Assembly: GCA_030584085.1 (NCBI GenBank)
Contig: CP129490.1
Location: 2,265,511 to 2,329,510 of the forward strand
Length of the DNA: 64,000 bases
Source: Melioribacteraceae bacterium
GTDB taxonomy: Bacteria > Bacteroidota > Ignavibacteria > Ignavibacteriales > Melioribacteraceae
Direction: 5' to 3'
Within the stretch, counting starts at the first letter, position 1. Every line of letters begins with the position of its first letter. The notes beneath the pieces were generated by a model that was not told the DNA's origin, searched no databases, and was given only the letters and a program-made list of their open reading frames with translations. Below are positions 1 through 64,000 of this stretch, in pieces. Position numbers and translations under genes: made by a program.

Positions 1-863
1 GGTTGCGGAACAAGCACAATACCAACCATCGGAACGCCATCGCGTTTTAAGATTGATCTATCATTTTCAGGATAAAGTTCTGCTCTGCCAATATCACTGA
101 ACCTTACTAATTTCCCATTACTTTCTTTTATTATAAGATTGTTGAACTCTTCGACAGTACTCAATCTTCCGAGAGTTCTGATAGTTAACTCTGTAGATTG
201 ACCTTCAATTCTTCCACTTGGAAGTTCGATGTTCTCACGACTCAATGCATTTCTAACATCAACCGCAGTAATTTGGAAAGAGGCTAATTTTAATGGGTCC
301 ATCCATAATCGCATTGAGTAACGCTTTTCACCCCAAATCCAAACTTCACTTACACCGTCTATCGTTTGTACCCGTTCTTTAAATGTTCTCTGGGCTATAT
401 CCGAAAGTTCCAGCAAATCCCTTTGATCACTTTTAATGTTCAAGAAAACAATCGGTATAGCATCGGCATCAGCCTTAGTAACAATAGGAGGATCAGCATC
501 GGGTGGTAAATTTCTTTGCGCTCGTGAGACTCTGTCACGTACGTCATTAGCAGCATCTTCAAGATCAACATCAATTAAAAACTCGACTCTGATCGTACTT
601 CTTCCATCTCTACTTACAGAAGTTAAAGTTCTAATACCGGCAATACCGTTAATGGATTCTTCAAGTGGTTCTGTAATTTGCGATTCTATTACATCGGCAT
701 TTGCACCGGTGTATGAAGTCGAAACCGTTATAATTGGAGGATCGACACTAGGATATTCTCTGATTCCTAAATAGGAATAGCCAATAATACCAAATAGCAC
801 AATGGCGATTGACATCACAGAGGCTAAAACAGGTCGACGTATGCTGACTGAAGAAAGACTCAT
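1..863 (-). CDS. RND efflux transporter permease, N-terminal part (cut by window edge)
   Basis: Reading from the ATG at 863, the frame is open to the window edge (about 287 residues). It starts with a short cytoplasmic stretch and a first membrane helix (about residues 12-28), then a periplasmic porter region with motifs usual for HAE1-type pumps such as AcrB: IREYPSVDPP, TSYTGANADVIESQITEPLE, and SVSRDGRSTI. The protein would be the inner-membrane, proton-driven part of a tripartite drug or metabolite efflux pump. The gene begins 6 bases after the stop of the adaptor gene, so the two are cotranscribed. The C-terminal three quarters lie outside the window. Substrate cannot be told. Confidence 0.9.
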   Translation of the reverse strand, partial: MSLSSVSIRRPVLASVMSIAIVLFGIIGYSYLGIREYPSVDPPIITVSTSYTGANADVIESQITEPLEESINGIAGIRTLTSVSRDGRSTIRVEFLIDVDLEDAANDVRDRVSRAQRNLPPDADPPIVTKADADAIPIVFLNIKSDQRDLLELSDIAQRTFKERVQTIDGVSEVWIWGEKRYSMRLWMDPLKLASFQITAVDVRNALSRENIELPSGRIEGQSTELTIRTLGRLSTVEEFNNLIIKESNGKLVRFSDIGRAELYPENDRSILKRDGVPMVGIVLVPQ

Positions 864-869
864 AATCTC

Positions 870-1925
870 TTATCTGAAATTTTTTATTGATACGTCGGCA
901 CCGGGACGCATTTGAATGATTGCAGAAGTGATCACAGTGTCCCCTTCATTTAGTCCATCAATTATTTGGACGTCAGTGTTTGTTCGAAGGCCAATTTTAA
1001 CATTTGTTGGGACAGCTTTTCCTCTTTTATATAAGTAAACCAATTCACCGGAAATATCAGGGACAATTGATTGTGTTGGAACAAGAACTCCTTCTTTATC
1101 TTTATCGACTTGTATCTCAACTTCTGCATAAGAGCCGGGGATTAATGTTCCATTTTCGTTATCAGCTTTAGCTCTGATTTTAATTGTTCTGGTTGATACA
1201 TCAACTTTGGGGTCAATAGCATAAACTTGTGCATTAAATTTCTTACTTGAGTTTGGTACGATCAAGTTAATTTTTGTACCGACTCTAACTTTATCAGCAT
1301 GTTTTATCGGTAAAGCGAAATCAACTTTTATTGGATTTGTTTTTGTTAAAATCGCAATGTTAACAGCCGAGGTGATGTAGCTGCCTTCGCTAATTGAACG
1401 CAACCCGACAACACCATCAAACGGAGCTTTGATTTCTGTTTTATCAATTTGCGCTTTCAGTAATTCGATTTCTGCTTTGCGTGAATTCAAATCATTCAGT
1501 AAAATATCATATTCTTCTTGGCTTATTAAATTCTGTTCGATCAACTGTTTGGATCTGTATTCCTTTTCTTCAGCTAATTTCAATTGTGATTTTGCACGGA
1601 CTAATTGTGCTTGAAGATCAGCGTCATTTATCTTCACAAGTAAATCATCTTTCTTAACTCTTGTACCTTCACTAAAATTTATTTGAATAACTTTGCCGGG
1701 GACTTCCGCACGAAGTTCAATTTCCTCATCACCCATTAGTGTAGCGTTTAAGATTAGATTTTCGGAAAGTTCACTTTTTGATATGATTAACGCTTCCGCA
1801 TTTATCGCTTGAGACTGACTACTTGTCGATGCTTGAGCATCTTCGCTTTGCCATGATATTTTTGGCAGTGCTAAAAGCAATAAAAAAACAACAATCAAAC
1901 CCCAATACAAATATTTCTTTTTCAT
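870..1925 (-). CDS. RND efflux periplasmic adaptor (membrane fusion protein)
   Basis: A 351-residue HlyD/AcrA-type adaptor. An N-terminal membrane anchor or signal (residues 4-22) is followed by a first barrel-sandwich half (EIELRAEVPGKVIQINFSEG), a coiled-coil hairpin (about residues 105-165, rich in Leu, Glu and Lys), the second lipoyl half (KAPFDGVVGLRSISEGSYI) and a beta-barrel/membrane-proximal domain. It should bridge the inner-membrane permease encoded directly downstream and an outer-membrane channel that is not in the window. Length is normal for the family. No Cys lipobox is seen, so it is probably anchored by an uncleaved helix. Confidence 0.92.
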   Translation of the reverse strand: MKKKYLYWGLIVVFLLLLALPKISWQSEDAQASTSSQSQAINAEALIISKSELSENLILNATLMGDEEIELRAEVPGKVIQINFSEGTRVKKDDLLVKINDADLQAQLVRAKSQLKLAEEKEYRSKQLIEQNLISQEEYDILLNDLNSRKAEIELLKAQIDKTEIKAPFDGVVGLRSISEGSYITSAVNIAILTKTNPIKVDFALPIKHADKVRVGTKINLIVPNSSKKFNAQVYAIDPKVDVSTRTIKIRAKADNENGTLIPGSYAEVEIQVDKDKEGVLVPTQSIVPDISGELVYLYKRGKAVPTNVKIGLRTNTDVQIIDGLNEGDTVITSAIIQMRPGADVSIKNFR

Positions 1926-2029
1926 ATTAACTTTTTTTTGAATTCAACAAATATACAAATAAAGAACTTATATTAAAGACATATAGTTCCATTAAGAAAA
2001 CGTTTTACAAAATTTGCTGCTATAATCGT

Positions 2030-2506
2030 TCAATTAAGAAATGATAGATACTCATTTAGAAATTTTTCGCCCCAATTAATTTCTGCGGAAAGCCAAAGTA
2101 ATGCCTTTTTATTTGCAAACACAAAATGAGTTTGCCCCATTCCGAGATATCTATAAATTTTTGTATCATTCATTTCGAAACTCTCGCCACCGGTAAAAAC
2201 CGAATTTTCAGGCGAAATTTTTTCTACCATTAACTTTAGATTTAGTTCCGCATCTTTTACATTTTTATAATAACTAACATAGATTATTGCTTCACCATGA
2301 TCAGCTTTGTAAAATCCAATTTCATTTTTCTCCGCAACTACTTCATTATAGTGTAGTCGATCAACAAAAGAGGCAGCACTTTCGCCTTCCAACTTTTGAA
2401 CAAGTGATAGACCAAAAATTGATTGAGGTACATATTCCTTTTGAGAACTGCATCCTATAAAAAAGAATAATAGTATAAGAATTAATTTGTCTGCTCTATT
2501 TATCAT
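2030..2506 (-). CDS. putative lipoprotein of unknown function
   Basis: A 158-residue protein with a lipoprotein signal: charged start, hydrophobic stretch LILILLFFFIG, then Cys at about residue 19 (FFIGCSS). The mature part is a small mixed alpha/beta domain with no motif I recognise. The start ATG overlaps the TGA of the glucose-6-phosphate isomerase gene (TATGA arrangement), so the two are translationally coupled. The context gives no functional clue beyond an envelope location. Confidence 0.75.
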   Translation of the reverse strand: MINRADKLILILLFFFIGCSSQKEYVPQSIFGLSLVQKLEGESAASFVDRLHYNEVVAEKNEIGFYKADHGEAIIYVSYYKNVKDAELNLKLMVEKISPENSVFTGGESFEMNDTKIYRYLGMGQTHFVFANKKALLWLSAEINWGEKFLNEYLSFLN

Positions 2507-4200
2507 ACAAGATTCACAATTTTTGAAAGATTTTTAATTACATCCGAGTGAATATCAAAAGTGATTACATTCCTTTTATTCTGGACCAATGCTTCTCTAT
2601 CTCCTAATGCTTGCGCACGGATTAAAACATCGAATGTAATTGATGCATCATTTTTATTTGGGTCATCGGGAATGCCGAGATTAAGATTTCCGCTTTCTAT
2701 AAATTGGATAAATATTCCTGAACCATCATCACCTTTGTGAAGTTGTCCGGTAGAATGTAAAAATCTCGGTCCGAATCCGAATGTTGTAGCAACGCCATAT
2801 TTTTTAAGTATTTTACTTCTGAAGTTTTGCATTAATTCAATAATTTCAACCGAAGGATTTACAAACGCTTGAATTGAAACGTAACTATTATCATTTATTG
2901 AGGAAAATAATATTGTTAATGCCTCTTCGGAACTGTGAATTTCTTCGTTATAATAAATTGACAAATCTTCGTCTTTATATGAAACTTTCGGTTGAGGTAA
3001 TTCGCCGGTTTTTTGATATTCTGTTATTAAACTTCTTGCTTGAATTTTTGCGGATTCCACATTCGGTTGATCGAATGGCTGCAACTTCATTTTCCATCCT
3101 GCAATTGCGGTTGCAAGCTCCCAATTAAAAAATTCACCGCCAAGTGAATAAAGATCTTCCAAAATAATTTCGATTACCGGAATGCCTTTTTGTTTCAATT
3201 CATAAATAGATTTATCAAACGGATGTTCGTTTTTTAAACGAGTGTAAACAAATACTCGATCGTTTTTATACAAATCGGGATTGACAACTTCCTCTAAATC
3301 AACCGGTAAAATTCCTTTACCGATTTTACCCGTACTTTCAGCGATTAATTGTTCAAGCCAAGCACCGAAATATTTTATGCTCTCCGAATAAAGTAATGTT
3401 AATTTATTTTTCCCGAGTTCTTCAGATGCAACAAGAATTGCGCCAAGCACGGCAGATTGATTTTCATGAATTCTATTTACATCAACTATTTTTGATTTAG
3501 CAACCGCCATCTCAGCTCTTAGTAATAACAATTCGATGTCAACTCCAATAAGTGCTGCCGGAACTAATCCGAACAATGAAAGAGCCGAATATCTTCCACC
3601 GATGTTGGGATCATTCAAAAATATTTTTCTAAAGTTAAGTTCCTCAGCCATTTTTTGAAGTCCACTTCCCGGATCGGTGATAGCTGCGAAGTGATTTCCG
3701 ACTTTTTCTTTACCAACATGATTCAGCACAAAATTGTAAAAGAATTTTAGAAACGATAACGTTTCAACTGTTCCACCGGATTTTGTTGAGACAATGTATA
3801 ATGTTTCTTTATAATCTAATTTTTCTGCGTAATTTTTAATTGCTTCGGGATGAGTGCTATCCAAAACATATACATTGAAAAGTCTTTCATCTTTACCAAA
3901 TATCAAACTGAAAACTTCGGGCGCTAAACTTGAACCACCCATTCCCAATATCAATACATTTTTGAATTTGGAAGCTTTTACACTTTCCACAAAATTGTAA
4001 ATTTCGGGCAGACTCTTTTTAGCGTTTTCAACACAATCGAGCCAACCGAGCCTGTTTGAAATTTCAGTCGGTTCTTCGCTCCAAACAGTGTGATCTTTAT
4101 TCCAGATTCTTTGAATAACTTTTTGTTCGATTAATTCATTCAAGGTGTCTTCAACGGATTTCTTCAATTGTCCGATTCCGCTTAAATTTAATGCGTTCAT
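2503..4200 (-). CDS. pgi: glucose-6-phosphate isomerase
   Basis: A 565-residue isomerase interconverting glucose-6-phosphate and fructose-6-phosphate. Visible motifs are the first SIS half (VLILGMGGSSLAPE), the sugar-phosphate loop STKSGGTVET, GGRYSALSLFGL, and the second half with FGFGPRFLHSTGQLHKGD. The sequence resembles the PGI half of the bifunctional transaldolase/PGI proteins more than the classical E. coli enzyme, but no transaldolase domain is present and none is adjacent. It is the first gene of a two-gene unit with the lipoprotein. PGK and GAPDH in the same window support an active glycolytic route. Confidence 0.93.
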   Translation of the reverse strand: MNALNLSGIGQLKKSVEDTLNELIEQKVIQRIWNKDHTVWSEEPTEISNRLGWLDCVENAKKSLPEIYNFVESVKASKFKNVLILGMGGSSLAPEVFSLIFGKDERLFNVYVLDSTHPEAIKNYAEKLDYKETLYIVSTKSGGTVETLSFLKFFYNFVLNHVGKEKVGNHFAAITDPGSGLQKMAEELNFRKIFLNDPNIGGRYSALSLFGLVPAALIGVDIELLLLRAEMAVAKSKIVDVNRIHENQSAVLGAILVASEELGKNKLTLLYSESIKYFGAWLEQLIAESTGKIGKGILPVDLEEVVNPDLYKNDRVFVYTRLKNEHPFDKSIYELKQKGIPVIEIILEDLYSLGGEFFNWELATAIAGWKMKLQPFDQPNVESAKIQARSLITEYQKTGELPQPKVSYKDEDLSIYYNEEIHSSEEALTILFSSINDNSYVSIQAFVNPSVEIIELMQNFRSKILKKYGVATTFGFGPRFLHSTGQLHKGDDGSGIFIQFIESGNLNLGIPDDPNKNDASITFDVLIRAQALGDREALVQNKRNVITFDIHSDVIKNLSKIVNLV

Positions 4201-4376
4201 TTTCTTTCCTATTAATTATTAACTCGCTAAAATTATTCATAAGTGGGACAAGCATCAAATATTTTTTGAATTTATGCACCGAAATATGAATTTTATTTAA
4301 GACTGTTCACTTATAAATTATCTTCTAATTGAGTTTTTTATCATACATTCTGAAATTTTTTTATAGTACAGAAATG

Positions 4377-4424
4377 TTATCGATTGTGTATTGACTTACA
4401 AAATGATTATCGATATATTTATCG
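4377..4424 (+). promoter_or_regulatory. promoter and repeated TTATCG motifs upstream of the vapBC pair
   Basis: A sigma70-like promoter is visible: TTGACT at 4391-4396, 17-base spacer, TATATT at 4414-4419. The motif TTATCG occurs at 4377, 4407 and 4419, twice extended to TTATCGAT, so copies lie just upstream of the -35 box and across the -10 box. AbrB-type antitoxins usually repress their own operon by binding such repeats. That these are VapB sites is an inference. Confidence 0.6.
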
Positions 4425-4446
4425 TAAAACTTCGTAAAGGCAGAAT

Positions 4447-4653
4447 ATGACAACGGTAAAAATTTCACCCAAATATCAGGTGGTTATTCCAAAAGAAATT
4501 AGAGAAAAATTAAATCTTCGTCCCGGTCAAAAACTTCAAATTATCCAGCTAGGTGATCGGATTGAATTCATACTTCTTAAGAATATCAAAGATGCCCGCG
4601 GCTTCCTTAAAGGTATTGACACTAATATTGTGAGGGAGGAAGATAGATTATGA
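4447..4653 (+). CDS. vapB: AbrB-family antitoxin (VapB-like)
   Basis: A 68-residue SpoVT/AbrB swapped-hairpin protein: TTVKISPKYQVVIPKEIREK followed by LRPGQKLQIIQLGDRIEFI is the usual DNA-binding fold. The C-terminal tail (about residues 48-68) should wrap the cognate toxin. The gene ends with ATGA overlapping the toxin start at 4650, the classic coupled antitoxin-toxin order. It probably represses its own promoter alone or with VapC. AAGG lies upstream of the ATG as ribosome binding site. Confidence 0.9.
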   Translation: MTTVKISPKYQVVIPKEIREKLNLRPGQKLQIIQLGDRIEFILLKNIKDARGFLKGIDTNIVREEDRL

Positions 4654-5024
4654 ATTTAGTTGATTCATCCGGGTGGCTTGAATACTTAGCTGATAGCAAA
4701 AATGCTAAAAATTTTGCATCTGCTATTGAGAATACAGATGAGTTAATTGTATCGACAATTAACATCTATGAGATATACAAAAAAGTATTACTTGAAAAAG
4801 ATGAAAACTATGCTTTGCAAGTGATTGCTTTAATGCAACAAGCAAAAGTTATTGAAGTGAGTTCATCAATTGCAATTGCAGCAGCAAAATTTAGTTTTGA
4901 ACAAAAAATTCCTATGGCAGATAGTATTATTTACATTACGGCAAAAGTAAATGATGCAATAGTCTGGACTCAAGATATTGATTTTAAGGGTTTAGACGGA
5001 GTAAAATATTTTAAGAAAAGTTAA
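4650..5024 (+). CDS. vapC: PIN-domain ribonuclease toxin (VapC-like)
   Basis: A 124-residue PIN protein. Acidic metal ligands can be placed: Asp4 in NLVDSSGW, Glu near residue 41 (TINIYEIYK), Asp near 95 (IPMADSIIYITA), and Asp residues in TQDIDFKGL. The family cleaves RNA, often initiator tRNA or rRNA, when not bound by VapB. All key acidic positions are present, so the toxin looks intact. It overlaps the antitoxin gene by four bases. A strong hairpin follows at 5071-5110, between this gene and the convergent peptidase gene. Confidence 0.9.
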   Translation: MNLVDSSGWLEYLADSKNAKNFASAIENTDELIVSTINIYEIYKKVLLEKDENYALQVIALMQQAKVIEVSSSIAIAAAKFSFEQKIPMADSIIYITAKVNDAIVWTQDIDFKGLDGVKYFKKS

Positions 5025-5070
5025 AATGACTTGTTTTCCTTTGTTTGGTAAACATGCTATAAGATGATCA

Positions 5071-5110
5071 ACATCTCCTTCATCCATCAATTAACGGATG
5101 AAGGAGGTTG
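5071..5110. repeat. strong inverted repeat between convergent genes
   Basis: CTCCTTCATCC (5075-5085) and GGATGAAGGAG (5096-5106) form a perfect 11-bp stem with a 10-base loop. CAAC and GTTG extend the stem beyond a 2-base bulge, and a weaker TTTGTTT/AAACAAA pair lies further out. It lies between vapC (+) and the C1 peptidase gene (-). There is no clear T-run, so it may be a bidirectional terminator of an unusual kind or a small repeat element. Confidence 0.6.
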
Positions 5111-5159
5111 TAAACAAATAATCGAAAGTTGTGTATAATTTATGTATCAACGTAATTCT

Positions 5160-6368
5160 TTATTTAAGCTTTTCAGCAAGTTCACCAAGCGCATCTTTAT
5201 GAACCATAAAATCCATGATCTTTAGTTTGATATAATCTTCACTGAAGAAATAATATCCTTTGTTATTACCATCGCGCGCAGAAGAACCTGAATCTTTGAT
5301 CAAGTACCAACCTTCGCCATTCAATTCCATCCAGCCGACAACATGCACACCGTGATCGTCTGTTGTAGTTTCGTTATCAAATCTAAACTGACGAGCATAA
5401 TCATTAATGTATTCAGATGGAATATCGAAATCGGGGACTAGGAAAACATCTTTCGACGCAACTTTCCCCGGTTCGGATACATCACCGCCGATACAAATTG
5501 AATATCCATTTCGGATTGCGCTCTTAAATAATTTCATATAATCATCGAGAGGTATATTCCAATATTCTTTGCTGTGCCACCAGTTATCCGGGACTTCATA
5601 TTCAACTTGCTCCCAAAAAGGCTGTTGTAGATATGAAAGTATATCGTAGTAGTCATCCAAGTTTAGTTTTAGATAATCGCTTAAAAAAGTTTGTGGTGTA
5701 TACTCTTTCCCATCGAGAAGAAATTTTTCCGGTGGTGTACCGAGATGATAATCCAATATTGATTTAATGGTTTCTAATACTACGTTTTCATTCCAAGCAT
5801 TATTTGCTTTTACTGTTTCTAAATATGAATTCATTTCTTTGTAAAGGTGAGAATGATTATGAAATTCCTGACCTTCTTTTAATCCGGTAAATAAATCGCC
5901 GGGAACAATACCGTACTGTTTCCAAATTCTATTAACAGCATTAGCTTCCGATCCTTCGGCAAAAAGAGATTCGCCTCTTGTCCTGACAAATTCTTTTGCT
6001 TTTTCAACATACTCCCAATAGACAGTGTAAAGCTCCGAGAGTTTTACTTCTTTTTTGTGGATTCTATAAACTTCCGATTCAAAATATGAAGTTGTAGAAA
6101 ATGACCAGCATGTACCCGTGTTTCCTTGTGATATCGGCGCTTGATGCCAGTAAGTATTAAACTGATCTGTCGAAGTCGGGATATTCATTCCTTCAAGATC
6201 AACTTGAAAAACTTTTTTACTCTTATCTTTTGCTTCATACTTTTTGATAGATTCTTCAATTTGTTTCCAATATTTGCCGCTTGATTCAACATAAACACCT
6301 TTATCCTGAGCATTGATCACTAGAACAAATGATACAAACAGAACGGTTACTAATAATTTTTTAAACAT
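5160..6368 (-). CDS. secreted C1 family cysteine peptidase (bleomycin hydrolase-like)
   Basis: A 402-residue exported protein. The signal peptide (residues 1-20, ending VINA-Q) precedes a papain-fold catalytic domain of the bleomycin hydrolase/PepC type. The oxyanion Gln and nucleophile are in ISQGNTGTCWSFS (Cys87), and the catalytic His is in DDHGVHVVG (His339). The third residue, normally Asn in an NSW motif, is Asp359 in LIKDSGSS. Classical members are cytoplasmic hexamers, so export marks this as a distinct envelope or secreted subfamily, probably for peptide turnover. The Asp substitution may be normal for that subfamily. The gene stands alone. Confidence 0.85.
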   Translation of the reverse strand: MFKKLLVTVLFVSFVLVINAQDKGVYVESSGKYWKQIEESIKKYEAKDKSKKVFQVDLEGMNIPTSTDQFNTYWHQAPISQGNTGTCWSFSTTSYFESEVYRIHKKEVKLSELYTVYWEYVEKAKEFVRTRGESLFAEGSEANAVNRIWKQYGIVPGDLFTGLKEGQEFHNHSHLYKEMNSYLETVKANNAWNENVVLETIKSILDYHLGTPPEKFLLDGKEYTPQTFLSDYLKLNLDDYYDILSYLQQPFWEQVEYEVPDNWWHSKEYWNIPLDDYMKLFKSAIRNGYSICIGGDVSEPGKVASKDVFLVPDFDIPSEYINDYARQFRFDNETTTDDHGVHVVGWMELNGEGWYLIKDSGSSARDGNNKGYYFFSEDYIKLKIMDFMVHKDALGELAEKLK

Positions 6369-6562
6369 TTCTACTCCGCTTGTTAAGTCAGTGTTTTTAT
6401 CTAAAAGGACAATAATGTAAAATTATAAAATTTATTCAATTTTAGGGAGTTAAATAATTCGCTACTGATTAAACTCAATCAAAATATAATTGTAATTTTT
6501 CACACCAATTTTTATTTAGTTATATTTGCTGATTCAAAATCGAATGTGAAGAAAGGATTAAG

Positions 6563-7486
6563 ATGAGCAGGTTTGCTCCGGTATTTATTATTGTTGCTGC
6601 AAGTCTTTGGGGTATTGATGGTATTGTATTAAGACCGACGTTGTATTCATTACCGGTCGGACTTGTTGTTTTTATCGAGAGTTCTATTGTAGCAATTCTA
6701 CTTTCCCCCATTTTTCTAAAGCAGTACGGGAAATTAAAATCACTAACCTTGGCCGATTGGGGTTCATTCGTGGGTGTTGCACTTTTCGGCGGTGCAATAG
6801 GAACGATGGCAATTACCAAAGCTTTGTTCTATGTAGATTTTGTGAACCTATCTATAGTTATACTTATACAAAAACTTCAACCGGTTTTTGCTCTGATATT
6901 AGCCGGACTAATTTTAAAAGAAAGGCTACCTCGAATATTTTTTCTGTGGGCTGCAATCGCTATAAGCGGTACATATTTGATGACTTTTGGTTTTAAGATG
7001 CCAATTCAAGTCAACGAAGGTAATACCGCAATGGCTGCGATGTATTCTATAATTGCAGCTTTAAGCTTCGCTTCTTCTACAGTATTTAGTAAACGTGCTT
7101 TAAGAAATGTTGGATTTGAACTAGGTACCTATCTCAGATTTGCGATTTCATCTATTATAATGTTAATAATTGTATTACCACTGGGTCAACTACCTCAAAT
7201 TGCTGAAGTTACAACAGATCAATTTTTGATTTTCTTATTAATTGCTTTTACAACAGGCGGTGCTGCGATATTTCTTTATTATTATGGTTTGAAAATTGTG
7301 ACTGCTTCGGTTGCAACAATTTGTGAAATGGCCTTCCCGTTGACGGCGGTTATACTTGAATATTTATTGCGAGATAATATTCTTGATCCGGTGCAATGGA
7401 TTGGCGTGGCGATTCTACTTTATAGTATTTTCAAGGTAACAAGAATGAGTCAGGAAAGAATTAAAGGAAGTTCAATTAAAAAGTAA
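6563..7486 (+). CDS. EamA/DMT-family membrane transporter
   Basis: A 307-residue protein with about ten hydrophobic helices arranged as two EamA repeats. The first ends near LILKERLPRIFFLWAAIAISG and the second near VQWIGVAILLYSIFKV. Members of this drug/metabolite transporter superfamily export small metabolites or amino acids across the inner membrane. Substrate cannot be told. AGAAAGGA precedes the ATG as ribosome binding site. The 3' end overlaps the convergent barrel gene by 11 bases. Confidence 0.88.
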   Translation: MSRFAPVFIIVAASLWGIDGIVLRPTLYSLPVGLVVFIESSIVAILLSPIFLKQYGKLKSLTLADWGSFVGVALFGGAIGTMAITKALFYVDFVNLSIVILIQKLQPVFALILAGLILKERLPRIFFLWAAIAISGTYLMTFGFKMPIQVNEGNTAMAAMYSIIAALSFASSTVFSKRALRNVGFELGTYLRFAISSIIMLIIVLPLGQLPQIAEVTTDQFLIFLLIAFTTGGAAIFLYYYGLKIVTASVATICEMAFPLTAVILEYLLRDNILDPVQWIGVAILLYSIFKVTRMSQERIKGSSIKK

Positions 7487-8207
7487 TTGTTATACCTCCG
7501 GTTAAACCAAGATGCTGATCAACGCTGTGTATTCCCTTTAGTATGCCCATGCTTACCACAAGATTTTCTTCGAGTAAATAAGACGCCCCTAAACTGATAA
7601 ACTTCGGTGGTTCTATATAATCCGGGCAACAACTTCTAGCTATTCCAAATTCAAATAATCCGGAAAATCTTTCAGAAAATAATTTCTCCAAAGCGATTGA
7701 ATACTCCCACAAATTTTCATTTTCGTTTACAACATTATTATTTCTATGATAACCGAGTTGGGTATGGATGTGAAATTTTTCCCATTCTTTTGTAAGGAGA
7801 ATCATCATTCCGAAGTTTAGTTTTCCTTTACCGAATCCCTTTGCTTCGTCTCCGGAGGGTATACTAATAAATGGTTTTATTCCGAAACGAACATCTTCCG
7901 TAAAAATCATTTGTTTGAGTTCTATCAGGATGTCGTTAAAACTGCTAAAGTTATTTCTATCATCCCAATATTTGTGATATGAAAAGCCAACAAGAATATC
8001 TGTACTGCTCGTAATTCCATAGCCAAAACTGATAGGTAAAGATATTTCTGAGTTATCTGAATAATTGAAAAATTCGGATACAATTTCTATTTCGAATGAA
8101 TTTATTCCTAAAGAAAAGCCGTCTTCTGTTCTGAGAGGATGTCCCGCATTAGAGACTAAAGTGATGAACAATAGTGAAATAAATATTTGATCAAGATAAC
8201 CTTTCAT
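7476..8207 (-). CDS. small outer-membrane beta-barrel protein
   Basis: A 243-residue protein with an N-terminal signal (about residues 1-21) and alternating-polarity strands throughout. It ends in an aromatic strand (GLTGGITITF, terminal Phe), as expected for BAM substrates. The fold resembles the MetA-pathway/transporter-like barrels (FGYGITSSTDILVGFSYHKY, KLNFGMMILLTKEW). It is the last gene of a four-gene unit and overlaps the preceding membrane-protein gene by 17 bases. Its role in the flavin cassette is unknown; it may be a pore or a structural partner of the larger porin. Confidence 0.7.
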   Translation of the reverse strand: MKGYLDQIFISLLFITLVSNAGHPLRTEDGFSLGINSFEIEIVSEFFNYSDNSEISLPISFGYGITSSTDILVGFSYHKYWDDRNNFSSFNDILIELKQMIFTEDVRFGIKPFISIPSGDEAKGFGKGKLNFGMMILLTKEWEKFHIHTQLGYHRNNNVVNENENLWEYSIALEKLFSERFSGLFEFGIARSCCPDYIEPPKFISLGASYLLEENLVVSMGILKGIHSVDQHLGLTGGITITF

Positions 8208-8697
8208 ATTTTTTGCTCAATAATTCTGTTAAAGAAAAATAGACCATTACATAAAACGATATATATAAAAGTAACGCGGAAATTATTGTGAGATAGACGA
8301 ACGCAGGATGAACAAATCTGATCAACCAAATAGATCCGAATGAAGTTATTATTGAGACAAATGGTTCTATTAGCAAAAAAGTTTTCCAAAAACCTTTTAC
8401 TCGGCTGTTAAAATAAAATATCAATCCAACCGATCCGAATATAAATGAAAATCCAAGTATGTGATTATGAGTTGTAACTAACAATTCACTAATTGGACGA
8501 GGATAATTTTCCGGGATGGTAAATTCATCGCCATCTTGAACTTCATCACCTCTAAATCTTTCAACGGTTCCAGAAGGTGTTAAGTCGGTGGTATGTCTTA
8601 CAAAATACAATCCGAGTGTTAATCCGATTGTAACGACAATTAAATATGAGATCAAGAATTTTTTTAACAGTGGTTCAAAATTTCTTAAAGTTATCAT
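8191..8697 (-). CDS. four-helix membrane protein with conserved-looking His, in flavin cassette
   Basis: A 168-residue protein with four predicted membrane helices (about residues 10-30, 80-98, 106-126 and 130-156) and a periplasmic loop between helices 1 and 2. His residues occur at helix ends (TTHNHILGF at helix 2 and RFVHPAFVY at helix 4), positions that would suit heme b ligation as in small cytochrome b-like proteins. This is an inference. Neighbours are a flavinylated periplasmic protein (4-base overlap upstream) and barrels, so a quinol-to-flavin electron entry module is plausible. No close named family recognised. Confidence 0.6.
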   Translation of the reverse strand: MITLRNFEPLLKKFLISYLIVVTIGLTLGLYFVRHTTDLTPSGTVERFRGDEVQDGDEFTIPENYPRPISELLVTTHNHILGFSFIFGSVGLIFYFNSRVKGFWKTFLLIEPFVSIITSFGSIWLIRFVHPAFVYLTIISALLLYISFYVMVYFSLTELLSKKYERLS

Positions 8698-9239
8698 TTT
8701 ATCCTATCCGTGATCTTTGGTAAAAGCAATGCCAATTTTCTAACGCCTTTACTTACCGAATGAACCGAAATAGTTGCCCCACTTATCGCACTTATATCAC
8801 TTCCTACATTATAATTTGAATTACCATTTTTACCTTTGAATTGAGCATTCCAAGATTCGTTTCCGACAGCACCTCCATAAGGTTCACGGTATTTAACAAT
8901 AGAACTGTTTGCTATTTTTAGTTCTTTATCGAAGATGACCAGAAATGTTATCGGCATAGATTTTCCGTAAACATTATCAAGCAAGGCATAACCTTTTAAA
9001 TTATTACCTTGCTTAATCTTCCAGATATAAATTTCGTCGGCAAAGAACTTTTGCTTTACCTCGTTTTCAATCGAAGATTTCAAATCAGCCGGGATGTGGA
9101 ACTTTATCATCTCGTATTCCACATCCCCACCAAATAATTTTTCAATTGATTCTTCGGTATGATTACGGATATCATTTGCAAAGGTTAGAATAACTATAAA
9201 GTTTAATAGTAATAATATTTTTATCATACCAAATCTCAT
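8694..9239 (-). CDS. FMN-binding domain protein, probable covalently flavinylated periplasmic electron carrier
   Basis: A 181-residue exported protein: signal peptide (residues 1-21), then an FMN_bind domain. The flavinylation motif SGAT lies at residues 153-156 (AISGATISVHS), with Thr156 the expected site where ApbE attaches FMN, as in NqrC and RnfG. The Asp usual three residues before the motif is Ser here. The downstream pattern GYALLDNVYGKSMPITFLV matches the domain's central strands. The start overlaps the porin stop (TAATG) and the end overlaps the next gene by 4 bases, so the cassette is translationally coupled. It likely passes electrons between the membrane and an envelope acceptor. 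No apbE is in the window. Confidence 0.82.
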   Translation of the reverse strand: MRFGMIKILLLLNFIVILTFANDIRNHTEESIEKLFGGDVEYEMIKFHIPADLKSSIENEVKQKFFADEIYIWKIKQGNNLKGYALLDNVYGKSMPITFLVIFDKELKIANSSIVKYREPYGGAVGNESWNAQFKGKNGNSNYNVGSDISAISGATISVHSVSKGVRKLALLLPKITDRIK

Positions 9240-10303
9240 TAGAACATGTATCCTACACCCAGATTAAACAAATCGACTTTTGCATCATCTAATTGTCTTG
9301 TTCTTTGACCGTAGTCAACTTTAAACACTACTTGTTCAATCGGTTTTACAGAAAAACCAACCATCCATTTTTTGAAATGATATTGTTCTTCAATGTTACC
9401 GCCTGTTGTTGTAGAGTTTGCGGTATTATAATCTGTATATCGTGCAAATGGAATTATTTGTGTTTCTATACCTAAGAAATCAGAAATATTATAACCGAGA
9501 TCAAAATAATATCCGAATGAAGATTCAATAATTCCCGAATCATAATTGATATGTCCTATTTCAAAAGTGGCGTGTAAGTTATTTGCTATATATTGTGCAT
9601 GTCCTTCAATTAAAGTAATTGCATTATAAGTTGAATCTCCTTTTGCTTTGTTATATGTGAACGATGCACCGACTTTGAGTCCTGGTAAACCGAGATAATC
9701 TAATCTTGCATTGTATAAAAGTTGCTCGGCATCCGCATTAAATCCTTTCAATCTGCCTCCGCGAATTCCAGACGATGCACTGAAACCGTCGGCATCTAAT
9801 CCTTCCATAACGGAAATTTTGTAATCAAATCCTTCATAATTTCCATAAATAGCTAAACCGTTACCGAACCAAGTAGTAGGAATGATTCGACTATGATATT
9901 CCGGACGCTCGACACCAAAGAATAGTGGCGGCTCGTGGAATTCATTAATTAATCCCACTGAAGGCAAAATAACACCGGCTTGAAATCCGAACCAATCAGC
10001 GTGATGATAATTTACGTAAGCTTGTTCGAGTTCAAGTTCACCTTGTCCGTCTTGTACAAAATTATGTTCTAATTCGACCTCGGCTTTAAAGGACCATTTC
10101 TCAGACCAAGAATGGGAATAAAAAAGTACAAAACGATGAAAATCTAGTTTCTTACTAGTCTTGCCACCTTCAGGAGTTTCAACATTATAGTGTAACTCGC
10201 CATAGCCTCCAATTGTTGATTTTTGAGTGAAGAAATCAAAATCTTGTGCATTTAGTGAAACAATAAAAAGAAAAGTTAAAATATATTTGAAAATGGAACG
10301 CAT
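9239..10303 (-). CDS. phosphate-selective porin-like outer-membrane protein
   Basis: About 354 residues from the ATG at 10303, chosen because a ribosome binding site (AGAGGTC) precedes it and it gives a clean signal peptide (FKYILTFLFIVSLNAQ). The earlier in-frame start at 10330 is TTG with no such site. The mature protein is a long series of amphipathic strands, with GGYGELHYN near the N-terminus, WFGFQAGVILPSVGL, and a terminal NLGVGYMF strand. This is typical of OprO/OprP-like porins used for anion or metal-compound uptake. As first gene of the flavin cassette it may bring a substrate or acceptor into the periplasm. Substrate is unknown. Confidence 0.82.
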   Translation of the reverse strand: MRSIFKYILTFLFIVSLNAQDFDFFTQKSTIGGYGELHYNVETPEGGKTSKKLDFHRFVLFYSHSWSEKWSFKAEVELEHNFVQDGQGELELEQAYVNYHHADWFGFQAGVILPSVGLINEFHEPPLFFGVERPEYHSRIIPTTWFGNGLAIYGNYEGFDYKISVMEGLDADGFSASSGIRGGRLKGFNADAEQLLYNARLDYLGLPGLKVGASFTYNKAKGDSTYNAITLIEGHAQYIANNLHATFEIGHINYDSGIIESSFGYYFDLGYNISDFLGIETQIIPFARYTDYNTANSTTTGGNIEEQYHFKKWMVGFSVKPIEQVVFKVDYGQRTRQLDDAKVDLFNLGVGYMF

Positions 10304-10412
10304 AAATTGACCTCTGATTATTTTAAACAATGGTATTTTTATTTAGACCAAATATAAATAAGGAAATAAAATAATCCAAACAAAATTGTCTTTTTATGCA
10401 ATTATTTTTTTG

Positions 10413-11036
10413 TTAATCAAAATCGGTGGGTCTATTCGGGTCCTTCAAATGCGCAATGATGTGATCAATGTGTTTAATATTTGTTCGATTTTCGGAAAGT
10501 TGAGGAAGTTCATTGATTGAGAAAAATTTTACCTCCGGAGTTTCAAAACTTGGAGTTGCTTCACCGTCAATTATTTTACAGAGATAAACAATTTTTACCG
10601 CATGGAATAATTCCAAGCCACCGGATTTTCTATTAGCATCATAAACGCCTAGTACTTTTATTATTGCAACATCAAATCCACTTTCCTCTTTAGCTTCACG
10701 AATTGCGGCTTGTGATGGAATATCACCGACATCAGCCCAACCGCCGGGCATTGCCCATTTGCCGTCACTTGCTTCTTTTACTAATAGTAATTTTTCTTCT
10801 TTAATAATTGCTGTTCTAACATCGACCTTAGGCGTTGCGTAACCTTTTTGATCTAAAAATATTTCTATAAGCTCTGTTTCATTTAGTTTTGAATGTTCCG
10901 AAATAATTTCTGCTGCAATTTTTTCTAACTTCCTGTTTCTCTCCACATCATATTCATTATGTGCAAATTCCAAACCGGTTTGGCTGATTGCTTGTATTCT
11001 TCGCGCCCAATCAAGCCACTTAATATTTTTAGTCAT
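10413..11036 (-). CDS. Nudix hydrolase with N-terminal helical domain
   Basis: A 207-residue protein. Residues 1-60 form the helical Nudix N-terminal domain (WLDWARRIQAISQTGLEFA), followed by a Nudix fold whose box runs from Gly99 to Phe121, with AIREAKEESGF as the metal-binding helix. The first Glu of the canonical box is Asp105 here, a conservative change. Relatives hydrolyse nucleoside diphosphate derivatives such as ADP-ribose or CDP-choline. The exact substrate is not predictable. It lies 3 bases downstream of msrB, so both belong to one unit, possibly for repair of damaged metabolites and proteins. Confidence 0.88.
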   Translation of the reverse strand: MTKNIKWLDWARRIQAISQTGLEFAHNEYDVERNRKLEKIAAEIISEHSKLNETELIEIFLDQKGYATPKVDVRTAIIKEEKLLLVKEASDGKWAMPGGWADVGDIPSQAAIREAKEESGFDVAIIKVLGVYDANRKSGGLELFHAVKIVYLCKIIDGEATPSFETPEVKFFSINELPQLSENRTNIKHIDHIIAHLKDPNRPTDFD

Positions 11037-11039
11037 AGT

Positions 11040-11438
11040 TTACTTTGATTTATGAAATTTTAGAGAGGCTGAGTTGATGCAATATCTTAATCCGGTTGGT
11101 TTAGGACCATCCGGAAAAACATGACCAAGATGACCACCACATTTTGAGCAAGTCACTTCCGTTCTAGTCATTCCAAAAGCTTTATCTTCATGAAGCTCAA
11201 CAACATTTTGATTAACCGGTTTCCAATAACTTGGCCAACCGCTGCCGGATTCATATTTAGTTTCAGAGCTGAATAATTCTTGTCCGCATCCAGCGCAGAG
11301 ATAAATACCAGATTCTTCATTCTTGTAATACTCTCCGGTAAATGCTCGTTCAGTACCTTTTTGGCGAAGAATTCTAAATTGCTCGGGTGTTAATTCGTTT
11401 TGCCATTCAGCTTCGGATTTATTTAGTTTTTCTTTCAT
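11040..11438 (-). CDS. msrB: peptide-methionine (R)-S-oxide reductase
   Basis: A 132-residue stand-alone MsrB that reduces methionine-R-sulfoxide in proteins using thioredoxin. Four zinc cysteines are present in two CxxC pairs (LCAGCGQ and CSKCGGH). The substrate pocket motif GSGWPSYW and the catalytic Cys in [11 protein letters not shown] complete the family signature. Length is normal and no MsrA domain is fused. It sits in a row of minus-strand genes (FAD protein, SPOR protein, msrB, Nudix) with very short gaps. Confidence 0.96.
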
Positions 11439-11443
11439 TGGGT

Positions 11444-12475
11444 TTACAAATTATTATTTCGTTTATAATTTTGAGCTTCTTCAAGTGTATCAAAATAACC
11501 GACTCTAACTCTGTACCATGTACCTCTTCCGGGAAGATCAACTTGCATTAAGAATGCCTCATGCCCGTCTTTTTGCTTATCTTCTACAAGTTTTTCTGCA
11601 ATATTCTTTTCTCGCCATGATGATAATTGGATAACATATTTAATTCCATCACTCCAAATATTTCCTCTAACATTTGCATCCGAAGTTTCATCGTACTTTG
11701 TTTTTGATTTTGAAGGCTTTTTAGCATCCAAATTAATATTACTCAGATCGGATTTATTTGAAGGTGGGTTTACTGCTGGTTTCATCGATTCATTCATTTT
11801 TGTTTCTTCAAGTTTCTTTTCTCTTAATTCTCGATTTGCCGCAGCTAATGAATCACGTTTTTCTATTGTCTTCTTATTTGCTTCATCAATTAACGCTATA
11901 TTTTGTTCGGGAGAAATTATAATCGGTCCGGATGGTTGAATTGTTGTATCGGAAGATGTGGGTTGACTTTGTGGAGCAGTTCTCTGATTCTCTTTTGAAA
12001 AATCTGTGTTCGCTAAGTATTCACTTGACTCTACTTCCAATTTTCCAGTTGTTTTATAAGTGAATGCTTTTTGATACAATGATTCAATAGAAGACCCCGG
12101 TTGAATAGGATATTCAAAGCTATCTTCGCCGCCTGTTATTCTTGGTGGTGCAGATTCGCCAATTATTCTGTTACTTTTATCATAATAAAGTGTTCCTATA
12201 ACCGAATAAGTTTTCGTGACATTGTTAAACAGCAAATTGCTTTTAATCTGTAAAACTTCTTCAGTAAAAGGAGTAACTCGTTGTGGAGTTCTAAAAATTG
12301 AGAGTCCCCAAACCGATAGTTGATTATCATAAGTTTTAATTGCGGAAGTATCCAAATAGACTATTCTATCCTGCAGATCTTGAATGATAACCCACTTTTT
12401 AGCGGGAGATGTTTGTGCATATACTATCGAGAATAAAATTAAAAACGGTAATATTCTTCTTATCATTTTCTTCAT
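11444..12475 (-). CDS. exported protein with C-terminal SPOR domain
   Basis: About 343 residues when started at the ATG at 12475, which gives a signal peptide ([20 protein letters not shown]). The longer reading frame begins at a TTG inside the upstream gene. The middle is low-complexity and Ser/Lys/Pro-rich, with no recognised domain apart from a surface-adhesin-like N-terminal part ([19 protein letters not shown]). The C-terminal 65 residues ([20 protein letters not shown] through [16 protein letters not shown]) form a SPOR peptidoglycan-binding domain. SPOR proteins bind glycan strands stripped of stem peptides, often at the division site. A role in the envelope or division is likely. Confidence 0.78.
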
Positions 12476-12525
12476 CTCAAATGAATGATAATAAATGTAC
12501 TTAAAAAAAAAGATATGAGAAAGTC

Positions 12526-14085
12526 TCAAGAGATCGCAACGTACTTTACAACTGCCTCAGCACAGCGCTCACCGTCTATCGCGGCTGATACTATTCCTCC
12601 GGCATAACCGGCTCCTTCACCGGAAGGAAATAATCCGTTCACTTCGGGATGCATTAAAGTATTAACTTCGCGAGGAATTCGAATCGGTGAGCTTGTTCGA
12701 GTTTCAGCAGCAAGTATTTGAGCTTCGTTTGTATAGTACCCTTTCATTTTTTTATCGAATTCAATCAAACTTTGTCTTATGCGATCGCCTATATTTCTGG
12801 GAAGAATATCATGCAACGGAGAACTAACTGTTCCGGGAATATATGAAGTATCCGGAAGAGAACTTGAGAATATTCCATTTACAAAATCAGTTATTCTTTG
12901 TGCAGGTGCACTTTGGGTTTTTCCACCGGAATTGTATGCTAAATTCTCGACATATTTTTGATATTCTAATCCGGCAAATATTCCATGCTCAGAAAAATCT
13001 TTCCAATCATTTTCATCAATCGAAACAACCAAGCCGGAATTTGCAAATGGTGAATCTCTTCTTGAGACGGACATCCCATTGAGAACTAATTCATTTTTAT
13101 CGGTTGATGCCGGTATAATAATTCCGCCTGGACACATACAAAACGAGTAAACTCCCTTTCCATCAACTTGACAAGTTAAACTATAATTTGAGGCGGGTAA
13201 ATTTTTGTGCCGAATTTTCATTTTATATTGAATTGAATCAATCAATTGTTGAGGGTGTTCAATTCTTACACCCATCGCAAATGATTTTGCTTCAAGTAAA
13301 ATTTTTTTTTTATGAAGTAAATAATATATATCTCTCGCTGAATGTCCGGTTGCAATTATTACCGCATCACTTAAGATATCCTTTTCATTATTTACTATAA
13401 CACCTTTTGTTTTACCGGCTTCGATTAATATATCGGTCACTTTCGAATCAAAATGAATTTCACCACCATTATTGATGATTGTTTCTCTTATTGCTTGAAC
13501 AACCTTAGGTAATCTGTTAGATCCGATATGCGGATGTGCATCAATTAATATTTCATTCTGTGAACCGTGTTGAACCAGTAAGTTAAGAATTCGCTTTACA
13601 TCACCCCGCTTAGTTGATCTAGTATAAAGTTTGCCATCACTGTAAGTGCCTGCACCGCCTTCTCCAAAACAATAATTTGAATCCGGATTAACTTCATGGA
13701 ACTGTTGGATTGCTCGTAAATCTTTTCTTCTATCACGAACATTTTTACCTCTCTCAAAAATTACCGGTTTAATTCCGAGTTCAATTAATCTCAAAGCGGC
13801 AAAAAGTCCGGCCGGTCCGCTGCCAATAATAGCAACTGTTTTTTTTGAGTTTACGGGGATGAAATTTATAGGTTGAAAAATATCTTTAGGTTGTTCGTTT
13901 ATATAAACTATTGATCTTAATTTGTATAAAGGAGTTTTACTTCTAGCGTCAATTGACTTTTTTACAATCTGCACTGTTGTAATTTCTGATGGATTTAGAT
14001 GAAGTTTTTTGGCGGCGAGATTAGTTCTGTATGAATAATCTTCAATAAAATCCGGATGAATGGTGAGATCGATTTCTTTTTTCAT
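12526..14085 (-). CDS. FAD-dependent oxidoreductase (uncharacterised dehydrogenase family, COG2509 type)
   Basis: A 519-residue flavoprotein. An N-terminal domain (about residues 1-78) precedes the dinucleotide fold with VAIIGSGPAGLFAALRL. This is followed by FERGKNVRDRRKD, the family motif YCFGEGGAGTYSDGKLYTR, and a second FAD contact near the C-terminus (LFPSGEGAGYAGGIVSAAIDG). Members of this family are widespread but their reaction is unknown. One suggestion for relatives is reduction of unsaturated substrates or a metabolic repair role. There is no obvious partner. The downstream SPOR gene starts about 50 bases on. Confidence 0.85.
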   Translation of the reverse strand: MKKEIDLTIHPDFIEDYSYRTNLAAKKLHLNPSEITTVQIVKKSIDARSKTPLYKLRSIVYINEQPKDIFQPINFIPVNSKKTVAIIGSGPAGLFAALRLIELGIKPVIFERGKNVRDRRKDLRAIQQFHEVNPDSNYCFGEGGAGTYSDGKLYTRSTKRGDVKRILNLLVQHGSQNEILIDAHPHIGSNRLPKVVQAIRETIINNGGEIHFDSKVTDILIEAGKTKGVIVNNEKDILSDAVIIATGHSARDIYYLLHKKKILLEAKSFAMGVRIEHPQQLIDSIQYKMKIRHKNLPASNYSLTCQVDGKGVYSFCMCPGGIIIPASTDKNELVLNGMSVSRRDSPFANSGLVVSIDENDWKDFSEHGIFAGLEYQKYVENLAYNSGGKTQSAPAQRITDFVNGIFSSSLPDTSYIPGTVSSPLHDILPRNIGDRIRQSLIEFDKKMKGYYTNEAQILAAETRTSSPIRIPREVNTLMHPEVNGLFPSGEGAGYAGGIVSAAIDGERCAEAVVKYVAIS

Positions 14086-14137
14086 TCTGTCCCCTATTTA
14101 TGAGGAATAGTGAAAAATTATTATTTATTTATGAAAA

Positions 14138-14929
14138 TTAGTACGTAGATTTAATTTGTCCGCCATCAACTTGAAGAGTAACCCCGGTGATGTAACCGGC
14201 TTTATCCGATGCAAGAAATGCGATTGCGGCTCCCATTTCTTCGGGCGTTCCTAATCTCTTTACTGGATTACTTTTCGCCATTTGGGCTAGAATCTCTTTT
14301 TGAGATACATTTTCCTTTTCTGCTCTTTTCACTGCAAGTTCATAGAGACGAGATGTTAAAATGAATCCCGGTGCAATATTATTAACAGTTATACCGAATT
14401 CACCATACTGTTGACTAATTGTTTTTGCAAAGGCTGTAACCGCACTTCTAAATGAATTTGATAATATTAAATTATCAACCGGCTGTTTAACCGAAAGTGA
14501 AGTCAAGTTTATTATTCTGCCCCATTTGTTCTTTTTCATTTCCGGCAGCACTAATTTTGTAAACTGCACTGTACTCATCAACACTTGATTATATGCATCA
14601 TCCCAATTTGTAGAATTCAATTCATCAAAATAACCTGGTTTTGGACCACCGCAATTGTTTACTAGAATATCAATTGTGCCGAATTTATTTTTCACATTTT
14701 CGACAACATTATTAATATCCGATAATTTGTTGATATCACATACGATCCAAAATGGTTCTATTCCGGTCTGAATTTTTATATCGCCTGCCGCTTCGATCAA
14801 ATTTTGTTCATTACTTGAACAAATAGCAACATTACAGCCTTCCTTAATTAATTCGATTGCGGCTGCTTTGCCGATTCCTTGACTGGCAGCAACTACTAAA
14901 GCCGTTTTATTTTTAATTCCTAAATCCAT
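14138..14929 (-). CDS. short-chain dehydrogenase/reductase-like protein with altered active site
   Basis: A 263-residue SDR fold. The cofactor loop reads VVAASQGIG rather than the usual TGxxxGIG, and the NNCGG strand is intact. The catalytic Ser is at 144 (NLTSLSV), but the Tyr and Lys of the YxxxK pair are Ser157 and Arg161 (SNSFR). It therefore belongs to the beta-ketoacyl reductase-like SDR subgroup known to lack the standard tetrad. Whether it is an oxidoreductase is uncertain. The C-terminal substrate loop and VTLQVDGG end are typical. The gene follows marC by 5 bases and is cotranscribed with it. Confidence 0.85.
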   Translation of the reverse strand: MDLGIKNKTALVVAASQGIGKAAAIELIKEGCNVAICSSNEQNLIEAAGDIKIQTGIEPFWIVCDINKLSDINNVVENVKNKFGTIDILVNNCGGPKPGYFDELNSTNWDDAYNQVLMSTVQFTKLVLPEMKKNKWGRIINLTSLSVKQPVDNLILSNSFRSAVTAFAKTISQQYGEFGITVNNIAPGFILTSRLYELAVKRAEKENVSQKEILAQMAKSNPVKRLGTPEEMGAAIAFLASDKAGYITGVTLQVDGGQIKSTY

Positions 14930-14934
14930 ATTAA

Positions 14935-15531
14935 CTAAAATCCTGTTATAACTTCACTAATGCCTTCGCGAATCATCATTATAGCATACGCAGATAAAAG
15001 CAAAGAAGCAATTTTCGCGAATGCTTTTGATCCTCCAACTCCTATAGCTTTTGTAATCCATTTTGCATTGATCAACACTAAAAGTACGATTAAGAAGTTT
15101 CCTGTCAAAGAAAGAACAGTTATTGTATAACCAAATTTATCTGCTAAAATTAATATAGTTGTTAAAGCAGCGGGTCCCATAATAAGCGGAATACCTAATG
15201 GAACAATTCCAATATGTTCGCCGGGTGATCTTCTTGTTTCGGAAGATGATAAAATATCATGAACACTAAGCACCAAAAGTATCAATCCACCAGCGATTCT
15301 AAAATCATTAATTGTGATTCCAAGAAATCTAAGTATTGCTTTTCCACTTACGAGGAACACGACAGCTACAATGAATGCAGTTAATAGTGCTTGAATGATC
15401 AACTGTTTTCTTTGATGACTTGACACATCATGAGTGTAACCCATGAACACAGGTGCTGTCCCGATAATATCCATTGCAACAAAGAGTGGTATGAACGCCA
15501 ATAAAAAGTTATCTATACTAATGATTTCCAT
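14935..15531 (-). CDS. MarC family integral membrane protein
   Basis: About 198 residues from the ATG at 15531, chosen for its ribosome binding site (CGGAG, eight bases upstream) over an upstream TTG. Six predicted membrane helices are present, with the family motifs FVAMDIIGTAPVF, FRIAGGLILLVLS and VPLGIPLIMGPAALTTI. MarC/YhcE (UPF0056) proteins are inner-membrane proteins of unsettled function; the early link to multidrug resistance was not upheld. A hairpin terminator separates it from ackA upstream. Confidence 0.9.
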   Translation of the reverse strand: MEIISIDNFLLAFIPLFVAMDIIGTAPVFMGYTHDVSSHQRKQLIIQALLTAFIVAVVFLVSGKAILRFLGITINDFRIAGGLILLVLSVHDILSSSETRRSPGEHIGIVPLGIPLIMGPAALTTILILADKFGYTITVLSLTGNFLIVLLVLINAKWITKAIGVGGSKAFAKIASLLLSAYAIMMIREGISEVITGF

Positions 15532-15555
15532 AAAAACTCCGTTCAAAATAAAATT

Positions 15556-15587
15556 AGGGGTTGCCTTAATTATCAAGACAACCCCCT
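15556..15587 (-). terminator. terminator after acetate kinase gene
   Basis: GGGGTTG and CAACCCC form a 7-bp GC-rich stem with inner pairing, followed on the minus strand by TAATTTTATTTT. It lies between the ackA stop and the marC start. Confidence 0.6.
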
Positions 15588-15616
15588 TCTTCCATCACAA
15601 AATTAATTATTATTTT

Positions 15617-16846
15617 TTAATTAAACTTAACTTCTTGAGCTGATTTCTTCTGTGCAGTAACAATCTCTTCGGTATCCAGTGCAATAACTAACTCTTCATT
15701 TGTCGGGATTCTTAGAACTGCAGCTTTTGAATCACTGGTTGAAATGACCATCTCTCCTTTTACATTTTCATTCAGTTTATCGTCTAATTTGATACCGAGA
15801 TAATCCATATTTTCACAAACATATTTTCTAACTTTTATAGAATTTTCGCCAATCCCACCGGTAAAGACTAACGCATCTAAGCCACCCATAGCAGCGGTAT
15901 AAGCACCGACATACTTTTTAATTCTATATGTAAAAACTTCGAAGGCATTTTTTGCACGCTTTACATCTTGATCGACTGCATTTTCAATTTCTCTCATATC
16001 ACTGCTTTCACCGCTTAAGCCAATAAGACCGCTGTGTTTATTCATTAGAGTGTTTGCTTCGGAAAGCGTTAATCCTTCTTTGCCCATGATATATAGAATG
16101 ACCGAGGGATCCATATCACCGACTCTTGTTCCCATCAATAAACCTTCGAGCGGTGTAAATCCCATTGTTGTATCAATAGATTTACCTTGATCAATTGCAG
16201 CCATACTGCAGCCGTTACCAAGATGAGCTGTAATTATTTTTAATCTGTCATAAGGTTTATTCAAAATATCCGCTGCTCGTAATGCAACATATCTATGTGA
16301 TGTCCCATGGAAACCATATCGACGAATTTTATATTTTTTATATAATTCATAAGGAATCCCATAGAGATAAGCTTTTGGAGGCATTTTAGAATGGAACGCC
16401 GTATCAAAAACTCCGCACTGAGGAGTATTAGGAAGATGTTTCTTGGCAGCTTCAATACCTTTTATGTTCGGAGGATTATGAAGCGGAGCAAGTTCAATAT
16501 TTTCTTTCAAGGCATTCATTACACTATCTGTTATCAAAACTGAACCGGAGAATGTTTCACCACCATGAACAACTCTATGGCCAACTGCGTCAATTTCATT
16601 TTTGTCTTTTATAACACCATGATTTGGGCTAAGCAACACTGCAATTACATATTCAATCGCAATTGTGTGATCTAAGATTTCACCGACAATTCGAATCTTT
16701 TCTTTTCCATGTGGCTGATGCGTCAACACTGCACTGCTCATACCAATACGTTCTACCTGTCCTTTTGCTAAAGCAACTTTTTCAATTGTGTCAATAAACT
16801 GATACTTAATCGAGGAACTACCGCAATTCAAAACTAAGATTTTCAT
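15617..16846 (-). CDS. ackA: acetate kinase
   Basis: A 409-residue ASKHA-fold kinase converting acetyl phosphate plus ADP to acetate plus ATP. Signature motifs are the N-terminal phosphate loop (LVLNCGSSSIKY), GHRVVHGGE, RYGFHGTSHRYVA, the central TTMGFTPLEGLLMGTR and the C-terminal GGIGENS. It gives substrate-level ATP formation in fermentation, and could complete an acyl-CoA route from a microcompartment if a phosphotransacylase lies elsewhere; none is in the window. The hydroxyacyl-CoA dehydrogenase gene is immediately upstream (18-base gap), so the two probably form an operon. Confidence 0.97.
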   Translation of the reverse strand: MKILVLNCGSSSIKYQFIDTIEKVALAKGQVERIGMSSAVLTHQPHGKEKIRIVGEILDHTIAIEYVIAVLLSPNHGVIKDKNEIDAVGHRVVHGGETFSGSVLITDSVMNALKENIELAPLHNPPNIKGIEAAKKHLPNTPQCGVFDTAFHSKMPPKAYLYGIPYELYKKYKIRRYGFHGTSHRYVALRAADILNKPYDRLKIITAHLGNGCSMAAIDQGKSIDTTMGFTPLEGLLMGTRVGDMDPSVILYIMGKEGLTLSEANTLMNKHSGLIGLSGESSDMREIENAVDQDVKRAKNAFEVFTYRIKKYVGAYTAAMGGLDALVFTGGIGENSIKVRKYVCENMDYLGIKLDDKLNENVKGEMVISTSDSKAAVLRIPTNEELVIALDTEEIVTAQKKSAQEVKFN

Positions 16847-16864
16847 TTTTTCACCATGTTTGCA

Positions 16865-17800
16865 TTAATTTAATTTTTTTCCGTCTTCATCATACTTAAA
16901 GAAACCTTCACCGGTTTTACGGCCAAGTTTTCTTTCTCGAACTAACTTGCGAATTATTGGACAAGGCCTGTAGCGAGGTTCACCGAGTGTTCCCCATAAT
17001 TGTTCCATCCACATTAATACTTCGTCCAATCCCATGCTGTCTGCCATCTCAAGCGGACCGACTTTGAAATCGTATCCCAACTTCATAGCTGTATCTATAT
17101 CGTTTGCGGATGCGACACCTTCCAATAAAATATACATTGCTTCATTTAGCAACGGTACAATTGCTCTTGTTGTTACAAAGCCGGGATATTCATAAACTTC
17201 AACAGGAGTTTTACCGATTTTAGCCGCAAAGCTTTTTGTTATTGCAACAGTTTTTTCTGAAGTTTCTAATGCTTTAACAACTTCAACTAAAGCAACTTTT
17301 GGAACCGGATTTAGAAAGTGCATACCAATAATCTTATCTTTACGATTTGTAACTTCAGCAATTTTGGTTAAACTAAGTGTTGATGTGTTTGATACAAGAA
17401 TTGTATCAGGTTGTGCAAGTTCATCCATTTTGCTGAATAACAATCTCTTTAATTGGAAATTTTCATCAACTGCTTCAATTACCATATCGCAGTCAGCAAT
17501 TTCGTTAATGTCAGTACTCCATTTAATTCTGCCGAGAATTGATTTCATTTCACTTTCAGTCATTGCCCAGCGAGCAATTTCTCTCTTCATTGATGTCCTT
17601 AAATCCTCTTGAGCCGATTCTAAATGATCAGCATCTTTCTCAATAATTAAGACATCAAGTCCGGCTGCCGAAACTGTTTGGGCAATACCTTGTCCCATTA
17701 ATCCTGCACCAATAATAGCCACATATTCAATTCTATCTTCCTCTTCAATTTTCTGAACGTCACCAAGAAGATCCTCTAATTTTAGTTTGTCATCTGCCAT
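16865..17800 (-). CDS. 3-hydroxyacyl-CoA (3-hydroxybutyryl-CoA) dehydrogenase
   Basis: About 311 residues from the ATG at 17800, which has an AAAAGGAAAA ribosome binding site. The longer frame opens with TTG. The Rossmann motif VAIIGAGLMGQGIAQ is at about residues 29-43, followed by the catalytic His (KIIGMHFLNPVPKVALVE) and the C-terminal helical domain ending GRKTGEGFFKYD. It oxidises L-3-hydroxyacyl-CoA with NAD, as in butyrate metabolism or beta-oxidation. The Rossmann fold is preceded by about 25 extra residues (DDKLKLEDLLGDVQKIEEE) that could form an amphipathic helix, unusual for the family. It precedes ackA in the same unit. Confidence 0.92.
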   Translation of the reverse strand: MADDKLKLEDLLGDVQKIEEEDRIEYVAIIGAGLMGQGIAQTVSAAGLDVLIIEKDADHLESAQEDLRTSMKREIARWAMTESEMKSILGRIKWSTDINEIADCDMVIEAVDENFQLKRLLFSKMDELAQPDTILVSNTSTLSLTKIAEVTNRKDKIIGMHFLNPVPKVALVEVVKALETSEKTVAITKSFAAKIGKTPVEVYEYPGFVTTRAIVPLLNEAMYILLEGVASANDIDTAMKLGYDFKVGPLEMADSMGLDEVLMWMEQLWGTLGEPRYRPCPIIRKLVRERKLGRKTGEGFFKYDEDGKKLN

Positions 17801-17858
17801 TGAATTTTCCTTTTCTTCTATAAAAGACAAAATGTTTGAATAAAATAATCTAAAAGAA

Positions 17859-17877
17859 GTGGCAAAATCTATGCCAC
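17859..17877 (-). terminator. probable terminator after ABC permease gene
   Basis: GTGGCA (17859-17864) and TGCCAC (17872-17877) form a 6-bp stem with a 7-base loop, followed on the minus strand by a T-rich run. It separates the ABC exporter genes from the dehydrogenase gene. Confidence 0.5.
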
Positions 17878-17911
17878 GTAAATTATTCTATTAAACTACT
17901 TTAGAGTAATT

Positions 17912-18733
17912 TTAATAATCTTTTTTACTAAAAATAATAATGCTGAGTGCAATACTGAGAATGAGAAATACTGCCGATGTAAATATAGGTTGGAAATCAT
18001 AAATGCTTCCGCCGACGGCTATGTCACTTGTTATTGAACCTAACTCCGATGTTTTAGGGACGATGTAATAAAGTCCCTCAAGAATAATTTCTAGAACTTT
18101 ACTGTCCGCAAGCATCATGATTTGATCGCGAATACTAAGAATTGGAGAAAGTATGAAGAAGATAATATAAGACAACATCATAGCTAAAATTGAGCTTTGA
18201 GATAAAATCCCAATAAGAATTATAAGTGAATAGAGAACAGCAAAGGCAAATGTTATGGTGACTATTGTTAATAAAAATGAAAGATGCCAGATTCCGAATT
18301 TCAATCCGATCAAAAACCAAATCCCAATCACTAAATATGCAATGTTAAGTAAAACGACAAGTGTTCCTCCTAAGAACTTGCCGAAAATAATTTGTGATCT
18401 GGAGATAGGTTTAGAAAGTATTACATCAATATTTCCCTTTTCTAACATATTAGGTATAAATGACGAAGCCGAAAAAATTGAAAGAAATAAACCACCACCA
18501 AAAAGAGGGATGACTATAAATAGTTTTATTCCACCGACTACCTCCTCTAATACTCCGAGGTCCTTTCCTGTATCCATTTGAATTGAGCCGGATAAATCTT
18601 CTAATCCAACCGCAGCAAATGTTATGATAAATAAAACAAGTACGAGTGTTGAAACGCCTGCAAACATTATAAATATTTTGCGAGCAAAAGCTTCTCTAAT
18701 AGTCTGTTTTGTAATTTCAAGTATATTATACAT
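17912..18733 (-). CDS. ABC-2 type transporter permease
   Basis: About 273 residues from the ATG at 18733 (preceded by AGAAAGA); another ATG lies 24 bases upstream. Six membrane helices are visible, with the family pattern FARKIFIMFAGVSTLVLVL, a loop, then MLEKGNIDVILSKPISRSQIIFGKFLGG, which is diagnostic of ABC-2 permeases. It pairs with the ATPase gene just upstream, which it overlaps by about 8 bases. The pair resembles the NosF/NosY-like or GldF/GldA-like exporters. The substrate is unknown. The 3' end is followed by a small hairpin terminator. Confidence 0.88.
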   Translation of the reverse strand: MYNILEITKQTIREAFARKIFIMFAGVSTLVLVLFIITFAAVGLEDLSGSIQMDTGKDLGVLEEVVGGIKLFIVIPLFGGGLFLSIFSASSFIPNMLEKGNIDVILSKPISRSQIIFGKFLGGTLVVLLNIAYLVIGIWFLIGLKFGIWHLSFLLTIVTITFAFAVLYSLIILIGILSQSSILAMMLSYIIFFILSPILSIRDQIMMLADSKVLEIILEGLYYIVPKTSELGSITSDIAVGGSIYDFQPIFTSAVFLILSIALSIIIFSKKDY

Positions 18734-19670
18734 TTTCTTTCTGCTTATCCGATTCATTAATTAGTGAAATGAACATATCTTCGAGACTCATTTTTACAGG
18801 AATGATTCCTTTAATTATTTGGTTTTTCTCCCTTAACTTATCGATGACCGAATTTAATTCTGATTCATTTAATACTTTTACTTCAAAACCATTAGGAGAG
18901 GTTTGAGTAACGGAGAACTCAGTCAAATTATTATTTAGCCAATCACTTTCAACTTCAGCAGCAAGCTTGATTGAGTACGTTTCCTTATTAGTTGTAAGAT
19001 CCTCAACGGTTCCTTCTTTTATTAATTCCCCCTTGTTAAGAATTGCAACACGATCACTAATAAGTTCAACTTCAGAAAGTAAGTGACTATTAATAAATAT
19101 TGTTTTGCCTTGATTTTTCAGACCAAGCAAAATATCTCGTATCTCTTTTCTTCCAATCGGATCAACGCCATCAGTTGGTTCATCAAGAAAAATTAAATCA
19201 GGATCATTAATTAATGCTTGAGCTAAACCGAGTCTTTGCATCATACCTTTGGAGTACTTTTTAACTTTTGTCTTACGCCATTTTTCCATCTTTACCAAAT
19301 TGAGCAAATCATCTGTTCGAGACTTAATCTCGTCATCTTTACAACCCGTAAGTCTCGCTACAGATTTTAAAACATCTTCTCCATTTAAATAAGGCGGGAA
19401 TTTATGATTCTCGGGTAAATAACCAACACGATTTCTGATTTCATAATTTGCAATATTCTGTCCAAGTATCTTGGCACTTCCTAGCGTTGGGTAAACAATT
19501 CCAAGCAAGATTTTGACCAGTGTAGTTTTCCCGGCACCATTTGGGCCAAGCAATCCGAATACCGTTCCTTCAGTGACACTTAAATTGAAATCTTTAAGTG
19601 CAGTAACACTTCTCTTTTTTGAACTTGATTCGTATATTTTTGTAAGATTTGAAACTTCGACAGTAATCAT
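18726..19670 (-). CDS. ABC transporter ATP-binding protein
   Basis: About 314 residues from the ATG at 19670; the longer frame starts at a TTG that would overlap recQ. Walker A is GPNGAGKTT, the signature is YSKGMMQRLGLA, Walker B is LIFLDEPTDGVDP, and the H-loop is INSHLLSEVE. A 90-residue C-terminal extension (from about residue 220) is usual for exporters of the CcmA/NatA type. It energises the downstream permease. The 71 bases to the divergent recQ start must hold both promoters. Confidence 0.9.
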   Translation of the reverse strand: MITVEVSNLTKIYESSSKKRSVTALKDFNLSVTEGTVFGLLGPNGAGKTTLVKILLGIVYPTLGSAKILGQNIANYEIRNRVGYLPENHKFPPYLNGEDVLKSVARLTGCKDDEIKSRTDDLLNLVKMEKWRKTKVKKYSKGMMQRLGLAQALINDPDLIFLDEPTDGVDPIGRKEIRDILLGLKNQGKTIFINSHLLSEVELISDRVAILNKGELIKEGTVEDLTTNKETYSIKLAAEVESDWLNNNLTEFSVTQTSPNGFEVKVLNESELNSVIDKLREKNQIIKGIIPVKMSLEDMFISLINESDKQKENV

Positions 19671-19741
19671 TAATCGTGTTATTGTTATTTTAAGTTCATT
19701 AATTATATGTTTTCTTTTACACTTTACCAAATAAGTTTGTA

Positions 19742-22330
19742 ATGACAATTAATCAGACGCTTGAAAAATATTTTGGTTACAAAACTTTTCGTCCGGGGCA
19801 AGAAGAAATAATAAACTCCATTCTTGCCGGTAAAAATGTATTAGGAATTCTGCCAACGGGTGCGGGTAAATCACTATGTTATCAAATTCCGGCTTTAACT
19901 TCCGATAATTTTTCAATTGTAATTTCTCCATTAATTGCCTTAATGAAAGATCAAGTAGATTCTCTTAATAATATCGAGAAAACCGCCGCGTTTATAAATA
20001 GTTCATTAGACTATATAGAAATTGAAAATGTATTCAATGAATTATCCCAAGGTATAATAAAACTCCTTTATCTCTCTCCAGAAAAACTAGAAAACCAAAT
20101 TTTTACCGAGCGATTAAAAAAGCTGAATCCAAAATTTCTATTTATTGATGAAGCACATTGCATAAGTGAATGGGGACATAATTTCCGCCCAAGTTATAGA
20201 CGAATAAAAGATTTCAAAAAATTTATTGATTTCGAAAATGTCGCGGCATTTACCGCAACAGCAACTCCCGAAGTTCGTCAAGACATAATTGATCAACTAG
20301 AACTTGTCAAACCAAAATTATACGTAAAAGGTTTTGAGCGCAGTAATCTTGAACTAAATGTCATAAAAGGAAAAGAAAAAAGAGAGTGGTTGTTAAAAAT
20401 ATTATCAAAGAAATCCACTCCGGCAATCATCTATACAGCAACAAGAAAGCAAACGGAATCAGTGTCCGAATTTTTAAGAAGTAATGGAATTAACTCACAT
20501 CATTATCATGCCGGTTTAGCTAATGAAGTTAGACGTATGATTCAAGATGATTTCATAAACGATAGACTTCCCGTAATTGTGGCGACCAATGCATTCGGAA
20601 TGGGAATTGATAAAAAAGATATTCGAACAATAATTCATTACAATATTCCATCCAGCATTGAAAATTATTATCAAGAAATAGGCAGAGCCGGAAGAGACGG
20701 GAAACCATCCAAAATATTCTTATTGTACGATGAAAAAGATAAACAGATTCATCACTTCTTGATAAATTCTTCCTACCCTGATCGTGACCAAATAGAAACT
20801 GTTTATCAAACCATCTGTGATTATGGACGAATTGCACTTGGAAGTGTCTCTGATAAACCAATTGGCATTGACGAAAAACTAGTTACTTCGCTAAAACTAA
20901 AAGATATTAATATTTCCTTAACGAACTCAGCAATTAAAATTTTAGAAGAAGCAAATTATCTAAAATTTGAAAGCGGTTATAATAAAGGATACTTTTTTAG
21001 ATTTCTTATTACCCCCGAACAGCTTAAAAAACACTCTTCACATTTAAGCGATGAAATTCAACTTGATTTAGTCTTGGTTTTGTTACGCGAGTTTGGAAGT
21101 TCTTCTTTTGACAAATCATCAAGAATAGATTTAGAAAAAATATCGCAATCGTTGGGTGTTTATAAAAGTGAAGTAATTAAAGAACTTGAAAATCTTGATG
21201 CGAGAGGATTGATCGATTTTGAAAAGCCAAATTTAAATCCGGCTGTAATAGTTAACTCCCCGCGTGTTAAGAAAGAGAACCTACAATTAAACCTAATCAA
21301 TTTGCTGCGTCAAAAATCTCATGCGGAAAAACGTCTTGAGGATATGGTCAATTATGCTTTCGCGAAGGAATGCAGGTTCCGAACAATCATAAAGTATTTC
21401 GGTGAAGAAGCCAACAATTATAAATGTGGTAAATGTGATGTATGCACAAATACTGAAGAAAATTCATCTATCAATGATTTTATCGAAGAGAAAATTATTG
21501 AGCTTTTATCTGAAATTAAAGACGGAATAAATATCAAGAGCTTAGTAGATATTCTAAAGGGTAATTCCCAAGATGCTGAGTTTTTACTTGTCGAAGCATT
21601 TGCAAGTTGTTCGCATTTTTCTTCGTTGCAAATTAAATCAGCAATTAAAGATCTAGAACAAGTTGGTCAGATCAGAAAGGATGACCAGAATAAATATCAT
21701 CTTTTTGATGTTGAATTAGGAATAGAACTTGAGCAACATAATTCAATGCAATCAGATTACGAACCATATTTAAAATTATTTAACGCTCTCCGAGCTATTA
21801 GGAAAGAAGTTTCTGAGAAATTTGGACAACCAATAAATATTGTTTGTCCGGACGAAGTTTTAAAAGTAATAGCAGTTAAAAGACCAATGTCGGCATCCGA
21901 ACTTTTATCAATAAAAGGTTTCAACCAGAGAATGTATAACAAAATGGGTGAAGAAATTTTAGCTGTCATAAAACATAGAAATACTGAAGATTCTGAAAGC
22001 AATTTACTCAATGAAAATAAAGTACCGGACAATATAAAACAGATTTTTGATTTAGTTAAAAAACGATATTCTTTGAAAGATATTTCATCTCTAACAAAAC
22101 TTCCCGAAGCGGTTGTTTCAATGCAAGTTGAATCACTAATAAGTTTATTCCCCGATTTAATTATTAACTCTCTAGTTGATCATAAAAAAAGTATTAAAAT
22201 TAGAGATGCAATCCAAAGTGGAATCACTAATCTAAAAGAATTAAAATCTTCTTTAGGGAGCAGCATTAGTTATGCGGAAATAAGAATTATTTTAGCGAAG
22301 GAATTACTTGCTGATTCGAAACGGTTTTAA
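19742..22330 (+). CDS. recQ: ATP-dependent DNA helicase RecQ
   Basis: An 862-residue superfamily 2 helicase that unwinds DNA 3' to 5' in repair and recombination. Walker A is LPTGAGKSLCYQ (Lys43), the DEAH box is at 136-139, and motif VI is YYQEIGRAGRDG. Zinc cysteines are near residues 543, 560, 563 and 566 (YKCGKCDVC), then a winged-helix RQC region and an HRDC domain (about 680-750, RPMSASELLSIKGFNQRMY). The last 90 residues look like an extra HTH domain (RYSLKDISSLTKLPEAVVSMQ), making it longer than E. coli RecQ (about 610). The 3' end overlaps the convergent lipoprotein gene by 44 bases. Confidence 0.93.
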   Translation: MTINQTLEKYFGYKTFRPGQEEIINSILAGKNVLGILPTGAGKSLCYQIPALTSDNFSIVISPLIALMKDQVDSLNNIEKTAAFINSSLDYIEIENVFNELSQGIIKLLYLSPEKLENQIFTERLKKLNPKFLFIDEAHCISEWGHNFRPSYRRIKDFKKFIDFENVAAFTATATPEVRQDIIDQLELVKPKLYVKGFERSNLELNVIKGKEKREWLLKILSKKSTPAIIYTATRKQTESVSEFLRSNGINSHHYHAGLANEVRRMIQDDFINDRLPVIVATNAFGMGIDKKDIRTIIHYNIPSSIENYYQEIGRAGRDGKPSKIFLLYDEKDKQIHHFLINSSYPDRDQIETVYQTICDYGRIALGSVSDKPIGIDEKLVTSLKLKDINISLTNSAIKILEEANYLKFESGYNKGYFFRFLITPEQLKKHSSHLSDEIQLDLVLVLLREFGSSSFDKSSRIDLEKISQSLGVYKSEVIKELENLDARGLIDFEKPNLNPAVIVNSPRVKKENLQLNLINLLRQKSHAEKRLEDMVNYAFAKECRFRTIIKYFGEEANNYKCGKCDVCTNTEENSSINDFIEEKIIELLSEIKDGINIKSLVDILKGNSQDAEFLLVEAFASCSHFSSLQIKSAIKDLEQVGQIRKDDQNKYHLFDVELGIELEQHNSMQSDYEPYLKLFNALRAIRKEVSEKFGQPINIVCPDEVLKVIAVKRPMSASELLSIKGFNQRMYNKMGEEILAVIKHRNTEDSESNLLNENKVPDNIKQIFDLVKKRYSLKDISSLTKLPEAVVSMQVESLISLFPDLIINSLVDHKKSIKIRDAIQSGITNLKELKSSLGSSISYAEIRIILAKELLADSKRF

Positions 22331-22634
22331 GAGAATCCAAATAAACTCTTACTTCTTTGAAAAATTCATCCCAGTAAATTGCACTCATTTCAGAATTATT
22401 AATTGCTTTTTCATACTCATCAGATGATATATTGTACTTTTCAAAGATCGCTAATTTTGCAAGTTTAAGAGAATCCGGTGAATGAGAATATCTTTCCTGA
22501 GCAATTGTGTTTTCGACAAATATCTTTACCAAAGTACTCCTCTCAACTGTTTGTTCTTCACCGCAGCTCAGAAATATAATCGAGAAGAGTATTCCGATAG
22601 TTACAATTAAACTATTCTTTCTTGCTAGCTTCAA
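22287..22634 (-). CDS. small lipoprotein, DUF4296-like
   Basis: A 115-residue protein with a lipobox: the hydrophobic stretch IGILFSIIFLSC ends in Cys at about residue 24. The mature part is helical, with a Tyr/Asp pattern (YNISSDEYEKAINN then DSLK) that recalls DUF4296 lipoproteins of Bacteroidota; this assignment is tentative. It starts inside the rhomboid gene's end (23-base overlap) and its own end overlaps recQ on the other strand. Confidence 0.65.
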   Translation of the reverse strand: MKLARKNSLIVTIGILFSIIFLSCGEEQTVERSTLVKIFVENTIAQERYSHSPDSLKLAKLAIFEKYNISSDEYEKAINNSEMSAIYWDEFFKEVRVYLDSLKTVSNQQVIPSLK

Positions 22635-23550
22635 AGAGAATTCTTTTTTCTTTTTCAGTTAAATTTTGATAACCGCTTTTACTAATTTTATCTAATATTT
22701 CATCAATAACTTCTTGTGAAACTTCTTGCTCTTTTTTCGAATTGATTTCATAAAACTCGGCGTCCTCAATCGTACCAGTTCTGAAACCTCGTTTTGGTTT
22801 TCTAAAACTAGTCGATGAATCTTTACTTGGTGAAGTGAAAATATCTTTCACTTTTCTATACATACCGTCAATATCAAAGTTCTTTCTTCTATCGAGAAGA
22901 ATAAAAACAAATCCAAAAAATGCACCGCCAAGATGTGCAAGATGCGCCACATAGTTATCACTACCAACCGACATAAACTCGATCACGATATAAAAAGCAA
23001 TCAAATATTTAGCCTTAACCGGCATCGGCGGGAATAATAGAAAAACATATCGATCCGGAAACAACATACCAAACGCGATTAAAACTCCATACACAGCACC
23101 GGAAGCTCCGATTGTTGGTGCACTTATACTATCAAAAATTGGCGAAGCAAAAATATGAAGTAACCCTGCCCCAACTCCACACATTAAATAGTAAAATAAA
23201 AACTTCCTTGAACCAAATAAGTTTTCTAATTCAACTCCGAATATCCACAATGCGAACATGTTGAAAAAAAGATGCATAAAACCGCCATGCAGAAATTGGT
23301 ATGTAAACAATTGCCAAATTTGGAAGTTATATGGTTGTCCTGCTTGATCAAGCCCGGTTAAAGGATTCAAGGCAAAATATTTATTTATGAAATACCAACC
23401 GGGAATTCCACCAAAACTTATGTTATCAAAAATCATTTGCAGAAAGAAAACTGCAATATTAATTACCAAGAGATTTTTAATAATCGGCGGAAAGAAAGAA
23501 AATCCCCCAAATCCGGATGGTCTAAAATAATCACGATCGTATTGAGACAT
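22612..23550 (-). CDS. rhomboid family intramembrane serine protease
   Basis: A 312-residue membrane protein with six or seven helices. Family motifs are FTYQFLHGGFMHLFFNMFALWIFG (His and Asn in the first catalytic region), the nucleophile Ser in GASGAVYG and the His in AHLAHLGGAFFG. It should cleave membrane-spanning substrates within the inner membrane. A soluble tail of about 90 residues, rich in charged residues, follows (from about residue 220). The gene lies downstream of pgk, separated by a terminator. Confidence 0.92.
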   Translation of the reverse strand: MSQYDRDYFRPSGFGGFSFFPPIIKNLLVINIAVFFLQMIFDNISFGGIPGWYFINKYFALNPLTGLDQAGQPYNFQIWQLFTYQFLHGGFMHLFFNMFALWIFGVELENLFGSRKFLFYYLMCGVGAGLLHIFASPIFDSISAPTIGASGAVYGVLIAFGMLFPDRYVFLLFPPMPVKAKYLIAFYIVIEFMSVGSDNYVAHLAHLGGAFFGFVFILLDRRKNFDIDGMYRKVKDIFTSPSKDSSTSFRKPKRGFRTGTIEDAEFYEINSKKEQEVSQEVIDEILDKISKSGYQNLTEKEKRILFEASKKE

Positions 23551-23601
23551 TAATCAGTACCTTTAATGATTGTTCTTAAGATAATTACAATTGCCTAAAA
23601 T

Positions 23602-23636
23602 AAAAAGAAGCAATCTAAAATCCTTAGACTGCTTCT
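23602..23636 (-). terminator. terminator after pgk
   Basis: On the minus strand AGAAGCAGTCTA pairs with TAGATTGCTTCT (12 bp including one G-U pair), followed by TTTTTATTTT. The G-U pair fixes the transcribed strand. It lies between pgk and the rhomboid gene. Confidence 0.8.
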
Positions 23637-23660
23637 CTCAAAGAAAAGTTCACCAAATTT

Positions 23661-24857
23661 TTAAGCATCAGTTAACGCGGCAACACCGGGTAAAATTTTA
23701 CCTTCTAAAAATTCGAGAGATGCTCCACCACCGGTTGAAACGTGAGAAACTTTGTCTTTCAAACCGGCTTTCTTAATTGCTGAAGCTGAATCACCTCCGC
23801 CAATGACTGTTACAGCGCCTTTCGAAGTTACGTCAGCTAAAGCTTTGGCTACTGCATTAGTTCCTTTTGCAAAATTAGGGAATTCAAAAACACCCATTGG
23901 TCCGTTCCATACAACTGTCATACTCTCTTTGATTATATTCGAGAATAATTCAATTGTTTTTTCACCAATGTCTAATCCCATTTTATCTGATGGCATTTTA
24001 TCATAGTCAACAGTCATTCCCGGAGAATCTTCTTTAAATTCTTCGGTAACAACAACATCAACCGGTAATAATAATTTTGCTTTTGCACTTTCAGCTTTTT
24101 TCATTATTTCGGCTGCAAGTTCAATTTTATCTTCTTCTAAAAGTGAAGTTCCGATTTCCAATCCTTGCGCTTTGAAGAATGTGTATGCCATTCCCCCACC
24201 AATAATAAGATTGTCAACTTTAGGTAATAAATTTTCGATAACATCAATCTTACCGGATATTTTCGCCCCGCCTAAAATTGCGGTAAATGGACGTTTTGGT
24301 TCAGCTAACGCTTTACCTAAATAATCCAATTCTTTTTGCATTAAATAACCGGAAGCACAAGTTTTAATGTACTTCGTAATTCCTTCAGTCGATGCATGAG
24401 CTCTATGAGCACTGCCGAAGGCATCGTTAATATACACATCTCCAAGTTTAGCTAATTGTTCGGCAAATTTGGGATTGTTTTTTTCTTCTTCCGCATGGAA
24501 ACGTAAGTTTTCTAGAAGCAATACTTCACCGTCTTCCATAGTATCAACAATTGATTTGACTTGCTCTCCGACACAATCCGGAGCAAATTTAACTTTTGTA
24601 TCAACTAACTCGCCTAATCTAACTGCAACTGGCTTTAGACTAAATTCACTTTTAGGTTGACCTTTGGGTCTTCCTAGATGACTCATCAAAATTGCTTTAC
24701 CGCCATCTTTAATTATTTTATTGATTGTAGGAAGCGCAGCGGTAATTCTTCTGTCATCTGTGATAGACTGATTTTCATCCAACGGCACATTAAAATCAAC
24801 ACGAACTAATACTCTTTTGCCTTTAAGATCTACATTTTCAATTGATAACTTATTCAT
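23661..24857 (-). CDS. pgk: phosphoglycerate kinase
   Basis: A 398-residue glycolytic kinase making ATP from 1,3-bisphosphoglycerate. The N-terminal signature RVDFNVPLD, the substrate residues in SHLGRPKG, the LLLENLRFH loop, [10 protein letters not shown], and the C-terminal nucleotide motif [10 protein letters not shown] and [13 protein letters not shown] are all intact. It lies directly downstream of gap, with a hairpin between them, so the two are probably cotranscribed with partial termination. The start ATG is preceded by a GGAG-type site. Confidence 0.97.
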
Positions 24858-24884
24858 AACTCCTCCGTAGTAAAACTACCGATA

Positions 24885-24921
24885 TTAAAAAGACGCAGTA
24901 GAACAATTCCTCCTGCGTCTT
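24885..24921 (-). terminator. hairpin (partial terminator) between gap and pgk
   Basis: AAGACGCAG and CTGCGTCTT form a perfect 9-bp stem, followed on the minus strand by TTTAAT. It lies about 30 bases upstream of the pgk start, so it could terminate most gap transcripts while letting some read through. Confidence 0.65.
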
Positions 24922-24949
24922 AATTTTCATACTTATTTAGAACTATTTT

Positions 24950-25963
<1,014 letters not shown>

Positions 25964-26114
25964 TTAACTTCTTATAAATTATTATTTAATTTTATCTTTA
26001 AAGATACCCAAAAAGACATGAATATTCAATTTGGTTTGGTTTCAAAAAATTCGATTCACGGACAATAATATGCCTTTCTCAAAGTTCATTACTATTTCTT
26101 TAGTCAAGTAAAGT

Positions 26115-26144
26115 TTGTAAATTTATAATCAATTGCTGTATAAT
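26115..26144 (+). promoter_or_regulatory. probable promoter of the Crp/Fnr regulator gene
   Basis: TATAAT at 26139-26144 with TTGTAA at 26115-26120 (18-base spacer). A GGAG-type ribosome binding site follows just before the ATG at 26168. Confidence 0.45.
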
Positions 26145-26167
26145 TCACATGAATCTTTGGAGAAAAA

Positions 26168-26851
26168 ATGAATACCACCGCAGAATGTTTACAATTAGTC
26201 CCGATATTTTCCGATCTCGATGAAGAGGTGCTAGAACAAGTCGTTCAGGTTGGTAACAAAAAAACATATGCAAAGGACAGTGTTATTTTAGTCGAAGAGG
26301 AAGTAGGCACCGCATTATTCGTTATTATTAAAGGAAAAGTTAAAGTTTCTCGATCAAGTAATGATGGACGCGAAGTTATTCTGAGTATACTTTCCGATTC
26401 GGATTTCTTCGGCGAAATGTCAATTCTCGATGGTTTGAACCGTTCGGCAACTGTTGTTGCTACCGAAGATTCTGAACTATTTATTATTCAGCGAAAAGAA
26501 TTTCTTGATCTTCTTAATAAGCACCCGGAAATTACAATAGCTCTATTGAGCGAATTAACCCAACGCTTGCGTAATGCCGATATGAAAATTAAAGCTCTAT
26601 CATTAAAAGATGCTGAAGGAAAAGTGGCAACTGTTATCTTGCAACTAGCTGACGATATTGGCAAAATTAAACATGGAACAGTTGAAATTGAGAAACTGCC
26701 TTTGCAGCAAGATTTGGCTAATATGGCCGGGACTTCAAGAGAAACAATTTCCAGAACCTTACATTCATTTGCTAGAAAAGGTTTGGTTGAAATTGACGGT
26801 TCCAAATTAAAAATTATTGATTACGAAAAATTTAGAGAAACATTCGCTTAG
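26168..26851 (+). CDS. Crp/Fnr family transcriptional regulator
   Basis: A 227-residue regulator. A cyclic-nucleotide-binding domain fills residues 1-120 (VILVEEEVGTALFVIIKGKV, GEMSILDGLNRSATVVA), followed by a long dimer helix and a winged HTH (residues 165-225, LANMAGTSRETISRTLHSF). There is no N-terminal Cys cluster, so it is not an oxygen-sensing FNR. The Glu and Arg-Ser of the cAMP phosphate cassette region read GEMSILDGLNRSATV, so nucleotide binding is possible but not certain. The PHP gene starts 6 bases later, making a two-gene operon. It diverges from gap and could regulate it. Confidence 0.92.
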   Translation: MNTTAECLQLVPIFSDLDEEVLEQVVQVGNKKTYAKDSVILVEEEVGTALFVIIKGKVKVSRSSNDGREVILSILSDSDFFGEMSILDGLNRSATVVATEDSELFIIQRKEFLDLLNKHPEITIALLSELTQRLRNADMKIKALSLKDAEGKVATVILQLADDIGKIKHGTVEIEKLPLQQDLANMAGTSRETISRTLHSFARKGLVEIDGSKLKIIDYEKFRETFA

Positions 26852-26857
26852 AGAATT

Positions 26858-27682
26858 GTGAAAATTGATTTACATACACATACAAATAAATCCGACGGAG
26901 CATTATCCCCTTCCGAATTAGTTTTACTGGCAAAAGAACGCGGTTTAAGTTCTATTGCTATTACCGATCATGATAGCGTTAATGCTATCCAAGAGGCTTT
27001 AGAAATCGGTTATGATATTGGTGTAAATGTAATCCCAGGTGTTGAACTGAGCACTGATGTGGACGATAAAGAGGTTCATGTTTTGGGACTTTTTCTTAAT
27101 CATCAAAACGAGGATTTGCAAAAATACCTTTCCTTCTTCCGTGATGAAAGATTTTATCGTGCTAAACGAATTATTAAGAAGTTGAACAATCTTGGACATC
27201 AAATTTCTATTGATGATGTCTTAGCCCATGCTCAAAATTCAGCAATAGGAAGACCGCATGTTGCTTATGCTATGGTAGAAAGAGGAATTGTAGCAAATTT
27301 CTATCAAGCTTTCGAGAAATATATTGGTGATAATGGTCCGGCTTATGAAAAGAAAATCTATATTTCCCCTAGCAGTGCACTAAAAATTATTTCTGATGCC
27401 GGAGGATTATCATTTATTGCTCACCCATGTTATACTTCCGATAATGTGATTACAACATTGATTAAGGCCGGTGTTGACGGTCTAGAAGTGATACATCCCG
27501 CTCATAATAGTTATCAGGTAAAATTTTATCGTGGAATTGTGAATCAATATTGTCTGTTAGAAACAGGCGGTTCTGATTTTCACGGTGGAAACAAAAACGA
27601 CGAAGGTAACTTTGGGAACTTTTTTATAAACCATACAAAATTAGAAGCAATGCAAAAAATGATACATAGAAATAGCGCTTAA
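26858..27682 (+). CDS. PHP domain phosphoesterase (nucleoside bisphosphate phosphatase/RNase AM-like)
   Basis: A 274-residue protein starting with GTG, 6 bases after the regulator gene. Metal-binding motifs of the PHP fold are present: DLHTHTNKSDG at the N-terminus, AITDHDSV, a Glu in IPGVELST, a His near HVLGLF, FIAHPCY and GSDFHGG. An insertion domain (about residues 100-170) carries RPHVAYAMVERG. Relatives such as YciV/Trph remove phosphate from 3',5'-bisphosphonucleotides or trim RNA 5' ends. This role is inferred from family resemblance. Confidence 0.9.
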   Translation: MKIDLHTHTNKSDGALSPSELVLLAKERGLSSIAITDHDSVNAIQEALEIGYDIGVNVIPGVELSTDVDDKEVHVLGLFLNHQNEDLQKYLSFFRDERFYRAKRIIKKLNNLGHQISIDDVLAHAQNSAIGRPHVAYAMVERGIVANFYQAFEKYIGDNGPAYEKKIYISPSSALKIISDAGGLSFIAHPCYTSDNVITTLIKAGVDGLEVIHPAHNSYQVKFYRGIVNQYCLLETGGSDFHGGNKNDEGNFGNFFINHTKLEAMQKMIHRNSA

Positions 27683-27782
27683 ATCCTCCACAATATTCTT
27701 TATATTTGACTTTCCTAATTACAAAATATTACTAACTTACAATCTTATAAATTATCAACTTTACAATCTAATTGGGTTAGAT

Positions 27783-30038
27783 ATGTTTAAAAAATCATTG
27801 ATATTATTTTTCGTGGCTGCAATTTGTTCATCAGTTTCTCTAGGTCAAGGATCAAGCTTATGGCAAAGTTATTCGAGTAAAAAGGAAATTGTTGCGATTT
27901 CATCAACCGATGGTAACCAAATTTGGTGCGCGACAACCGGTGGTTCATTTATGTACGAAAATTCGTCAAGTAGTTTTTTAGAACTTGGCACCAGCGATGG
28001 CTTAACAAGTCCAATTCTAACTTCACTGGTAATTGATAATTCTAACAAAATATGGTTTGGTACTCAAGTTGGTGCTGAACCAGGTATGATCAATGTCTAT
28101 GAATTTGAAAGCGGTATTGTTAAAAAGGTAAATGATATTTTTAATTCTGACTTCACGCAAAAAGCTATTAATGATTTGGAAATTTCCGGCGATACGATTA
28201 TCGTTTCAACAGCATTTGGTTTATCATTGGTAAATCCAAATAATTATTCTTTCTATGATACATTTATAAAATTCGGAAGTTTTGAAGCAGCAACACCAGT
28301 TATTTCAGCAAATAAATTTGGAAGATTTTTTGTGTTAACTGCCGGAGGTATTGCGGTTCAAAAAAGAAATTCAACAAATTTATCTGCACCTGAATCATGG
28401 GATACTTTTTCTTTCAGTGGTGATTTAATTCCAAACAATGGTTTCGAATTTGCAAAATTTGGGCAAGATATTCTGCTCGCTACTGATAAAGGAATTTTCC
28501 GTTATGTAAGTAATAATTGGGAATTATTTCAATTAGCCGGAGTGGTAGTTGAAAACATTGCTACTAATGGCTCAAACCTATTTATAACAACCTTAGAATC
28601 CGGTGTTAGTAAAATTTATGAATACAACGGGACTGATTTTAATTTAGTTTTTGAAAACATGGAAGGATATTCCATCAATGATCTCTTTGTTTCCTCAACC
28701 GGAATTATTTACGCGGCTACAAAGTCCGGGTTATTAAAAATTGAATCAACTATTACTGAACTCATTATTCCACAAGGTCCTGCTAATAACGCTTTCCTAA
28801 GTTTGGATGCTGATAATGATGGAACTCTTTGGGTAGGAACCGGACGTGATGTCTTTGGAATTGGCGTTATGAGCTTTGATGGCAGTTCTTGGGATTTACT
28901 AAGTACCGGTAGCAACCCAAATGTTATATCAAATGCTTATCATAATGTTTATGTTGATAACGACAACACAAAATATTTTTGTAATTGGGGCCGTGGATTA
29001 ACAAAGTTAGAAGGTTCTACGATCACGAATTATACTGCAAGTAATTCCGGTATACCCGGTATCCCGGCTGATCCAAACTTCCTTGTAATTACGGATGTGA
29101 AAAAAGATTCAAAAGGAAATGTTTGGCTACTCAATTTACAATCAGCTGATAGAGCCCCACTCTCTGTAATAAGAACTGATGGTAGTATTCATAATTTTCA
29201 ATTTCCAAATCCACAAATAACAGAATCCGAATTAGCGTTTCATTTAGAGATAGATCAATTCGATACAAAATGGTTTGCAATTACTGTTGGTGATATCGGT
29301 TTGTATTATTTTAATGAGAATGGAACTTACACAAACACAAACGATGATAAGATGGGTTGGATTAGAACTAATAACGGACTTTTAAGCAATTCAATAACTT
29401 CACTTGCATTGGATAGACTTGGTTCTCTGTGGGTTGGAACAAATTTGGGAGTAAGTATTATTCCCGATCCTTCGAATCCTACGACTCGAATTACTACGGT
29501 ATCTGCTTTACGTCAGCAATCAATAAATGCTATAGAAGTTGATCCACTAAATCAAAAATGGGTAGGAACAGTTCAGGGTTTATTTCATCTTTCTTCAGAT
29601 GGAACAGTTGTTATAAATAGTTATACAAGCGAAAACAGCCCGCTTCCTTCAAACGACATTAAAAGTGTAACAGTCGATGGCAAAAACGGCATCGTTTATA
29701 TCGGAACTGATTTTGGTTTAACAGCATTAAAAACAACGTCTGTTACACCAAGCGAAGGAATGGAAGAACTTTTTGTTTACCCAAATCCGGTTATTATTAA
29801 AAACAACAACAATCAAAATGTTACGATCGAAGGATTGATGAGAAATTCTTCGATAAAAATTATGTCAATCAGTGGAAAACTAATTAAAGAATTTTCATCA
29901 CCGGGCGGCAATGTAGCTTTTTGGGATTCAAAAGATGAAGATGGAAATTTTGTCCCCAGTGGTGTCTATTTAATAATCGCCAGCGATGAAGACGGATCAA
30001 ATGTGGCAAAAGGCAAGGTTGCAATACTTCGAGAATAA
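27783..30038 (+). CDS. secreted beta-propeller protein with type IX secretion sorting domain
   Basis: A 751-residue exported protein. A signal peptide (about residues 1-20, ending SLGQ) is followed by many two-component-regulator-propeller-like repeats of the form LDADNDGTLWVGTGRDVFG and LDRLGSLWVGTNLGVSI. These are predicted to form one or two seven-bladed propellers. The last 85 residues (VYPNPVIIKNNN, then NVAFWDSKDEDGNFVPSGVY) are a T9SS type A sorting domain, so the protein should cross the outer membrane and be attached or released. No histidine kinase part is present. The ABC-F gene follows after 7 bases. Confidence 0.88.
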   Translation: MFKKSLILFFVAAICSSVSLGQGSSLWQSYSSKKEIVAISSTDGNQIWCATTGGSFMYENSSSSFLELGTSDGLTSPILTSLVIDNSNKIWFGTQVGAEPGMINVYEFESGIVKKVNDIFNSDFTQKAINDLEISGDTIIVSTAFGLSLVNPNNYSFYDTFIKFGSFEAATPVISANKFGRFFVLTAGGIAVQKRNSTNLSAPESWDTFSFSGDLIPNNGFEFAKFGQDILLATDKGIFRYVSNNWELFQLAGVVVENIATNGSNLFITTLESGVSKIYEYNGTDFNLVFENMEGYSINDLFVSSTGIIYAATKSGLLKIESTITELIIPQGPANNAFLSLDADNDGTLWVGTGRDVFGIGVMSFDGSSWDLLSTGSNPNVISNAYHNVYVDNDNTKYFCNWGRGLTKLEGSTITNYTASNSGIPGIPADPNFLVITDVKKDSKGNVWLLNLQSADRAPLSVIRTDGSIHNFQFPNPQITESELAFHLEIDQFDTKWFAITVGDIGLYYFNENGTYTNTNDDKMGWIRTNNGLLSNSITSLALDRLGSLWVGTNLGVSIIPDPSNPTTRITTVSALRQQSINAIEVDPLNQKWVGTVQGLFHLSSDGTVVINSYTSENSPLPSNDIKSVTVDGKNGIVYIGTDFGLTALKTTSVTPSEGMEELFVYPNPVIIKNNNNQNVTIEGLMRNSSIKIMSISGKLIKEFSSPGGNVAFWDSKDEDGNFVPSGVYLIIASDEDGSNVAKGKVAILRE

Positions 30039-30045
30039 TTAAGTT

Positions 30046-31995
30046 ATGATAGATCTTATTGATATTTCTGTTCAATTTACCGGTGAGTATTTATTTGAAA
30101 AACTAAATCTCAGAATTAATTCCGGCGATAAATTTGCTCTTGTTGGTTCTAATGGAACCGGCAAATCAACACTATTAAAAATTATAAACAAAACAGAACA
30201 GCCTGAGTCCGGTTTAATCCAAACACAAAAAGGATTGAAGATCGGTTACTTACCACAAGATTTTCTTCACTTCAAAGGGAGTAAATTGTTCGATGAAGTT
30301 AAGAAGACTTTCCGCAATGCAAACGAACTTGATGATGCAGAAGCAAGGATAAATGCTCAATTAAAATCAATTACGGATGAAATTGAAAAAGAAAAATTAA
30401 TTCATCAACTTGGAGACATTCATCATCAAAAAGAAGAATCCGGTTATTATGAGATAGATTCTAAGATAGGCAAAGTATTAAGTGGTCTCGGATTTAGCGA
30501 AAGGGATTTTTATCGATACACAGATGAATTTTCCGGCGGTTGGCAAATGAGAATTGAACTTGCGAAAATTCTACTCGCAGATAATCATATTCTTTTGCTT
30601 GATGAACCGACTAACCATCTAGATATTGATTCACTCCAATGGGTGATTGACTTTCTAAAGAATTTTAAAGGTACTCTAATTTTAATCTCCCATGATCAAC
30701 ATTTTGTAAATAGCGTTACGACAAAAACTATTGAGATATTCAATAAAAAAGTGAACACATTTAACGGCAATTATGAAAAGTATCTAAAATTTAAGAAAGA
30801 GCGTGACGAACAATTAGTTAATCAGCTTAAGAATAGAGAAAGAGAAGTAAAGCAGCTTAATAGATTTATTGAAAGATTTAGATATAAAGCCTCAAAAGCT
30901 CGCCAAGTTCAAAGTAGAGTAAAAATGCTCGAACGACTTGAAGAAATTGATGCACCCGAATCTGAAAATAAAATTGAAATTCATTTTCCTGAAGCAGAAA
31001 GAAGTGGAGCTGTTCCTGTTGATATCAAAAATGTTTCAAAGACATACAATGTTCAACCGGTTTTTGAAAATGTTGATCTGCAAATTCATCGCGGTGATAA
31101 AATCGCTTTTGTCGGTCCGAATGGTGCTGGGAAAACTACGTTAGCAAAAATTATATCCGGGAATTTATCTCAAACAAAAGGTGAAGTATTAATTGGTCAT
31201 AATACTTCTGTCTCTTACTATGCACAAGAAGTTACGGAGCAATTAAATCCCGAGAATGATTTGATAGATACATTAAGTGAAGTTTCGGATGATTTAACTC
31301 CCGGAAGAATCAGAACAATTCTCGGTTCATTTCTTTTTTCGGATGATGACGTTTTCAAGAAAGTTAAAGTACTTTCCGGCGGAGAAAAAAGTCGATTAGC
31401 ATTGGCAAAAATTTTAATTCAAAAAGCTAACTTAATAATTCTCGATGAGCCGACAAACCATCTTGATTATGAATCTAAGCGAGTTTTACAAAATGCGCTT
31501 ATAAAATTTAACGGAACTTTGATAATTGTTTCCCACGATGTTGATTTTCTTCGACCGATAGTTAATAAAGTCATCGAGATAAAAAATTCACGAATAAAAC
31601 ATTATCCCGGATCAATTGACTATTATCTTCAGAAGAAAAATGATGAAATTACCCAAAGTGATAATTCATCAAAACAAAAAAACATTAAGAAAGAAGAGAA
31701 AAGAAGGATAGCCGAAATTCGCCAGGAGAAGTATAAAGCTACACTTTCACTAAAAGATAAATTGGATACTGTTGAAAAAGAGATTGAAAAGCTGGAAACA
31801 GAAAAATTAGAGTTAGAAAACTCCTTAGCCGATCCAACAATTTACAATGAAGCCGAAAAAATAAAGAAGCATAAACAAAGGTACATTGAAGTACAAAAAT
31901 CTATAGAAGATACTTACAATCAATGGACTGAAATCTCATCCGAGTTAGAATCAATTGAGCGTAAATTCGATTCTCAATTGTCGATAAACTCTTGA
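30046..31995 (+). CDS. ABC-F family ATPase (Uup/YheS-like)
   Basis: A 649-residue soluble protein with two ABC domains and no membrane helices. The first has VGSNGTGKSTLLK and SGGWQMRIELA; the second has VGPNGAGKTTLAK and LSGGEKSRLALA. A linker with basic helices (about residues 250-300) joins them, and a C-terminal coiled coil of about 110 residues follows (from SLKDKLDTVEKEIEKLE). ABC-F proteins act on stalled ribosomes at the E site. The C-terminal coiled coil resembles the DNA/RNA-binding tail of Uup. The end overlaps the convergent ROK gene by 22 bases. Confidence 0.92.
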   Translation: MIDLIDISVQFTGEYLFEKLNLRINSGDKFALVGSNGTGKSTLLKIINKTEQPESGLIQTQKGLKIGYLPQDFLHFKGSKLFDEVKKTFRNANELDDAEARINAQLKSITDEIEKEKLIHQLGDIHHQKEESGYYEIDSKIGKVLSGLGFSERDFYRYTDEFSGGWQMRIELAKILLADNHILLLDEPTNHLDIDSLQWVIDFLKNFKGTLILISHDQHFVNSVTTKTIEIFNKKVNTFNGNYEKYLKFKKERDEQLVNQLKNREREVKQLNRFIERFRYKASKARQVQSRVKMLERLEEIDAPESENKIEIHFPEAERSGAVPVDIKNVSKTYNVQPVFENVDLQIHRGDKIAFVGPNGAGKTTLAKIISGNLSQTKGEVLIGHNTSVSYYAQEVTEQLNPENDLIDTLSEVSDDLTPGRIRTILGSFLFSDDDVFKKVKVLSGGEKSRLALAKILIQKANLIILDEPTNHLDYESKRVLQNALIKFNGTLIIVSHDVDFLRPIVNKVIEIKNSRIKHYPGSIDYYLQKKNDEITQSDNSSKQKNIKKEEKRRIAEIRQEKYKATLSLKDKLDTVEKEIEKLETEKLELENSLADPTIYNEAEKIKKHKQRYIEVQKSIEDTYNQWTEISSELESIERKFDSQLSINS

Positions 31996-32939
31996 GCTAA
32001 CATTATTCCGCCATATAAAGGCGCATCGTCACCAAGCTTAGTATAATCTAGCGTAACAATTTTCCCCGGTTCCGCTAAGACAGATTTTTGAAAAGCCTTG
32101 CCAATTTTCGGCATCATAAAATCACTCATCGCTTCAATAACACCGCCGCCTAATATTATAGTATCCAAATTCAATAAAGTTGTAATGCTTCCTAGAACAT
32201 TACCAATCACTTTAGCCGATCTTGTTAAATGTTTGACCACCACTTTATCATCAGATGCAACAGCAGCTTTTATGGATTTGCTCTTAATTCTTTTACCGGA
32301 TTTAACCAAATCACTAAGTTCGCTCTTCTTACCTTTTTTAATATCCTTCACAATTGAATCAACAACCGCTGTTCTACTAGCAATGTTTTCGAAAGTTGAA
32401 CCTTTTGTTGTATTTACCTTACCTTTCGAATCAACTTTTATATGACCGATCTCGCCCGCATAAAAAGATGATCCTCGGTATAAACTGCCATCTACAAATA
32501 AAGCCGCGCCAATTCCAGTTCCAACAAAAACTACAAGCATGTTTTTTACTTCATCTTTTAACTCAGCAAATTTAATTCCCAACCCGGCAAGGTTAACATC
32601 ATTTTCAACTAAAATTGGGATGTTGAAATATTTGGATAGCGCTTCTCTTATGTTAAAGTTTGTTATTCCAAGATTGGGTGCATTTCCTATTATCCCGGTT
32701 ATGGGACTTACCGTACCCGGGACCCCAAGACAAATAGCTTTTATATCTTTCTCTTCAAGTGAATTATTTTTTAATAGATATTTTACCGTGTCTGCAATTC
32801 CTTCAATAATCGGATCAATTTCACCTGTAATTTTCGTTGGTTCTTTGTATCTATCAACAATTTCATTTTTACTATTAATTAAAGCAGATAATATTTTTGT
32901 GCCCCCAAGATCAACTGTGATCAAATATTTATTCTGCAC
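31974..32939 (-). CDS. ROK family sugar kinase
   Basis: A 321-residue ROK kinase, probably a glucokinase or N-acetylhexosamine kinase. The ATP loop is VDLGGTKILSAL, the sugar-binding region holds LVENDVNLAGLG and GEIGHIKV (the catalytic Asp is in the ENDVN segment), and GGGVIEAMSDF is the second ATP contact. The CxCGxxGC zinc motif normal for ROK proteins is missing: the corresponding stretch (KVNTTKGSTFENIASR) has no Cys. That defines a zinc-less branch. The gene stands alone on the minus strand between two plus-strand genes. Confidence 0.87.
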   Translation of the reverse strand: MQNKYLITVDLGGTKILSALINSKNEIVDRYKEPTKITGEIDPIIEGIADTVKYLLKNNSLEEKDIKAICLGVPGTVSPITGIIGNAPNLGITNFNIREALSKYFNIPILVENDVNLAGLGIKFAELKDEVKNMLVVFVGTGIGAALFVDGSLYRGSSFYAGEIGHIKVDSKGKVNTTKGSTFENIASRTAVVDSIVKDIKKGKKSELSDLVKSGKRIKSKSIKAAVASDDKVVVKHLTRSAKVIGNVLGSITTLLNLDTIILGGGVIEAMSDFMMPKIGKAFQKSVLAEPGKIVTLDYTKLGDDAPLYGGIMLAQEFIDN

Positions 32940-33080
32940 TTGCTCTCCTAACTTATTTTTGTTTAGTTATTTAATATAAGGCAAATTCACAATTTATTTA
33001 ACAATTATTATTGAATTTTATGAACGTTACAAAAAGTGATAATCTTTTTTATCTTTGTACTTAAGAAATAAGAGGACACA

Positions 33081-34706
33081 ATGTTCATAAATTTTGCCGA
33101 TTTACCAGCTCATCAAAATTTGTTCTTAGATTATTTATATGAATTTGAAAATGCTGAAAGATTCTACAAAATAAATTTTCGCGATACGGATAAATATGCC
33201 GAAATATTCGAAAGCGTGACATCTCATGAGCGCTATCATTTATCGGAATTAAAGAATATTATTAAAGCTCAATATGATGGTAAACAGCTATCAAAGCAAA
33301 CAGAAATAAACATAAACTCCCTTGATGATGATAAAACCATTGCCATTGTAACCGGTCAGCAGCTCGGCATATTCGGCGGTCCACTTTATACCTTCTATAA
33401 AATCATCACAGCAATTAAACTATGTGCTCATCTCAAAGAAGAACATGACCAGTACAAATTTATTCCCGTGTTTTGGCTGGAAGGTGACGATCACGATTTT
33501 GATGAAGTAAGAACAACTAAAATAATCGACAATACAAATTTGTTAAAAAGTATCAGTTATGATGATGGATTAGATGAAGAAACAAACCGCGGACCAGTTG
33601 CCGAAATAAAATTAAGTAATAATATTTACGATCTTTTTAATGAATTAAGCGAATCACTTCGAGAAACAGATTTCAAAAAGGAAGTTCTTGATTTATTAAA
33701 AAATCATTATCAACCAGGAAAAACCTTTCTTGAAGCGTTCTATGATTTACTGTTTGAATTCTTTGATGAATCAGGTTTGATCATATTCAATCCAACCGAC
33801 CCCAGAGTAAAAAAACTTCTGAAACCTATTTTCAAAAAAGAGATTGAGGATTTTAGAGAACACAGTGAAGATGTTGTTAGAACAAGTGCCGATTTAGAGG
33901 AATATTACCACGCACAAATAAAAATAAAACCGATCAACATTTTTCTAAATGAAAATGAAGGAAGATTTTTACTAGAACCGGTTGATGATGAATTCCGGTT
34001 AAAAGGAAAAAGAAAAAAGTTTACCAAAGATGAACTGTTGAATATCTTAAAAGAAGAACCCGCTAGATTCAGTCCAAATGTTTTGCTGCGCCCGATTTGT
34101 CAAGACTTCCTCTTCCCTACAGCTATGTACATTGCCGGTCCGGGTGAAGTAAGTTACTTTGCACAAGTAATCCCGATGTATAAAGAGTTTGGGTTACAGC
34201 AGCCGATCGTTTATCCACGCTCTTCAATCACTATTCTTGAATCTAATCACAAAGATATTATTGAAAAATATAAACTGAAATTTCTCGACTTCTTTAGTGA
34301 AGAGGATACACTGAACGAGAAAATTCTAGGTTTACTTTCTGATATTAATGTTGATTCAGCGTTTGAAGATTCAAGAAAATCGATGACGGAATTATTTAAA
34401 AAGCTCAAGCATGAGATAGAATCATTAGATCCAACCTTGGCAGATGCTGTAGACAAAGGACGAGATAGATCGTTAAATAATGTTGATCAGTTATTGGGGA
34501 AAGCAAAAAAAGCTCGAGAAAGACAACATGAAACAGCTCTTCGGCAAATTGAAAAAGTTCGCACAATTCTTTATCCAAACAGCAATCTGCAAGAAAGAGA
34601 ATTGAGCTTCATTTATTTCGCTCATAAATACGGTTTGGATATTGTTAAATGGATTTTCGATCAAGTGCTAATTAATAAGTTCGAACATCAAGTCATTGAA
34701 CTCTAG
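33081..34706 (+). CDS. bshC: bacillithiol biosynthesis cysteine-adding enzyme BshC
   Basis: A 541-residue protein of the BshC family, which adds cysteine to glucosamine-malate in the last step of bacillithiol synthesis. Recognised motifs are IVTGQQLGIFGGPLYTFYK, PVFWLEGDDHDFDEV, NVLLRPICQDFLFPTAMYI and GPGEVSYFAQ. A coiled-coil region lies near residues 400-490. Length matches the family. bshA and bshB are not in the window. Bacillithiol is the low-molecular-weight thiol of many Firmicutes and Bacteroidota-group bacteria, which fits the lineage inferred here. Confidence 0.95.
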   Translation: MFINFADLPAHQNLFLDYLYEFENAERFYKINFRDTDKYAEIFESVTSHERYHLSELKNIIKAQYDGKQLSKQTEININSLDDDKTIAIVTGQQLGIFGGPLYTFYKIITAIKLCAHLKEEHDQYKFIPVFWLEGDDHDFDEVRTTKIIDNTNLLKSISYDDGLDEETNRGPVAEIKLSNNIYDLFNELSESLRETDFKKEVLDLLKNHYQPGKTFLEAFYDLLFEFFDESGLIIFNPTDPRVKKLLKPIFKKEIEDFREHSEDVVRTSADLEEYYHAQIKIKPINIFLNENEGRFLLEPVDDEFRLKGKRKKFTKDELLNILKEEPARFSPNVLLRPICQDFLFPTAMYIAGPGEVSYFAQVIPMYKEFGLQQPIVYPRSSITILESNHKDIIEKYKLKFLDFFSEEDTLNEKILGLLSDINVDSAFEDSRKSMTELFKKLKHEIESLDPTLADAVDKGRDRSLNNVDQLLGKAKKARERQHETALRQIEKVRTILYPNSNLQERELSFIYFAHKYGLDIVKWIFDQVLINKFEHQVIEL

Positions 34707-34708
34707 AA

Positions 34709-35989
34709 TTATCCAGCAATATAATTCAACTGCTGTAAAAAATTAGGATTTGAAATTGAAACACATTCGAAATCTTTTATTTGTGTTTCATCAAAAACTA
34801 ATGATGATAAAACTGCAAACGCCATGGCAATTCTATGATCACCAAAACTTTCGAAAAATGTTGGTTTAGTTTTTATATCACTGTTGATGGAAAAACCATC
34901 TTCATATTCGCTAACCTCAAGACCGAGTTTTATAAAATTATCGCACAAGGATTTGATTCTATCGGATTCCTTAAATCTAAGTTCTTCTACTCCCCTAATT
35001 TCAAAAATACCTTGAGCAAATATTCCGGCAATTGATAAAATTGGAATCTCATCAATAATATTGGGAATAATTGTGTGATCAATTTTTATATTTTTCAATT
35101 GAGATGATTTTACAATTATATCACCTAATTCTTCTCCGGCAACTGTTCTTTGGTTTTCAAGTTTTATTAATCCACCCATCGATTGCAGAACTTCAATAAT
35201 TCCGGTTCGAGAAGGATTTAATGAAACATCTTTTAACTGAAGTTCACTCGACTCACTCAACAGCGTCAATACAATAAAAAAGGCTGCTGTTGAAATATCG
35301 GAAGGAATTACATAATCCCTAGCAACCGGATAATTTTTTTGAGAAACATGTATTAACTTTTTATTTTCAACTTCTTCAATTCTGCAATTCAACATTCTTT
35401 CTGTATGATCACGTGTATGATCCTTTTCGATAACCGTGGTTTCATCATCCAAATGTAAACCTGCTAATAAAATTGCGCTTTTAACTTGCGCACTTGCAAC
35501 TTTCATTTCGTAAACAATGGGATGTAAACTTTTTGATGGTAAATACTTCGCTGGAAGATATTGATCATTATTTAATTCAATAACAGCACCCATTTCTCTT
35601 AACGGTTCAACTACCCGTTTCATGGGTCGTTTTGAGAGTGAAGAATCACCCATCAGTTTCGATTCAAATTTTTGTGCGGCTAAGATTCCACTTATCAAAC
35701 GAGCGGTTGTTCCGGAATTCCCGGCGTCTAAAATTTTATCCGGCTTTGTCAATCCATGTAAACCATTTCCCTCAACAATATATTCTTCGTTTATCTTATG
35801 AATTGAGCATCCTAAATTTCTGAAACAATTTATTGTCGATAATATATCTTCACTTTCTAATAAATTAATAATTCTAGATGTACCATTTGCAAGTGACGAA
35901 AAGAATACCGACCGATGGGATATTGATTTGTCTCCGGGTAGAGTTAATTCTCCTTTAACTTTGTTTATTTTTTTTATCGTTTGCATCAT
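34709..35989 (-). CDS. aroA: 3-phosphoshikimate 1-carboxyvinyltransferase (EPSP synthase)
   Basis: About 426 residues from the ATG at 35989, which forms an ATGA overlap with the stop of the methyltransferase gene. Shikimate pathway enzyme joining shikimate-3-phosphate and PEP. Motifs are LPGDKSISHRSVFFSSLANG, DAGNSGTTARLISG, the SAQVKSAILLAGL loop, RDHTERML, and GDHRIAMAFAVLSS. Length is normal. It is the last gene of the deoC-hicB-trmH-aroA run. Confidence 0.96.
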   Translation of the reverse strand: MMQTIKKINKVKGELTLPGDKSISHRSVFFSSLANGTSRIINLLESEDILSTINCFRNLGCSIHKINEEYIVEGNGLHGLTKPDKILDAGNSGTTARLISGILAAQKFESKLMGDSSLSKRPMKRVVEPLREMGAVIELNNDQYLPAKYLPSKSLHPIVYEMKVASAQVKSAILLAGLHLDDETTVIEKDHTRDHTERMLNCRIEEVENKKLIHVSQKNYPVARDYVIPSDISTAAFFIVLTLLSESSELQLKDVSLNPSRTGIIEVLQSMGGLIKLENQRTVAGEELGDIIVKSSQLKNIKIDHTIIPNIIDEIPILSIAGIFAQGIFEIRGVEELRFKESDRIKSLCDNFIKLGLEVSEYEDGFSINSDIKTKPTFFESFGDHRIAMAFAVLSSLVFDETQIKDFECVSISNPNFLQQLNYIAG

Positions 35990-36576
35990 TTTCGAGACCA
36001 CTCGTCGAGAAGTTTTTCGAATTCTTGATCACTTATATCCATTCGATCGTACATCCCGCTAACATATCGTTGTCTTTGTGCTTCGTATAAAGTAACAGCA
36101 GCTGCTACAGAAACATTCAAACTTTGAACCATACCACGCATCGGGATATAAAAAGTGCTGTCAGCAAATTGTACTGCTTCTTTAGAAACACCTCTGCTTT
36201 CATTTCCTAGGACGATAACACTCTTCTCCGTAAAATCTATATCGTACATGTTGATTGATTTCTCATCAAGAAGACTAGTATAAATTTTAAATCCATTTTG
36301 CTTATATGTATTAAAACATTCCTCAACCGAAGAATACTTTTCCTTTTTGACCCACTTAAATGCAGAAGCTGAAGTCACTTTACTAATCTTAGGATATTTT
36401 TCCAAGTTATAGATTAAGGATACTTTATGGATACCGACCGCATCACAAGTTCTGAATATTGCACTTACATTATGAGGGTCGTGAATATTTTCAAGTATAA
36501 CACCAAGTGAAAATTGACGTTGGTTTAATGCATTTTTTAGTTTACTTAATCTTTTTTCGGTAAGAAACTTGTGCAT
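35986..36576 (-). CDS. SpoU/TrmH family RNA 2'-O-methyltransferase
   Basis: About 196 residues from the ATG at 36576, one base after the upstream stop; the longer frame opens with TTG. It is a SPOUT methyltransferase: motif 1 is ILENIHDPHNVSAIFRTCDAVG, motif 2 is VIVLGNESRGVS, and motif 3 is IPMRGMVQSLNVSVAAAVTLYEA. The closest named relative by eye is TrmH, which methylates G18 in tRNA. The C-terminal extension (about 35 residues) fits TrmH. The exact target is not certain. Confidence 0.88.
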   Translation of the reverse strand: MHKFLTEKRLSKLKNALNQRQFSLGVILENIHDPHNVSAIFRTCDAVGIHKVSLIYNLEKYPKISKVTSASAFKWVKKEKYSSVEECFNTYKQNGFKIYTSLLDEKSINMYDIDFTEKSVIVLGNESRGVSKEAVQFADSTFYIPMRGMVQSLNVSVAAAVTLYEAQRQRYVSGMYDRMDISDQEFEKLLDEWSRK

Positions 36577-36577
36577 G

Positions 36578-36802
36578 CTATTTATCAAACACTAATTTGT
36601 AAACAGTTTTTGTTGATGACTTGCGGGCTTTATCAACAACAATTTCATGGTCTTGAGAAAGGTTTAAATAGTAAGAAAGAAGTTCAATAGATTTTGTGAT
36701 GGCTTCGTCTTCATCGTTCGACCAGCATTCGCAACCTTTTATCGACGGAATTTCAGCGGTATAACCGTCGCCGGAATTATCAATTATTAGATCCAAAACC
36801 AT
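36578..36802 (-). CDS. HicB-like domain protein without a HicA partner
   Basis: A 74-residue protein with the partial RNase H fold of HicB: LIIDNSGDGYTAEIPSIKGCECWSNDEDEAITKSIELL. No HicA toxin gene is adjacent on either side, and no C-terminal DNA-binding domain is present, so it is a solitary member that may bind RNA or regulate locally. Its start overlaps the deoC stop by one base (TAATG), and trmH follows one base after its own stop. It is therefore a cotranscribed housekeeping-type gene rather than a mobile addiction module. Confidence 0.72.
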   Translation of the reverse strand: MVLDLIIDNSGDGYTAEIPSIKGCECWSNDEDEAITKSIELLSYYLNLSQDHEIVVDKARKSSTKTVYKLVFDK

Positions 36803-37671
36803 TAATAACCACCGCCTTTACCGTCACTTTCACCTTTTACAATTTTAACGCTCGCAGATGCGCCAATTCTATCGGCACCATGAGCAACCATTGCTTCGGC
36901 ATCTTCTCTTGTTCTAATTCCTCCGGATGCTTTTACACCTATGGTACTTCCTACTACATATTTCATCAATGCGATGTCGCCGACTGTTGCGCCGCCTGTA
37001 CTAAATCCGGTGGATGTTTTTACAAAATCTGCTTTCGCTTTTTTACTAATTAAACAAGCTTTAATTTTTTCTTCATCGGTTAATAGAGACGTTTCAATAA
37101 TTACTTTGCAAATTGCATCATATTTTTTAGCAGCTAGTACGACCTGATTAATATCATTGAAAACATAATCATATTCACCCTGTTTTAACATACCAACATT
37201 AATGACCATATCAATTTCTTGTGCACCATTTCTCAAAGCTTCCTCTGCTTCTTCTCTTTTTATCTTAGTAGTATTTGCACCCAATGGGAACCCTATTACG
37301 GTACAAACTTTAACCGGAGTTCCTTTCAATTGTTCAGCACATAAACTCACATAAGACGGATTGATGCAAACCGATGCAAAAGTGTATTCACGTGCTTCTT
37401 TACAGAGCTGAATTATTTCTTTTGGTGTAACATCAGGTTTCAGCATGGTGTGATCGATTTTTCTTGCGATACTAGTATCGTCCAATTCGTTACCAATACC
37501 AATACCAGCCGCAATTCTGTCAGCGCCATGATTAATTATATTTTTAACAGCTTCGGGCTGATCAACAACATTTCTCTCCCACCCGGTGCATGTATTGCCA
37601 ATGCAATAAAATTCGTGTAATGCTTTTTCAGTAAAAACTTGTGATACGATTTTGTCAATTGTCTTATTCAT
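36802..37671 (-). CDS. deoC: deoxyribose-phosphate aldolase with N-terminal extension, probable microcompartment cargo
   Basis: A 289-residue aldolase that cleaves 2-deoxyribose-5-phosphate to acetaldehyde and glyceraldehyde-3-phosphate. The core (about residues 67-289) carries [12 protein letters not shown], Asp154 (EIDMVINVG), the Schiff-base Lys218 ([10 protein letters not shown]) and Lys247 (GVKASGGIR). About 65 extra residues precede it. The first 17 ([17 protein letters not shown]) have the hydrophobic spacing of encapsulation peptides that target enzymes into BMC shells. Residues 48-53 (HGADRI) repeat the core motif at 264-269. BMC shell genes lie 17 kb away. DeoC is a marker enzyme of sugar-phosphate BMCs; that this one is encapsulated is inference. 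Confidence 0.93.
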
Positions 37672-37683
37672 TTTACTAGTCTC

Positions 37684-38562
37684 TTATTTTTCACTTTTGA
37701 GATAAGCTTTGTATGTATTACTTAATAACATAGCTATAGTCATTGGACCAACCCCACCGGGAACTGGCGTAATATAAGAAGCTTTTTCATTTACTTCATC
37801 AAAATCTACATCACCTACAATTTTATAACCTTTTTCTGTTGAATTGTCGTCAACTCTGTTTATTCCAACATCAATTATTACGACGTCCTCTTTAACCATG
37901 TCTGCTGTAATAAAATTTGCTTTGCCAATTGCTGCTATTAAAATATCAGCTTGCTTAGTAAAATAGCTTAAATCCATGGCTGCCGAATGGCAGATTGTTA
38001 CAATTGAATTTGCACCTTCTTTTTTCTGCAGCATTATGTTTGCAATTGGTTTACCGACTATGTTACTTCGTCCGACAACTACAACATGTTTACCTGAAGT
38101 CTCTATTCCATATCTTTTCAATAATTCTAAAATACCGTAAGGTGTGCATGGCAGGAATGTATCTTTGCCGATAACCATATTGCCGACACTTACCGGATGA
38201 AATCCATCAACATCTTTCGCAGGTGAAATTGCTTCAATTATTTTGTTTTCATCAATATGTTTGGGTAACGGTAGTTGAACTAATATCCCATGGTAATTCG
38301 AATCTTCATTATACTTTTTAACTAAATCCAACAATTCATCTTCACTTAGTGATGAATCGTATTGTTCAATTTTCGAATGCATTCCAATCTTAGTACAAGC
38401 TTTGTTTTTGGAAGAAACATACACTTTAGAAGCAGGATCGTCACCAACTAGAATCGTTACAAGTCCGGGAACCATTTTGTTCTGAGCTGCTAGTTCGTCT
38501 ATCTTAGATTTTAACTCAGACTTAATATCATTTGAAACTTTTTTGCCATCGATTAATATCAT
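37684..38562 (-). CDS. folD: bifunctional methylenetetrahydrofolate dehydrogenase/cyclohydrolase
   Basis: A 292-residue FolD converting 5,10-methylene-THF to 10-formyl-THF. Motifs are the YVSSKNKACTKIG stretch with the catalytic Lys, LVQLPLPKHID, the NADP fold VVVGRSNIVGKPIA, and the C-terminal PGGVGPMTIAMLL. Length is normal. It sits 17 bases downstream of the YmdB-like gene and 12 bases upstream of deoC, so the whole run may be one operon. Confidence 0.97.
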   Translation of the reverse strand: MILIDGKKVSNDIKSELKSKIDELAAQNKMVPGLVTILVGDDPASKVYVSSKNKACTKIGMHSKIEQYDSSLSEDELLDLVKKYNEDSNYHGILVQLPLPKHIDENKIIEAISPAKDVDGFHPVSVGNMVIGKDTFLPCTPYGILELLKRYGIETSGKHVVVVGRSNIVGKPIANIMLQKKEGANSIVTICHSAAMDLSYFTKQADILIAAIGKANFITADMVKEDVVIIDVGINRVDDNSTEKGYKIVGDVDFDEVNEKASYITPVPGGVGPMTIAMLLSNTYKAYLKSEK

Positions 38563-38579
38563 TGCTTCTCCAAAAGCTT

Positions 38580-39386
38580 TTAAATCTCATTTTTTGTTCT
38601 TTCAAATTCGGGAATTAGAATTCTCTCAATATGCAGAGCTTTTCCTGTATCAGGATCTACTTTTAAGAAGATACCACATAAGTGTCTTTCATTTTCAGCA
38701 GTCTGGTATTTCTGCGGTGTGGAATATAAAAATCTGTTCAACGCTGCTTCCTGTTTCATCCCGATGACAGATTCATATGGACCTGTCATACCGCTATCGG
38801 TTATATAAGCTGTTCCGTTTGGTAGAATTCTTTCATCAGCAGTTTGGACATGTGTATGGGTTCCAATCAATGCAGAAATTTTACCGTCTAAGAAAAATGC
38901 CATCGCTTGTTTTTCTGCTGTTGCTTCCGCATGGAAATCAACTAGAATCACTTTAGTTTCACTGCTAATCTTATTAAGTGCCCACTCCATTCCACGAAAG
39001 GGACAATCGATTGAAGCCATAAAAGTTCTGCCTTGTAAATTCGCTACAGCAATCTTGCCTTTCTTAGTTTCGGAAATAATAAATCCATTACCGTATGTAC
39101 CTCGTGGATAATTTAATGGCCTTAATACTCTAACATCTGATCGAAGGTAATCTTGCGATTGATGTTTATCCCAGGTATGATTTCCACCTGTTATAACATC
39201 AACACCAAGATCAAAAAGAACTTTACCTTCTTTTTCTGTACATCCTTTTCCATCTGATGAATTCTCTCCATTTGCTATAATAAAATCTGTGCGGTATTTA
39301 TTTTTTAATCCGGGAAGCCAAGTCTGCACCATTTCCATTCCGGGTTTGCCAATAATGTCACCGATGAATAGTATATTTATAGTCAT
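38580..39386 (-). CDS. YmdB-like metallophosphoesterase (TIGR00282 family)
   Basis: A 268-residue calcineurin-like enzyme. Metal-binding motifs are FIGDIIGKPG, NGENSSDGKGCT, GGNHTWDKH, DFHAEATAEKQAM, and GTHTHVQTADE. Bacillus YmdB hydrolyses 2',3'-cyclic nucleotides and affects motility and biofilm choices. The same biochemical role is likely; the regulatory role is not assured. First gene of a likely run with folD and deoC. The divergent DnaQ-UvrC gene starts about 54 bases away. Confidence 0.92.
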   Translation of the reverse strand: MTINILFIGDIIGKPGMEMVQTWLPGLKNKYRTDFIIANGENSSDGKGCTEKEGKVLFDLGVDVITGGNHTWDKHQSQDYLRSDVRVLRPLNYPRGTYGNGFIISETKKGKIAVANLQGRTFMASIDCPFRGMEWALNKISSETKVILVDFHAEATAEKQAMAFFLDGKISALIGTHTHVQTADERILPNGTAYITDSGMTGPYESVIGMKQEAALNRFLYSTPQKYQTAENERHLCGIFLKVDPDTGKALHIERILIPEFERTKNEI

Positions 39387-39439
39387 AATTCTTTCTTTAG
39401 TGAATTGTAAATATAGACAATTTTAGACGATATTTGAAG

Positions 39440-41107
39440 ATGAACAAAACTGTTAATAAACAAGAAGTTCAGATTTCTGAATTAACTATAGAAGAAGCAC
39501 AATTTGCCGTTTTAGATTTTGAGACCACCGGTACATCTTCAAAATTTGCCCGGGCAATTGAAGTCGGAATTGCGAAAGTTAAAAATGGGAAAGTAATCGA
39601 TACCTACTCATCATTAATAAATCCCGGTTCGCAAATTCCTTATCAAATAACACTACTAACCGGAATTACCAATGAAGATGTACTGAATGCTCCTTACTTT
39701 GAAGATATTGTTGATGAGATTGAGAATTTCATTGGTGATTCAATATTAGTAGCTCACAACCTACAGTTTGATTTATCATTTTTGCGATCAGAATTTTTAA
39801 GAGCCGGGAAAGATGTAAAGGAAATTCCAAAAGTTTGCACATTAAAGATAGCTCGTAAACTTTATCCGTCGTTACCAAGTAAATCTTTAGGAAATCTAGT
39901 TAAATATCTGCGAGTAAAACACGTTCATGTCCACCGTGCACTTGGTGATGCACTAGCTACCGCAAAAATATTAGATAAGATGATTCGAGTGCTGCAAGAT
40001 GAGTATCATGTTGAGGACGTAAGTCATTTAAAAAACTTTGCAAACCTACCTCAACAAAAATCTTATAAACTTATTAAGAAAAAATTAAGTGATGATTTTT
40101 CGTCGCTTCCGGATACTCCGGGTGTTTATTTCTTCAAAAATGCCAAAGACGAAATCATTTACGTTGGGAAAGCAAAATCTCTTAAAGATAGAGTTCGCAA
40201 TTATTTTTCATCCACCGCAATTCGAAAAGCTAAAAAAATTGTTAATGGAGCTTCGCGAATTTCGCACCAAAAGACTAATACCGAATTAGTGGCATTAATT
40301 ACCGAATCGGAATTGATAAAAAAATATAATCCCAAACTGAATACTCAACTCAAAAAATATGGACAAAGTTATTTTTTAAAAGTAGATAAAAATAAACCGG
40401 CTCCAAAAATTTTATCAACATCGACATTTGATTTTGATGGTAACGATTATTTCGGTCCTTTTTCTTCACGTGATTCTTCAAAAGCAATTATTGAAATTAT
40501 TGATAAATCATTTATGCTTCGTGAATGCACGGATAAGGAATTCAAAAAAAGTAAAAGATGTTATCTTGCGGATATTGAGAGATGTACAGCTCCATGTGAG
40601 AAAAACGGTATTAAGGATCTATACAAAAATGAATTGGAAAAAGTTTATAGTTTTCTCTCCGGCAAAAATGACTCTGCCTTAGAAAGATTAATTATTCGAA
40701 TGAAAAATTTTTCCGAAAAGGAAAAATTTGAGGAAGCCGCTGAAGTCAGAGACACAATCAATTTACTACTCGCGCAAATTAAAAAAGTGGCAATACTGGC
40801 AGAACCGATAAATTCAGCAAAAGTTTTTATTGAAGTTTCTGATAGTGGAGGGAAAGATTATATTCTTTTAGTTGAAGGAAGACTTTATATAAAAGATTAC
40901 GGATTAGATAATCCATCATTATTTGAAACAGTATTGGATGATTATTTTGACGGAAAAATTAATTTAATTTCCAAATCCGAGGAGCGTGATTTAGATAGGA
41001 TCAAAATACTGTTAAGCTGGATGAGTAATCATATGGAAAATACGCGTGTATTCTATTTAAAGAACTTTAAGTCAAAAGAGGAACTGTATATCATACTAAA
41101 TAGCTAG
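39440..41107 (+). CDS. DnaQ-like exonuclease fused to UvrC N-terminal (GIY-YIG) nuclease
   Basis: About 555 residues from the ATG at 39440; a TTG lies 6 bases earlier. Residues about 20-185 are a DEDDh exonuclease (AVLDFETTGTSS, LVAHNLQFDLSFL, HRALGDALATAKIL). Residues about 215-300 are a GIY-YIG domain (PGVYFFKNAKDEIIYVGKAKS). A UvrC-like Cys region follows (RCYLADIERCTAPC), then a UVR-type helix pair (EKFEEAAEVRDTI). The UvrC C-terminal RNase H and HhH domains are absent. This architecture matches the Cho/DnaQ fusions known from actinobacteria. It probably makes the 3' incision in damaged DNA and degrades the end. Confidence 0.9.
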   Translation: MNKTVNKQEVQISELTIEEAQFAVLDFETTGTSSKFARAIEVGIAKVKNGKVIDTYSSLINPGSQIPYQITLLTGITNEDVLNAPYFEDIVDEIENFIGDSILVAHNLQFDLSFLRSEFLRAGKDVKEIPKVCTLKIARKLYPSLPSKSLGNLVKYLRVKHVHVHRALGDALATAKILDKMIRVLQDEYHVEDVSHLKNFANLPQQKSYKLIKKKLSDDFSSLPDTPGVYFFKNAKDEIIYVGKAKSLKDRVRNYFSSTAIRKAKKIVNGASRISHQKTNTELVALITESELIKKYNPKLNTQLKKYGQSYFLKVDKNKPAPKILSTSTFDFDGNDYFGPFSSRDSSKAIIEIIDKSFMLRECTDKEFKKSKRCYLADIERCTAPCEKNGIKDLYKNELEKVYSFLSGKNDSALERLIIRMKNFSEKEKFEEAAEVRDTINLLLAQIKKVAILAEPINSAKVFIEVSDSGGKDYILLVEGRLYIKDYGLDNPSLFETVLDDYFDGKINLISKSEERDLDRIKILLSWMSNHMENTRVFYLKNFKSKEELYIILNS

Positions 41108-41115
41108 TCAGCTAG

Positions 41116-41406
41116 TTACTTAATTATAAATCTTTTTAGAATGAAACTGACTACCATGATTGTAATAGCAAATAAGAAGAAGTAAATGAATAATGATTTA
41201 AATGAAGCTGCTTTAATAAGATATCCGGATTTGAATCCTCTCCATCCGCATAATTGACATCTATACATGCTAAATGGTGTTAAAAACTTTACAAATTTTT
41301 CATAGAAATTTCTGGAACGAGATTTTTTTAGACCACCTTGTTTTTTGCAATCGGGACAAAAATGAATTCTGGGATCAGTCTTATAAAGAATTTTCAAATT
41401 TAACAT
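41116..41406 (-). CDS. small zinc-ribbon membrane protein of unknown function
   Basis: A 96-residue protein with two CxxC knuckles (FCPDCKK and YRCQLCGW) separated by about 35 basic residues, then one C-terminal membrane helix (LFIYFFLFAITIMVVSFIL). It looks like a membrane-anchored zinc ribbon facing the cytoplasm. The gene lies 7 bases downstream of the S41 protease gene and may be cotranscribed. I do not recognise the family. Confidence 0.65.
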   Translation of the reverse strand: MLNLKILYKTDPRIHFCPDCKKQGGLKKSRSRNFYEKFVKFLTPFSMYRCQLCGWRGFKSGYLIKAASFKSLFIYFFLFAITIMVVSFILKRFIIK

Positions 41407-41413
41407 TGGATAC

Positions 41414-43084
41414 CTATTTTTTTTCTTCCGCTAAAGCAAGTATTTGCTGATACCTCTCGTTAGATTTCAGTAAACTAATCGCTGATTTTAATTGTACATC
41501 ATATTCTAAAGAGGCACGGATTCTTCCTTCTCTTCCGTCAATTCTTGCCGATATTTCTTTATGAATTTCTTGAAGCACATCATATTTGAAAGTGTCCAGT
41601 TCGCTAATTCGTGCATCTTTGATACTCTTTGAGAGTTCGCTTAGTTGTTGAGTAATTTTACCATCTAATTTTTCTTCTTCCAATAATTGCTTAAGCTGCT
41701 CAAGTTGATTTTCAATATTATGCGTTATGTTAATATTTTGTGATTGAAAGTAATCCTTAAATGAGAGGAATATTTCTTCCTTATCTAATTCGTTCCAAGA
41801 AATTACTTCATTTGTATTAAAATAATTTGTAGCGAATTTGAAAAATAAACCCTGCGCAATTAGTTTTTGAATTAGCTCGGAATCAGAATCATTAGTCACA
41901 CTGGTATCCGGTTCAATTCCACCACCGGAAAAAACTTTCCTGTTCATATCGGTACGGTATTCTTCAATAATTACAAAAGTCGTATCGGATGCAAGAAGAT
42001 TTTCTTTTGCATAGCTTAATTTCTGAATTGATCTGCCACTTGGAGTTAAATACTTGCCCGTAGTTATTTTTAATGACGTTTCGGAGGATAAAGGAATTAC
42101 ATTTTGCACTAAACCTTTTCCGAATGAATCAGTTCCAAGAATTACTCCTCTATCATGGTCTTGAATCGCACCAGCAACTATTTCGGATGCAGAAGCCGAA
42201 CCGCCGTCGATTAATACTATTAAATCAGCTTCTCCGGCTATAGGTTCTTCTACTGCAAAATATTGTTGCATTGCATCGGAGTCGCGTCCAACAACGCTTA
42301 CTATAAGTTGATTCTTTTTAATAAATTTATCCGCAACGCTTATCGCGGCATCTAGTAAACCGCCTGGATTTCCTCGTAAATCTAAAATTATTGATTTAAT
42401 TTCTCTTTCATTACGTAATTCCAGGATAGCATTTTTAATTTCTTCTCCAGCCGTTCTTGAAAATCCGCTTAATTTCAAAAAGACAGTATTACTTTCATCT
42501 GGTAGAAAACCAAAATAAGTCAAGTTTTTTACTTCAACTTCTTCACGGATTAAATCGAATACAAGCTCACCGAAAATTCCATCACGAAGAACTGTAACAG
42601 AGACAGAAGTTCCCGGATTCCCTTTCATATAAAGACTTAATTGATCGTAGTTATTTTTATTAAGTGAGATGGAATCTACTCTAACTATTTCATCACCAAT
42701 TCTAATACCTTGTCTCTGTGCAGAATATCCTTCAATTAAATCGACAACAATAATTTTATCGTTTCGCAAGCCAATTGTTGCCCCAATTCCACCATACTTT
42801 CCGGTTGTCATTAAATCAATATCCTTTTGGCTGGATTCATCAAGATAAACAGTGTAAGGATCAAGTGTTCCTAACATTCCTTCTATTCCGGCAAGCATAA
42901 ATTCACGAGGATTTATTTCTTCTAAATAACGTAAAGTAATTTCCTTATACACGCGTCCAAAAAGATCAATTGACTTTGCTATATCATAATAGATATCATT
43001 TTGTTTTTGTGCAGCTATCTGCACAAATAATATCAAGAATATTATTGTATTTATATATAATTTTTTGAACATTTTTTTACCCAT
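41414..43084 (-). CDS. S41 family C-terminal processing peptidase
   Basis: A 556-residue exported protease. Signal peptide residues 1-25 (KLYINTIIFLILFVQIAAQ); an alternative ATG lies 12 bases downstream. A PDZ domain spans about residues 80-165 (GGIGATIGLRNDKIIVVDLI), then the Ser/Lys protease core with LDLRGNPGGLLDAA, the nucleophile in IDGGSASASEIVAGA and the Lys in GTDSFGKGLVQ. A helical tail of about 150 residues follows. Related CtpA/Prc enzymes trim envelope proteins and help control cell-wall hydrolases. It is 7 bases downstream of the YbbR gene. Confidence 0.92.
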   Translation of the reverse strand: MGKKMFKKLYINTIIFLILFVQIAAQKQNDIYYDIAKSIDLFGRVYKEITLRYLEEINPREFMLAGIEGMLGTLDPYTVYLDESSQKDIDLMTTGKYGGIGATIGLRNDKIIVVDLIEGYSAQRQGIRIGDEIVRVDSISLNKNNYDQLSLYMKGNPGTSVSVTVLRDGIFGELVFDLIREEVEVKNLTYFGFLPDESNTVFLKLSGFSRTAGEEIKNAILELRNEREIKSIILDLRGNPGGLLDAAISVADKFIKKNQLIVSVVGRDSDAMQQYFAVEEPIAGEADLIVLIDGGSASASEIVAGAIQDHDRGVILGTDSFGKGLVQNVIPLSSETSLKITTGKYLTPSGRSIQKLSYAKENLLASDTTFVIIEEYRTDMNRKVFSGGGIEPDTSVTNDSDSELIQKLIAQGLFFKFATNYFNTNEVISWNELDKEEIFLSFKDYFQSQNINITHNIENQLEQLKQLLEEEKLDGKITQQLSELSKSIKDARISELDTFKYDVLQEIHKEISARIDGREGRIRASLEYDVQLKSAISLLKSNERYQQILALAEEKK

Positions 43085-43091
43085 TTACTTT

Positions 43092-44003
43092 TTAAAGCTG
43101 CTGAATAATATATTCTAATCTATTTGGAACTGTATCAACAAATTTTGTGAATTCCGGTGCGATTACATTCGGGATTAGATAACCAAGTGAATCCTTAATT
43201 GCCTGATCAAATCCAATAGTTACTTTTATTTCTTCTTTATTTAATCTACCAAGCAGATTAATTCCGCCGCGCAAAATTACATTCACTTTCTCAGGATAGA
43301 TTGTAAGGTTTTTTGATGGCGGAATATTTATTATCTCAATAGGTATATCTTGGAATTCTTTATCAACAATTTTTTGAACATCGAAAGTCACTAATACATT
43401 TTCTTCGGAAAAATTTATATTATCAATTGTTGATAATGAAACACTCTCAGTCTCACTATTATCTATGTTGTTCAGAGATTTTTGTTCCGTACTAACGAAA
43501 CCGACGCCTTGAACCAAGCTCTTTGGTCCGCTAATTACAATCGAATCGGGTTGAACGATGATATCAGCAACTAAGCCGAATCCATCTTTAAAATTGAGCG
43601 AGAGATCAGGAACAACTTCAACTTTTTTTTCGGCAATCTCTTCAAGCCTATATCGAATTTCATTTGGGGAAAATTCGTTTATCTGGACAGCCGATGAAAG
43701 CCAACGATTTTGATCCATCGCGTTTCTAACTAAAATCTTATGTTCACCGATTTTCTCTTCGACGTTAATAATAAATTCAGATTGTGAACCAAGTGAAAGT
43801 TGAGCGAGCTGCCACCCTTGACCTTTTAAAGATAATGAAACTTCCTTAGTAGAATAATTTGAAACAGCCATTCCTTGAGGGATCTCAGTAAAGCTCAAAG
43901 GAAGTTTCACCGAATAGAAATATTCTCCCGAAAACGAAACAAATATCCAAAGCATGATAGAGAAGGATATAATGAAAACTGTTGTAATAATCTTTTTAGT
44001 CAT
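43092..44003 (-). CDS. YbbR-domain membrane protein (CdaR-like)
   Basis: A 303-residue protein with one N-terminal membrane helix (residues 5-22) and an extracytoplasmic region containing YbbR-like repeats; the segment VVPDLSLNFKDGFGLVADII with SIVISGPKSLVQGV is typical. In Firmicutes CdaR regulates the c-di-AMP cyclase CdaA, but no cyclase gene is adjacent here. The ATG overlaps the left 13-bp repeat of the integrated element, so the element sits directly upstream and has replaced the native leader. It forms a unit with the S41 protease. Confidence 0.8.
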   Translation of the reverse strand: MTKKIITTVFIISFSIMLWIFVSFSGEYFYSVKLPLSFTEIPQGMAVSNYSTKEVSLSLKGQGWQLAQLSLGSQSEFIINVEEKIGEHKILVRNAMDQNRWLSSAVQINEFSPNEIRYRLEEIAEKKVEVVPDLSLNFKDGFGLVADIIVQPDSIVISGPKSLVQGVGFVSTEQKSLNNIDNSETESVSLSTIDNINFSEENVLVTFDVQKIVDKEFQDIPIEIINIPPSKNLTIYPEKVNVILRGGINLLGRLNKEEIKVTIGFDQAIKDSLGYLIPNVIAPEFTKFVDTVPNRLEYIIQQL

Positions 44004-44014
44004 AGTCTAAATAT
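44002..44014. repeat. left attachment site core (attL candidate)
   Basis: ATAGTCTAAATAT, identical to 53850-53862. It overlaps the start codon of the YbbR gene. Confidence 0.65.
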
Positions 44015-44092
44015 TTACCAGTTTTTTCCGACCCCTAAATATTGCCTTTACGAGCTAAAAACGCAAATTTTATCAAAATTTTATGAGTATAA

Positions 44093-44113
44093 AGTAACAA
44101 ATGAGTAACAAAA
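44093..44113. repeat. arm-type repeats inside left end
   Basis: Two copies of AGTAACAA at 44093 and 44104, 11 bases apart. The 21-base block matches 20 of 21 bases at 53688-53708. Spacing and location suit integrase arm-binding sites. Confidence 0.6.
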
Positions 44114-44188
44114 AATTAGCTTTCTCTTAAGTTACTGATTAAATTTAACGATTATTATCAACTTTCGGAAATGGTTATTGAGGTCAAT

Positions 44189-44494
44189 TCATTTACCTAA
44201 TCGAGACTCTTTTCTAATTTCTTTTTTAATTTCATTTACAATTTTGTTTCTTACCTTTGCCCGCTTCGTCCCGAATATAGCAGCCTCTACAGTTTTAATA
44301 CTCGTGTTATATTTTTCACTTAATGCAACTCGGAACTTATACTTTTGACCATAGGCAAGATCACCCGTTAACTCTGATTGAAAGTATTCTCGAATGAGAA
44401 ATATATCCCTGAGAAAACATCTTATCGCTTCGTCGTCACTCTCTTCTAGTAACTCGTTCGTAAGTTGAAATATTCGCGTGTCTTTCAAACTCAA
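44189..44494 (-). CDS. phage-element protein, possible helix-turn-helix
   Basis: A 101-residue basic protein, last gene of the element before its left end. The segment VALSEKYNTSIKTVEAAIFG looks like an HTH of the kind found in small terminase subunits or regulators, but the match is by eye only. The C-terminus is strongly basic (KKEIRKESRLGK). It is separated by about 270 bases from the next element gene, and that gap holds a large hairpin. Confidence 0.55.
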   Translation of the reverse strand: MSLKDTRIFQLTNELLEESDDEAIRCFLRDIFLIREYFQSELTGDLAYGQKYKFRVALSEKYNTSIKTVEAAIFGTKRAKVRNKIVNEIKKEIRKESRLGK

Positions 44495-44594
44495 CCCTCA
44501 GCTTTTGAAGATACCAGGAATGAAATACGAATGTTTTCGTACTTTAGAATGGCGCAAATCGACACACTTCGCCAATTCTCATTTTAAATAAAAT

Positions 44595-44654
44595 AAAAGT
44601 GCATTTATCGCTCAAAAGGTAAATATCGCCTTTGTTGCATCAAAATGCACTTTT
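44595..44654. repeat. nested hairpin in element intergenic region
   Basis: AAAAGTGCATTT (44595-44606) and AAATGCACTTTT (44643-44654) form a perfect 12-bp stem, enclosing AAAGG/CCTTT (44615-44633). T-runs flank both sides, so it could terminate transcription from either strand. It follows the tape-measure unit. Confidence 0.65.
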
Positions 44655-44766
44655 TAGGTGTCCACGCAGGTAAGAAATGACCCATCAAAAAACTCTTAAA
44701 TTTGCCTTTTTTCTCTCGTGCTCTGTCGTAAATGCTGCATAAAATTTAATAATATTGCGAATTATC

Positions 44767-45072
44767 TTAATTTTTCTGAATTTTTCTAAAAATATTGCTT
44801 AAAAAACTGCTCACTTTTTCAAAGATTGTGTCTTTGCGATATTCCATAAGTGGTAAATATGTAATTTCAATCAGATGAAAAACTTGTCTCAAATCTTTAT
44901 TAGCATTACCGATATTTTCAATAAGTTCTTTTAATTCCGCTTTTACTTTCGGACCTGATGGATCTTCCGGTAATTTATCGAGAATTTTAATACCCAATGA
45001 AATATAACCTCTAGCTGTCACCAAACTTTGGTACATCATTTTTTTATTATCTTCAGTCAACATTTTAGACAC
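44767..45072 (-). CDS. small phage-element protein of unknown function
   Basis: A 101-residue, mostly helical protein (VTARGYISLGIKILDKLPED, then KVKAELKELIENIGNANKDL) with a basic C-terminus. It follows the tape measure gene after a 12-base gap and is probably cotranscribed with it. No family recognised. Confidence 0.55.
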   Translation of the reverse strand: MSKMLTEDNKKMMYQSLVTARGYISLGIKILDKLPEDPSGPKVKAELKELIENIGNANKDLRQVFHLIEITYLPLMEYRKDTIFEKVSSFLSNIFRKIQKN

Positions 45073-45084
45073 CCTTCTTTTTTA

Positions 45085-47178
45085 TTATGTCGTGCGATTG
45101 TAAACCCGACCATTCTTTTTATTCTGGATGAACATATCCCGTCCGTCAAGATGACCGTAAACATTTATGTTACCCTCAATTTTTTGTTTTTGATATTGCA
45201 TATCGACCATTTGCATATTAAGAACATCTAGCCTACCTACAACTTGATTTAAAAGTCGATCGTTATTTAAAACTTGACTCGCAGGTGTAACAGATACCCT
45301 CTCACCTGATTCGACCATCAAAGGATATGAATCGTTTGGAAATCCTTTGGGAACTATAAACGATCCACCGGTTGACATTTTTTTAATCCCGCTTGGTGTT
45401 CCTACAAAATTTCCACCGGCATGAGCACCAGGAACAATAAAGCCGGTTAAAAATCCTAGTGGATTAGTAAGTCCGGAAATTGCTGCAGAAATAGCAGCGG
45501 CACTTTGCAATATTGAAACAATGCTTTGAACTACACTAAGAGCATTCATCATTTTACCGATGAATGAATCCCCAGCTAGATCAAAGGCATTCATTAAATT
45601 ACTACCGATGGAATTACTTTCGTTTAAGAGAGTACCTAATGCACGTTCCCGATTTTCTTTATCTTCTTCTTCGATTGCTCTTCGCACTTCTGCTAAGGCT
45701 AATTCTTGTTCTAATCGTTTTTGTGCTCTCTCTTCGTCTTTTTCAATCAAACCATCCATAAAGGAAAATTCACTGTTCATACTTTCTTCTAGTGGATCAG
45801 TTAGAAAGGCTTTTCGTTCCTCAGCTAATTGTGCTAGCTGTTCATTTTTCCATCGTTCAGCGTTTACAGTGTCACCTGTCAATTTCAACATAGATTGATA
45901 CTCTTCATCAATCAACTTTTTTCTATATTCTGAATAACCGTCTGCAAGAAATTTCAAATCTTCAAACATCTTTTTAAAAGCATCTTTTTGCTTGTCTGAA
46001 TCTATCCCACCGCCAAGATCACTAGTTCCATCTTTATTATTTCGCTTAGCAAGTTCTTTATCAAAATTAACTATCTGGTTAATTTGTGTCTTTAGTGCTG
46101 AAGATAACATTTCTAATTGTTTCGATTTTTCTTTAAGCTCTTTACTATCACCAAACAACCATTGAATCAAGCCGCCTGCTGAATTATTTCTTGTGGATAA
46201 ACTCAATTGAATTCTAGCAATTTCACCCATAGTCGCGGCTAATTGAGTTTGTAATAATTTCAGTTCCTCTTCTCTATATTCGCGTGTGGTATTGATCAGA
46301 TTTTTAAAGAATTCGTCTTGTGCTTCGATTGTGGTATTGTATTGCTGCTGTATTCCTAAAATCTTTTGTGCAATTCTTAACCATCCGACACCGGCCTTAA
46401 TTAATTCATTGAAAGCAGGAACTAAACCATTTCCAATAGTCACAAGTGTATTATCAAATTCGGCCCTCAATCGTTTTTCTTGATTTGCAAGGGAACCGGC
46501 CGTTCTAATTGCATCACCATGCGCATCTGTTGTACCTTTCATTATCAAATTCATTCGCGCTTGTACTTTAGCTGCATTGCTTAACTCTTGACCAAGTTTC
46601 GCAAGGCCGGAACTATAGGCCTCTTCTTTTACATTTGCCTCAGTGATTACAACACCATATTTACGGACAGTTTCAGTATTTCCTACCAATGCTGAGGTAA
46701 AGTCTCGTAAGACATCATCATCCGCAGCATTACTAAAAGAAGCAACATCAATTGCTAATTTTGTCAACTCTTTTGAGAACTCAGAGGCTTTATCTCGTGC
46801 AAACCCTAGAGGAACAAACGTATCTTGAAGAGTGCCTAACCATTTAAGAAGATCAGCGTTTGATCTTCCAACACTTTTTCCTAAATCTTTTGCCCATTGT
46901 TCGACGTTGTCGGACATATCACCAAAAACGACCTTGAACTTAGATCGTATTTCTTCAAAGTCTCGTGCTGCATTTTTTGCCTGTAATGAAAAATTAAAAA
47001 GCTTTGCAAAACTTAAGACACCTGCACCGGCAATCAATGCGCTTTTAAATTTACTTCCGAATGACCGACCCATGTTTGAAGCGTCTCGATCAATTTTGTT
47101 TTTAGTGTCGTTAATTTCTTTTCTCAATTGAGTGACATCACCCTCAATCATTACTTTTATTTTTGCTAGTTCGTCCAT
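45085..47178 (-). CDS. phage tail tape measure protein
   Basis: About 697 residues from the ATG at 47178 (GGAG upstream; the longer frame begins at TTG). The N-terminal part is typical of siphophage tape measures: DELAKIKVMIEGDVTQLRKE, then a helical region with LLKWLGTLQDTFVPLGFARD and SALVGNTETVRKYGVVITE. A long coiled coil and a hydrophobic segment near residues 560-600 (SVVQSIVSILQSAAAISAAI) follow. At about 700 residues it would specify a short tail. It directly follows the gp10-like gene. The missing tail-tube and chaperone genes are notable. Confidence 0.85.
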   Translation of the reverse strand: MDELAKIKVMIEGDVTQLRKEINDTKNKIDRDASNMGRSFGSKFKSALIAGAGVLSFAKLFNFSLQAKNAARDFEEIRSKFKVVFGDMSDNVEQWAKDLGKSVGRSNADLLKWLGTLQDTFVPLGFARDKASEFSKELTKLAIDVASFSNAADDDVLRDFTSALVGNTETVRKYGVVITEANVKEEAYSSGLAKLGQELSNAAKVQARMNLIMKGTTDAHGDAIRTAGSLANQEKRLRAEFDNTLVTIGNGLVPAFNELIKAGVGWLRIAQKILGIQQQYNTTIEAQDEFFKNLINTTREYREEELKLLQTQLAATMGEIARIQLSLSTRNNSAGGLIQWLFGDSKELKEKSKQLEMLSSALKTQINQIVNFDKELAKRNNKDGTSDLGGGIDSDKQKDAFKKMFEDLKFLADGYSEYRKKLIDEEYQSMLKLTGDTVNAERWKNEQLAQLAEERKAFLTDPLEESMNSEFSFMDGLIEKDEERAQKRLEQELALAEVRRAIEEEDKENRERALGTLLNESNSIGSNLMNAFDLAGDSFIGKMMNALSVVQSIVSILQSAAAISAAISGLTNPLGFLTGFIVPGAHAGGNFVGTPSGIKKMSTGGSFIVPKGFPNDSYPLMVESGERVSVTPASQVLNNDRLLNQVVGRLDVLNMQMVDMQYQKQKIEGNINVYGHLDGRDMFIQNKKNGRVYNRTT

Positions 47179-47179
47179 T

Positions 47180-47497
47180 TTATTTAGCTCCAAGAATTTT
47201 TTTAATATTGGGTATGTTTTCCAATAAAGCCGGTCTTAAATATGGCCTAGCACCAACTTTATGAGTCCCGAGCTCTACATAGACTCCATAAGTCACATTC
47301 GTACCAATTGAGGCCGTCATTTTATTACCCTCAAATTCAACTTGATAGTTGATCGAATCTCTCAAGCGTCCAGTATCAACTGGACACCTGAGTTTAGCTT
47401 CACTGACTACATACTCAGCGGCTAATTCTAATCTATCTCTGTAAATCCTCCTTAGAAGATCTTCGATTTTCGGAATATTCCATTCACTCTTAACCAT
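47180..47497 (-). CDS. HK97 gp10-like head-tail/tail completion protein
   Basis: A 105-residue protein with the HK97-gp10 pattern: a long N-terminal helix, CPVDTGRLRDSINYQVE, a short strand pair (ASIGTNVTYGVYVELGTHKV) and GARPYLRPALLEN. The family joins the tail to the head-tail connector. One base separates its stop from the tape measure start, so the two are coupled. The usual neighbours (major tail protein, connector) are absent. Confidence 0.82.
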   Translation of the reverse strand: MVKSEWNIPKIEDLLRRIYRDRLELAAEYVVSEAKLRCPVDTGRLRDSINYQVEFEGNKMTASIGTNVTYGVYVELGTHKVGARPYLRPALLENIPNIKKILGAK

Positions 47498-47508
47498 TGA
47501 TTAACTCC

Positions 47509-48276
47509 TTAAGAAAAATTTGATTCGGTAGCCCAATAACCTGGACTGCCGGAAAAGCCTAGATAATCGGCTTCGCTTTTGTTTTTCCTTGCATCAAACA
47601 CATGCACCTCAGAAATCGGTATAGGCAAAAAGGCATAGTCCTTTCCGATGGTGACGGTTTCTAAGAATTGTCTAGATAAAGAATATCCAATACAATTAAC
47701 TGTGTATGATACTCTTCTTTCTGTAGCTCCGATTTCATTTTCAAATTGTTGATTTAGTACAACTAATTTTGATTCGTTCTTGAAATTAATGTCATCAAGA
47801 AAATTGAGTTCGTTAAAGATTGCTGAGACATAATCAACTCGTCCCAATTGCATCGCTGTTTGAATCTCGTCCAGAATTCTTTCGAGATGTTTTTTATCTT
47901 TAGCACCTTTTTGCACCAAGTTAATTGCTGCATTGATCTGCATCTCGCCTGCAGTACGTTCCGATGGTTTTGTGACCGATGGTTCGGAACTCGATAACGG
48001 GTAAAGAGTTTGAGCTAGTTTTTTAAGTTGATATTTTTTTTCTTCAGCGAATTTTTCAATGAATTGCTTTGCCTCAGGAATGTAAGTTGCTCTGAGTTGG
48101 ATTCTCTTGGCCTCAGCTTGCTTTGTTAGTTCGGCCGGCATGATCTTGCTTTGGTTATCTGACAACCATTTTTTTAATTGATCCAAAGCGTTGTTATAAC
48201 CACGAATGGAATTTGTCAATTTGCTAAGTGCTCCATCGTTGATTAATTTCGAGCGTTCGATTATACGTGGATCCAT
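47509..48276 (-). CDS. phage-element protein of unknown function
   Basis: A 255-residue protein with a good ribosome binding site (AGGAG). The first 170 residues are helical and charged (NALDQLKKWLSDNQSK, YQLKKLAQTLYPL). The last 80 are a mixed domain (RRVSYTVNCIGYSLSRQFLE, FLPIPISEVHVFDARKN). It could be a structural or scaffolding-like protein because it precedes the gp10-like gene by 11 bases, but no family is recognised. Confidence 0.6.
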   Translation of the reverse strand: MDPRIIERSKLINDGALSKLTNSIRGYNNALDQLKKWLSDNQSKIMPAELTKQAEAKRIQLRATYIPEAKQFIEKFAEEKKYQLKKLAQTLYPLSSSEPSVTKPSERTAGEMQINAAINLVQKGAKDKKHLERILDEIQTAMQLGRVDYVSAIFNELNFLDDINFKNESKLVVLNQQFENEIGATERRVSYTVNCIGYSLSRQFLETVTIGKDYAFLPIPISEVHVFDARKNKSEADYLGFSGSPGYWATESNFS

Positions 48277-48280
48277 GATA

Positions 48281-48535
48281 CTATTCTCCTGTTTTGAATA
48301 ATGATTCTAGTTTATTTATGGTTTGTGCAAGTATTGCAGCATCTTTTTTTCTAATTGATCGAATTGATACTTTATTCCTTTGGAAGTCGGTTTTAATTTG
48401 TTCAAGGTTTTGGAGGCACTCAGTTATTAAAAGCGTGCTCCCTTGTTCCCTAGTCGGAATTTGTATCTCTTTTGTTACTTCATCTTTCGGAAGATGGTTA
48501 AATCTTTGTTTTATGTTATTAATTATAGTTTTCAT
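48281..48535 (-). CDS. small phage-element protein of unknown function
   Basis: An 84-residue, mainly helical basic protein (IINNIKQRFNHLPKDEV; CLQNLEQIKTDFQRN). It lies 4 bases upstream of the 255-residue protein gene, so both are cotranscribed. No family recognised. Confidence 0.5.
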   Translation of the reverse strand: MKTIINNIKQRFNHLPKDEVTKEIQIPTREQGSTLLITECLQNLEQIKTDFQRNKVSIRSIRKKDAAILAQTINKLESLFKTGE

Positions 48536-48603
48536 ATCTCACTTTATATTTAAGCTCCAAATAAAAAGCTTGTTTTTTATATAATTTGTTTGTGCTCCCA
48601 TGC

Positions 48604-49302
48604 TTAACGTGCTCCCTTTTTACGATAATCTTCACCATCAAACTTTAGTATTTCGCAAGTCGCAGCTAACCGGCTCCCAATTCGTGGATCGAGTGAATCG
48701 AATTCTTTAGGTGAAAAATTTGTGGTTATGATAAAGTCTTTTTCAGAATTGTAAAAAGCATTGATCAAGCTATATAAGTTCTCAGCTCGTGCCGGTGTGA
48801 AGTTCAAAGGTGAAAGATCGTCCAACAAAACAACATCAAATCCCAAATATTTTTTAACCGCGTATGACTTACTTTCAAAACGAGCGACCGATCCATTTAA
48901 TTCCTGGAAGAAATCTTCAGCAGGTAGAAATAAACATTTTGTTGATCTTACCACCGCTATTAATTTTCCGTCCTCCTCTTCTAAAACTGATTTGATACGA
49001 TAAGCATTCATATAGCGTGGTTTTTGTTTTTTAAGAATTGAAATCGCTAGATGAGTTTTTCCGGAACCGACTGTTCCAAACAATACCAATGATTTTTTAT
49101 CCGTATTACCTGCAGCAAACTTTTTGCATGAGTTTAATTTCTTTCTCGTTTCTTCATCAAACGGAATGAAGTTATCAAAAGATTTTTCCCGATAATATTC
49201 AGGCAAATTTTTTATTTCCGGAACACAAGATTCAAGCAGCTCATCAGAGCTCATCAGTTCCGTCAAAGACTGACCCATTTTCGCTTCGGCTTCCATGACC
49301 AT
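48604..49302 (-). CDS. DnaC/IstB-like ATPase, probable helicase loader
   Basis: A 232-residue AAA+ protein. Walker A is LFGTVGSGKTHLA, Walker B is FDVVLLDDLSP, sensor 1 is DFIITTNFSPKEF, and the arginine finger region is DPRIGSRLAATCE. It matches DnaC/DnaI-type loaders that bring the replicative helicase to a phage origin. It overlaps the putative initiator gene upstream by 59 bases if the first ATG is used; later in-frame ATGs exist at 49296 and 49278. Together they form the replication module of the element. Confidence 0.85.
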   Translation of the reverse strand: MVMEAEAKMGQSLTELMSSDELLESCVPEIKNLPEYYREKSFDNFIPFDEETRKKLNSCKKFAAGNTDKKSLVLFGTVGSGKTHLAISILKKQKPRYMNAYRIKSVLEEEDGKLIAVVRSTKCLFLPAEDFFQELNGSVARFESKSYAVKKYLGFDVVLLDDLSPLNFTPARAENLYSLINAFYNSEKDFIITTNFSPKEFDSLDPRIGSRLAATCEILKFDGEDYRKKGAR

Positions 49303-49948
49303 TTCGCTTTTCCCAATTTGTTTGATTTAATTCACCATCTTTTTTTAACCATGTCAAAACAGTAAGATATGTACTTACATATTTTTTCTTTTTTGTGTTT
49401 ACATGGTTTTCCATTGCTAAAAGTTTATCCTTTACTTTTTCTTCAGAATAATCTTTTAAAAGTTTTTTGCATTCATCAAGCGTTAATTGTTTTTCGAGTT
49501 TTGAAACATTCGGTAAGTTTTCAGAAACGAATTTTTGAAGAGAATGAATTTCATTTTCTTTAAAAACTTTATTAATAATTACATCTCCATTTTCAATTAC
49601 ATCTCCATTTTCCATATGTGGATCATATGTTTTTGATGTGTTATTCATATCTTCTTGTTTAGTTCTGTTCTTCCTTCTACTTTCAGCATATTTTTTGCGT
49701 TTTATTACTTCTTCTCTTAATCGCTTGTTATAAAATTTTCCATCCTTATCCTTTACATATTTATCCTTAATGGCATCCCAAACATCTTGTGATTGACATA
49801 TCACGATCATATCTTTTTCAGGTAATGAGTATTTATCAGCTAGATGACATAGTATTCTGGTATGCGCTCCGACTTGCTCATTTGAAAGGAAAGTTGTACC
49901 AACTATAAAATCTTGATAGTATAAAAGGAAAGCAGGATCTTTAGCCAT
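49244..49948 (-). CDS. putative phage replication initiator (DUF1376-like N-terminus)
   Basis: About 234 residues from the ATG at 49948, which lies one base past the stop of the upstream HTH gene; the longer frame starts at TTG. The N-terminal 90 residues (AFLLYYQDFIVGTTFLSNEQ, AHTRILCHLADKYSLPE, DGKFYNKRLREEVIKRK) resemble the DUF1376/replisome organiser winged helix. A charged linker follows, then a small helical C-terminal domain (LDECKKLLKDYSEEKVKDKL). Its position before the DnaC-like gene supports a role in origin recognition. The function is inferred. Confidence 0.68.
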   Translation of the reverse strand: MAKDPAFLLYYQDFIVGTTFLSNEQVGAHTRILCHLADKYSLPEKDMIVICQSQDVWDAIKDKYVKDKDGKFYNKRLREEVIKRKKYAESRRKNRTKQEDMNNTSKTYDPHMENGDVIENGDVIINKVFKENEIHSLQKFVSENLPNVSKLEKQLTLDECKKLLKDYSEEKVKDKLLAMENHVNTKKKKYVSTYLTVLTWLKKDGELNQTNWEKRNGHGSRSENGSVFDGTDEL

Positions 49949-49949
49949 C

Positions 49950-50168
49950 TTAATAACCCGCTGCTTTAGCTTCGATTTCTGAGTTTGTGGAAACTCGATT
50001 ACCGTTGACTTGATCCATGAGCTCGGATTCTTTAAATAAAGTTCGCGACCCAATTTTATAATGAGGGATTTCTTTTAGGAAGCACTTTTTGTAAACTGTA
50101 CTTTTCTGGATTCTTAGAAGTTGTGAAACTTCATCAACTGTTAAGAAGCTTTCTTTTTGGTTTGGCAT
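49950..50168 (-). CDS. helix-turn-helix DNA-binding protein (excisionase/MerR-type HTH_17)
   Basis: A 72-residue protein with FLTVDEVSQLLRIQKSTVYK as the HTH and HYKIGSRTLFKESELMDQV as the wing, typical of Xis/AlpA-like proteins. The stop abuts the initiator start. It could act as excisionase, as a regulator of the replication module, or both. The element encodes a second protein of this type at 52040-52219. Confidence 0.78.
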   Translation of the reverse strand: MPNQKESFLTVDEVSQLLRIQKSTVYKKCFLKEIPHYKIGSRTLFKESELMDQVNGNRVSTNSEIEAKAAGY

Positions 50169-50267
50169 TTTTTCGCTCCATCATTTTTTATTGTGATTTC
50201 TAGCGAAAAAATAAGATGTATTTTTAAGGAGTGTTAGTCGAAAAAAATCGAAAAAAATCGAATGGTT

Positions 50268-50756
50268 TTACTTAAATAAATTCTCCATTTTTTCTGTTGG
50301 CATTGCACCCTCAGTATTGAGTCTGATTTTGCTCATGGCATCCGATATATCTTTATTATTTACATTATCACCCTGAATCGTGAAATGACTAGCTAGCATT
50401 TTTAAGTCTTTTTTAATGTAACCACCACTGATTAACCTATCCATAATAAAAGCAAAATCTTTAATCTTACCATCGAAATTAATTTTATTATCAAGCTGCT
50501 GTTTTAAATCAGGAAGTTTTTTTTCATAATACTCAATTTCATTAATACACAATTTGTATGATCTGTAAAGGCTGTTGGCTTCATCGTCAACACGATTATT
50601 ATTAACCTCATGTTCTTTAATTATATCATCAATGTTTCGTTTTCCAATTTCACGTTTTAACCAATAAACATAAGCTAGTTTATCCGAATCTTTTTTTAAC
50701 TGCTCTAAGTGCTTTCTTATCTTACTTACGCTGAATTCAAAAGTTTGATTTTTCAT
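50268..50756 (-). CDS. phage-element protein of unknown function, behind a structured leader
   Basis: A 162-residue charged helical protein (IRKHLEQLKKDSDKLAYVYW, CINEIEYYEKKLPDLKQQLD). It recalls in general composition RteC-like regulatory proteins of Bacteroidota elements, but that is not a firm match. TGGTGG precedes the ATG. Its 5' leader contains the three-way-junction RNA and terminator at 50770-50844, so its expression is probably controlled by attenuation. Confidence 0.55.
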   Translation of the reverse strand: MKNQTFEFSVSKIRKHLEQLKKDSDKLAYVYWLKREIGKRNIDDIIKEHEVNNNRVDDEANSLYRSYKLCINEIEYYEKKLPDLKQQLDNKINFDGKIKDFAFIMDRLISGGYIKKDLKMLASHFTIQGDNVNNKDISDAMSKIRLNTEGAMPTEKMENLFK

Positions 50757-50769
50757 AACACCACCAAAT

Positions 50770-50844
50770 AAAAAAGCCCGTCTGAATCTCGGTTATGCTG
50801 TTTCCCGCAGCACCGGAATTTCTTCCGGAAGATTCAAACGAGCT
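50770..50844 (-). ncRNA. three-way-junction RNA ending in an intrinsic terminator
   Basis: On the minus strand AGCTCGTTTGAATCT pairs with AGATTCAGACGGGCT (15 bp, two G-U pairs that only work on this strand). It encloses CCGGAA-GAAA-TTCCGG and TGCTG-CGGGAAA-CAGCA. Six T residues follow the closing stem directly. It is either a cis-acting attenuator for the 162-residue protein or a free small RNA of about 100 nt. I recognise no known RNA family. Confidence 0.7.
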
Positions 50845-51064
50845 ATATAAAATTATTCTTGGTAGCATGGGAAATTGTATAACCTTTCGTTAAAAAATAT
50901 CAACACAAGAAAATAGATAAGTATTTTTTTAGAGTAAAATTATTAATAACATTTTTTTTATTGGTAATTCTCTCAATGCTGTTACCCCTCTGTTACTTAT
51001 CCGGTCATAATGTTTATTTCAGCACAAAAAACAGTTAATTAATATTTAAGGTGAAAATGTAAAG
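50845..51064. other. non-coding stretch, part of a 308-base gap between element genes
   Basis: Apart from the promoter at 50876-50903, I see no gene here. The stretch is very AT-rich. Confidence 0.5.
50876..50903 (-). promoter_or_regulatory. probable promoter of the structured RNA
   Basis: On the minus strand TTGATA (50903-50898), 16-base spacer, TATACA (50881-50876). A start a few bases downstream would give a leader of roughly 110 nt containing the three-way junction. Confidence 0.5.
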
Positions 51065-51619
51065 CTATATTTTAACCTCTTCAACAAACATTTCTTTTAT
51101 CGTATCATCGATATATGTTAGTAACATGCTAAAAGTTTGATGTCGGATTTTATCGATTTCTTTTTCTATCTCTGATAAAGTTCTCCTTTGTAATAATACT
51201 TGGTGTAATGCTTCTTGATACGCTTCACTTATTGACTTTCCTTTTATTCTGGCATTATAACCATTTGAAATTTTGCACTCAATACCATTCACTTTTTGAA
51301 AAGCCATTTTTTGAAAATTAATAATCTCTGCTTTTGTTAAATCATGTTCAAATATGTCTTTTGGACTTGGTGAAAACTCTTGCCTGTTCAATAGTGATTC
51401 AACAAAATTAAGGAAATCGTTTTCCCTAGCAATTTCATTTTTTATTCTTAATCTCTCACCTAATATCTCAGCAGGTTTTTTCATTATTGCTTTATGTCTT
51501 TTATTTCTTTTAGCTGCATGAGTTAAAGACGGACTTTGAAGTATATCCCGGTCTTTTGGTTCATATAGAAAGTTATATTGTTTCCTTGCTGTGTTTACTC
51601 TTTTTAGTTGTGCTCTCAT
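51065..51619 (-). CDS. phage-element protein of unknown function
   Basis: A 184-residue basic helical protein with a good ribosome binding site (GAGGGTGAG). Notable segments are LTHAAKRNKRHKAIMKKPAE and KAEIINFQKMAFQKVNGIEC. The basic N-terminus suggests nucleic-acid binding. No family recognised. It follows the 94-residue protein gene after about 28 bases and is probably transcribed from the operator-controlled promoter near 52004. Confidence 0.58.
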   Translation of the reverse strand: MRAQLKRVNTARKQYNFLYEPKDRDILQSPSLTHAAKRNKRHKAIMKKPAEILGERLRIKNEIARENDFLNFVESLLNRQEFSPSPKDIFEHDLTKAEIINFQKMAFQKVNGIECKISNGYNARIKGKSISEAYQEALHQVLLQRRTLSEIEKEIDKIRHQTFSMLLTYIDDTIKEMFVEEVKI

Positions 51620-51647
51620 ATCTCACCCTCTTTCGTTATTTTTCAAC

Positions 51648-51935
51648 TTAAGCATTGATTTTTATCTCTTCTTTGAGTTCTCCCGTTTCTAGATAATCAA
51701 TAACATTATGAATTCGGCTTTCAGAAACTTCAAAAGGTGTAAAATCGAAAATATTTTCAAATCCAAATTCATTGCTTAAATGTGCTAAATGACTTCTGAG
51801 TGCTAATAGAGTATTGTTTACATTTTCTAATTGTTCAATAGCACAAAAGTTATCACGCTGCAGGTCTTTAATTTTTGCAGGATCTAAATTGTTTTCAGTA
51901 ATTAACGTGTTTTGTGTTTCAATACTTGTTGACAT
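51648..51935 (-). CDS. small phage-element protein of unknown function
   Basis: About 95 residues from the ATG at 51935, chosen for its perfect GGAGG site; the longer frame would read through the promoter region. It is acidic and mostly helical (AIEQLENVNNTLLALRSHLA, then a short motif FDFTPFEVSESRIHNVIDYL). It is the first gene transcribed from the promoter at 51990-52018, which carries the palindromic operator. It may be an early regulator. Confidence 0.58.
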   Translation of the reverse strand: MSTSIETQNTLITENNLDPAKIKDLQRDNFCAIEQLENVNNTLLALRSHLAHLSNEFGFENIFDFTPFEVSESRIHNVIDYLETGELKEEIKINA

Positions 51936-51989
51936 AAAGCCTCCATTTGTTTTTGTTAAATTATATTTATTACATCCCATAGAAGAAAA

Positions 51990-52018
51990 CTTATATTCAT
52001 TACTTGACACTGTGTCAA
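51990..52018 (-). promoter_or_regulatory. promoter with palindromic operator, copy 1
   Basis: On the minus strand TTGACA, 17-base spacer, TATAAG. The 15-bp perfect palindrome TTGACACAGTGTCAA (52004-52018) starts at the -35 box. It drives the 51935 gene. Confidence 0.75.
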
Positions 52019-52039
52019 ATAATTAAGCAAAAAAATAGA

Positions 52040-52219
52040 TTACATTGATTTTGTTCTTTCATTCATAATTATTGCAATCGACCCATCCGACAGTCTGATA
52101 TAATCTCGATTAACTTCAAGCTTATTATTCTGAATCCAATTGTAAATAGTTTGTCTTGATAATCCCTTGTGATTTGCAAAATCTCTGACAGTGTAATATT
52201 TTGAATTAACTTTTCCCAT
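52040..52219 (-). CDS. small helix-turn-helix protein, probable excisionase
   Basis: A 59-residue protein. Its HTH is YYTVRDFANHKGLSRQTIYN, followed by a wing-like segment (NKLEVNRDYIRLSDGSIAII). This is the Xis/HTH_17 fold seen next to many tyrosine integrases. A palindromic operator-promoter lies immediately upstream and the second copy just downstream. The predicted transcription start is only a few bases before the ATG, so the mRNA may be nearly leaderless. It is a candidate both for excisionase and for the repressor of the twin operators. Confidence 0.75.
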   Translation of the reverse strand: MGKVNSKYYTVRDFANHKGLSRQTIYNWIQNNKLEVNRDYIRLSDGSIAIIMNERTKSM

Positions 52220-52230
52220 ATCTCATTTCA

Positions 52231-52259
52231 ATAATAAAAATCTTTTGACACAGTGTCAA
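52231..52259 (-). promoter_or_regulatory. promoter with palindromic operator, copy 2
   Basis: On the minus strand TTGACA, 17-base spacer, TATTAT, ending 11 bases before the ATG at 52219. The 15-bp palindrome TTGACACTGTGTCAA (52245-52259) starts at the -35 box and matches copy 1 except for the central base. Confidence 0.78.
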
Positions 52260-52288
52260 CAATAAAATTTAATACCAATTCTTTTTTC

Positions 52289-52408
52289 TTAAGTCAATAA
52301 TCTCAAATCAAATTTCGCTTTTAAATCGCTTCTAAGGCTCGATCTTTCGAGAGGACTAGGAAATCCTCTCATGTGCTCACTTAATTGCAGCCTTGCAGCG
52401 TTCCCCAT
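52289..52408 (-). CDS. possible 39-residue ORF downstream of integrase
   Basis: An ATG 19 bases after the integrase stop opens a 39-codon frame (GNAARLQLSEHMRGFPSPLE near the start, DLKAKFDLRLLT at the end). The stretch is richer in G+C than its neighbours and also holds a 7-bp hairpin (GAGAGGA/TCCTCTC). It may instead be a structured RNA or a terminator-like region. No ribosome binding site is clear. Confidence 0.25.
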   Translation of the reverse strand: MGNAARLQLSEHMRGFPSPLERSSLRSDLKAKFDLRLLT

Positions 52409-52427
52409 TTAAATGGTGCGATTCTGT

Positions 52428-53666
52428 TTAACCACCTAAATCATATTTTGGCAATTTTGAAATAGCCTTTTTTCTTTCTTGATCAGTAACATGGATATAT
52501 TTTAAAGAAGTCTCGTATTTCTTATGACACATCAATTCTTGTATTATTTCAGCCCGCTTATCAACTATCCTAGCTAAACTGGTTCCAAAGGTATGACGGC
52601 CGTAATGGAATGATAACTCTTTATTAACTTTTGCAGCTTTAGCCCATTTTTTTAATTGAGTGTTTACAGTTGGAAGAGTTGGAAGATCAAAAACCTTTCT
52701 ATCCGGAAGCGGTTTCACATTTAAAGGCAATCTCATATTTAATATTTCAAGTGCTGAATCACCTAGAGGCGCATCAAAGTTTTCTGTTTCGGTTTTTTGG
52801 ATTGTCATATTAAATCTACCATCGCGAATATTTTTCCACTTAAGTGCCTCCACATCGCACCATCTTAATCCGGTAAAACAAGAAAATAAAAATGCATCTC
52901 TTATTTCTTTTCGGGTGAATGGTTTTTCAATTAATTGCTTCAATTCATCTTCATCAAGAAATTTTAATTTTGACTCTAGCTTTTTATTTGACTTACTTGG
53001 TGCTTTTGGTTTATCAACTCGACCCAAATATTTACTTGGATTTTCTGTAATATAACCCTCCAGGACTAACTCATTCAATACCCTGTTAAGTTTGCTGTAA
53101 TACATGTGCACCGTATTGCGATGTAATTTTTGTGCACTCAGAAAGGCTACAAAGTTTTTAACAAAGTCGCGGTTAACATCTCGGATTTTTATCAACTGAT
53201 CTTTATAGGCTACTTTAATAAAATCGGTTAACCATCCTAAAGTAGATTCATAATTCTTATGGGTAGTTTTCGGCTTCTCTCTTTCTTTCTTTTGGACACC
53301 AACATTATCCTTAACCTTAAGATTGCTTGTATAGGTAGTAAAGTATTGGAGGAAAGATTTTGAATTATCCTTTGTAGATATTCCGTTCAATTCATTATTT
53401 AATTCTTGTTCTCTCTTAATCCTAATCGCTCGGACTTCGCTTTTAATTTCTGCTTTTTTTTCTTTTGTCATCCATTTGTAGATATACTTATTCAAAAATT
53501 CATACCGTCTTTTATACCTGAGCTTAAAGAGCTCCCTATATCTATCAGGATCCTTTCTTTTCAATTCGGCTGTTGGTGTTGGAATGTTTTTGTTTGTTTC
53601 GGTAATATCTAAGTAGTAAGAAATGGTACCATCTTTTAAAACTTTTTGTCTCTCAATCACTCTCAT
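52428..53666 (-). CDS. tyrosine recombinase/phage integrase
   Basis: A 412-residue integrase. The N-terminal arm-binding part (IERQKVLKDGTISYYLDITE) and SAM-like core-binding domain (about residues 120-215) precede the catalytic domain. Active-site residues are Arg in FTGLRWCDVEALKW, Lys in TIQKTETENF, His and Arg in FHYGRHTFGTSLA, and Tyr in TSLKYIHVT near the end. Length and layout match Bacteroidota-type element integrases. It reads away from the right attachment region, which lies just upstream of its start. Confidence 0.94.
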   Translation of the reverse strand: MRVIERQKVLKDGTISYYLDITETNKNIPTPTAELKRKDPDRYRELFKLRYKRRYEFLNKYIYKWMTKEKKAEIKSEVRAIRIKREQELNNELNGISTKDNSKSFLQYFTTYTSNLKVKDNVGVQKKEREKPKTTHKNYESTLGWLTDFIKVAYKDQLIKIRDVNRDFVKNFVAFLSAQKLHRNTVHMYYSKLNRVLNELVLEGYITENPSKYLGRVDKPKAPSKSNKKLESKLKFLDEDELKQLIEKPFTRKEIRDAFLFSCFTGLRWCDVEALKWKNIRDGRFNMTIQKTETENFDAPLGDSALEILNMRLPLNVKPLPDRKVFDLPTLPTVNTQLKKWAKAAKVNKELSFHYGRHTFGTSLARIVDKRAEIIQELMCHKKYETSLKYIHVTDQERKKAISKLPKYDLGG

Positions 53667-53687
53667 TTTTTCACCTCTAATTAGTCG

Positions 53688-53718
53688 AGTAACGAATGAG
53701 TAACAAAATAAGTAACAA
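53688..53718. repeat. arm-type repeats inside right end
   Basis: AGTAACGA at 53688 and AGTAACAA at 53699 and 53711, spaced 11 and 12 bases. They match the left-end cluster and lie just upstream of the integrase gene. Confidence 0.6.
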
Positions 53719-53849
53719 AAATTAGTAAAACAAGTAAAAACAGATCATAAGAAAAAGTATATGTAAGTCGTTGTATTGTATGAAGTTAGAGCAATAAATC
53801 ACAATAAATCAAAAAGTGTAAAAACGCTTAAAAAAGGCATGCTATATTT

Positions 53850-53862
53850 ATAGTCTAAATAT
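53850..53862. repeat. right attachment site core (attR candidate)
   Basis: ATAGTCTAAATAT, identical to 44002-44014. It abuts the T-run of the BMC operon terminator. Confidence 0.65.
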
Positions 53863-53887
53863 AAAAAAACTCCACATAGAGTGGAGT
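53863..53887 (-). terminator. terminator of the BMC shell gene pair
   Basis: On the minus strand ACTCCAC/GTGGAGT forms a 7-bp stem with a 5-base loop, followed by seven T residues. It lies about 30 bases after the stop of the second shell gene. Confidence 0.85.
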
Positions 53888-53915
53888 TCAAAAAAAAAGA
53901 TACATTGAAATTTAT

Positions 53916-54548
53916 TTACCGCAACGAATCAAAATGATCTATCAGTTCCTGTCGATTTGCTTTGGATATGTCTCTTCCTTTAATTGGAAAAGATTCGAAA
54001 CTTCTGGCCAATTTTCTTAATTCGTGAACGTTCAACTTTTGCAACTCAGATTTTGCAGGAATATCTCCCGTCTCTTCTTGAACACCAAAATCAAATTGAT
54101 CCTCTGGTTCATCAGTTTCTTCTTCCGTTAAGGTTTCGTCAATCTCATCCTTTTCTTCAATATCAATTTCTTCAACTTCATCATCTAATTCATCAGTTAA
54201 AGTTAATTCATCGTCTTCTATTTCAACTTCTTCAACTTTTGGAGTAGCTTTTTCTTTCTTTTTAACAGGCTCTAAATCCTTTTCATAAACTATTGATTCA
54301 ATTTGATCATCGGGTCTAGGAATAACGTGGGAAGAAACAAGTTGACCACTTCTTTGAGCTGCCGCGCTTCCGGCATCAACGGCTGATTTGACCGCGGCAA
54401 CCTCACCGACAATCTTAATAACAATCAATGCGCCGGTGACTTTTTCTTTGCTCACAAGTTTTACATTAGCAGCTTTACACATAGCGTCTGCTGCTTCAAT
54501 AGCACCAACCAAACCTTTGGTTTCAATTAATCCTAGTGCGAGATGCAT
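53916..54548 (-). CDS. BMC shell protein with acidic linker and SAP/Rho-N-like C-terminal domain
   Basis: A 210-residue protein. Residues 1-88 are a full BMC-H fold ([40 protein letters not shown]). Residues about 90-165 are a disordered linker, basic first (PVKKKEKATPKV), then very acidic. The last 43 residues (LQKLNVHELRKLARSF, ISKANRQELIDHFDSL) resemble a Rho N-terminal/SAP helix-extended-loop-helix, a small nucleic-acid-binding fold. Shell proteins with tails (PduK, EutK) are known; this type of tail suggests binding to nucleic acid, to cargo or to partition factors. It follows the plain BMC-H gene after 8 bases. Confidence 0.88.
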   Translation of the reverse strand: MHLALGLIETKGLVGAIEAADAMCKAANVKLVSKEKVTGALIVIKIVGEVAAVKSAVDAGSAAAQRSGQLVSSHVIPRPDDQIESIVYEKDLEPVKKKEKATPKVEEVEIEDDELTLTDELDDEVEEIDIEEKDEIDETLTEEETDEPEDQFDFGVQEETGDIPAKSELQKLNVHELRKLARSFESFPIKGRDISKANRQELIDHFDSLR

Positions 54549-54556
54549 AATCTAAA

Positions 54557-54838
54557 TTACTTTGAACGTTTCGGTATAATAAGTTCAACATCAGAGTGAG
54601 GGCGCGGAATGACGTGAACAGAAACCAACTCTCCTACTCTTTGAGCTGCTGCTGCGCCGGCATCTGTAGCAGCTTTTACTGCTCCTACATCACCTCTTAC
54701 CATAACAGTTACATATCCGCCGCCGATTGTTTCTTTTCCAATCAATTCAACTTTTGCGGCTTTTACCATGGCATCGGCAGCTTCAACTGCTCCGACTAAT
54801 CCTTTGGTCTCGATCATTCCTAGTGCGTCTAATGTCAT
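54557..54838 (-). CDS. BMC-H hexameric shell protein (PduA/EutM-like)
   Basis: A 93-residue single BMC domain forming hexamers that tile a microcompartment facet. Recognised motifs are [20 protein letters not shown], the pore loop near residues 35-42 ([13 protein letters not shown]), and [20 protein letters not shown]. The pore loop is Gly-rich, so small polar substrates may pass. It is the first gene of a two-gene unit with its own strong promoter. No pentamer protein or cargo enzymes are adjacent, so this is a satellite shell locus. Confidence 0.96.
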
Positions 54839-54873
54839 TGGTGTGCTCCCAATTATTGGTTTATTTTTATTCG

Positions 54874-54902
54874 AAAATACCTTTTAAGGGCAAAAATGTC
54901 AA
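54874..54902 (-). promoter_or_regulatory. promoter of the BMC shell genes
   Basis: On the minus strand TTGACA (54902-54897), 17-base spacer, TATTTT (54879-54874), then GGGAGC before the ATG. It allows expression apart from ruvX upstream. Confidence 0.7.
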
Positions 54903-54927
54903 TTATTATTTGTCGATTATTCGCATA

Positions 54928-55353
54928 TTATTTTGTGTGGTTTAAATAATCTTCTAGGATTACAGCAGCGGCGTTTTTATCAATTAGTGACTTGTCTCTA
55001 CGCTTCTTTTTTGATGATACGGTTTCCAAAATTCTTTGTGATGCTATTGTGGATGAATAACGTTCGTCAAACATTTCAATTTGTAATCCGGATTTTAATT
55101 CAAGCTCATTCTTGAATTTAATTATCAATGATGTGAGTTTAGTATCATTTCCGTCTTCACTTACCGGATTGCCAAGTATTACTGTAACTACATTTTTTTC
55201 TTTTATTAAATTCAATATGAACTGTAAGGTTTTAGTATCGTTGGGAATTGTCTGAAATGGGATTGCAAACATTTTTAGTGGATCGGTTAAAGCTAATCCA
55301 ATTCTTTTTGTACCAAAATCTATGGCAAGGATTCTTTCTTCTTTTGTAATCAT
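54928..55353 (-). CDS. ruvX: Holliday junction resolvase-like RuvX (YqgF)
   Basis: A 141-residue RNase H-fold protein: ILAIDFGTKRIGLALTDP at the N-terminus, VVTVILGNPVSEDG, MFDERYSSTIASQRI and a C-terminal Asp-bearing segment (KNAAAVILEDYL). The family processes the 5' end of pre-16S rRNA in E. coli and may resolve Holliday junctions. Its ATG overlaps the end of the rel gene by one base, so they are coupled. Confidence 0.94.
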   Translation of the reverse strand: MITKEERILAIDFGTKRIGLALTDPLKMFAIPFQTIPNDTKTLQFILNLIKEKNVVTVILGNPVSEDGNDTKLTSLIIKFKNELELKSGLQIEMFDERYSSTIASQRILETVSSKKKRRDKSLIDKNAAAVILEDYLNHTK

Positions 55354-57533
55354 TAGTTTGAGATTTCAAATCGTTCTACGGAATAGATTCCCCTATTCTT
55401 TTTCAATCTTTCAATTATTTTATTTAGATGTTCCAGATCTGAAATAAAGACTGAAATTGTGCCATGAAACATCGAATCACCTGTAGAAATATTAACTGAT
55501 TTTATATTAGTGTTTTTGTATGTAGTTATTATGTTCGAAATGTCTTTTAGAATTCCCGGCATATCTTCACCGTGAATATCAATTCCGGCCACGAACATCG
55601 ATCCATTTGATCTGGGCCAATTGACAGGTACTAATTTATCCGGTTGACTTTTAGACATTTGAATAATATTAATACAATCCTTCCTGTGAATTTTTATTCC
55701 TTCCCCCGTAGTAATAAAACCAATTATTGGATCGCCGGGAATTGGATTACAGCATTTAGCATAGCTATGTTGAATTCCTTTATGTTCTCCTTCAACTACA
55801 ACATTACCCCCCGATACACCTCTAGCTTGTTCAACAAATGTATCAAAAAACAATTCATTCGATTCTTCTTCTCCGCTTTCTTGAACTGGGTTTAAAATAT
55901 CATCAGGATTTTGTTTGCCAATAGCTATATCCTTAAATAGTTGACGAGGGTTATCATAACGCAATTTATGTGCGAGTCGATTAATTTCGTCGATCGATAA
56001 ATTCTTTTTGTGTTTTTTGGCTTTTTTATCCCAAATCTCTTTTCCTTGTTCTACAAGTTTGTCCTCTTCCTTATTCAAATATCTTCTAACTGCGGATTTT
56101 GCTTTATGAGTTTTAACAAATTGAAGCCAGCTTTTATTCGGATGCTGATTTTTTGAAGTGATAATTTCAACTTGATCACCGGAATGAAGAATTGTATCGA
56201 GTGGAACAATTTTTCCATTTAATTTTGCACCAATACAATGATTACCGACTTTTGTATGAATTTCAAAAGCAAAATCTACAGGGGTTGAATCAATCGGCAA
56301 TCTTTTTAATTCACCTTTTGGAGTAAAGATGTAAATTTCATCTTGGTAAAGATTCAATCTAAAGCTGGCAAGAATTTCTTTTGTTGCTTCATCTTTCGTA
56401 GAATTTTCAAAAATATCTCTAACCCAGTTAACCCATTCCTCTAATTCCGTATCATCTGAAATTAGATTTTCTTTGTATTTCCAGTGAGCAGCAACACCTT
56501 TCTCTGCAATTTCATGCATCTTGCGTGTTCTAATTTGAATCTCAACCAACCTGCCATCAGGACCAATCACGGTATTATGTATAGACTGATAATTGTTTTT
56601 CTTCGGAATCGAAATAAAATCTTTAAAACGATCTTGAATTGGTTTGTAGTGTTGATTAATTATCCCCAGTACATAGTAACATTCATTGGGATCTTCGTTT
56701 TCAAGAATAATTCTTACCGCAAATAGATCATAAATTTCTTCAAATGATTTCTGCTGATTTATCATTTTTCGATAAATACTATAAAGATGTTTTGCTCTTC
56801 CACCAATCGAAAATTTTAGATTGTGAGCTTTTAATTTTTCTTCAATCGGTTTTGAAAATTTTGCAATATATGCTTCTCGTTCTCTTCTTTTCTCATTTAC
56901 TTTTTTGGCTAAGTCTGCATAGGCTTCTTTGTTTAAGTATTTAAATGCTTGGTCTTCCAACTCCCACTTAACACGGCCCAATCCGAATCTATGAGCAAAG
57001 GGAGCATAAATTTCGAGAGTTTCTTTTGCAATTCTTCTTTGTTTTTGTGGATTTACGAATTCGAGTGTTCTTATATTGTGTAGCCTATCGGCAAATTTTA
57101 CTAAAATAACTCTAACATCTTTTACCATTGATAGAAGAAGTTTGCGATAATTTTCAGCTTGAGATATATCCTGACCCTTAAAAACACCGCCAATTTTTGT
57201 AACACCATCAACGATATCGGCTACTTCTTTACCAAATTCTTTGCTCAAAAATTGTAAACCAATTTCTGTATCTTCAACCACATCATGAAGCAATGCAGCG
57301 ATTACAGAAACATCGTCTAATGGAATTTCTTTAGCTACAATTAATGCAACTTCGTAGGGATGATTGAAATATGGTTCACCGGAAGCTCTAAAATCATTTT
57401 TGTGTGATTCGTAGCTTAATTGGAATGCTTTTGCGATTAATGATTCATTAACCACCGGAAGATGCTCCTTACAAACTGTAAGCAGCTCTTCTAGCATTTT
57501 TTGTTGCTTTATGCCGGTAATTACAGATTCCAT
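55353..57533 (-). CDS. bifunctional (p)ppGpp synthetase/hydrolase (Rel/SpoT)
   Basis: A 726-residue stringent-response enzyme. The HD hydrolase domain has AALLHDVVEDTEIG and FADRLHNIRTLEF. The synthetase domain has IYDLFAVRIIL and GRLVEIQIRTRKMHEIAEKG. A TGS domain follows near residues 395-455 (DEIYIFTPKGELKRLP), then a helical/zinc-finger-like region (SYAKCCNPIPGDPIIGF) and a C-terminal ACT domain (about 655-726, VAGIDIHGEDMPGILKDISN). Both catalytic halves look intact, so it should make and degrade (p)ppGpp. Confidence 0.95.
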   Translation of the reverse strand: MESVITGIKQQKMLEELLTVCKEHLPVVNESLIAKAFQLSYESHKNDFRASGEPYFNHPYEVALIVAKEIPLDDVSVIAALLHDVVEDTEIGLQFLSKEFGKEVADIVDGVTKIGGVFKGQDISQAENYRKLLLSMVKDVRVILVKFADRLHNIRTLEFVNPQKQRRIAKETLEIYAPFAHRFGLGRVKWELEDQAFKYLNKEAYADLAKKVNEKRREREAYIAKFSKPIEEKLKAHNLKFSIGGRAKHLYSIYRKMINQQKSFEEIYDLFAVRIILENEDPNECYYVLGIINQHYKPIQDRFKDFISIPKKNNYQSIHNTVIGPDGRLVEIQIRTRKMHEIAEKGVAAHWKYKENLISDDTELEEWVNWVRDIFENSTKDEATKEILASFRLNLYQDEIYIFTPKGELKRLPIDSTPVDFAFEIHTKVGNHCIGAKLNGKIVPLDTILHSGDQVEIITSKNQHPNKSWLQFVKTHKAKSAVRRYLNKEEDKLVEQGKEIWDKKAKKHKKNLSIDEINRLAHKLRYDNPRQLFKDIAIGKQNPDDILNPVQESGEEESNELFFDTFVEQARGVSGGNVVVEGEHKGIQHSYAKCCNPIPGDPIIGFITTGEGIKIHRKDCINIIQMSKSQPDKLVPVNWPRSNGSMFVAGIDIHGEDMPGILKDISNIITTYKNTNIKSVNISTGDSMFHGTISVFISDLEHLNKIIERLKKNRGIYSVERFEISN

Positions 57534-57571
57534 ACTTGCATTAATATTCTAAAAATATCAGAAAATCAATA

Positions 57572-58606
57572 TTAATTTTTGGGGAGTGTTTCAAGACGAA
57601 TTTTTGTAGAATCCTTTAGTTCGACAATTTGTTGAATAAGAGGTAATACTTCTATTTGATATTTTACGTCAATTCTCGGCATTGAAAGAACATCCTCACA
57701 AATTTTATTAGCTTCGGAGAATCTGCCAAGATTATAATACAAATTTGCTAGGTTGCTTTTCAGTTCTATCAACTTGTATGGGTTTTCAAAATTGTCTTTC
57801 TCGTATTGTCTGATTAATTCTTTATAAAGTTGAACAGACTTTTGAGGTTCAAGCTTTTCATTAGCCTTTGCTAACAATAATTTTATTTTACTGCTTTGAG
57901 GATATTTTTTTCGCAGAGTTTCAGCTAAATTTGCTGCTCCGAGATATCTTTCTTCATTTAAATATGCATAGCAAAGTGAGATCAGAGCAAAATCTCTAGT
58001 AAGAAATTTATGTTTTAATGCTAATTCAAGAGATTTTAATCCAGATTCCCTTTTATCCTCGATAAATGGGAGCCAATGAAGTGATTCTGTTTTCACACTG
58101 CTCCAGTAATTATAGTTACCAATCACAACTTGAGCTTCAATGAAAGATGAATCAATTTCTAAACAGCGTTCAAAATACTGCAACGCAATAAACCCGTCTG
58201 CAAAACCATCAACATAATTTGATTGGAAGAGTTTCCAATAAGTTTGATATGTTTTGGTTAATGCCATTAAATAATTATTCCATAAGTCGTCTGGATCAAC
58301 ATCTAAATTATCCTCGCAAAAATCTTGTGCAGAGTATAAGAGAGAATCGATTTCTTTTGTTTCAAGATAGTAATTCAGATGCTCCCTCTCAAAAATTAAT
58401 GCTCCGGCATACAATATGCTCCCGAGTGGAGAATCGGGATTCTTTTCTTTGAAAAAGTTAAAATCCTTTTTTGCCTGTGCATAATTTTCGTTTAGGACAT
58501 TTGTTATTCCTGAATAAACCTTTGCAGCAAACTTGATATTGGTAGGTAATTCAGCTTTAAGTGAAAGAGTTAAAATCAGTATTAATAATATCTTATAGCG
58601 TTCCAA
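57572..58606 (-). CDS. exported tetratricopeptide-repeat protein
   Basis: About 344 residues if started at the TTG at 58606, which has AGGAG nine bases upstream and gives a clean signal peptide (ERYKILLILILTLSLKA). An ATG at 58624 is an alternative. The mature protein carries several TPR-like helix pairs (GSILYAGALIFEREHLNYYL; SSFIEAQVVIGNYNYW; YNLGRFSEANKICEDVLSMP). It overlaps upp by about 14 bases. A role in the periplasm or outer-membrane periphery as scaffold is likely; no partner is evident. Confidence 0.7.
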   Translation of the reverse strand: MERYKILLILILTLSLKAELPTNIKFAAKVYSGITNVLNENYAQAKKDFNFFKEKNPDSPLGSILYAGALIFEREHLNYYLETKEIDSLLYSAQDFCEDNLDVDPDDLWNNYLMALTKTYQTYWKLFQSNYVDGFADGFIALQYFERCLEIDSSFIEAQVVIGNYNYWSSVKTESLHWLPFIEDKRESGLKSLELALKHKFLTRDFALISLCYAYLNEERYLGAANLAETLRKKYPQSSKIKLLLAKANEKLEPQKSVQLYKELIRQYEKDNFENPYKLIELKSNLANLYYNLGRFSEANKICEDVLSMPRIDVKYQIEVLPLIQQIVELKDSTKIRLETLPKN

Positions 58607-59219
58607 ATGTTCTATCTCCTGCATCTCCCAATCCGGGAAGAATATATCCAACTGAATTAAGTTCTCTATCTAATGCTGCTGTAAAAACTTTAACATCCGG
58701 GTGATCTTGCTCCATTTTTTGAACACCTTCGGGTGCTGAAATCAAACAGGCTAAAATTAAATTTCTTGCTCCCTTACTTTTAAGATGTGAGATTGCAGCG
58801 GAAGCACTTCCTCCGGTGGCAAGCATGGGATCAAGTACAATAATTTTTGAAATTTCTAAATTCTTCGGAGTTTTATAATAATAATCAACCGGCTTTAAAG
58901 TCTGTTCATCTCTTTGCAGCCCTATATGTCCTACTTTGGCTGTGGGAATCATTTCAATAAATGCGCTAACCATGCTAAGTCCGGCTCTTAAGACAGGGAT
59001 TAGTACTATCTGATGCTTGATCTTATGTCCTTCCGTAATCTCTAATGGTGTTTCGACGTTTACGGATTCGACCTCAAAATCTTCGGATATTGCTGTAACT
59101 AATGAATAAGAAATTCGTTTTAACGCAAGCCGAAAATCATATTCCTCAGTAGATTTATTTCGAAGAATAGTAATATCTCTTAATACCAGTGGGTTCTTTA
59201 CAACTGTAAGATTATTCAT
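58593..59219 (-). CDS. upp: uracil phosphoribosyltransferase
   Basis: A 208-residue salvage enzyme making UMP from uracil and PRPP. The PRPP loop is VLDPMLATGGSASAAI, with LIPVLRAGLSMV before it, and the uracil-binding C-terminus is GYILPGLGDAGDRTFGT. Length is normal. The start ATG overlaps the stop of the flavoprotein gene by one base. Confidence 0.97.
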   Translation of the reverse strand: MNNLTVVKNPLVLRDITILRNKSTEEYDFRLALKRISYSLVTAISEDFEVESVNVETPLEITEGHKIKHQIVLIPVLRAGLSMVSAFIEMIPTAKVGHIGLQRDEQTLKPVDYYYKTPKNLEISKIIVLDPMLATGGSASAAISHLKSKGARNLILACLISAPEGVQKMEQDHPDVKVFTAALDRELNSVGYILPGLGDAGDRTFGTL

Positions 59220-60565
59220 TACTTCAATGCCTTCCTACCTAAGTATGATAAAATATTTATAAATGGTGAATTTGGTGGTGTGTAATTAAAATTTATTTTT
59301 GTTAGGGAATCAATTTTATCATTTTTTGAAATCAATGCAGAAATTAAGTCACCATATCCAATAACTTCTGATTGACCATAAAATTCAGCTCCGAGTATTC
59401 TTCTACTTCCCTCTTCGTATATAATTTTTCCATAAGTATTTTTACTTTCAGGCATAACCTTAACCAAGTTGGGGAGTATTGCATCTACAGATCTTACTCT
59501 AAAATTATTTGATGATGCATCTATTGAAGTAAGACCAACAGATACTAAAACATTATCAAATATTTTTACGGCAACATTTTTTACAACGGAATCATAAAAA
59601 ACATTTCCACCGGCAGCATTTTCACCTGCAATATGTCCCTGTTCATGAGCTAATGTAGCAAGTGGTAAATAATCATGTTTATTTGTGATAGTATTTTTGA
59701 TTTCTATACAGTCACCAGCAGCAAAAATATTTGGGTCAGTTGTTTTTAATTTTCCGTCAACAGTTATTCCATTGTACTTTCCAACTTTTAGTTTGCTTGA
59801 AATTGCAAGTGATGAATTAGGCTCGACACCAATTGCCGATATCACAAGACATGTGTCAATAATTCTTCCGTCGATATTAATGGTAGTAATTTTTTCATCC
59901 CGGAAGTTAAATTTTAATCCCGCAAAACCATAAGTGGTTTCTACTTTTTCTTTCTCCAATTTATCTTTTATCAATGCCGAAATTTCTTTCTCACTGCTTG
60001 GCATTGGAACCGAATCTTTTTCAATAAGATGAACATTATAATCCATTGCTTTGAGATTTTCCGCGGTTTCAATTCCAATATAACCGGCACCCAGAATTAT
60101 GATATTCTTTACATTATTTTGACACAGATATTCGCTTATTCTTATATAGTCACTAATACTTTTCAAAGTGAATAGATTCTTAGCATACCTGAGATTAGCA
60201 GGCATCTTTGCAACTGACCCTGTTGTTATTATCAGCTTGTCATATGGAACACTAATACTAGACTTATCAATTTGATTCACAACTTGAACTGTTTTCTCTC
60301 TTCTATTAATCGATTCAACTTTATGGTTAACATTAACTCTAACTTTTTTTTCATCAAAAAACTGTTCAGGGGAAAAGAATACTAATTTTTTATAGTCATC
60401 AATAACATTGCTGAAAAGATAAGGGAGTTCGCAGGTCCCGGTGGATATGAAAGGACTAGCTTCAAATAAAATTACATCGGCTTCCGGATTAACACGTTTT
60501 GCTTTGGCTGCGGCACTCGGTCCTGCTGCATTTCCACCGATAATAATTATTTGGGGTTTTCTCAT
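59219..60565 (-). CDS. pyridine nucleotide-disulfide oxidoreductase, CoA-disulfide reductase/NADH oxidase-like
   Basis: A 448-residue flavoprotein. The FAD motif is IIIGGNAAGPSAAAKAKR; a single redox-active Cys is at residue 45 (STGTCELPYL), as in CoA-disulfide reductases and water-forming NADH oxidases. The NAD fold is IIILGAGYIGIETAENL, and TTDPNIFAAGDCIEIK is the second FAD contact. The C-terminal dimerisation domain follows. It could reduce a thiol disulfide such as CoA disulfide or a related persulfide. A link with bacillithiol is possible but not shown. Coupled with upp. Confidence 0.88.
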   Translation of the reverse strand: MRKPQIIIIGGNAAGPSAAAKAKRVNPEADVILFEASPFISTGTCELPYLFSNVIDDYKKLVFFSPEQFFDEKKVRVNVNHKVESINRREKTVQVVNQIDKSSISVPYDKLIITTGSVAKMPANLRYAKNLFTLKSISDYIRISEYLCQNNVKNIIILGAGYIGIETAENLKAMDYNVHLIEKDSVPMPSSEKEISALIKDKLEKEKVETTYGFAGLKFNFRDEKITTINIDGRIIDTCLVISAIGVEPNSSLAISSKLKVGKYNGITVDGKLKTTDPNIFAAGDCIEIKNTITNKHDYLPLATLAHEQGHIAGENAAGGNVFYDSVVKNVAVKIFDNVLVSVGLTSIDASSNNFRVRSVDAILPNLVKVMPESKNTYGKIIYEEGSRRILGAEFYGQSEVIGYGDLISALISKNDKIDSLTKINFNYTPPNSPFINILSYLGRKALK

Positions 60566-60643
60566 AATTCGGGAAAATTGTTTTGTTTAGTTAGATAATA
60601 TAAGCTTTTTGTAAGAAAGTTGTTTTTTAAGTAAACTTCTTTT

Positions 60644-61957
60644 TTAACTTTCTTTGAAGGAAATCGTCATCGGTACTCCCGAAAATCCATATTTACTTCT
60701 AATAGTTTTTTCGAGAAATCGTTTGTAGCTGTCTGGGATATATTTGCTGTCATTTGTGAAGAAAAGGAAAATAGGATAGTAATCACCAACTTGAGTGATA
60801 TATTTTATTTTCACTTCTTTACCAGTAGGGGTTGAAGGCGGAGGAATTCTTTTTACTTCTTCTAAAATTGTATCGTTCAATTCTTGAGTCGGGATTTTCT
60901 TCGATCGTTCTTCATAAATCTGAAGAGCAAGATCAATTAGTTTATATATTCTTTGCTTAGTAAGTGCTGAAATGAAAATTATCGGAGCGAAATCTGCTGT
61001 ACCGAGTTGAGATCTCAATTCATCTTCGTAATGTTTTGCAGTTTTAGTATCCTTTTCGATCAAATCCCATTTATTTACGGCAAGTATAATTCCTTTTCTT
61101 CTTCTTACTGCCTCTTGAATGATTCTTTGAACTTGTTTTTCCAAACCAAGTAATGAATCAAGCATAATAACCGAGACATCGGATTCCCAAAGAGCACGAT
61201 AAGTTCTAACGTTTGAATAAAATTCCACACTTTCCTGAATTTTACTTTTACGGCGAAGCCCGGCGGTATCAACAAGCACAATTTCCTTTCCGTAGTACTT
61301 TAGAACAGAATCAATACTATCACGAGTTGTTCCGGGAATGTTTGTGACAATACTTCTATCAAAGCCAAGTAATGCATTTGTTAAAGACGATTTACCAACA
61401 TTTGGTTTTCCGATTATCGCTAGTCTTAATCTTTCATCCGTTTCATAATCAGCTTCGGAAAAATCTAGTTTCTCAATTAATTCATCCAAAAAATCACCGA
61501 GATTTCTTCCACTTAATGCTGAGATATCAAATACGTCCTCAAGACCAAAAGCATAGAACTCACTTTTATTAATTCCGCTTTCGGGGCTATCTAATTTGTT
61601 TGCCAATACAAAGGAAGGTTTTGATGAAGACCTTAAAAGCTTTGCAATATCATTATCGATAGGCGAAACTCCAAGCTTTCCATCGGTCACAAAGAGAATC
61701 GCATCTGCTTCGGTTAATGCAATTTCAACTTGTTCACGTATTGCTGTTTCAAAAAGTTCTTCAGAATCGGGTACGTAACCTCCGGTATCCATAACTCTGA
61801 AAACTTTTCCATTCCAATCAGCTTCTCCGTAGATTCGATCGCGCGTAACTCCGCTCATATCGTCAACAATTGCATCCTTCGATTTTGTTAAACGATTGAA
61901 CAATGTGGATTTACCTACATTCGGTCTGCCAACAATTACAACTAGCGGTGTTTTCAT
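60644..61957 (-). CDS. der: ribosome-associated GTPase Der (EngA)
   Basis: A 437-residue protein with two tandem GTPase domains and a KH-like C-terminal domain. G1 motifs are [15 protein letters not shown] and [17 protein letters not shown]3 motifs are VMDTGGYV and LVDTAGLRR, and the G4 motifs are LANKLDS and AVNKWDL. It acts in 50S subunit assembly. The C-terminus ends in [18 protein letters not shown], typical of the KH-like domain. Confidence 0.97.
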
Positions 61958-61986
61958 AATCCTAATCTATGGATAAGCTGTGAAGT

Positions 61987-62847
61987 TTAAAAGTTAATTC
62001 GAAGCGATAATTCAGGATAATATTCGGTATGAAAACCGATTTGTTCTCGCTTGATGTTTAATTGTGATTCAAGTCTTCTATTATAAGCACCGGTTGCAAA
62101 GGCTGCTTCAACCGCACTTAAAATATGGTTTGTTACAATTCCAATAACCGCCCATTTTGCAACGTTATAATAATCGTTAGCAAGACCGCGTTGTTCGGAA
62201 TAATAGAGAAAATTATTGGTTAGAGGATCACCATAATCATACGGGTCATTTGGATCTTCTGTAAAATCAACCCAGCCGGCATTGAACTGTTGATATTTCC
62301 CAATCATTTCGTAATACTGCTGATCACCTTGTCTCGGTAAACGATGTGAGTACCATTTACCGATTGCACTTTCTAAACGATTTAATTCAGACCAAATAAG
62401 ATTTCCTTGATTATCGAAGAGATTAAACTCGGTTGGATCAACTAATGAATTAATTCTATTAGCATTATCCAAAGTCCATTGTGCATATTGTTTCACGTCC
62501 CAATTTTGATCGGCATAATTTTCATAAAAATCCGTTTGGTCATCACCTTTTCCGTCATAGATAACACCCAATGTAATTGCTGCTGCTTCCACGGCTAGAA
62601 ATATTGCAGACTTCCAATAGTCACCATTATAAAATTGACCGGAACCGGGTAATGCAATTGACATCAGTGCTGATAGGAAAGCAGATTTCTTATGCTGATT
62701 ATAAACTTCTTCTTGATCTAATTCAGGCTGTTGTTGAGAATAAATATTTTTTGAATCAATTCTTATATCGCCTGTGAATAAAAATTCGTTTTCGACTTGA
62801 GCAAAAATTGCTGAACTAATTAATATTATTAACAAGATTTTTTTCAT
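61987..62847 (-). CDS. exported membrane protein of unknown function (DUF5683-like)
   Basis: About 286 residues from the ATG at 62847, which has AAAGGAGT upstream and a signal peptide (KKILLIILISSAIFAQ). The longer frame would start inside the upstream gene. The segment SALMSIALPGSGQFYNGDYW with a following membrane helix is typical of DUF5683/P13-type proteins, seen in Bacteroidota and spirochaetes. A second helix lies near WAVIGIVTNHILSAVEAAF. It ends with an aromatic strand-like LSLRINF. Located just after the barrel gene, so probably part of the same envelope unit. Confidence 0.72.
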   Translation of the reverse strand: MKKILLIILISSAIFAQVENEFLFTGDIRIDSKNIYSQQQPELDQEEVYNQHKKSAFLSALMSIALPGSGQFYNGDYWKSAIFLAVEAAAITLGVIYDGKGDDQTDFYENYADQNWDVKQYAQWTLDNANRINSLVDPTEFNLFDNQGNLIWSELNRLESAIGKWYSHRLPRQGDQQYYEMIGKYQQFNAGWVDFTEDPNDPYDYGDPLTNNFLYYSEQRGLANDYYNVAKWAVIGIVTNHILSAVEAAFATGAYNRRLESQLNIKREQIGFHTEYYPELSLRINF

Positions 62848-62863
62848 TTTCAAATTTACTCCT

Positions 62864-64000
62864 TTATATACTGAAGTCGAATAATAGTCCGCCGTAAAAT
62901 TGCCATTCTTTACCATATGAAATATCTTCGTTCAAAATACGAGTAGTAAATTGATCAAAAGAATAAGCTGCGTTAAAAAAGATACTTGTCGGGAAAAGAT
63001 AGAATGAATTCATTTTAATTCTTACCTCAAAGCCGGCACCCTTCTTAAATGTATCGAACGAAGGTATATCACCGTTCCAAGCATTTCCAATATCACCATG
63101 AACCGCCAAGTAAATTTTATCGATGTAAAGATGCCCTATTCTCGTATCAATATTTCTGAATAATGGAAATCTGTAAGTTACGTTTAACCAAGCAACTTCA
63201 TTTCCGCTAAGAGCATAAAAGGGATATGCACGCATACCGGTTAACCCACCTAAATAAAAATCGAAGAAATCCGGAACGGCCGGACCGACTATAGTACCGG
63301 TTCTCAATCTAGCTGATAATGTATGATTTTTAAATGTTTCGATATGTTCTCTATAATTTAATTCGAGTCTATGAAACGTGTAATCATTATAAAGCGGTTT
63401 TAAAACTCCGTCATCGATTTCATATTGTCCTTCATCATTGTAGCGATTCATTTCATAGTTATATTGAATATCCACTTCTCTTCCGACAGGATTAATATCA
63501 TTATCGATCGTAGGAATCTTTGAATCAAAACGAAGCTTAAATTGGAAATTACTTCCAATGAAATATTTGTCATTTGTTGTCGGGTATAGGATTGACGTGT
63601 TGGGAAAAATGAAACTACCAAGTGTCGCGGTATATTGACTAAAGATATATCTGAATTCAAAATCATTTATACTTTTAAATATTTTATGCTTAACAACAAA
63701 ATCAACCTCAAAGAGATTGTAAGTTACATCGGTTGCTACTGTATTATTAGCAGCATCCAGGGAATCGAAAACAAGATCAACATTTGCTTCTCTGCTTATA
63801 GAATAAAGTTCAACTGAAAGCTCAGGCTTTAATCCTAGATTATATATTAACGGAAGTTTATCTCTGTAATCAAAAATTAAAAACAAATCGCGTTCTAATC
63901 TTTTATTAATCGAGCCGCCGGCAAAGAAACCGAAACGGTTTAAAATATCATTAGACGAAATGTAAACACCCGGTTTAATTCTATCTGTCAAATCATTCGA
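62864..64000 (-). CDS. outer-membrane beta-barrel domain, C-terminal part of a larger protein (cut by window edge)
   Basis: The frame is open to the window edge (at least 378 residues); the first internal start at 63991 is only a TTG, so the true start lies outside. The sequence is a series of long amphipathic strands with the motif FYLGGLTGMRAYPFYALSGN, resembling the surface-antigen barrel of Omp85-type proteins and of the Tol-propeller barrel proteins found in Ignavibacteria. It ends with FYGGLLFDFSI, a C-terminal aromatic strand. The missing N-terminal part would show whether it has POTRA domains or a TolB-like propeller. Confidence 0.72.
   Translation of the reverse strand, partial: SNDLTDRIKPGVYISSNDILNRFGFFAGGSINKRLERDLFLIFDYRDKLPLIYNLGLKPELSVELYSISREANVDLVFDSLDAANNTVATDVTYNLFEVDFVVKHKIFKSINDFEFRYIFSQYTATLGSFIFPNTSILYPTTNDKYFIGSNFQFKLRFDSKIPTIDNDINPVGREVDIQYNYEMNRYNDEGQYEIDDGVLKPLYNDYTFHRLELNYREHIETFKNHTLSARLRTGTIVGPAVPDFFDFYLGGLTGMRAYPFYALSGNEVAWLNVTYRFPLFRNIDTRIGHLYIDKIYLAVHGDIGNAWNGDIPSFDTFKKGAGFEVRIKMNSFYLFPTSIFFNAAYSFDQFTTRILNEDISYGKEWQFYGGLLFDFSI

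Follow-up and report, generated by a model that had tools for sequence, protein, structure and literature searches.

A microcompartment shell protein of the BMC-H type carries, in most genomes of a bacterial order, a small C-terminal domain which appears by comparison of genomes to be real and old; this tail goes with a scattered compartment but seems able to outlive it, under a selection of its own. What is new is the wide conservation of the tailed protein and the separate fate of its tail. The protein lies in a stretch of 64,000 nucleotides from a Melioribacteraceae bacterium (order Ignavibacteriales), the whole of which we call the window and to which bare coordinates refer. We propose, with a probability of about 0.5, that a scattered (FRAG-type) compartment for deoxyribose phosphate has the tailed BMC-H among its facet tiles, and that nucleic acid bound by the tails tethers the shell or the bare oligomer. 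The gene and its parts are the following:

53916-54548, minus strand: BMC-H shell protein with C-terminal SAP/Rho-N-like domain, 210 aa, one intact frame
54312-54539, minus strand: BMC-H domain, residues 4-79 (PF00936, E 2.4e-27, 95.1 bits; strand and helix order of the model)
54069-54287, minus strand: acidic linker, residues 88-160 (35 D/E and 7 K/R among 73 residues; pLDDT below 50 at 117-157)
53919-54053, minus strand: SAP/Rho-N-like tail domain, residues 166-210 (sequence comparison and predicted fold)

The PF00936 score is above the curated cut-off of 24.5 bits, and the BMC domain is single and non-permuted, the match running in one stretch over positions 1-75 of the 75 of the profile. 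In an AlphaFold2 model of the monomer (alignment of 48 sequences), the BMC fold is predicted confidently, with a strand and helix order which is canonical by our reading of the model, and so are the four helices of the tail (166-171, 174-183, 192-196 and 199-209). The isolated tail, modelled on 75 sequences, has a mean pLDDT of 85. An earlier note, made from the letters of the sequence, had described a complete BMC-H domain fused to such a C-terminal domain; this observation is correct, and the case for it is better than the note had claimed. The fusion is not due to chance, because the tail is found in 52 of the 58 genomes of the order (own genome included, one copy each), with 12 invariant residues in the 47 of 51 tails which were aligned (four being left out).

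These genomes have a stated completeness of 88-100%, on which the calls of absence depend. The six without a tail are G001 (590 contigs), G024 (where the gene reaches a contig edge), G034, G042, G053 and G057. The search for the same fusion elsewhere, which the earlier note had proposed as a check, was extended to 395 genomes of the phylum and gave 78 matches; G253 and G320, with 19 positions matched at E about 0.009, were dropped, which leaves 76. Outside the order, 37 tails were read (of 39 matches) and all of them end a BMC-H-like protein; the BMC part of G245 is strongly decayed, and is called BMC-like by reading rather than by comparison with PF00936. A scan of contigs of GTDB species with one order-typical motif returned 116 stretches; 112 were confirmed and 80 kept, under names which include Ignavibacteriales, Melioribacter, Stygiobacter, Bacteroidetes and Chlorobiota bacterium, and what follows refers to these 80. 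The tail motif stands in a frame in 79 of them, and a simple motif for the start of BMC is matched by 72. Of the seven which do not match it, four (L142, L146, L154 and L155) agree with a BMC profile and two are cut by a contig edge, L145 retaining the last part of a BMC domain and L152 beginning in the linker; L125 has a stop within the BMC domain. L156 starts inside the tail. We also looked for the tail in proteins other than BMC-H and found none: at E up to 10, its single match in the own genome is the tailed BMC-H, and every complete copy read (own genome, GTDB contigs, the 37 from outside the order) is fused to a BMC-H.

When aligned, the tails have 'LNVHxLRxLARSxxNFPIKGREISKANRxxLLxYF' in common, and eight residues are invariant across 56 diverse tails. 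A basic residue stands at positions 178, 182, 192 and 199 in every one of 89 tails compared, and at position 196 in about 90%; the sole common acidic position is 193 (78%). The residues kept in every tail are core-like hydrophobics, one glycine and the four basic residues, as far as exposure can be inferred. The tail as a whole is basic only weakly: with one choice of boundaries its net charge is positive in 51 of 51 tails of the order, with another in 46 of 52 in the order and 30 of 37 outside it, G009 having a charge of -1 and G245 of 0.

The linker had been described as acidic, which stands for the protein of the window and fails as a trait of the family. Within the order its length ranges from 35 to 277 residues, and 39 of 51 linkers have a net negative charge. 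Outside the order, where its ends were set by a simple motif, it spans 10-101 residues, and with 14 linkers net negative, 15 net positive and 8 neutral (n=37), acidity is ruled out as a key feature; on the sequences compared, the acidic linker is incidental. In a distant relative (L241), the linker is rich in Lys, Ala and Pro and resembles in this histone-H1-like tails.

Structure prediction of the tail, another check put forward in the earlier note, found its best matches in Rho (N-terminal domain) and FAN1 (SAP domain). With VIA-align, the predicted tail was placed on eight chains of Rho at Z 4.5-5.5, with 42-44 residues superposed at an rmsd of 1.3-1.9 A, and on four FAN1 chains in their SAP region at Z 4.1-4.3. 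One can notice that a TFIID chain equals Rho (Z 5.4), and that all Z values are below 8, values of 4.1-5.5 over 41-44 residues lying in the range of common arrangements. Foldseek returned no match to the tail model at E <= 0.001, its top-ranked hit being again Rho (E 3.7), and a sequence profile search of the PDB gave matches at chance level (best E 0.41). At E up to 1, the Pfam family Rho_N matches 28 of the 56 diverse tails (best 9.9e-6) and SAP 20 of 56 (best 0.001); in a closer set of tails the figures are 10 and 1 of 47. The tail of the window itself scores 17.2-17.4 bits with Rho_N (PF07498), under the cut-off of 24.9, and SAP (PF02037) is absent from its Pfam matches. The fold call of the earlier note is modestly supported: a SAP/Rho-N-like tail is favoured by its predicted fold and by weak profile similarity, while the tail stays outside Pfam membership. 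Unlike the Rho N-terminal and SAP domains, it has a conserved 'GREIS-K/R-AN' loop which is typical of the tails compared here.

The surroundings of the gene are conserved as well. Its neighbours are listed here; for these and other loci, YbbR, EngA, CoADR, S41 protease, PduS and tape measure are putative gene names:

54557-54838, minus strand: plain BMC-H (EutM-like), partner gene directly upstream (PF00936, 3.5e-30; NCBIfam EutM 137.4 bits, cut-off 133)
54928-55353, minus strand: RuvX, conserved neighbour (PF03652; homologue in 76 of 78 loci)
55353-57533, minus strand: RelA/SpoT family protein, conserved neighbour (TIGR00691, 729 bits; homologue in 76 of 78 loci)
43092-44003, minus strand: YbbR-like protein, conserved downstream neighbour, split off by an inserted element (homologue in 76 of 78 loci; no NCBIfam match at 1e-10)

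The 78 loci are 19 stretches of 15-20 kb and 59 contig loci longer than 9 kb; some species are present twice, and one entry, L055, is a different locus. In 75 of the 78 the tail is accompanied by RelA/SpoT, RuvX and the YbbR-like gene, mostly in one order. A gene of about 205 aa usually comes next; the one copy tested (L042) is a dTMP kinase (TIGR00041). The locus looks like a housekeeping operon, unlike the usual compartment operons, which are substrate-induced.

This arrangement bears on the main rival of our proposal, namely that the tail is a hook for protein, whose arginines recruit a conserved cytosolic protein (a positioning factor or the product of a neighbouring gene) without any part for nucleic acid. 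The constant company of RelA/SpoT, RuvX and the YbbR-like gene means that a partner may be at hand, rows of invariant residues would suit a protein interface equally, and SAP-like folds bind proteins too. However, the positions kept universally are hydrophobic and core-like, or glycine, or basic, with position 193 as the only common acidic one, and Rho and FAN1, which the predicted tail matches best in structure, are binders of nucleic acid. We consider a protein hook possible but the less probable of the two, with nucleic acid as the likelier ligand.

The compartment to which the shell protein would belong can be outlined from the own genome (3.74 Mb, one contig). Shell genes occur there at four places: the BMC-H pair, a BMC-T gene, a BMC-P pair and a single BMC-P gene. 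Scattered shell genes with three BMC-P genes are features of the FRAG type, which is reported in Ignavibacteriae (PMC8217296); the likeness here is one of gene arrangement. DeoB (phosphopentomutase, NCBIfam 536 bits) stands one PIN-domain gene away from the BMC-P pair, and comparison places it close to BMC-P genes in 10 of the 10 relatives fetched for that purpose. The window itself contains the aldolase:

36802-37671, minus strand: DeoC with an N-terminal extension of about 60 aa, likely compartment cargo (TIGR00126, 281.7 bits, residues 68-278)

Among the 58 genomes of the order, 54 have DeoC and 45 of these have the extension. An aldehyde dehydrogenase (L164), of the acylating type and with an end resembling an encapsulation peptide (both by eye), is also encoded. 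DeoB and DeoC convert deoxyribose 1-phosphate to deoxyribose 5-phosphate and this to acetaldehyde and glyceraldehyde 3-phosphate; the likely pathway of the compartment leads by these two enzymes from deoxyribose 1-phosphate to the same two products. The genome thus probably fits a scattered compartment of the FRAG type for deoxyribose phosphate, which would break down the sugar of DNA. The DeoC-type compartment which the earlier note had assumed gains support from this comparison, by the closeness of DeoB to the vertex (BMC-P) genes, the frequency of the DeoC extension and the targeting-like end of the aldehyde dehydrogenase. In PMC8217296 the function of this type of compartment is left open, and the same link suggests what its substrate may be.

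Some details of these loci can be added. The aldehyde dehydrogenase gene (C1:866426-867208) lies about 14 kb from the single BMC-P gene (C1:880976). The BMC-P pair (L039, 8884-12091) stands between DeoB, often with the PIN-domain gene, and a gene which by eye resembles a sigma factor; DeoB and the sigma-like gene are nearby in 10 of the 10 relatives fetched (L278-L287). At the BMC-T locus (L038, 9555-12669), BMC-T, an RnfC/PduS-like electron-transfer flavoprotein and a SpoIIE-type phosphatase follow in a row; a phosphatase adjoining shell genes appears to be unusual.

The genomes which lack the DeoC extension offer a natural experiment on the tail. The DeoC match starts at residue 1-9 of the window's DeoC in the 45 genomes with an extension, and at residue 42 or later in nine (G009, G020, G034, G035, G039, G042, G046, G053 and G057). 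We read 30 of the 45 extended sequences and all nine of the others; four of the nine have N-terminal stretches of 43-59 residues unrelated to the extension, and the DeoC of G039, just 37.5% identical, may be no orthologue. No BMC-P was found in G009, G020, G034, G039, G046 and G057. G035 was grouped with them as having lost the compartment, its only BMC-P lying in a separate clustered locus, and so were G042 and G053, in which all PF00936 matches are on one contig, with the two BMC-P listed (of four) both there; we infer that these two genomes carry only a different, clustered compartment. The nine genomes therefore seem to lack the scattered compartment, because of the absence of BMC-P or its clustered placement, and the DeoC extension is absent in exactly these nine.

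The tailed protein is kept in five of the nine (G009, G020, G035, G039 and G046) and missing in the other four. Among the five, the plain BMC-H has a normal score in G009, a weaker one in G046 and G035, and is not found in G020 and G039. A sixth case, G245, outside the order, is tailed and has no BMC-P. Of 89 tailed proteins, those six score lowest in the BMC domain, with 0.16-0.28 where none of the other 83 falls under 0.40 (p 3e-9); in the tail they do not stand out (p 0.78). The BMC profile scores of a second set of 89 loci, which overlaps the first in part, have two peaks: ten rows score 27-80 bits, and the remaining 79 reach 146 bits or more. The tails of the ten low rows score 70-79. On a quick RelA tree (89 rows of which 80 are different, some species entering twice from two collections, G245 left out), the decay of the BMC domain needs five changes, and the starred branches force five.

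Over the 395 genomes, tail and BMC-P occur together in 72, the tail only in four (G020, G039, G046 and G245), BMC-P only in two (G278 and G371) and neither in 317, an association of 2e-71 by the Fisher test with shared ancestry ignored. Because BMC domains decay while tails stay ordinary in genomes which seem devoid of the compartment, the tail appears to have a function of its own; since it outlives the shell, its job would include more than positioning a closed compartment. The suggestion that the tail mainly serves the compartment, for segregation or for substrate supply, is weakened by the same five relatives with a normal tail.

Two further readings must be weighed against this pattern. 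The tail could be a leftover without present function, or a tag for assembly or solubility: the linker varies in charge and in length (10-277 residues overall), and four of the nine genomes without a compartment have no tail either. Eight invariant residues in diverse tails and a tail which does not decay where the BMC domain does make this very improbable. The tail could also face the lumen and bind there the cargo, or nucleic acid feeding the DeoB/DeoC pathway. DeoC and the aldehyde dehydrogenase do bear targeting-like ends, and the orientation of native shells is described as disputed in PMC6109187, which leaves room for it; still, the tail is conserved in G009, G020, G035, G039 and G046, whose DeoC has no extension. 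A long nucleic acid should moreover not enter a closed shell. We regard a lumenal tail as unlikely, if less so than a leftover.

Our preferred proposal, the tether, works as follows. A hexamer of the tailed BMC-H would carry six SAP/Rho-N-like domains on flexible tethers, which may reach the cytosol; these would bind nucleic acid through four or five basic residues (R178, R182, R192, K/R196 and K/R199), and sites which are weak singly would bind strongly where a hexamer brings six of them together. In this way the nucleoid or RNA would hold the shell, or a bare oligomer, and after loss of the shell the bare oligomer would keep a related role. As to the side on which the tails emerge, the N-terminus of PduA is on the concave side, which points outward in recombinant shells, and the same was assumed for the C-terminus (PMC6109187). 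Against a tether, one can note that four of the nine genomes which seem to lack the compartment have no tail either, and that the five which keep it are not accounted for by pure positioning. A further reading is that of a protein with two jobs, which would be a shell tile where there is a compartment and, alone, probably an oligomeric binder of nucleic acid in a housekeeping role tied to RelA/SpoT-RuvX, the second job being kept after loss of the compartment; we put this forward tentatively, at somewhat less than even odds. If it is true, a shell protein became, or began as, a factor associated with the nucleoid or with RNA. More generally, the survival of the tail after the seeming loss of the compartment suggests that a shell protein can take on other functions of the cell, or originate from them. 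The placement of compartments other than carboxysomes, and their sharing at division, are largely an open question, for which the tailed BMC-H is a concrete candidate tether with four residues to mutate.

The closest precedent is EutK of the ethanolamine-utilisation compartments, which likewise consists of a BMC-H domain and, C-terminal to it, a domain for which nucleic-acid binding has been proposed (PMC12487888). According to the same source, Eut compartments become polar and more static when EutK is deleted; the authors suggest that the C-terminal domain of EutK, which is positively charged, binds nucleotides, and that EutK has a ParB-like role. However, the tail of EutK is reported as PF16365 (PMC12058022), a different family, which was not among the matches of the 47 and 56 tails at E up to 1, a search in which the HMMER filters drop most weak matches. 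The tailed BMC-H scores 84.3 bits with NCBIfam EutK, for a cut-off of 218, so that homology to EutK is unsupported. Unlike EutK, moreover, its gene stands among housekeeping genes and the protein can outlive the compartment. The granule proteins PhaF and AlgP are unrelated to it and have in common with it the principle alone, that the way in which a cytoplasmic body is distributed is influenced by a region which binds DNA: AlgP without its DNA-binding C-terminal domain gives altered polyphosphate granules (PMC13052382).

On the side of metabolism, SPU metabolosomes resemble the present system by a DeoC-type aldolase and an aldehyde dehydrogenase, and were proposed for the catabolism of DNA sugar; their genes are described as one locus (PMC4207490), whereas those of the own genome are scattered and no PduL domain (PF06130) was found in it. 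For Melioribacter roseus, which has a PVM-like locus, the same source counts seven BMC-P genes, spread over five loci. Neither 'C-terminal extension' nor pfam07498 occurs in the main text of PMC8217296, and we found no description of a fusion of BMC-H with a SAP/Rho_N-like domain in the titles or abstract starts of the open-licence literature on microcompartments with Rho_N, SAP or DNA-binding domains.

Finally, the element which separates the tailed BMC-H from the YbbR-like gene in the window appears to be mobile. It extends over 44093-53725, is bounded by an imperfect direct repeat (44093-44119 and 53688-53725) and contains an integrase (52428-53666, PF00589), its other genes being phage-like by eye. 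Most relatives are without it; L130 has another insertion at the same place, and the gene order of L052 is also broken there. The gene of about 205 aa is missing from the window (44003-53916) and also from L041, a relative of the same genus which has no insertion; hence its absence was not caused by the mobile element.
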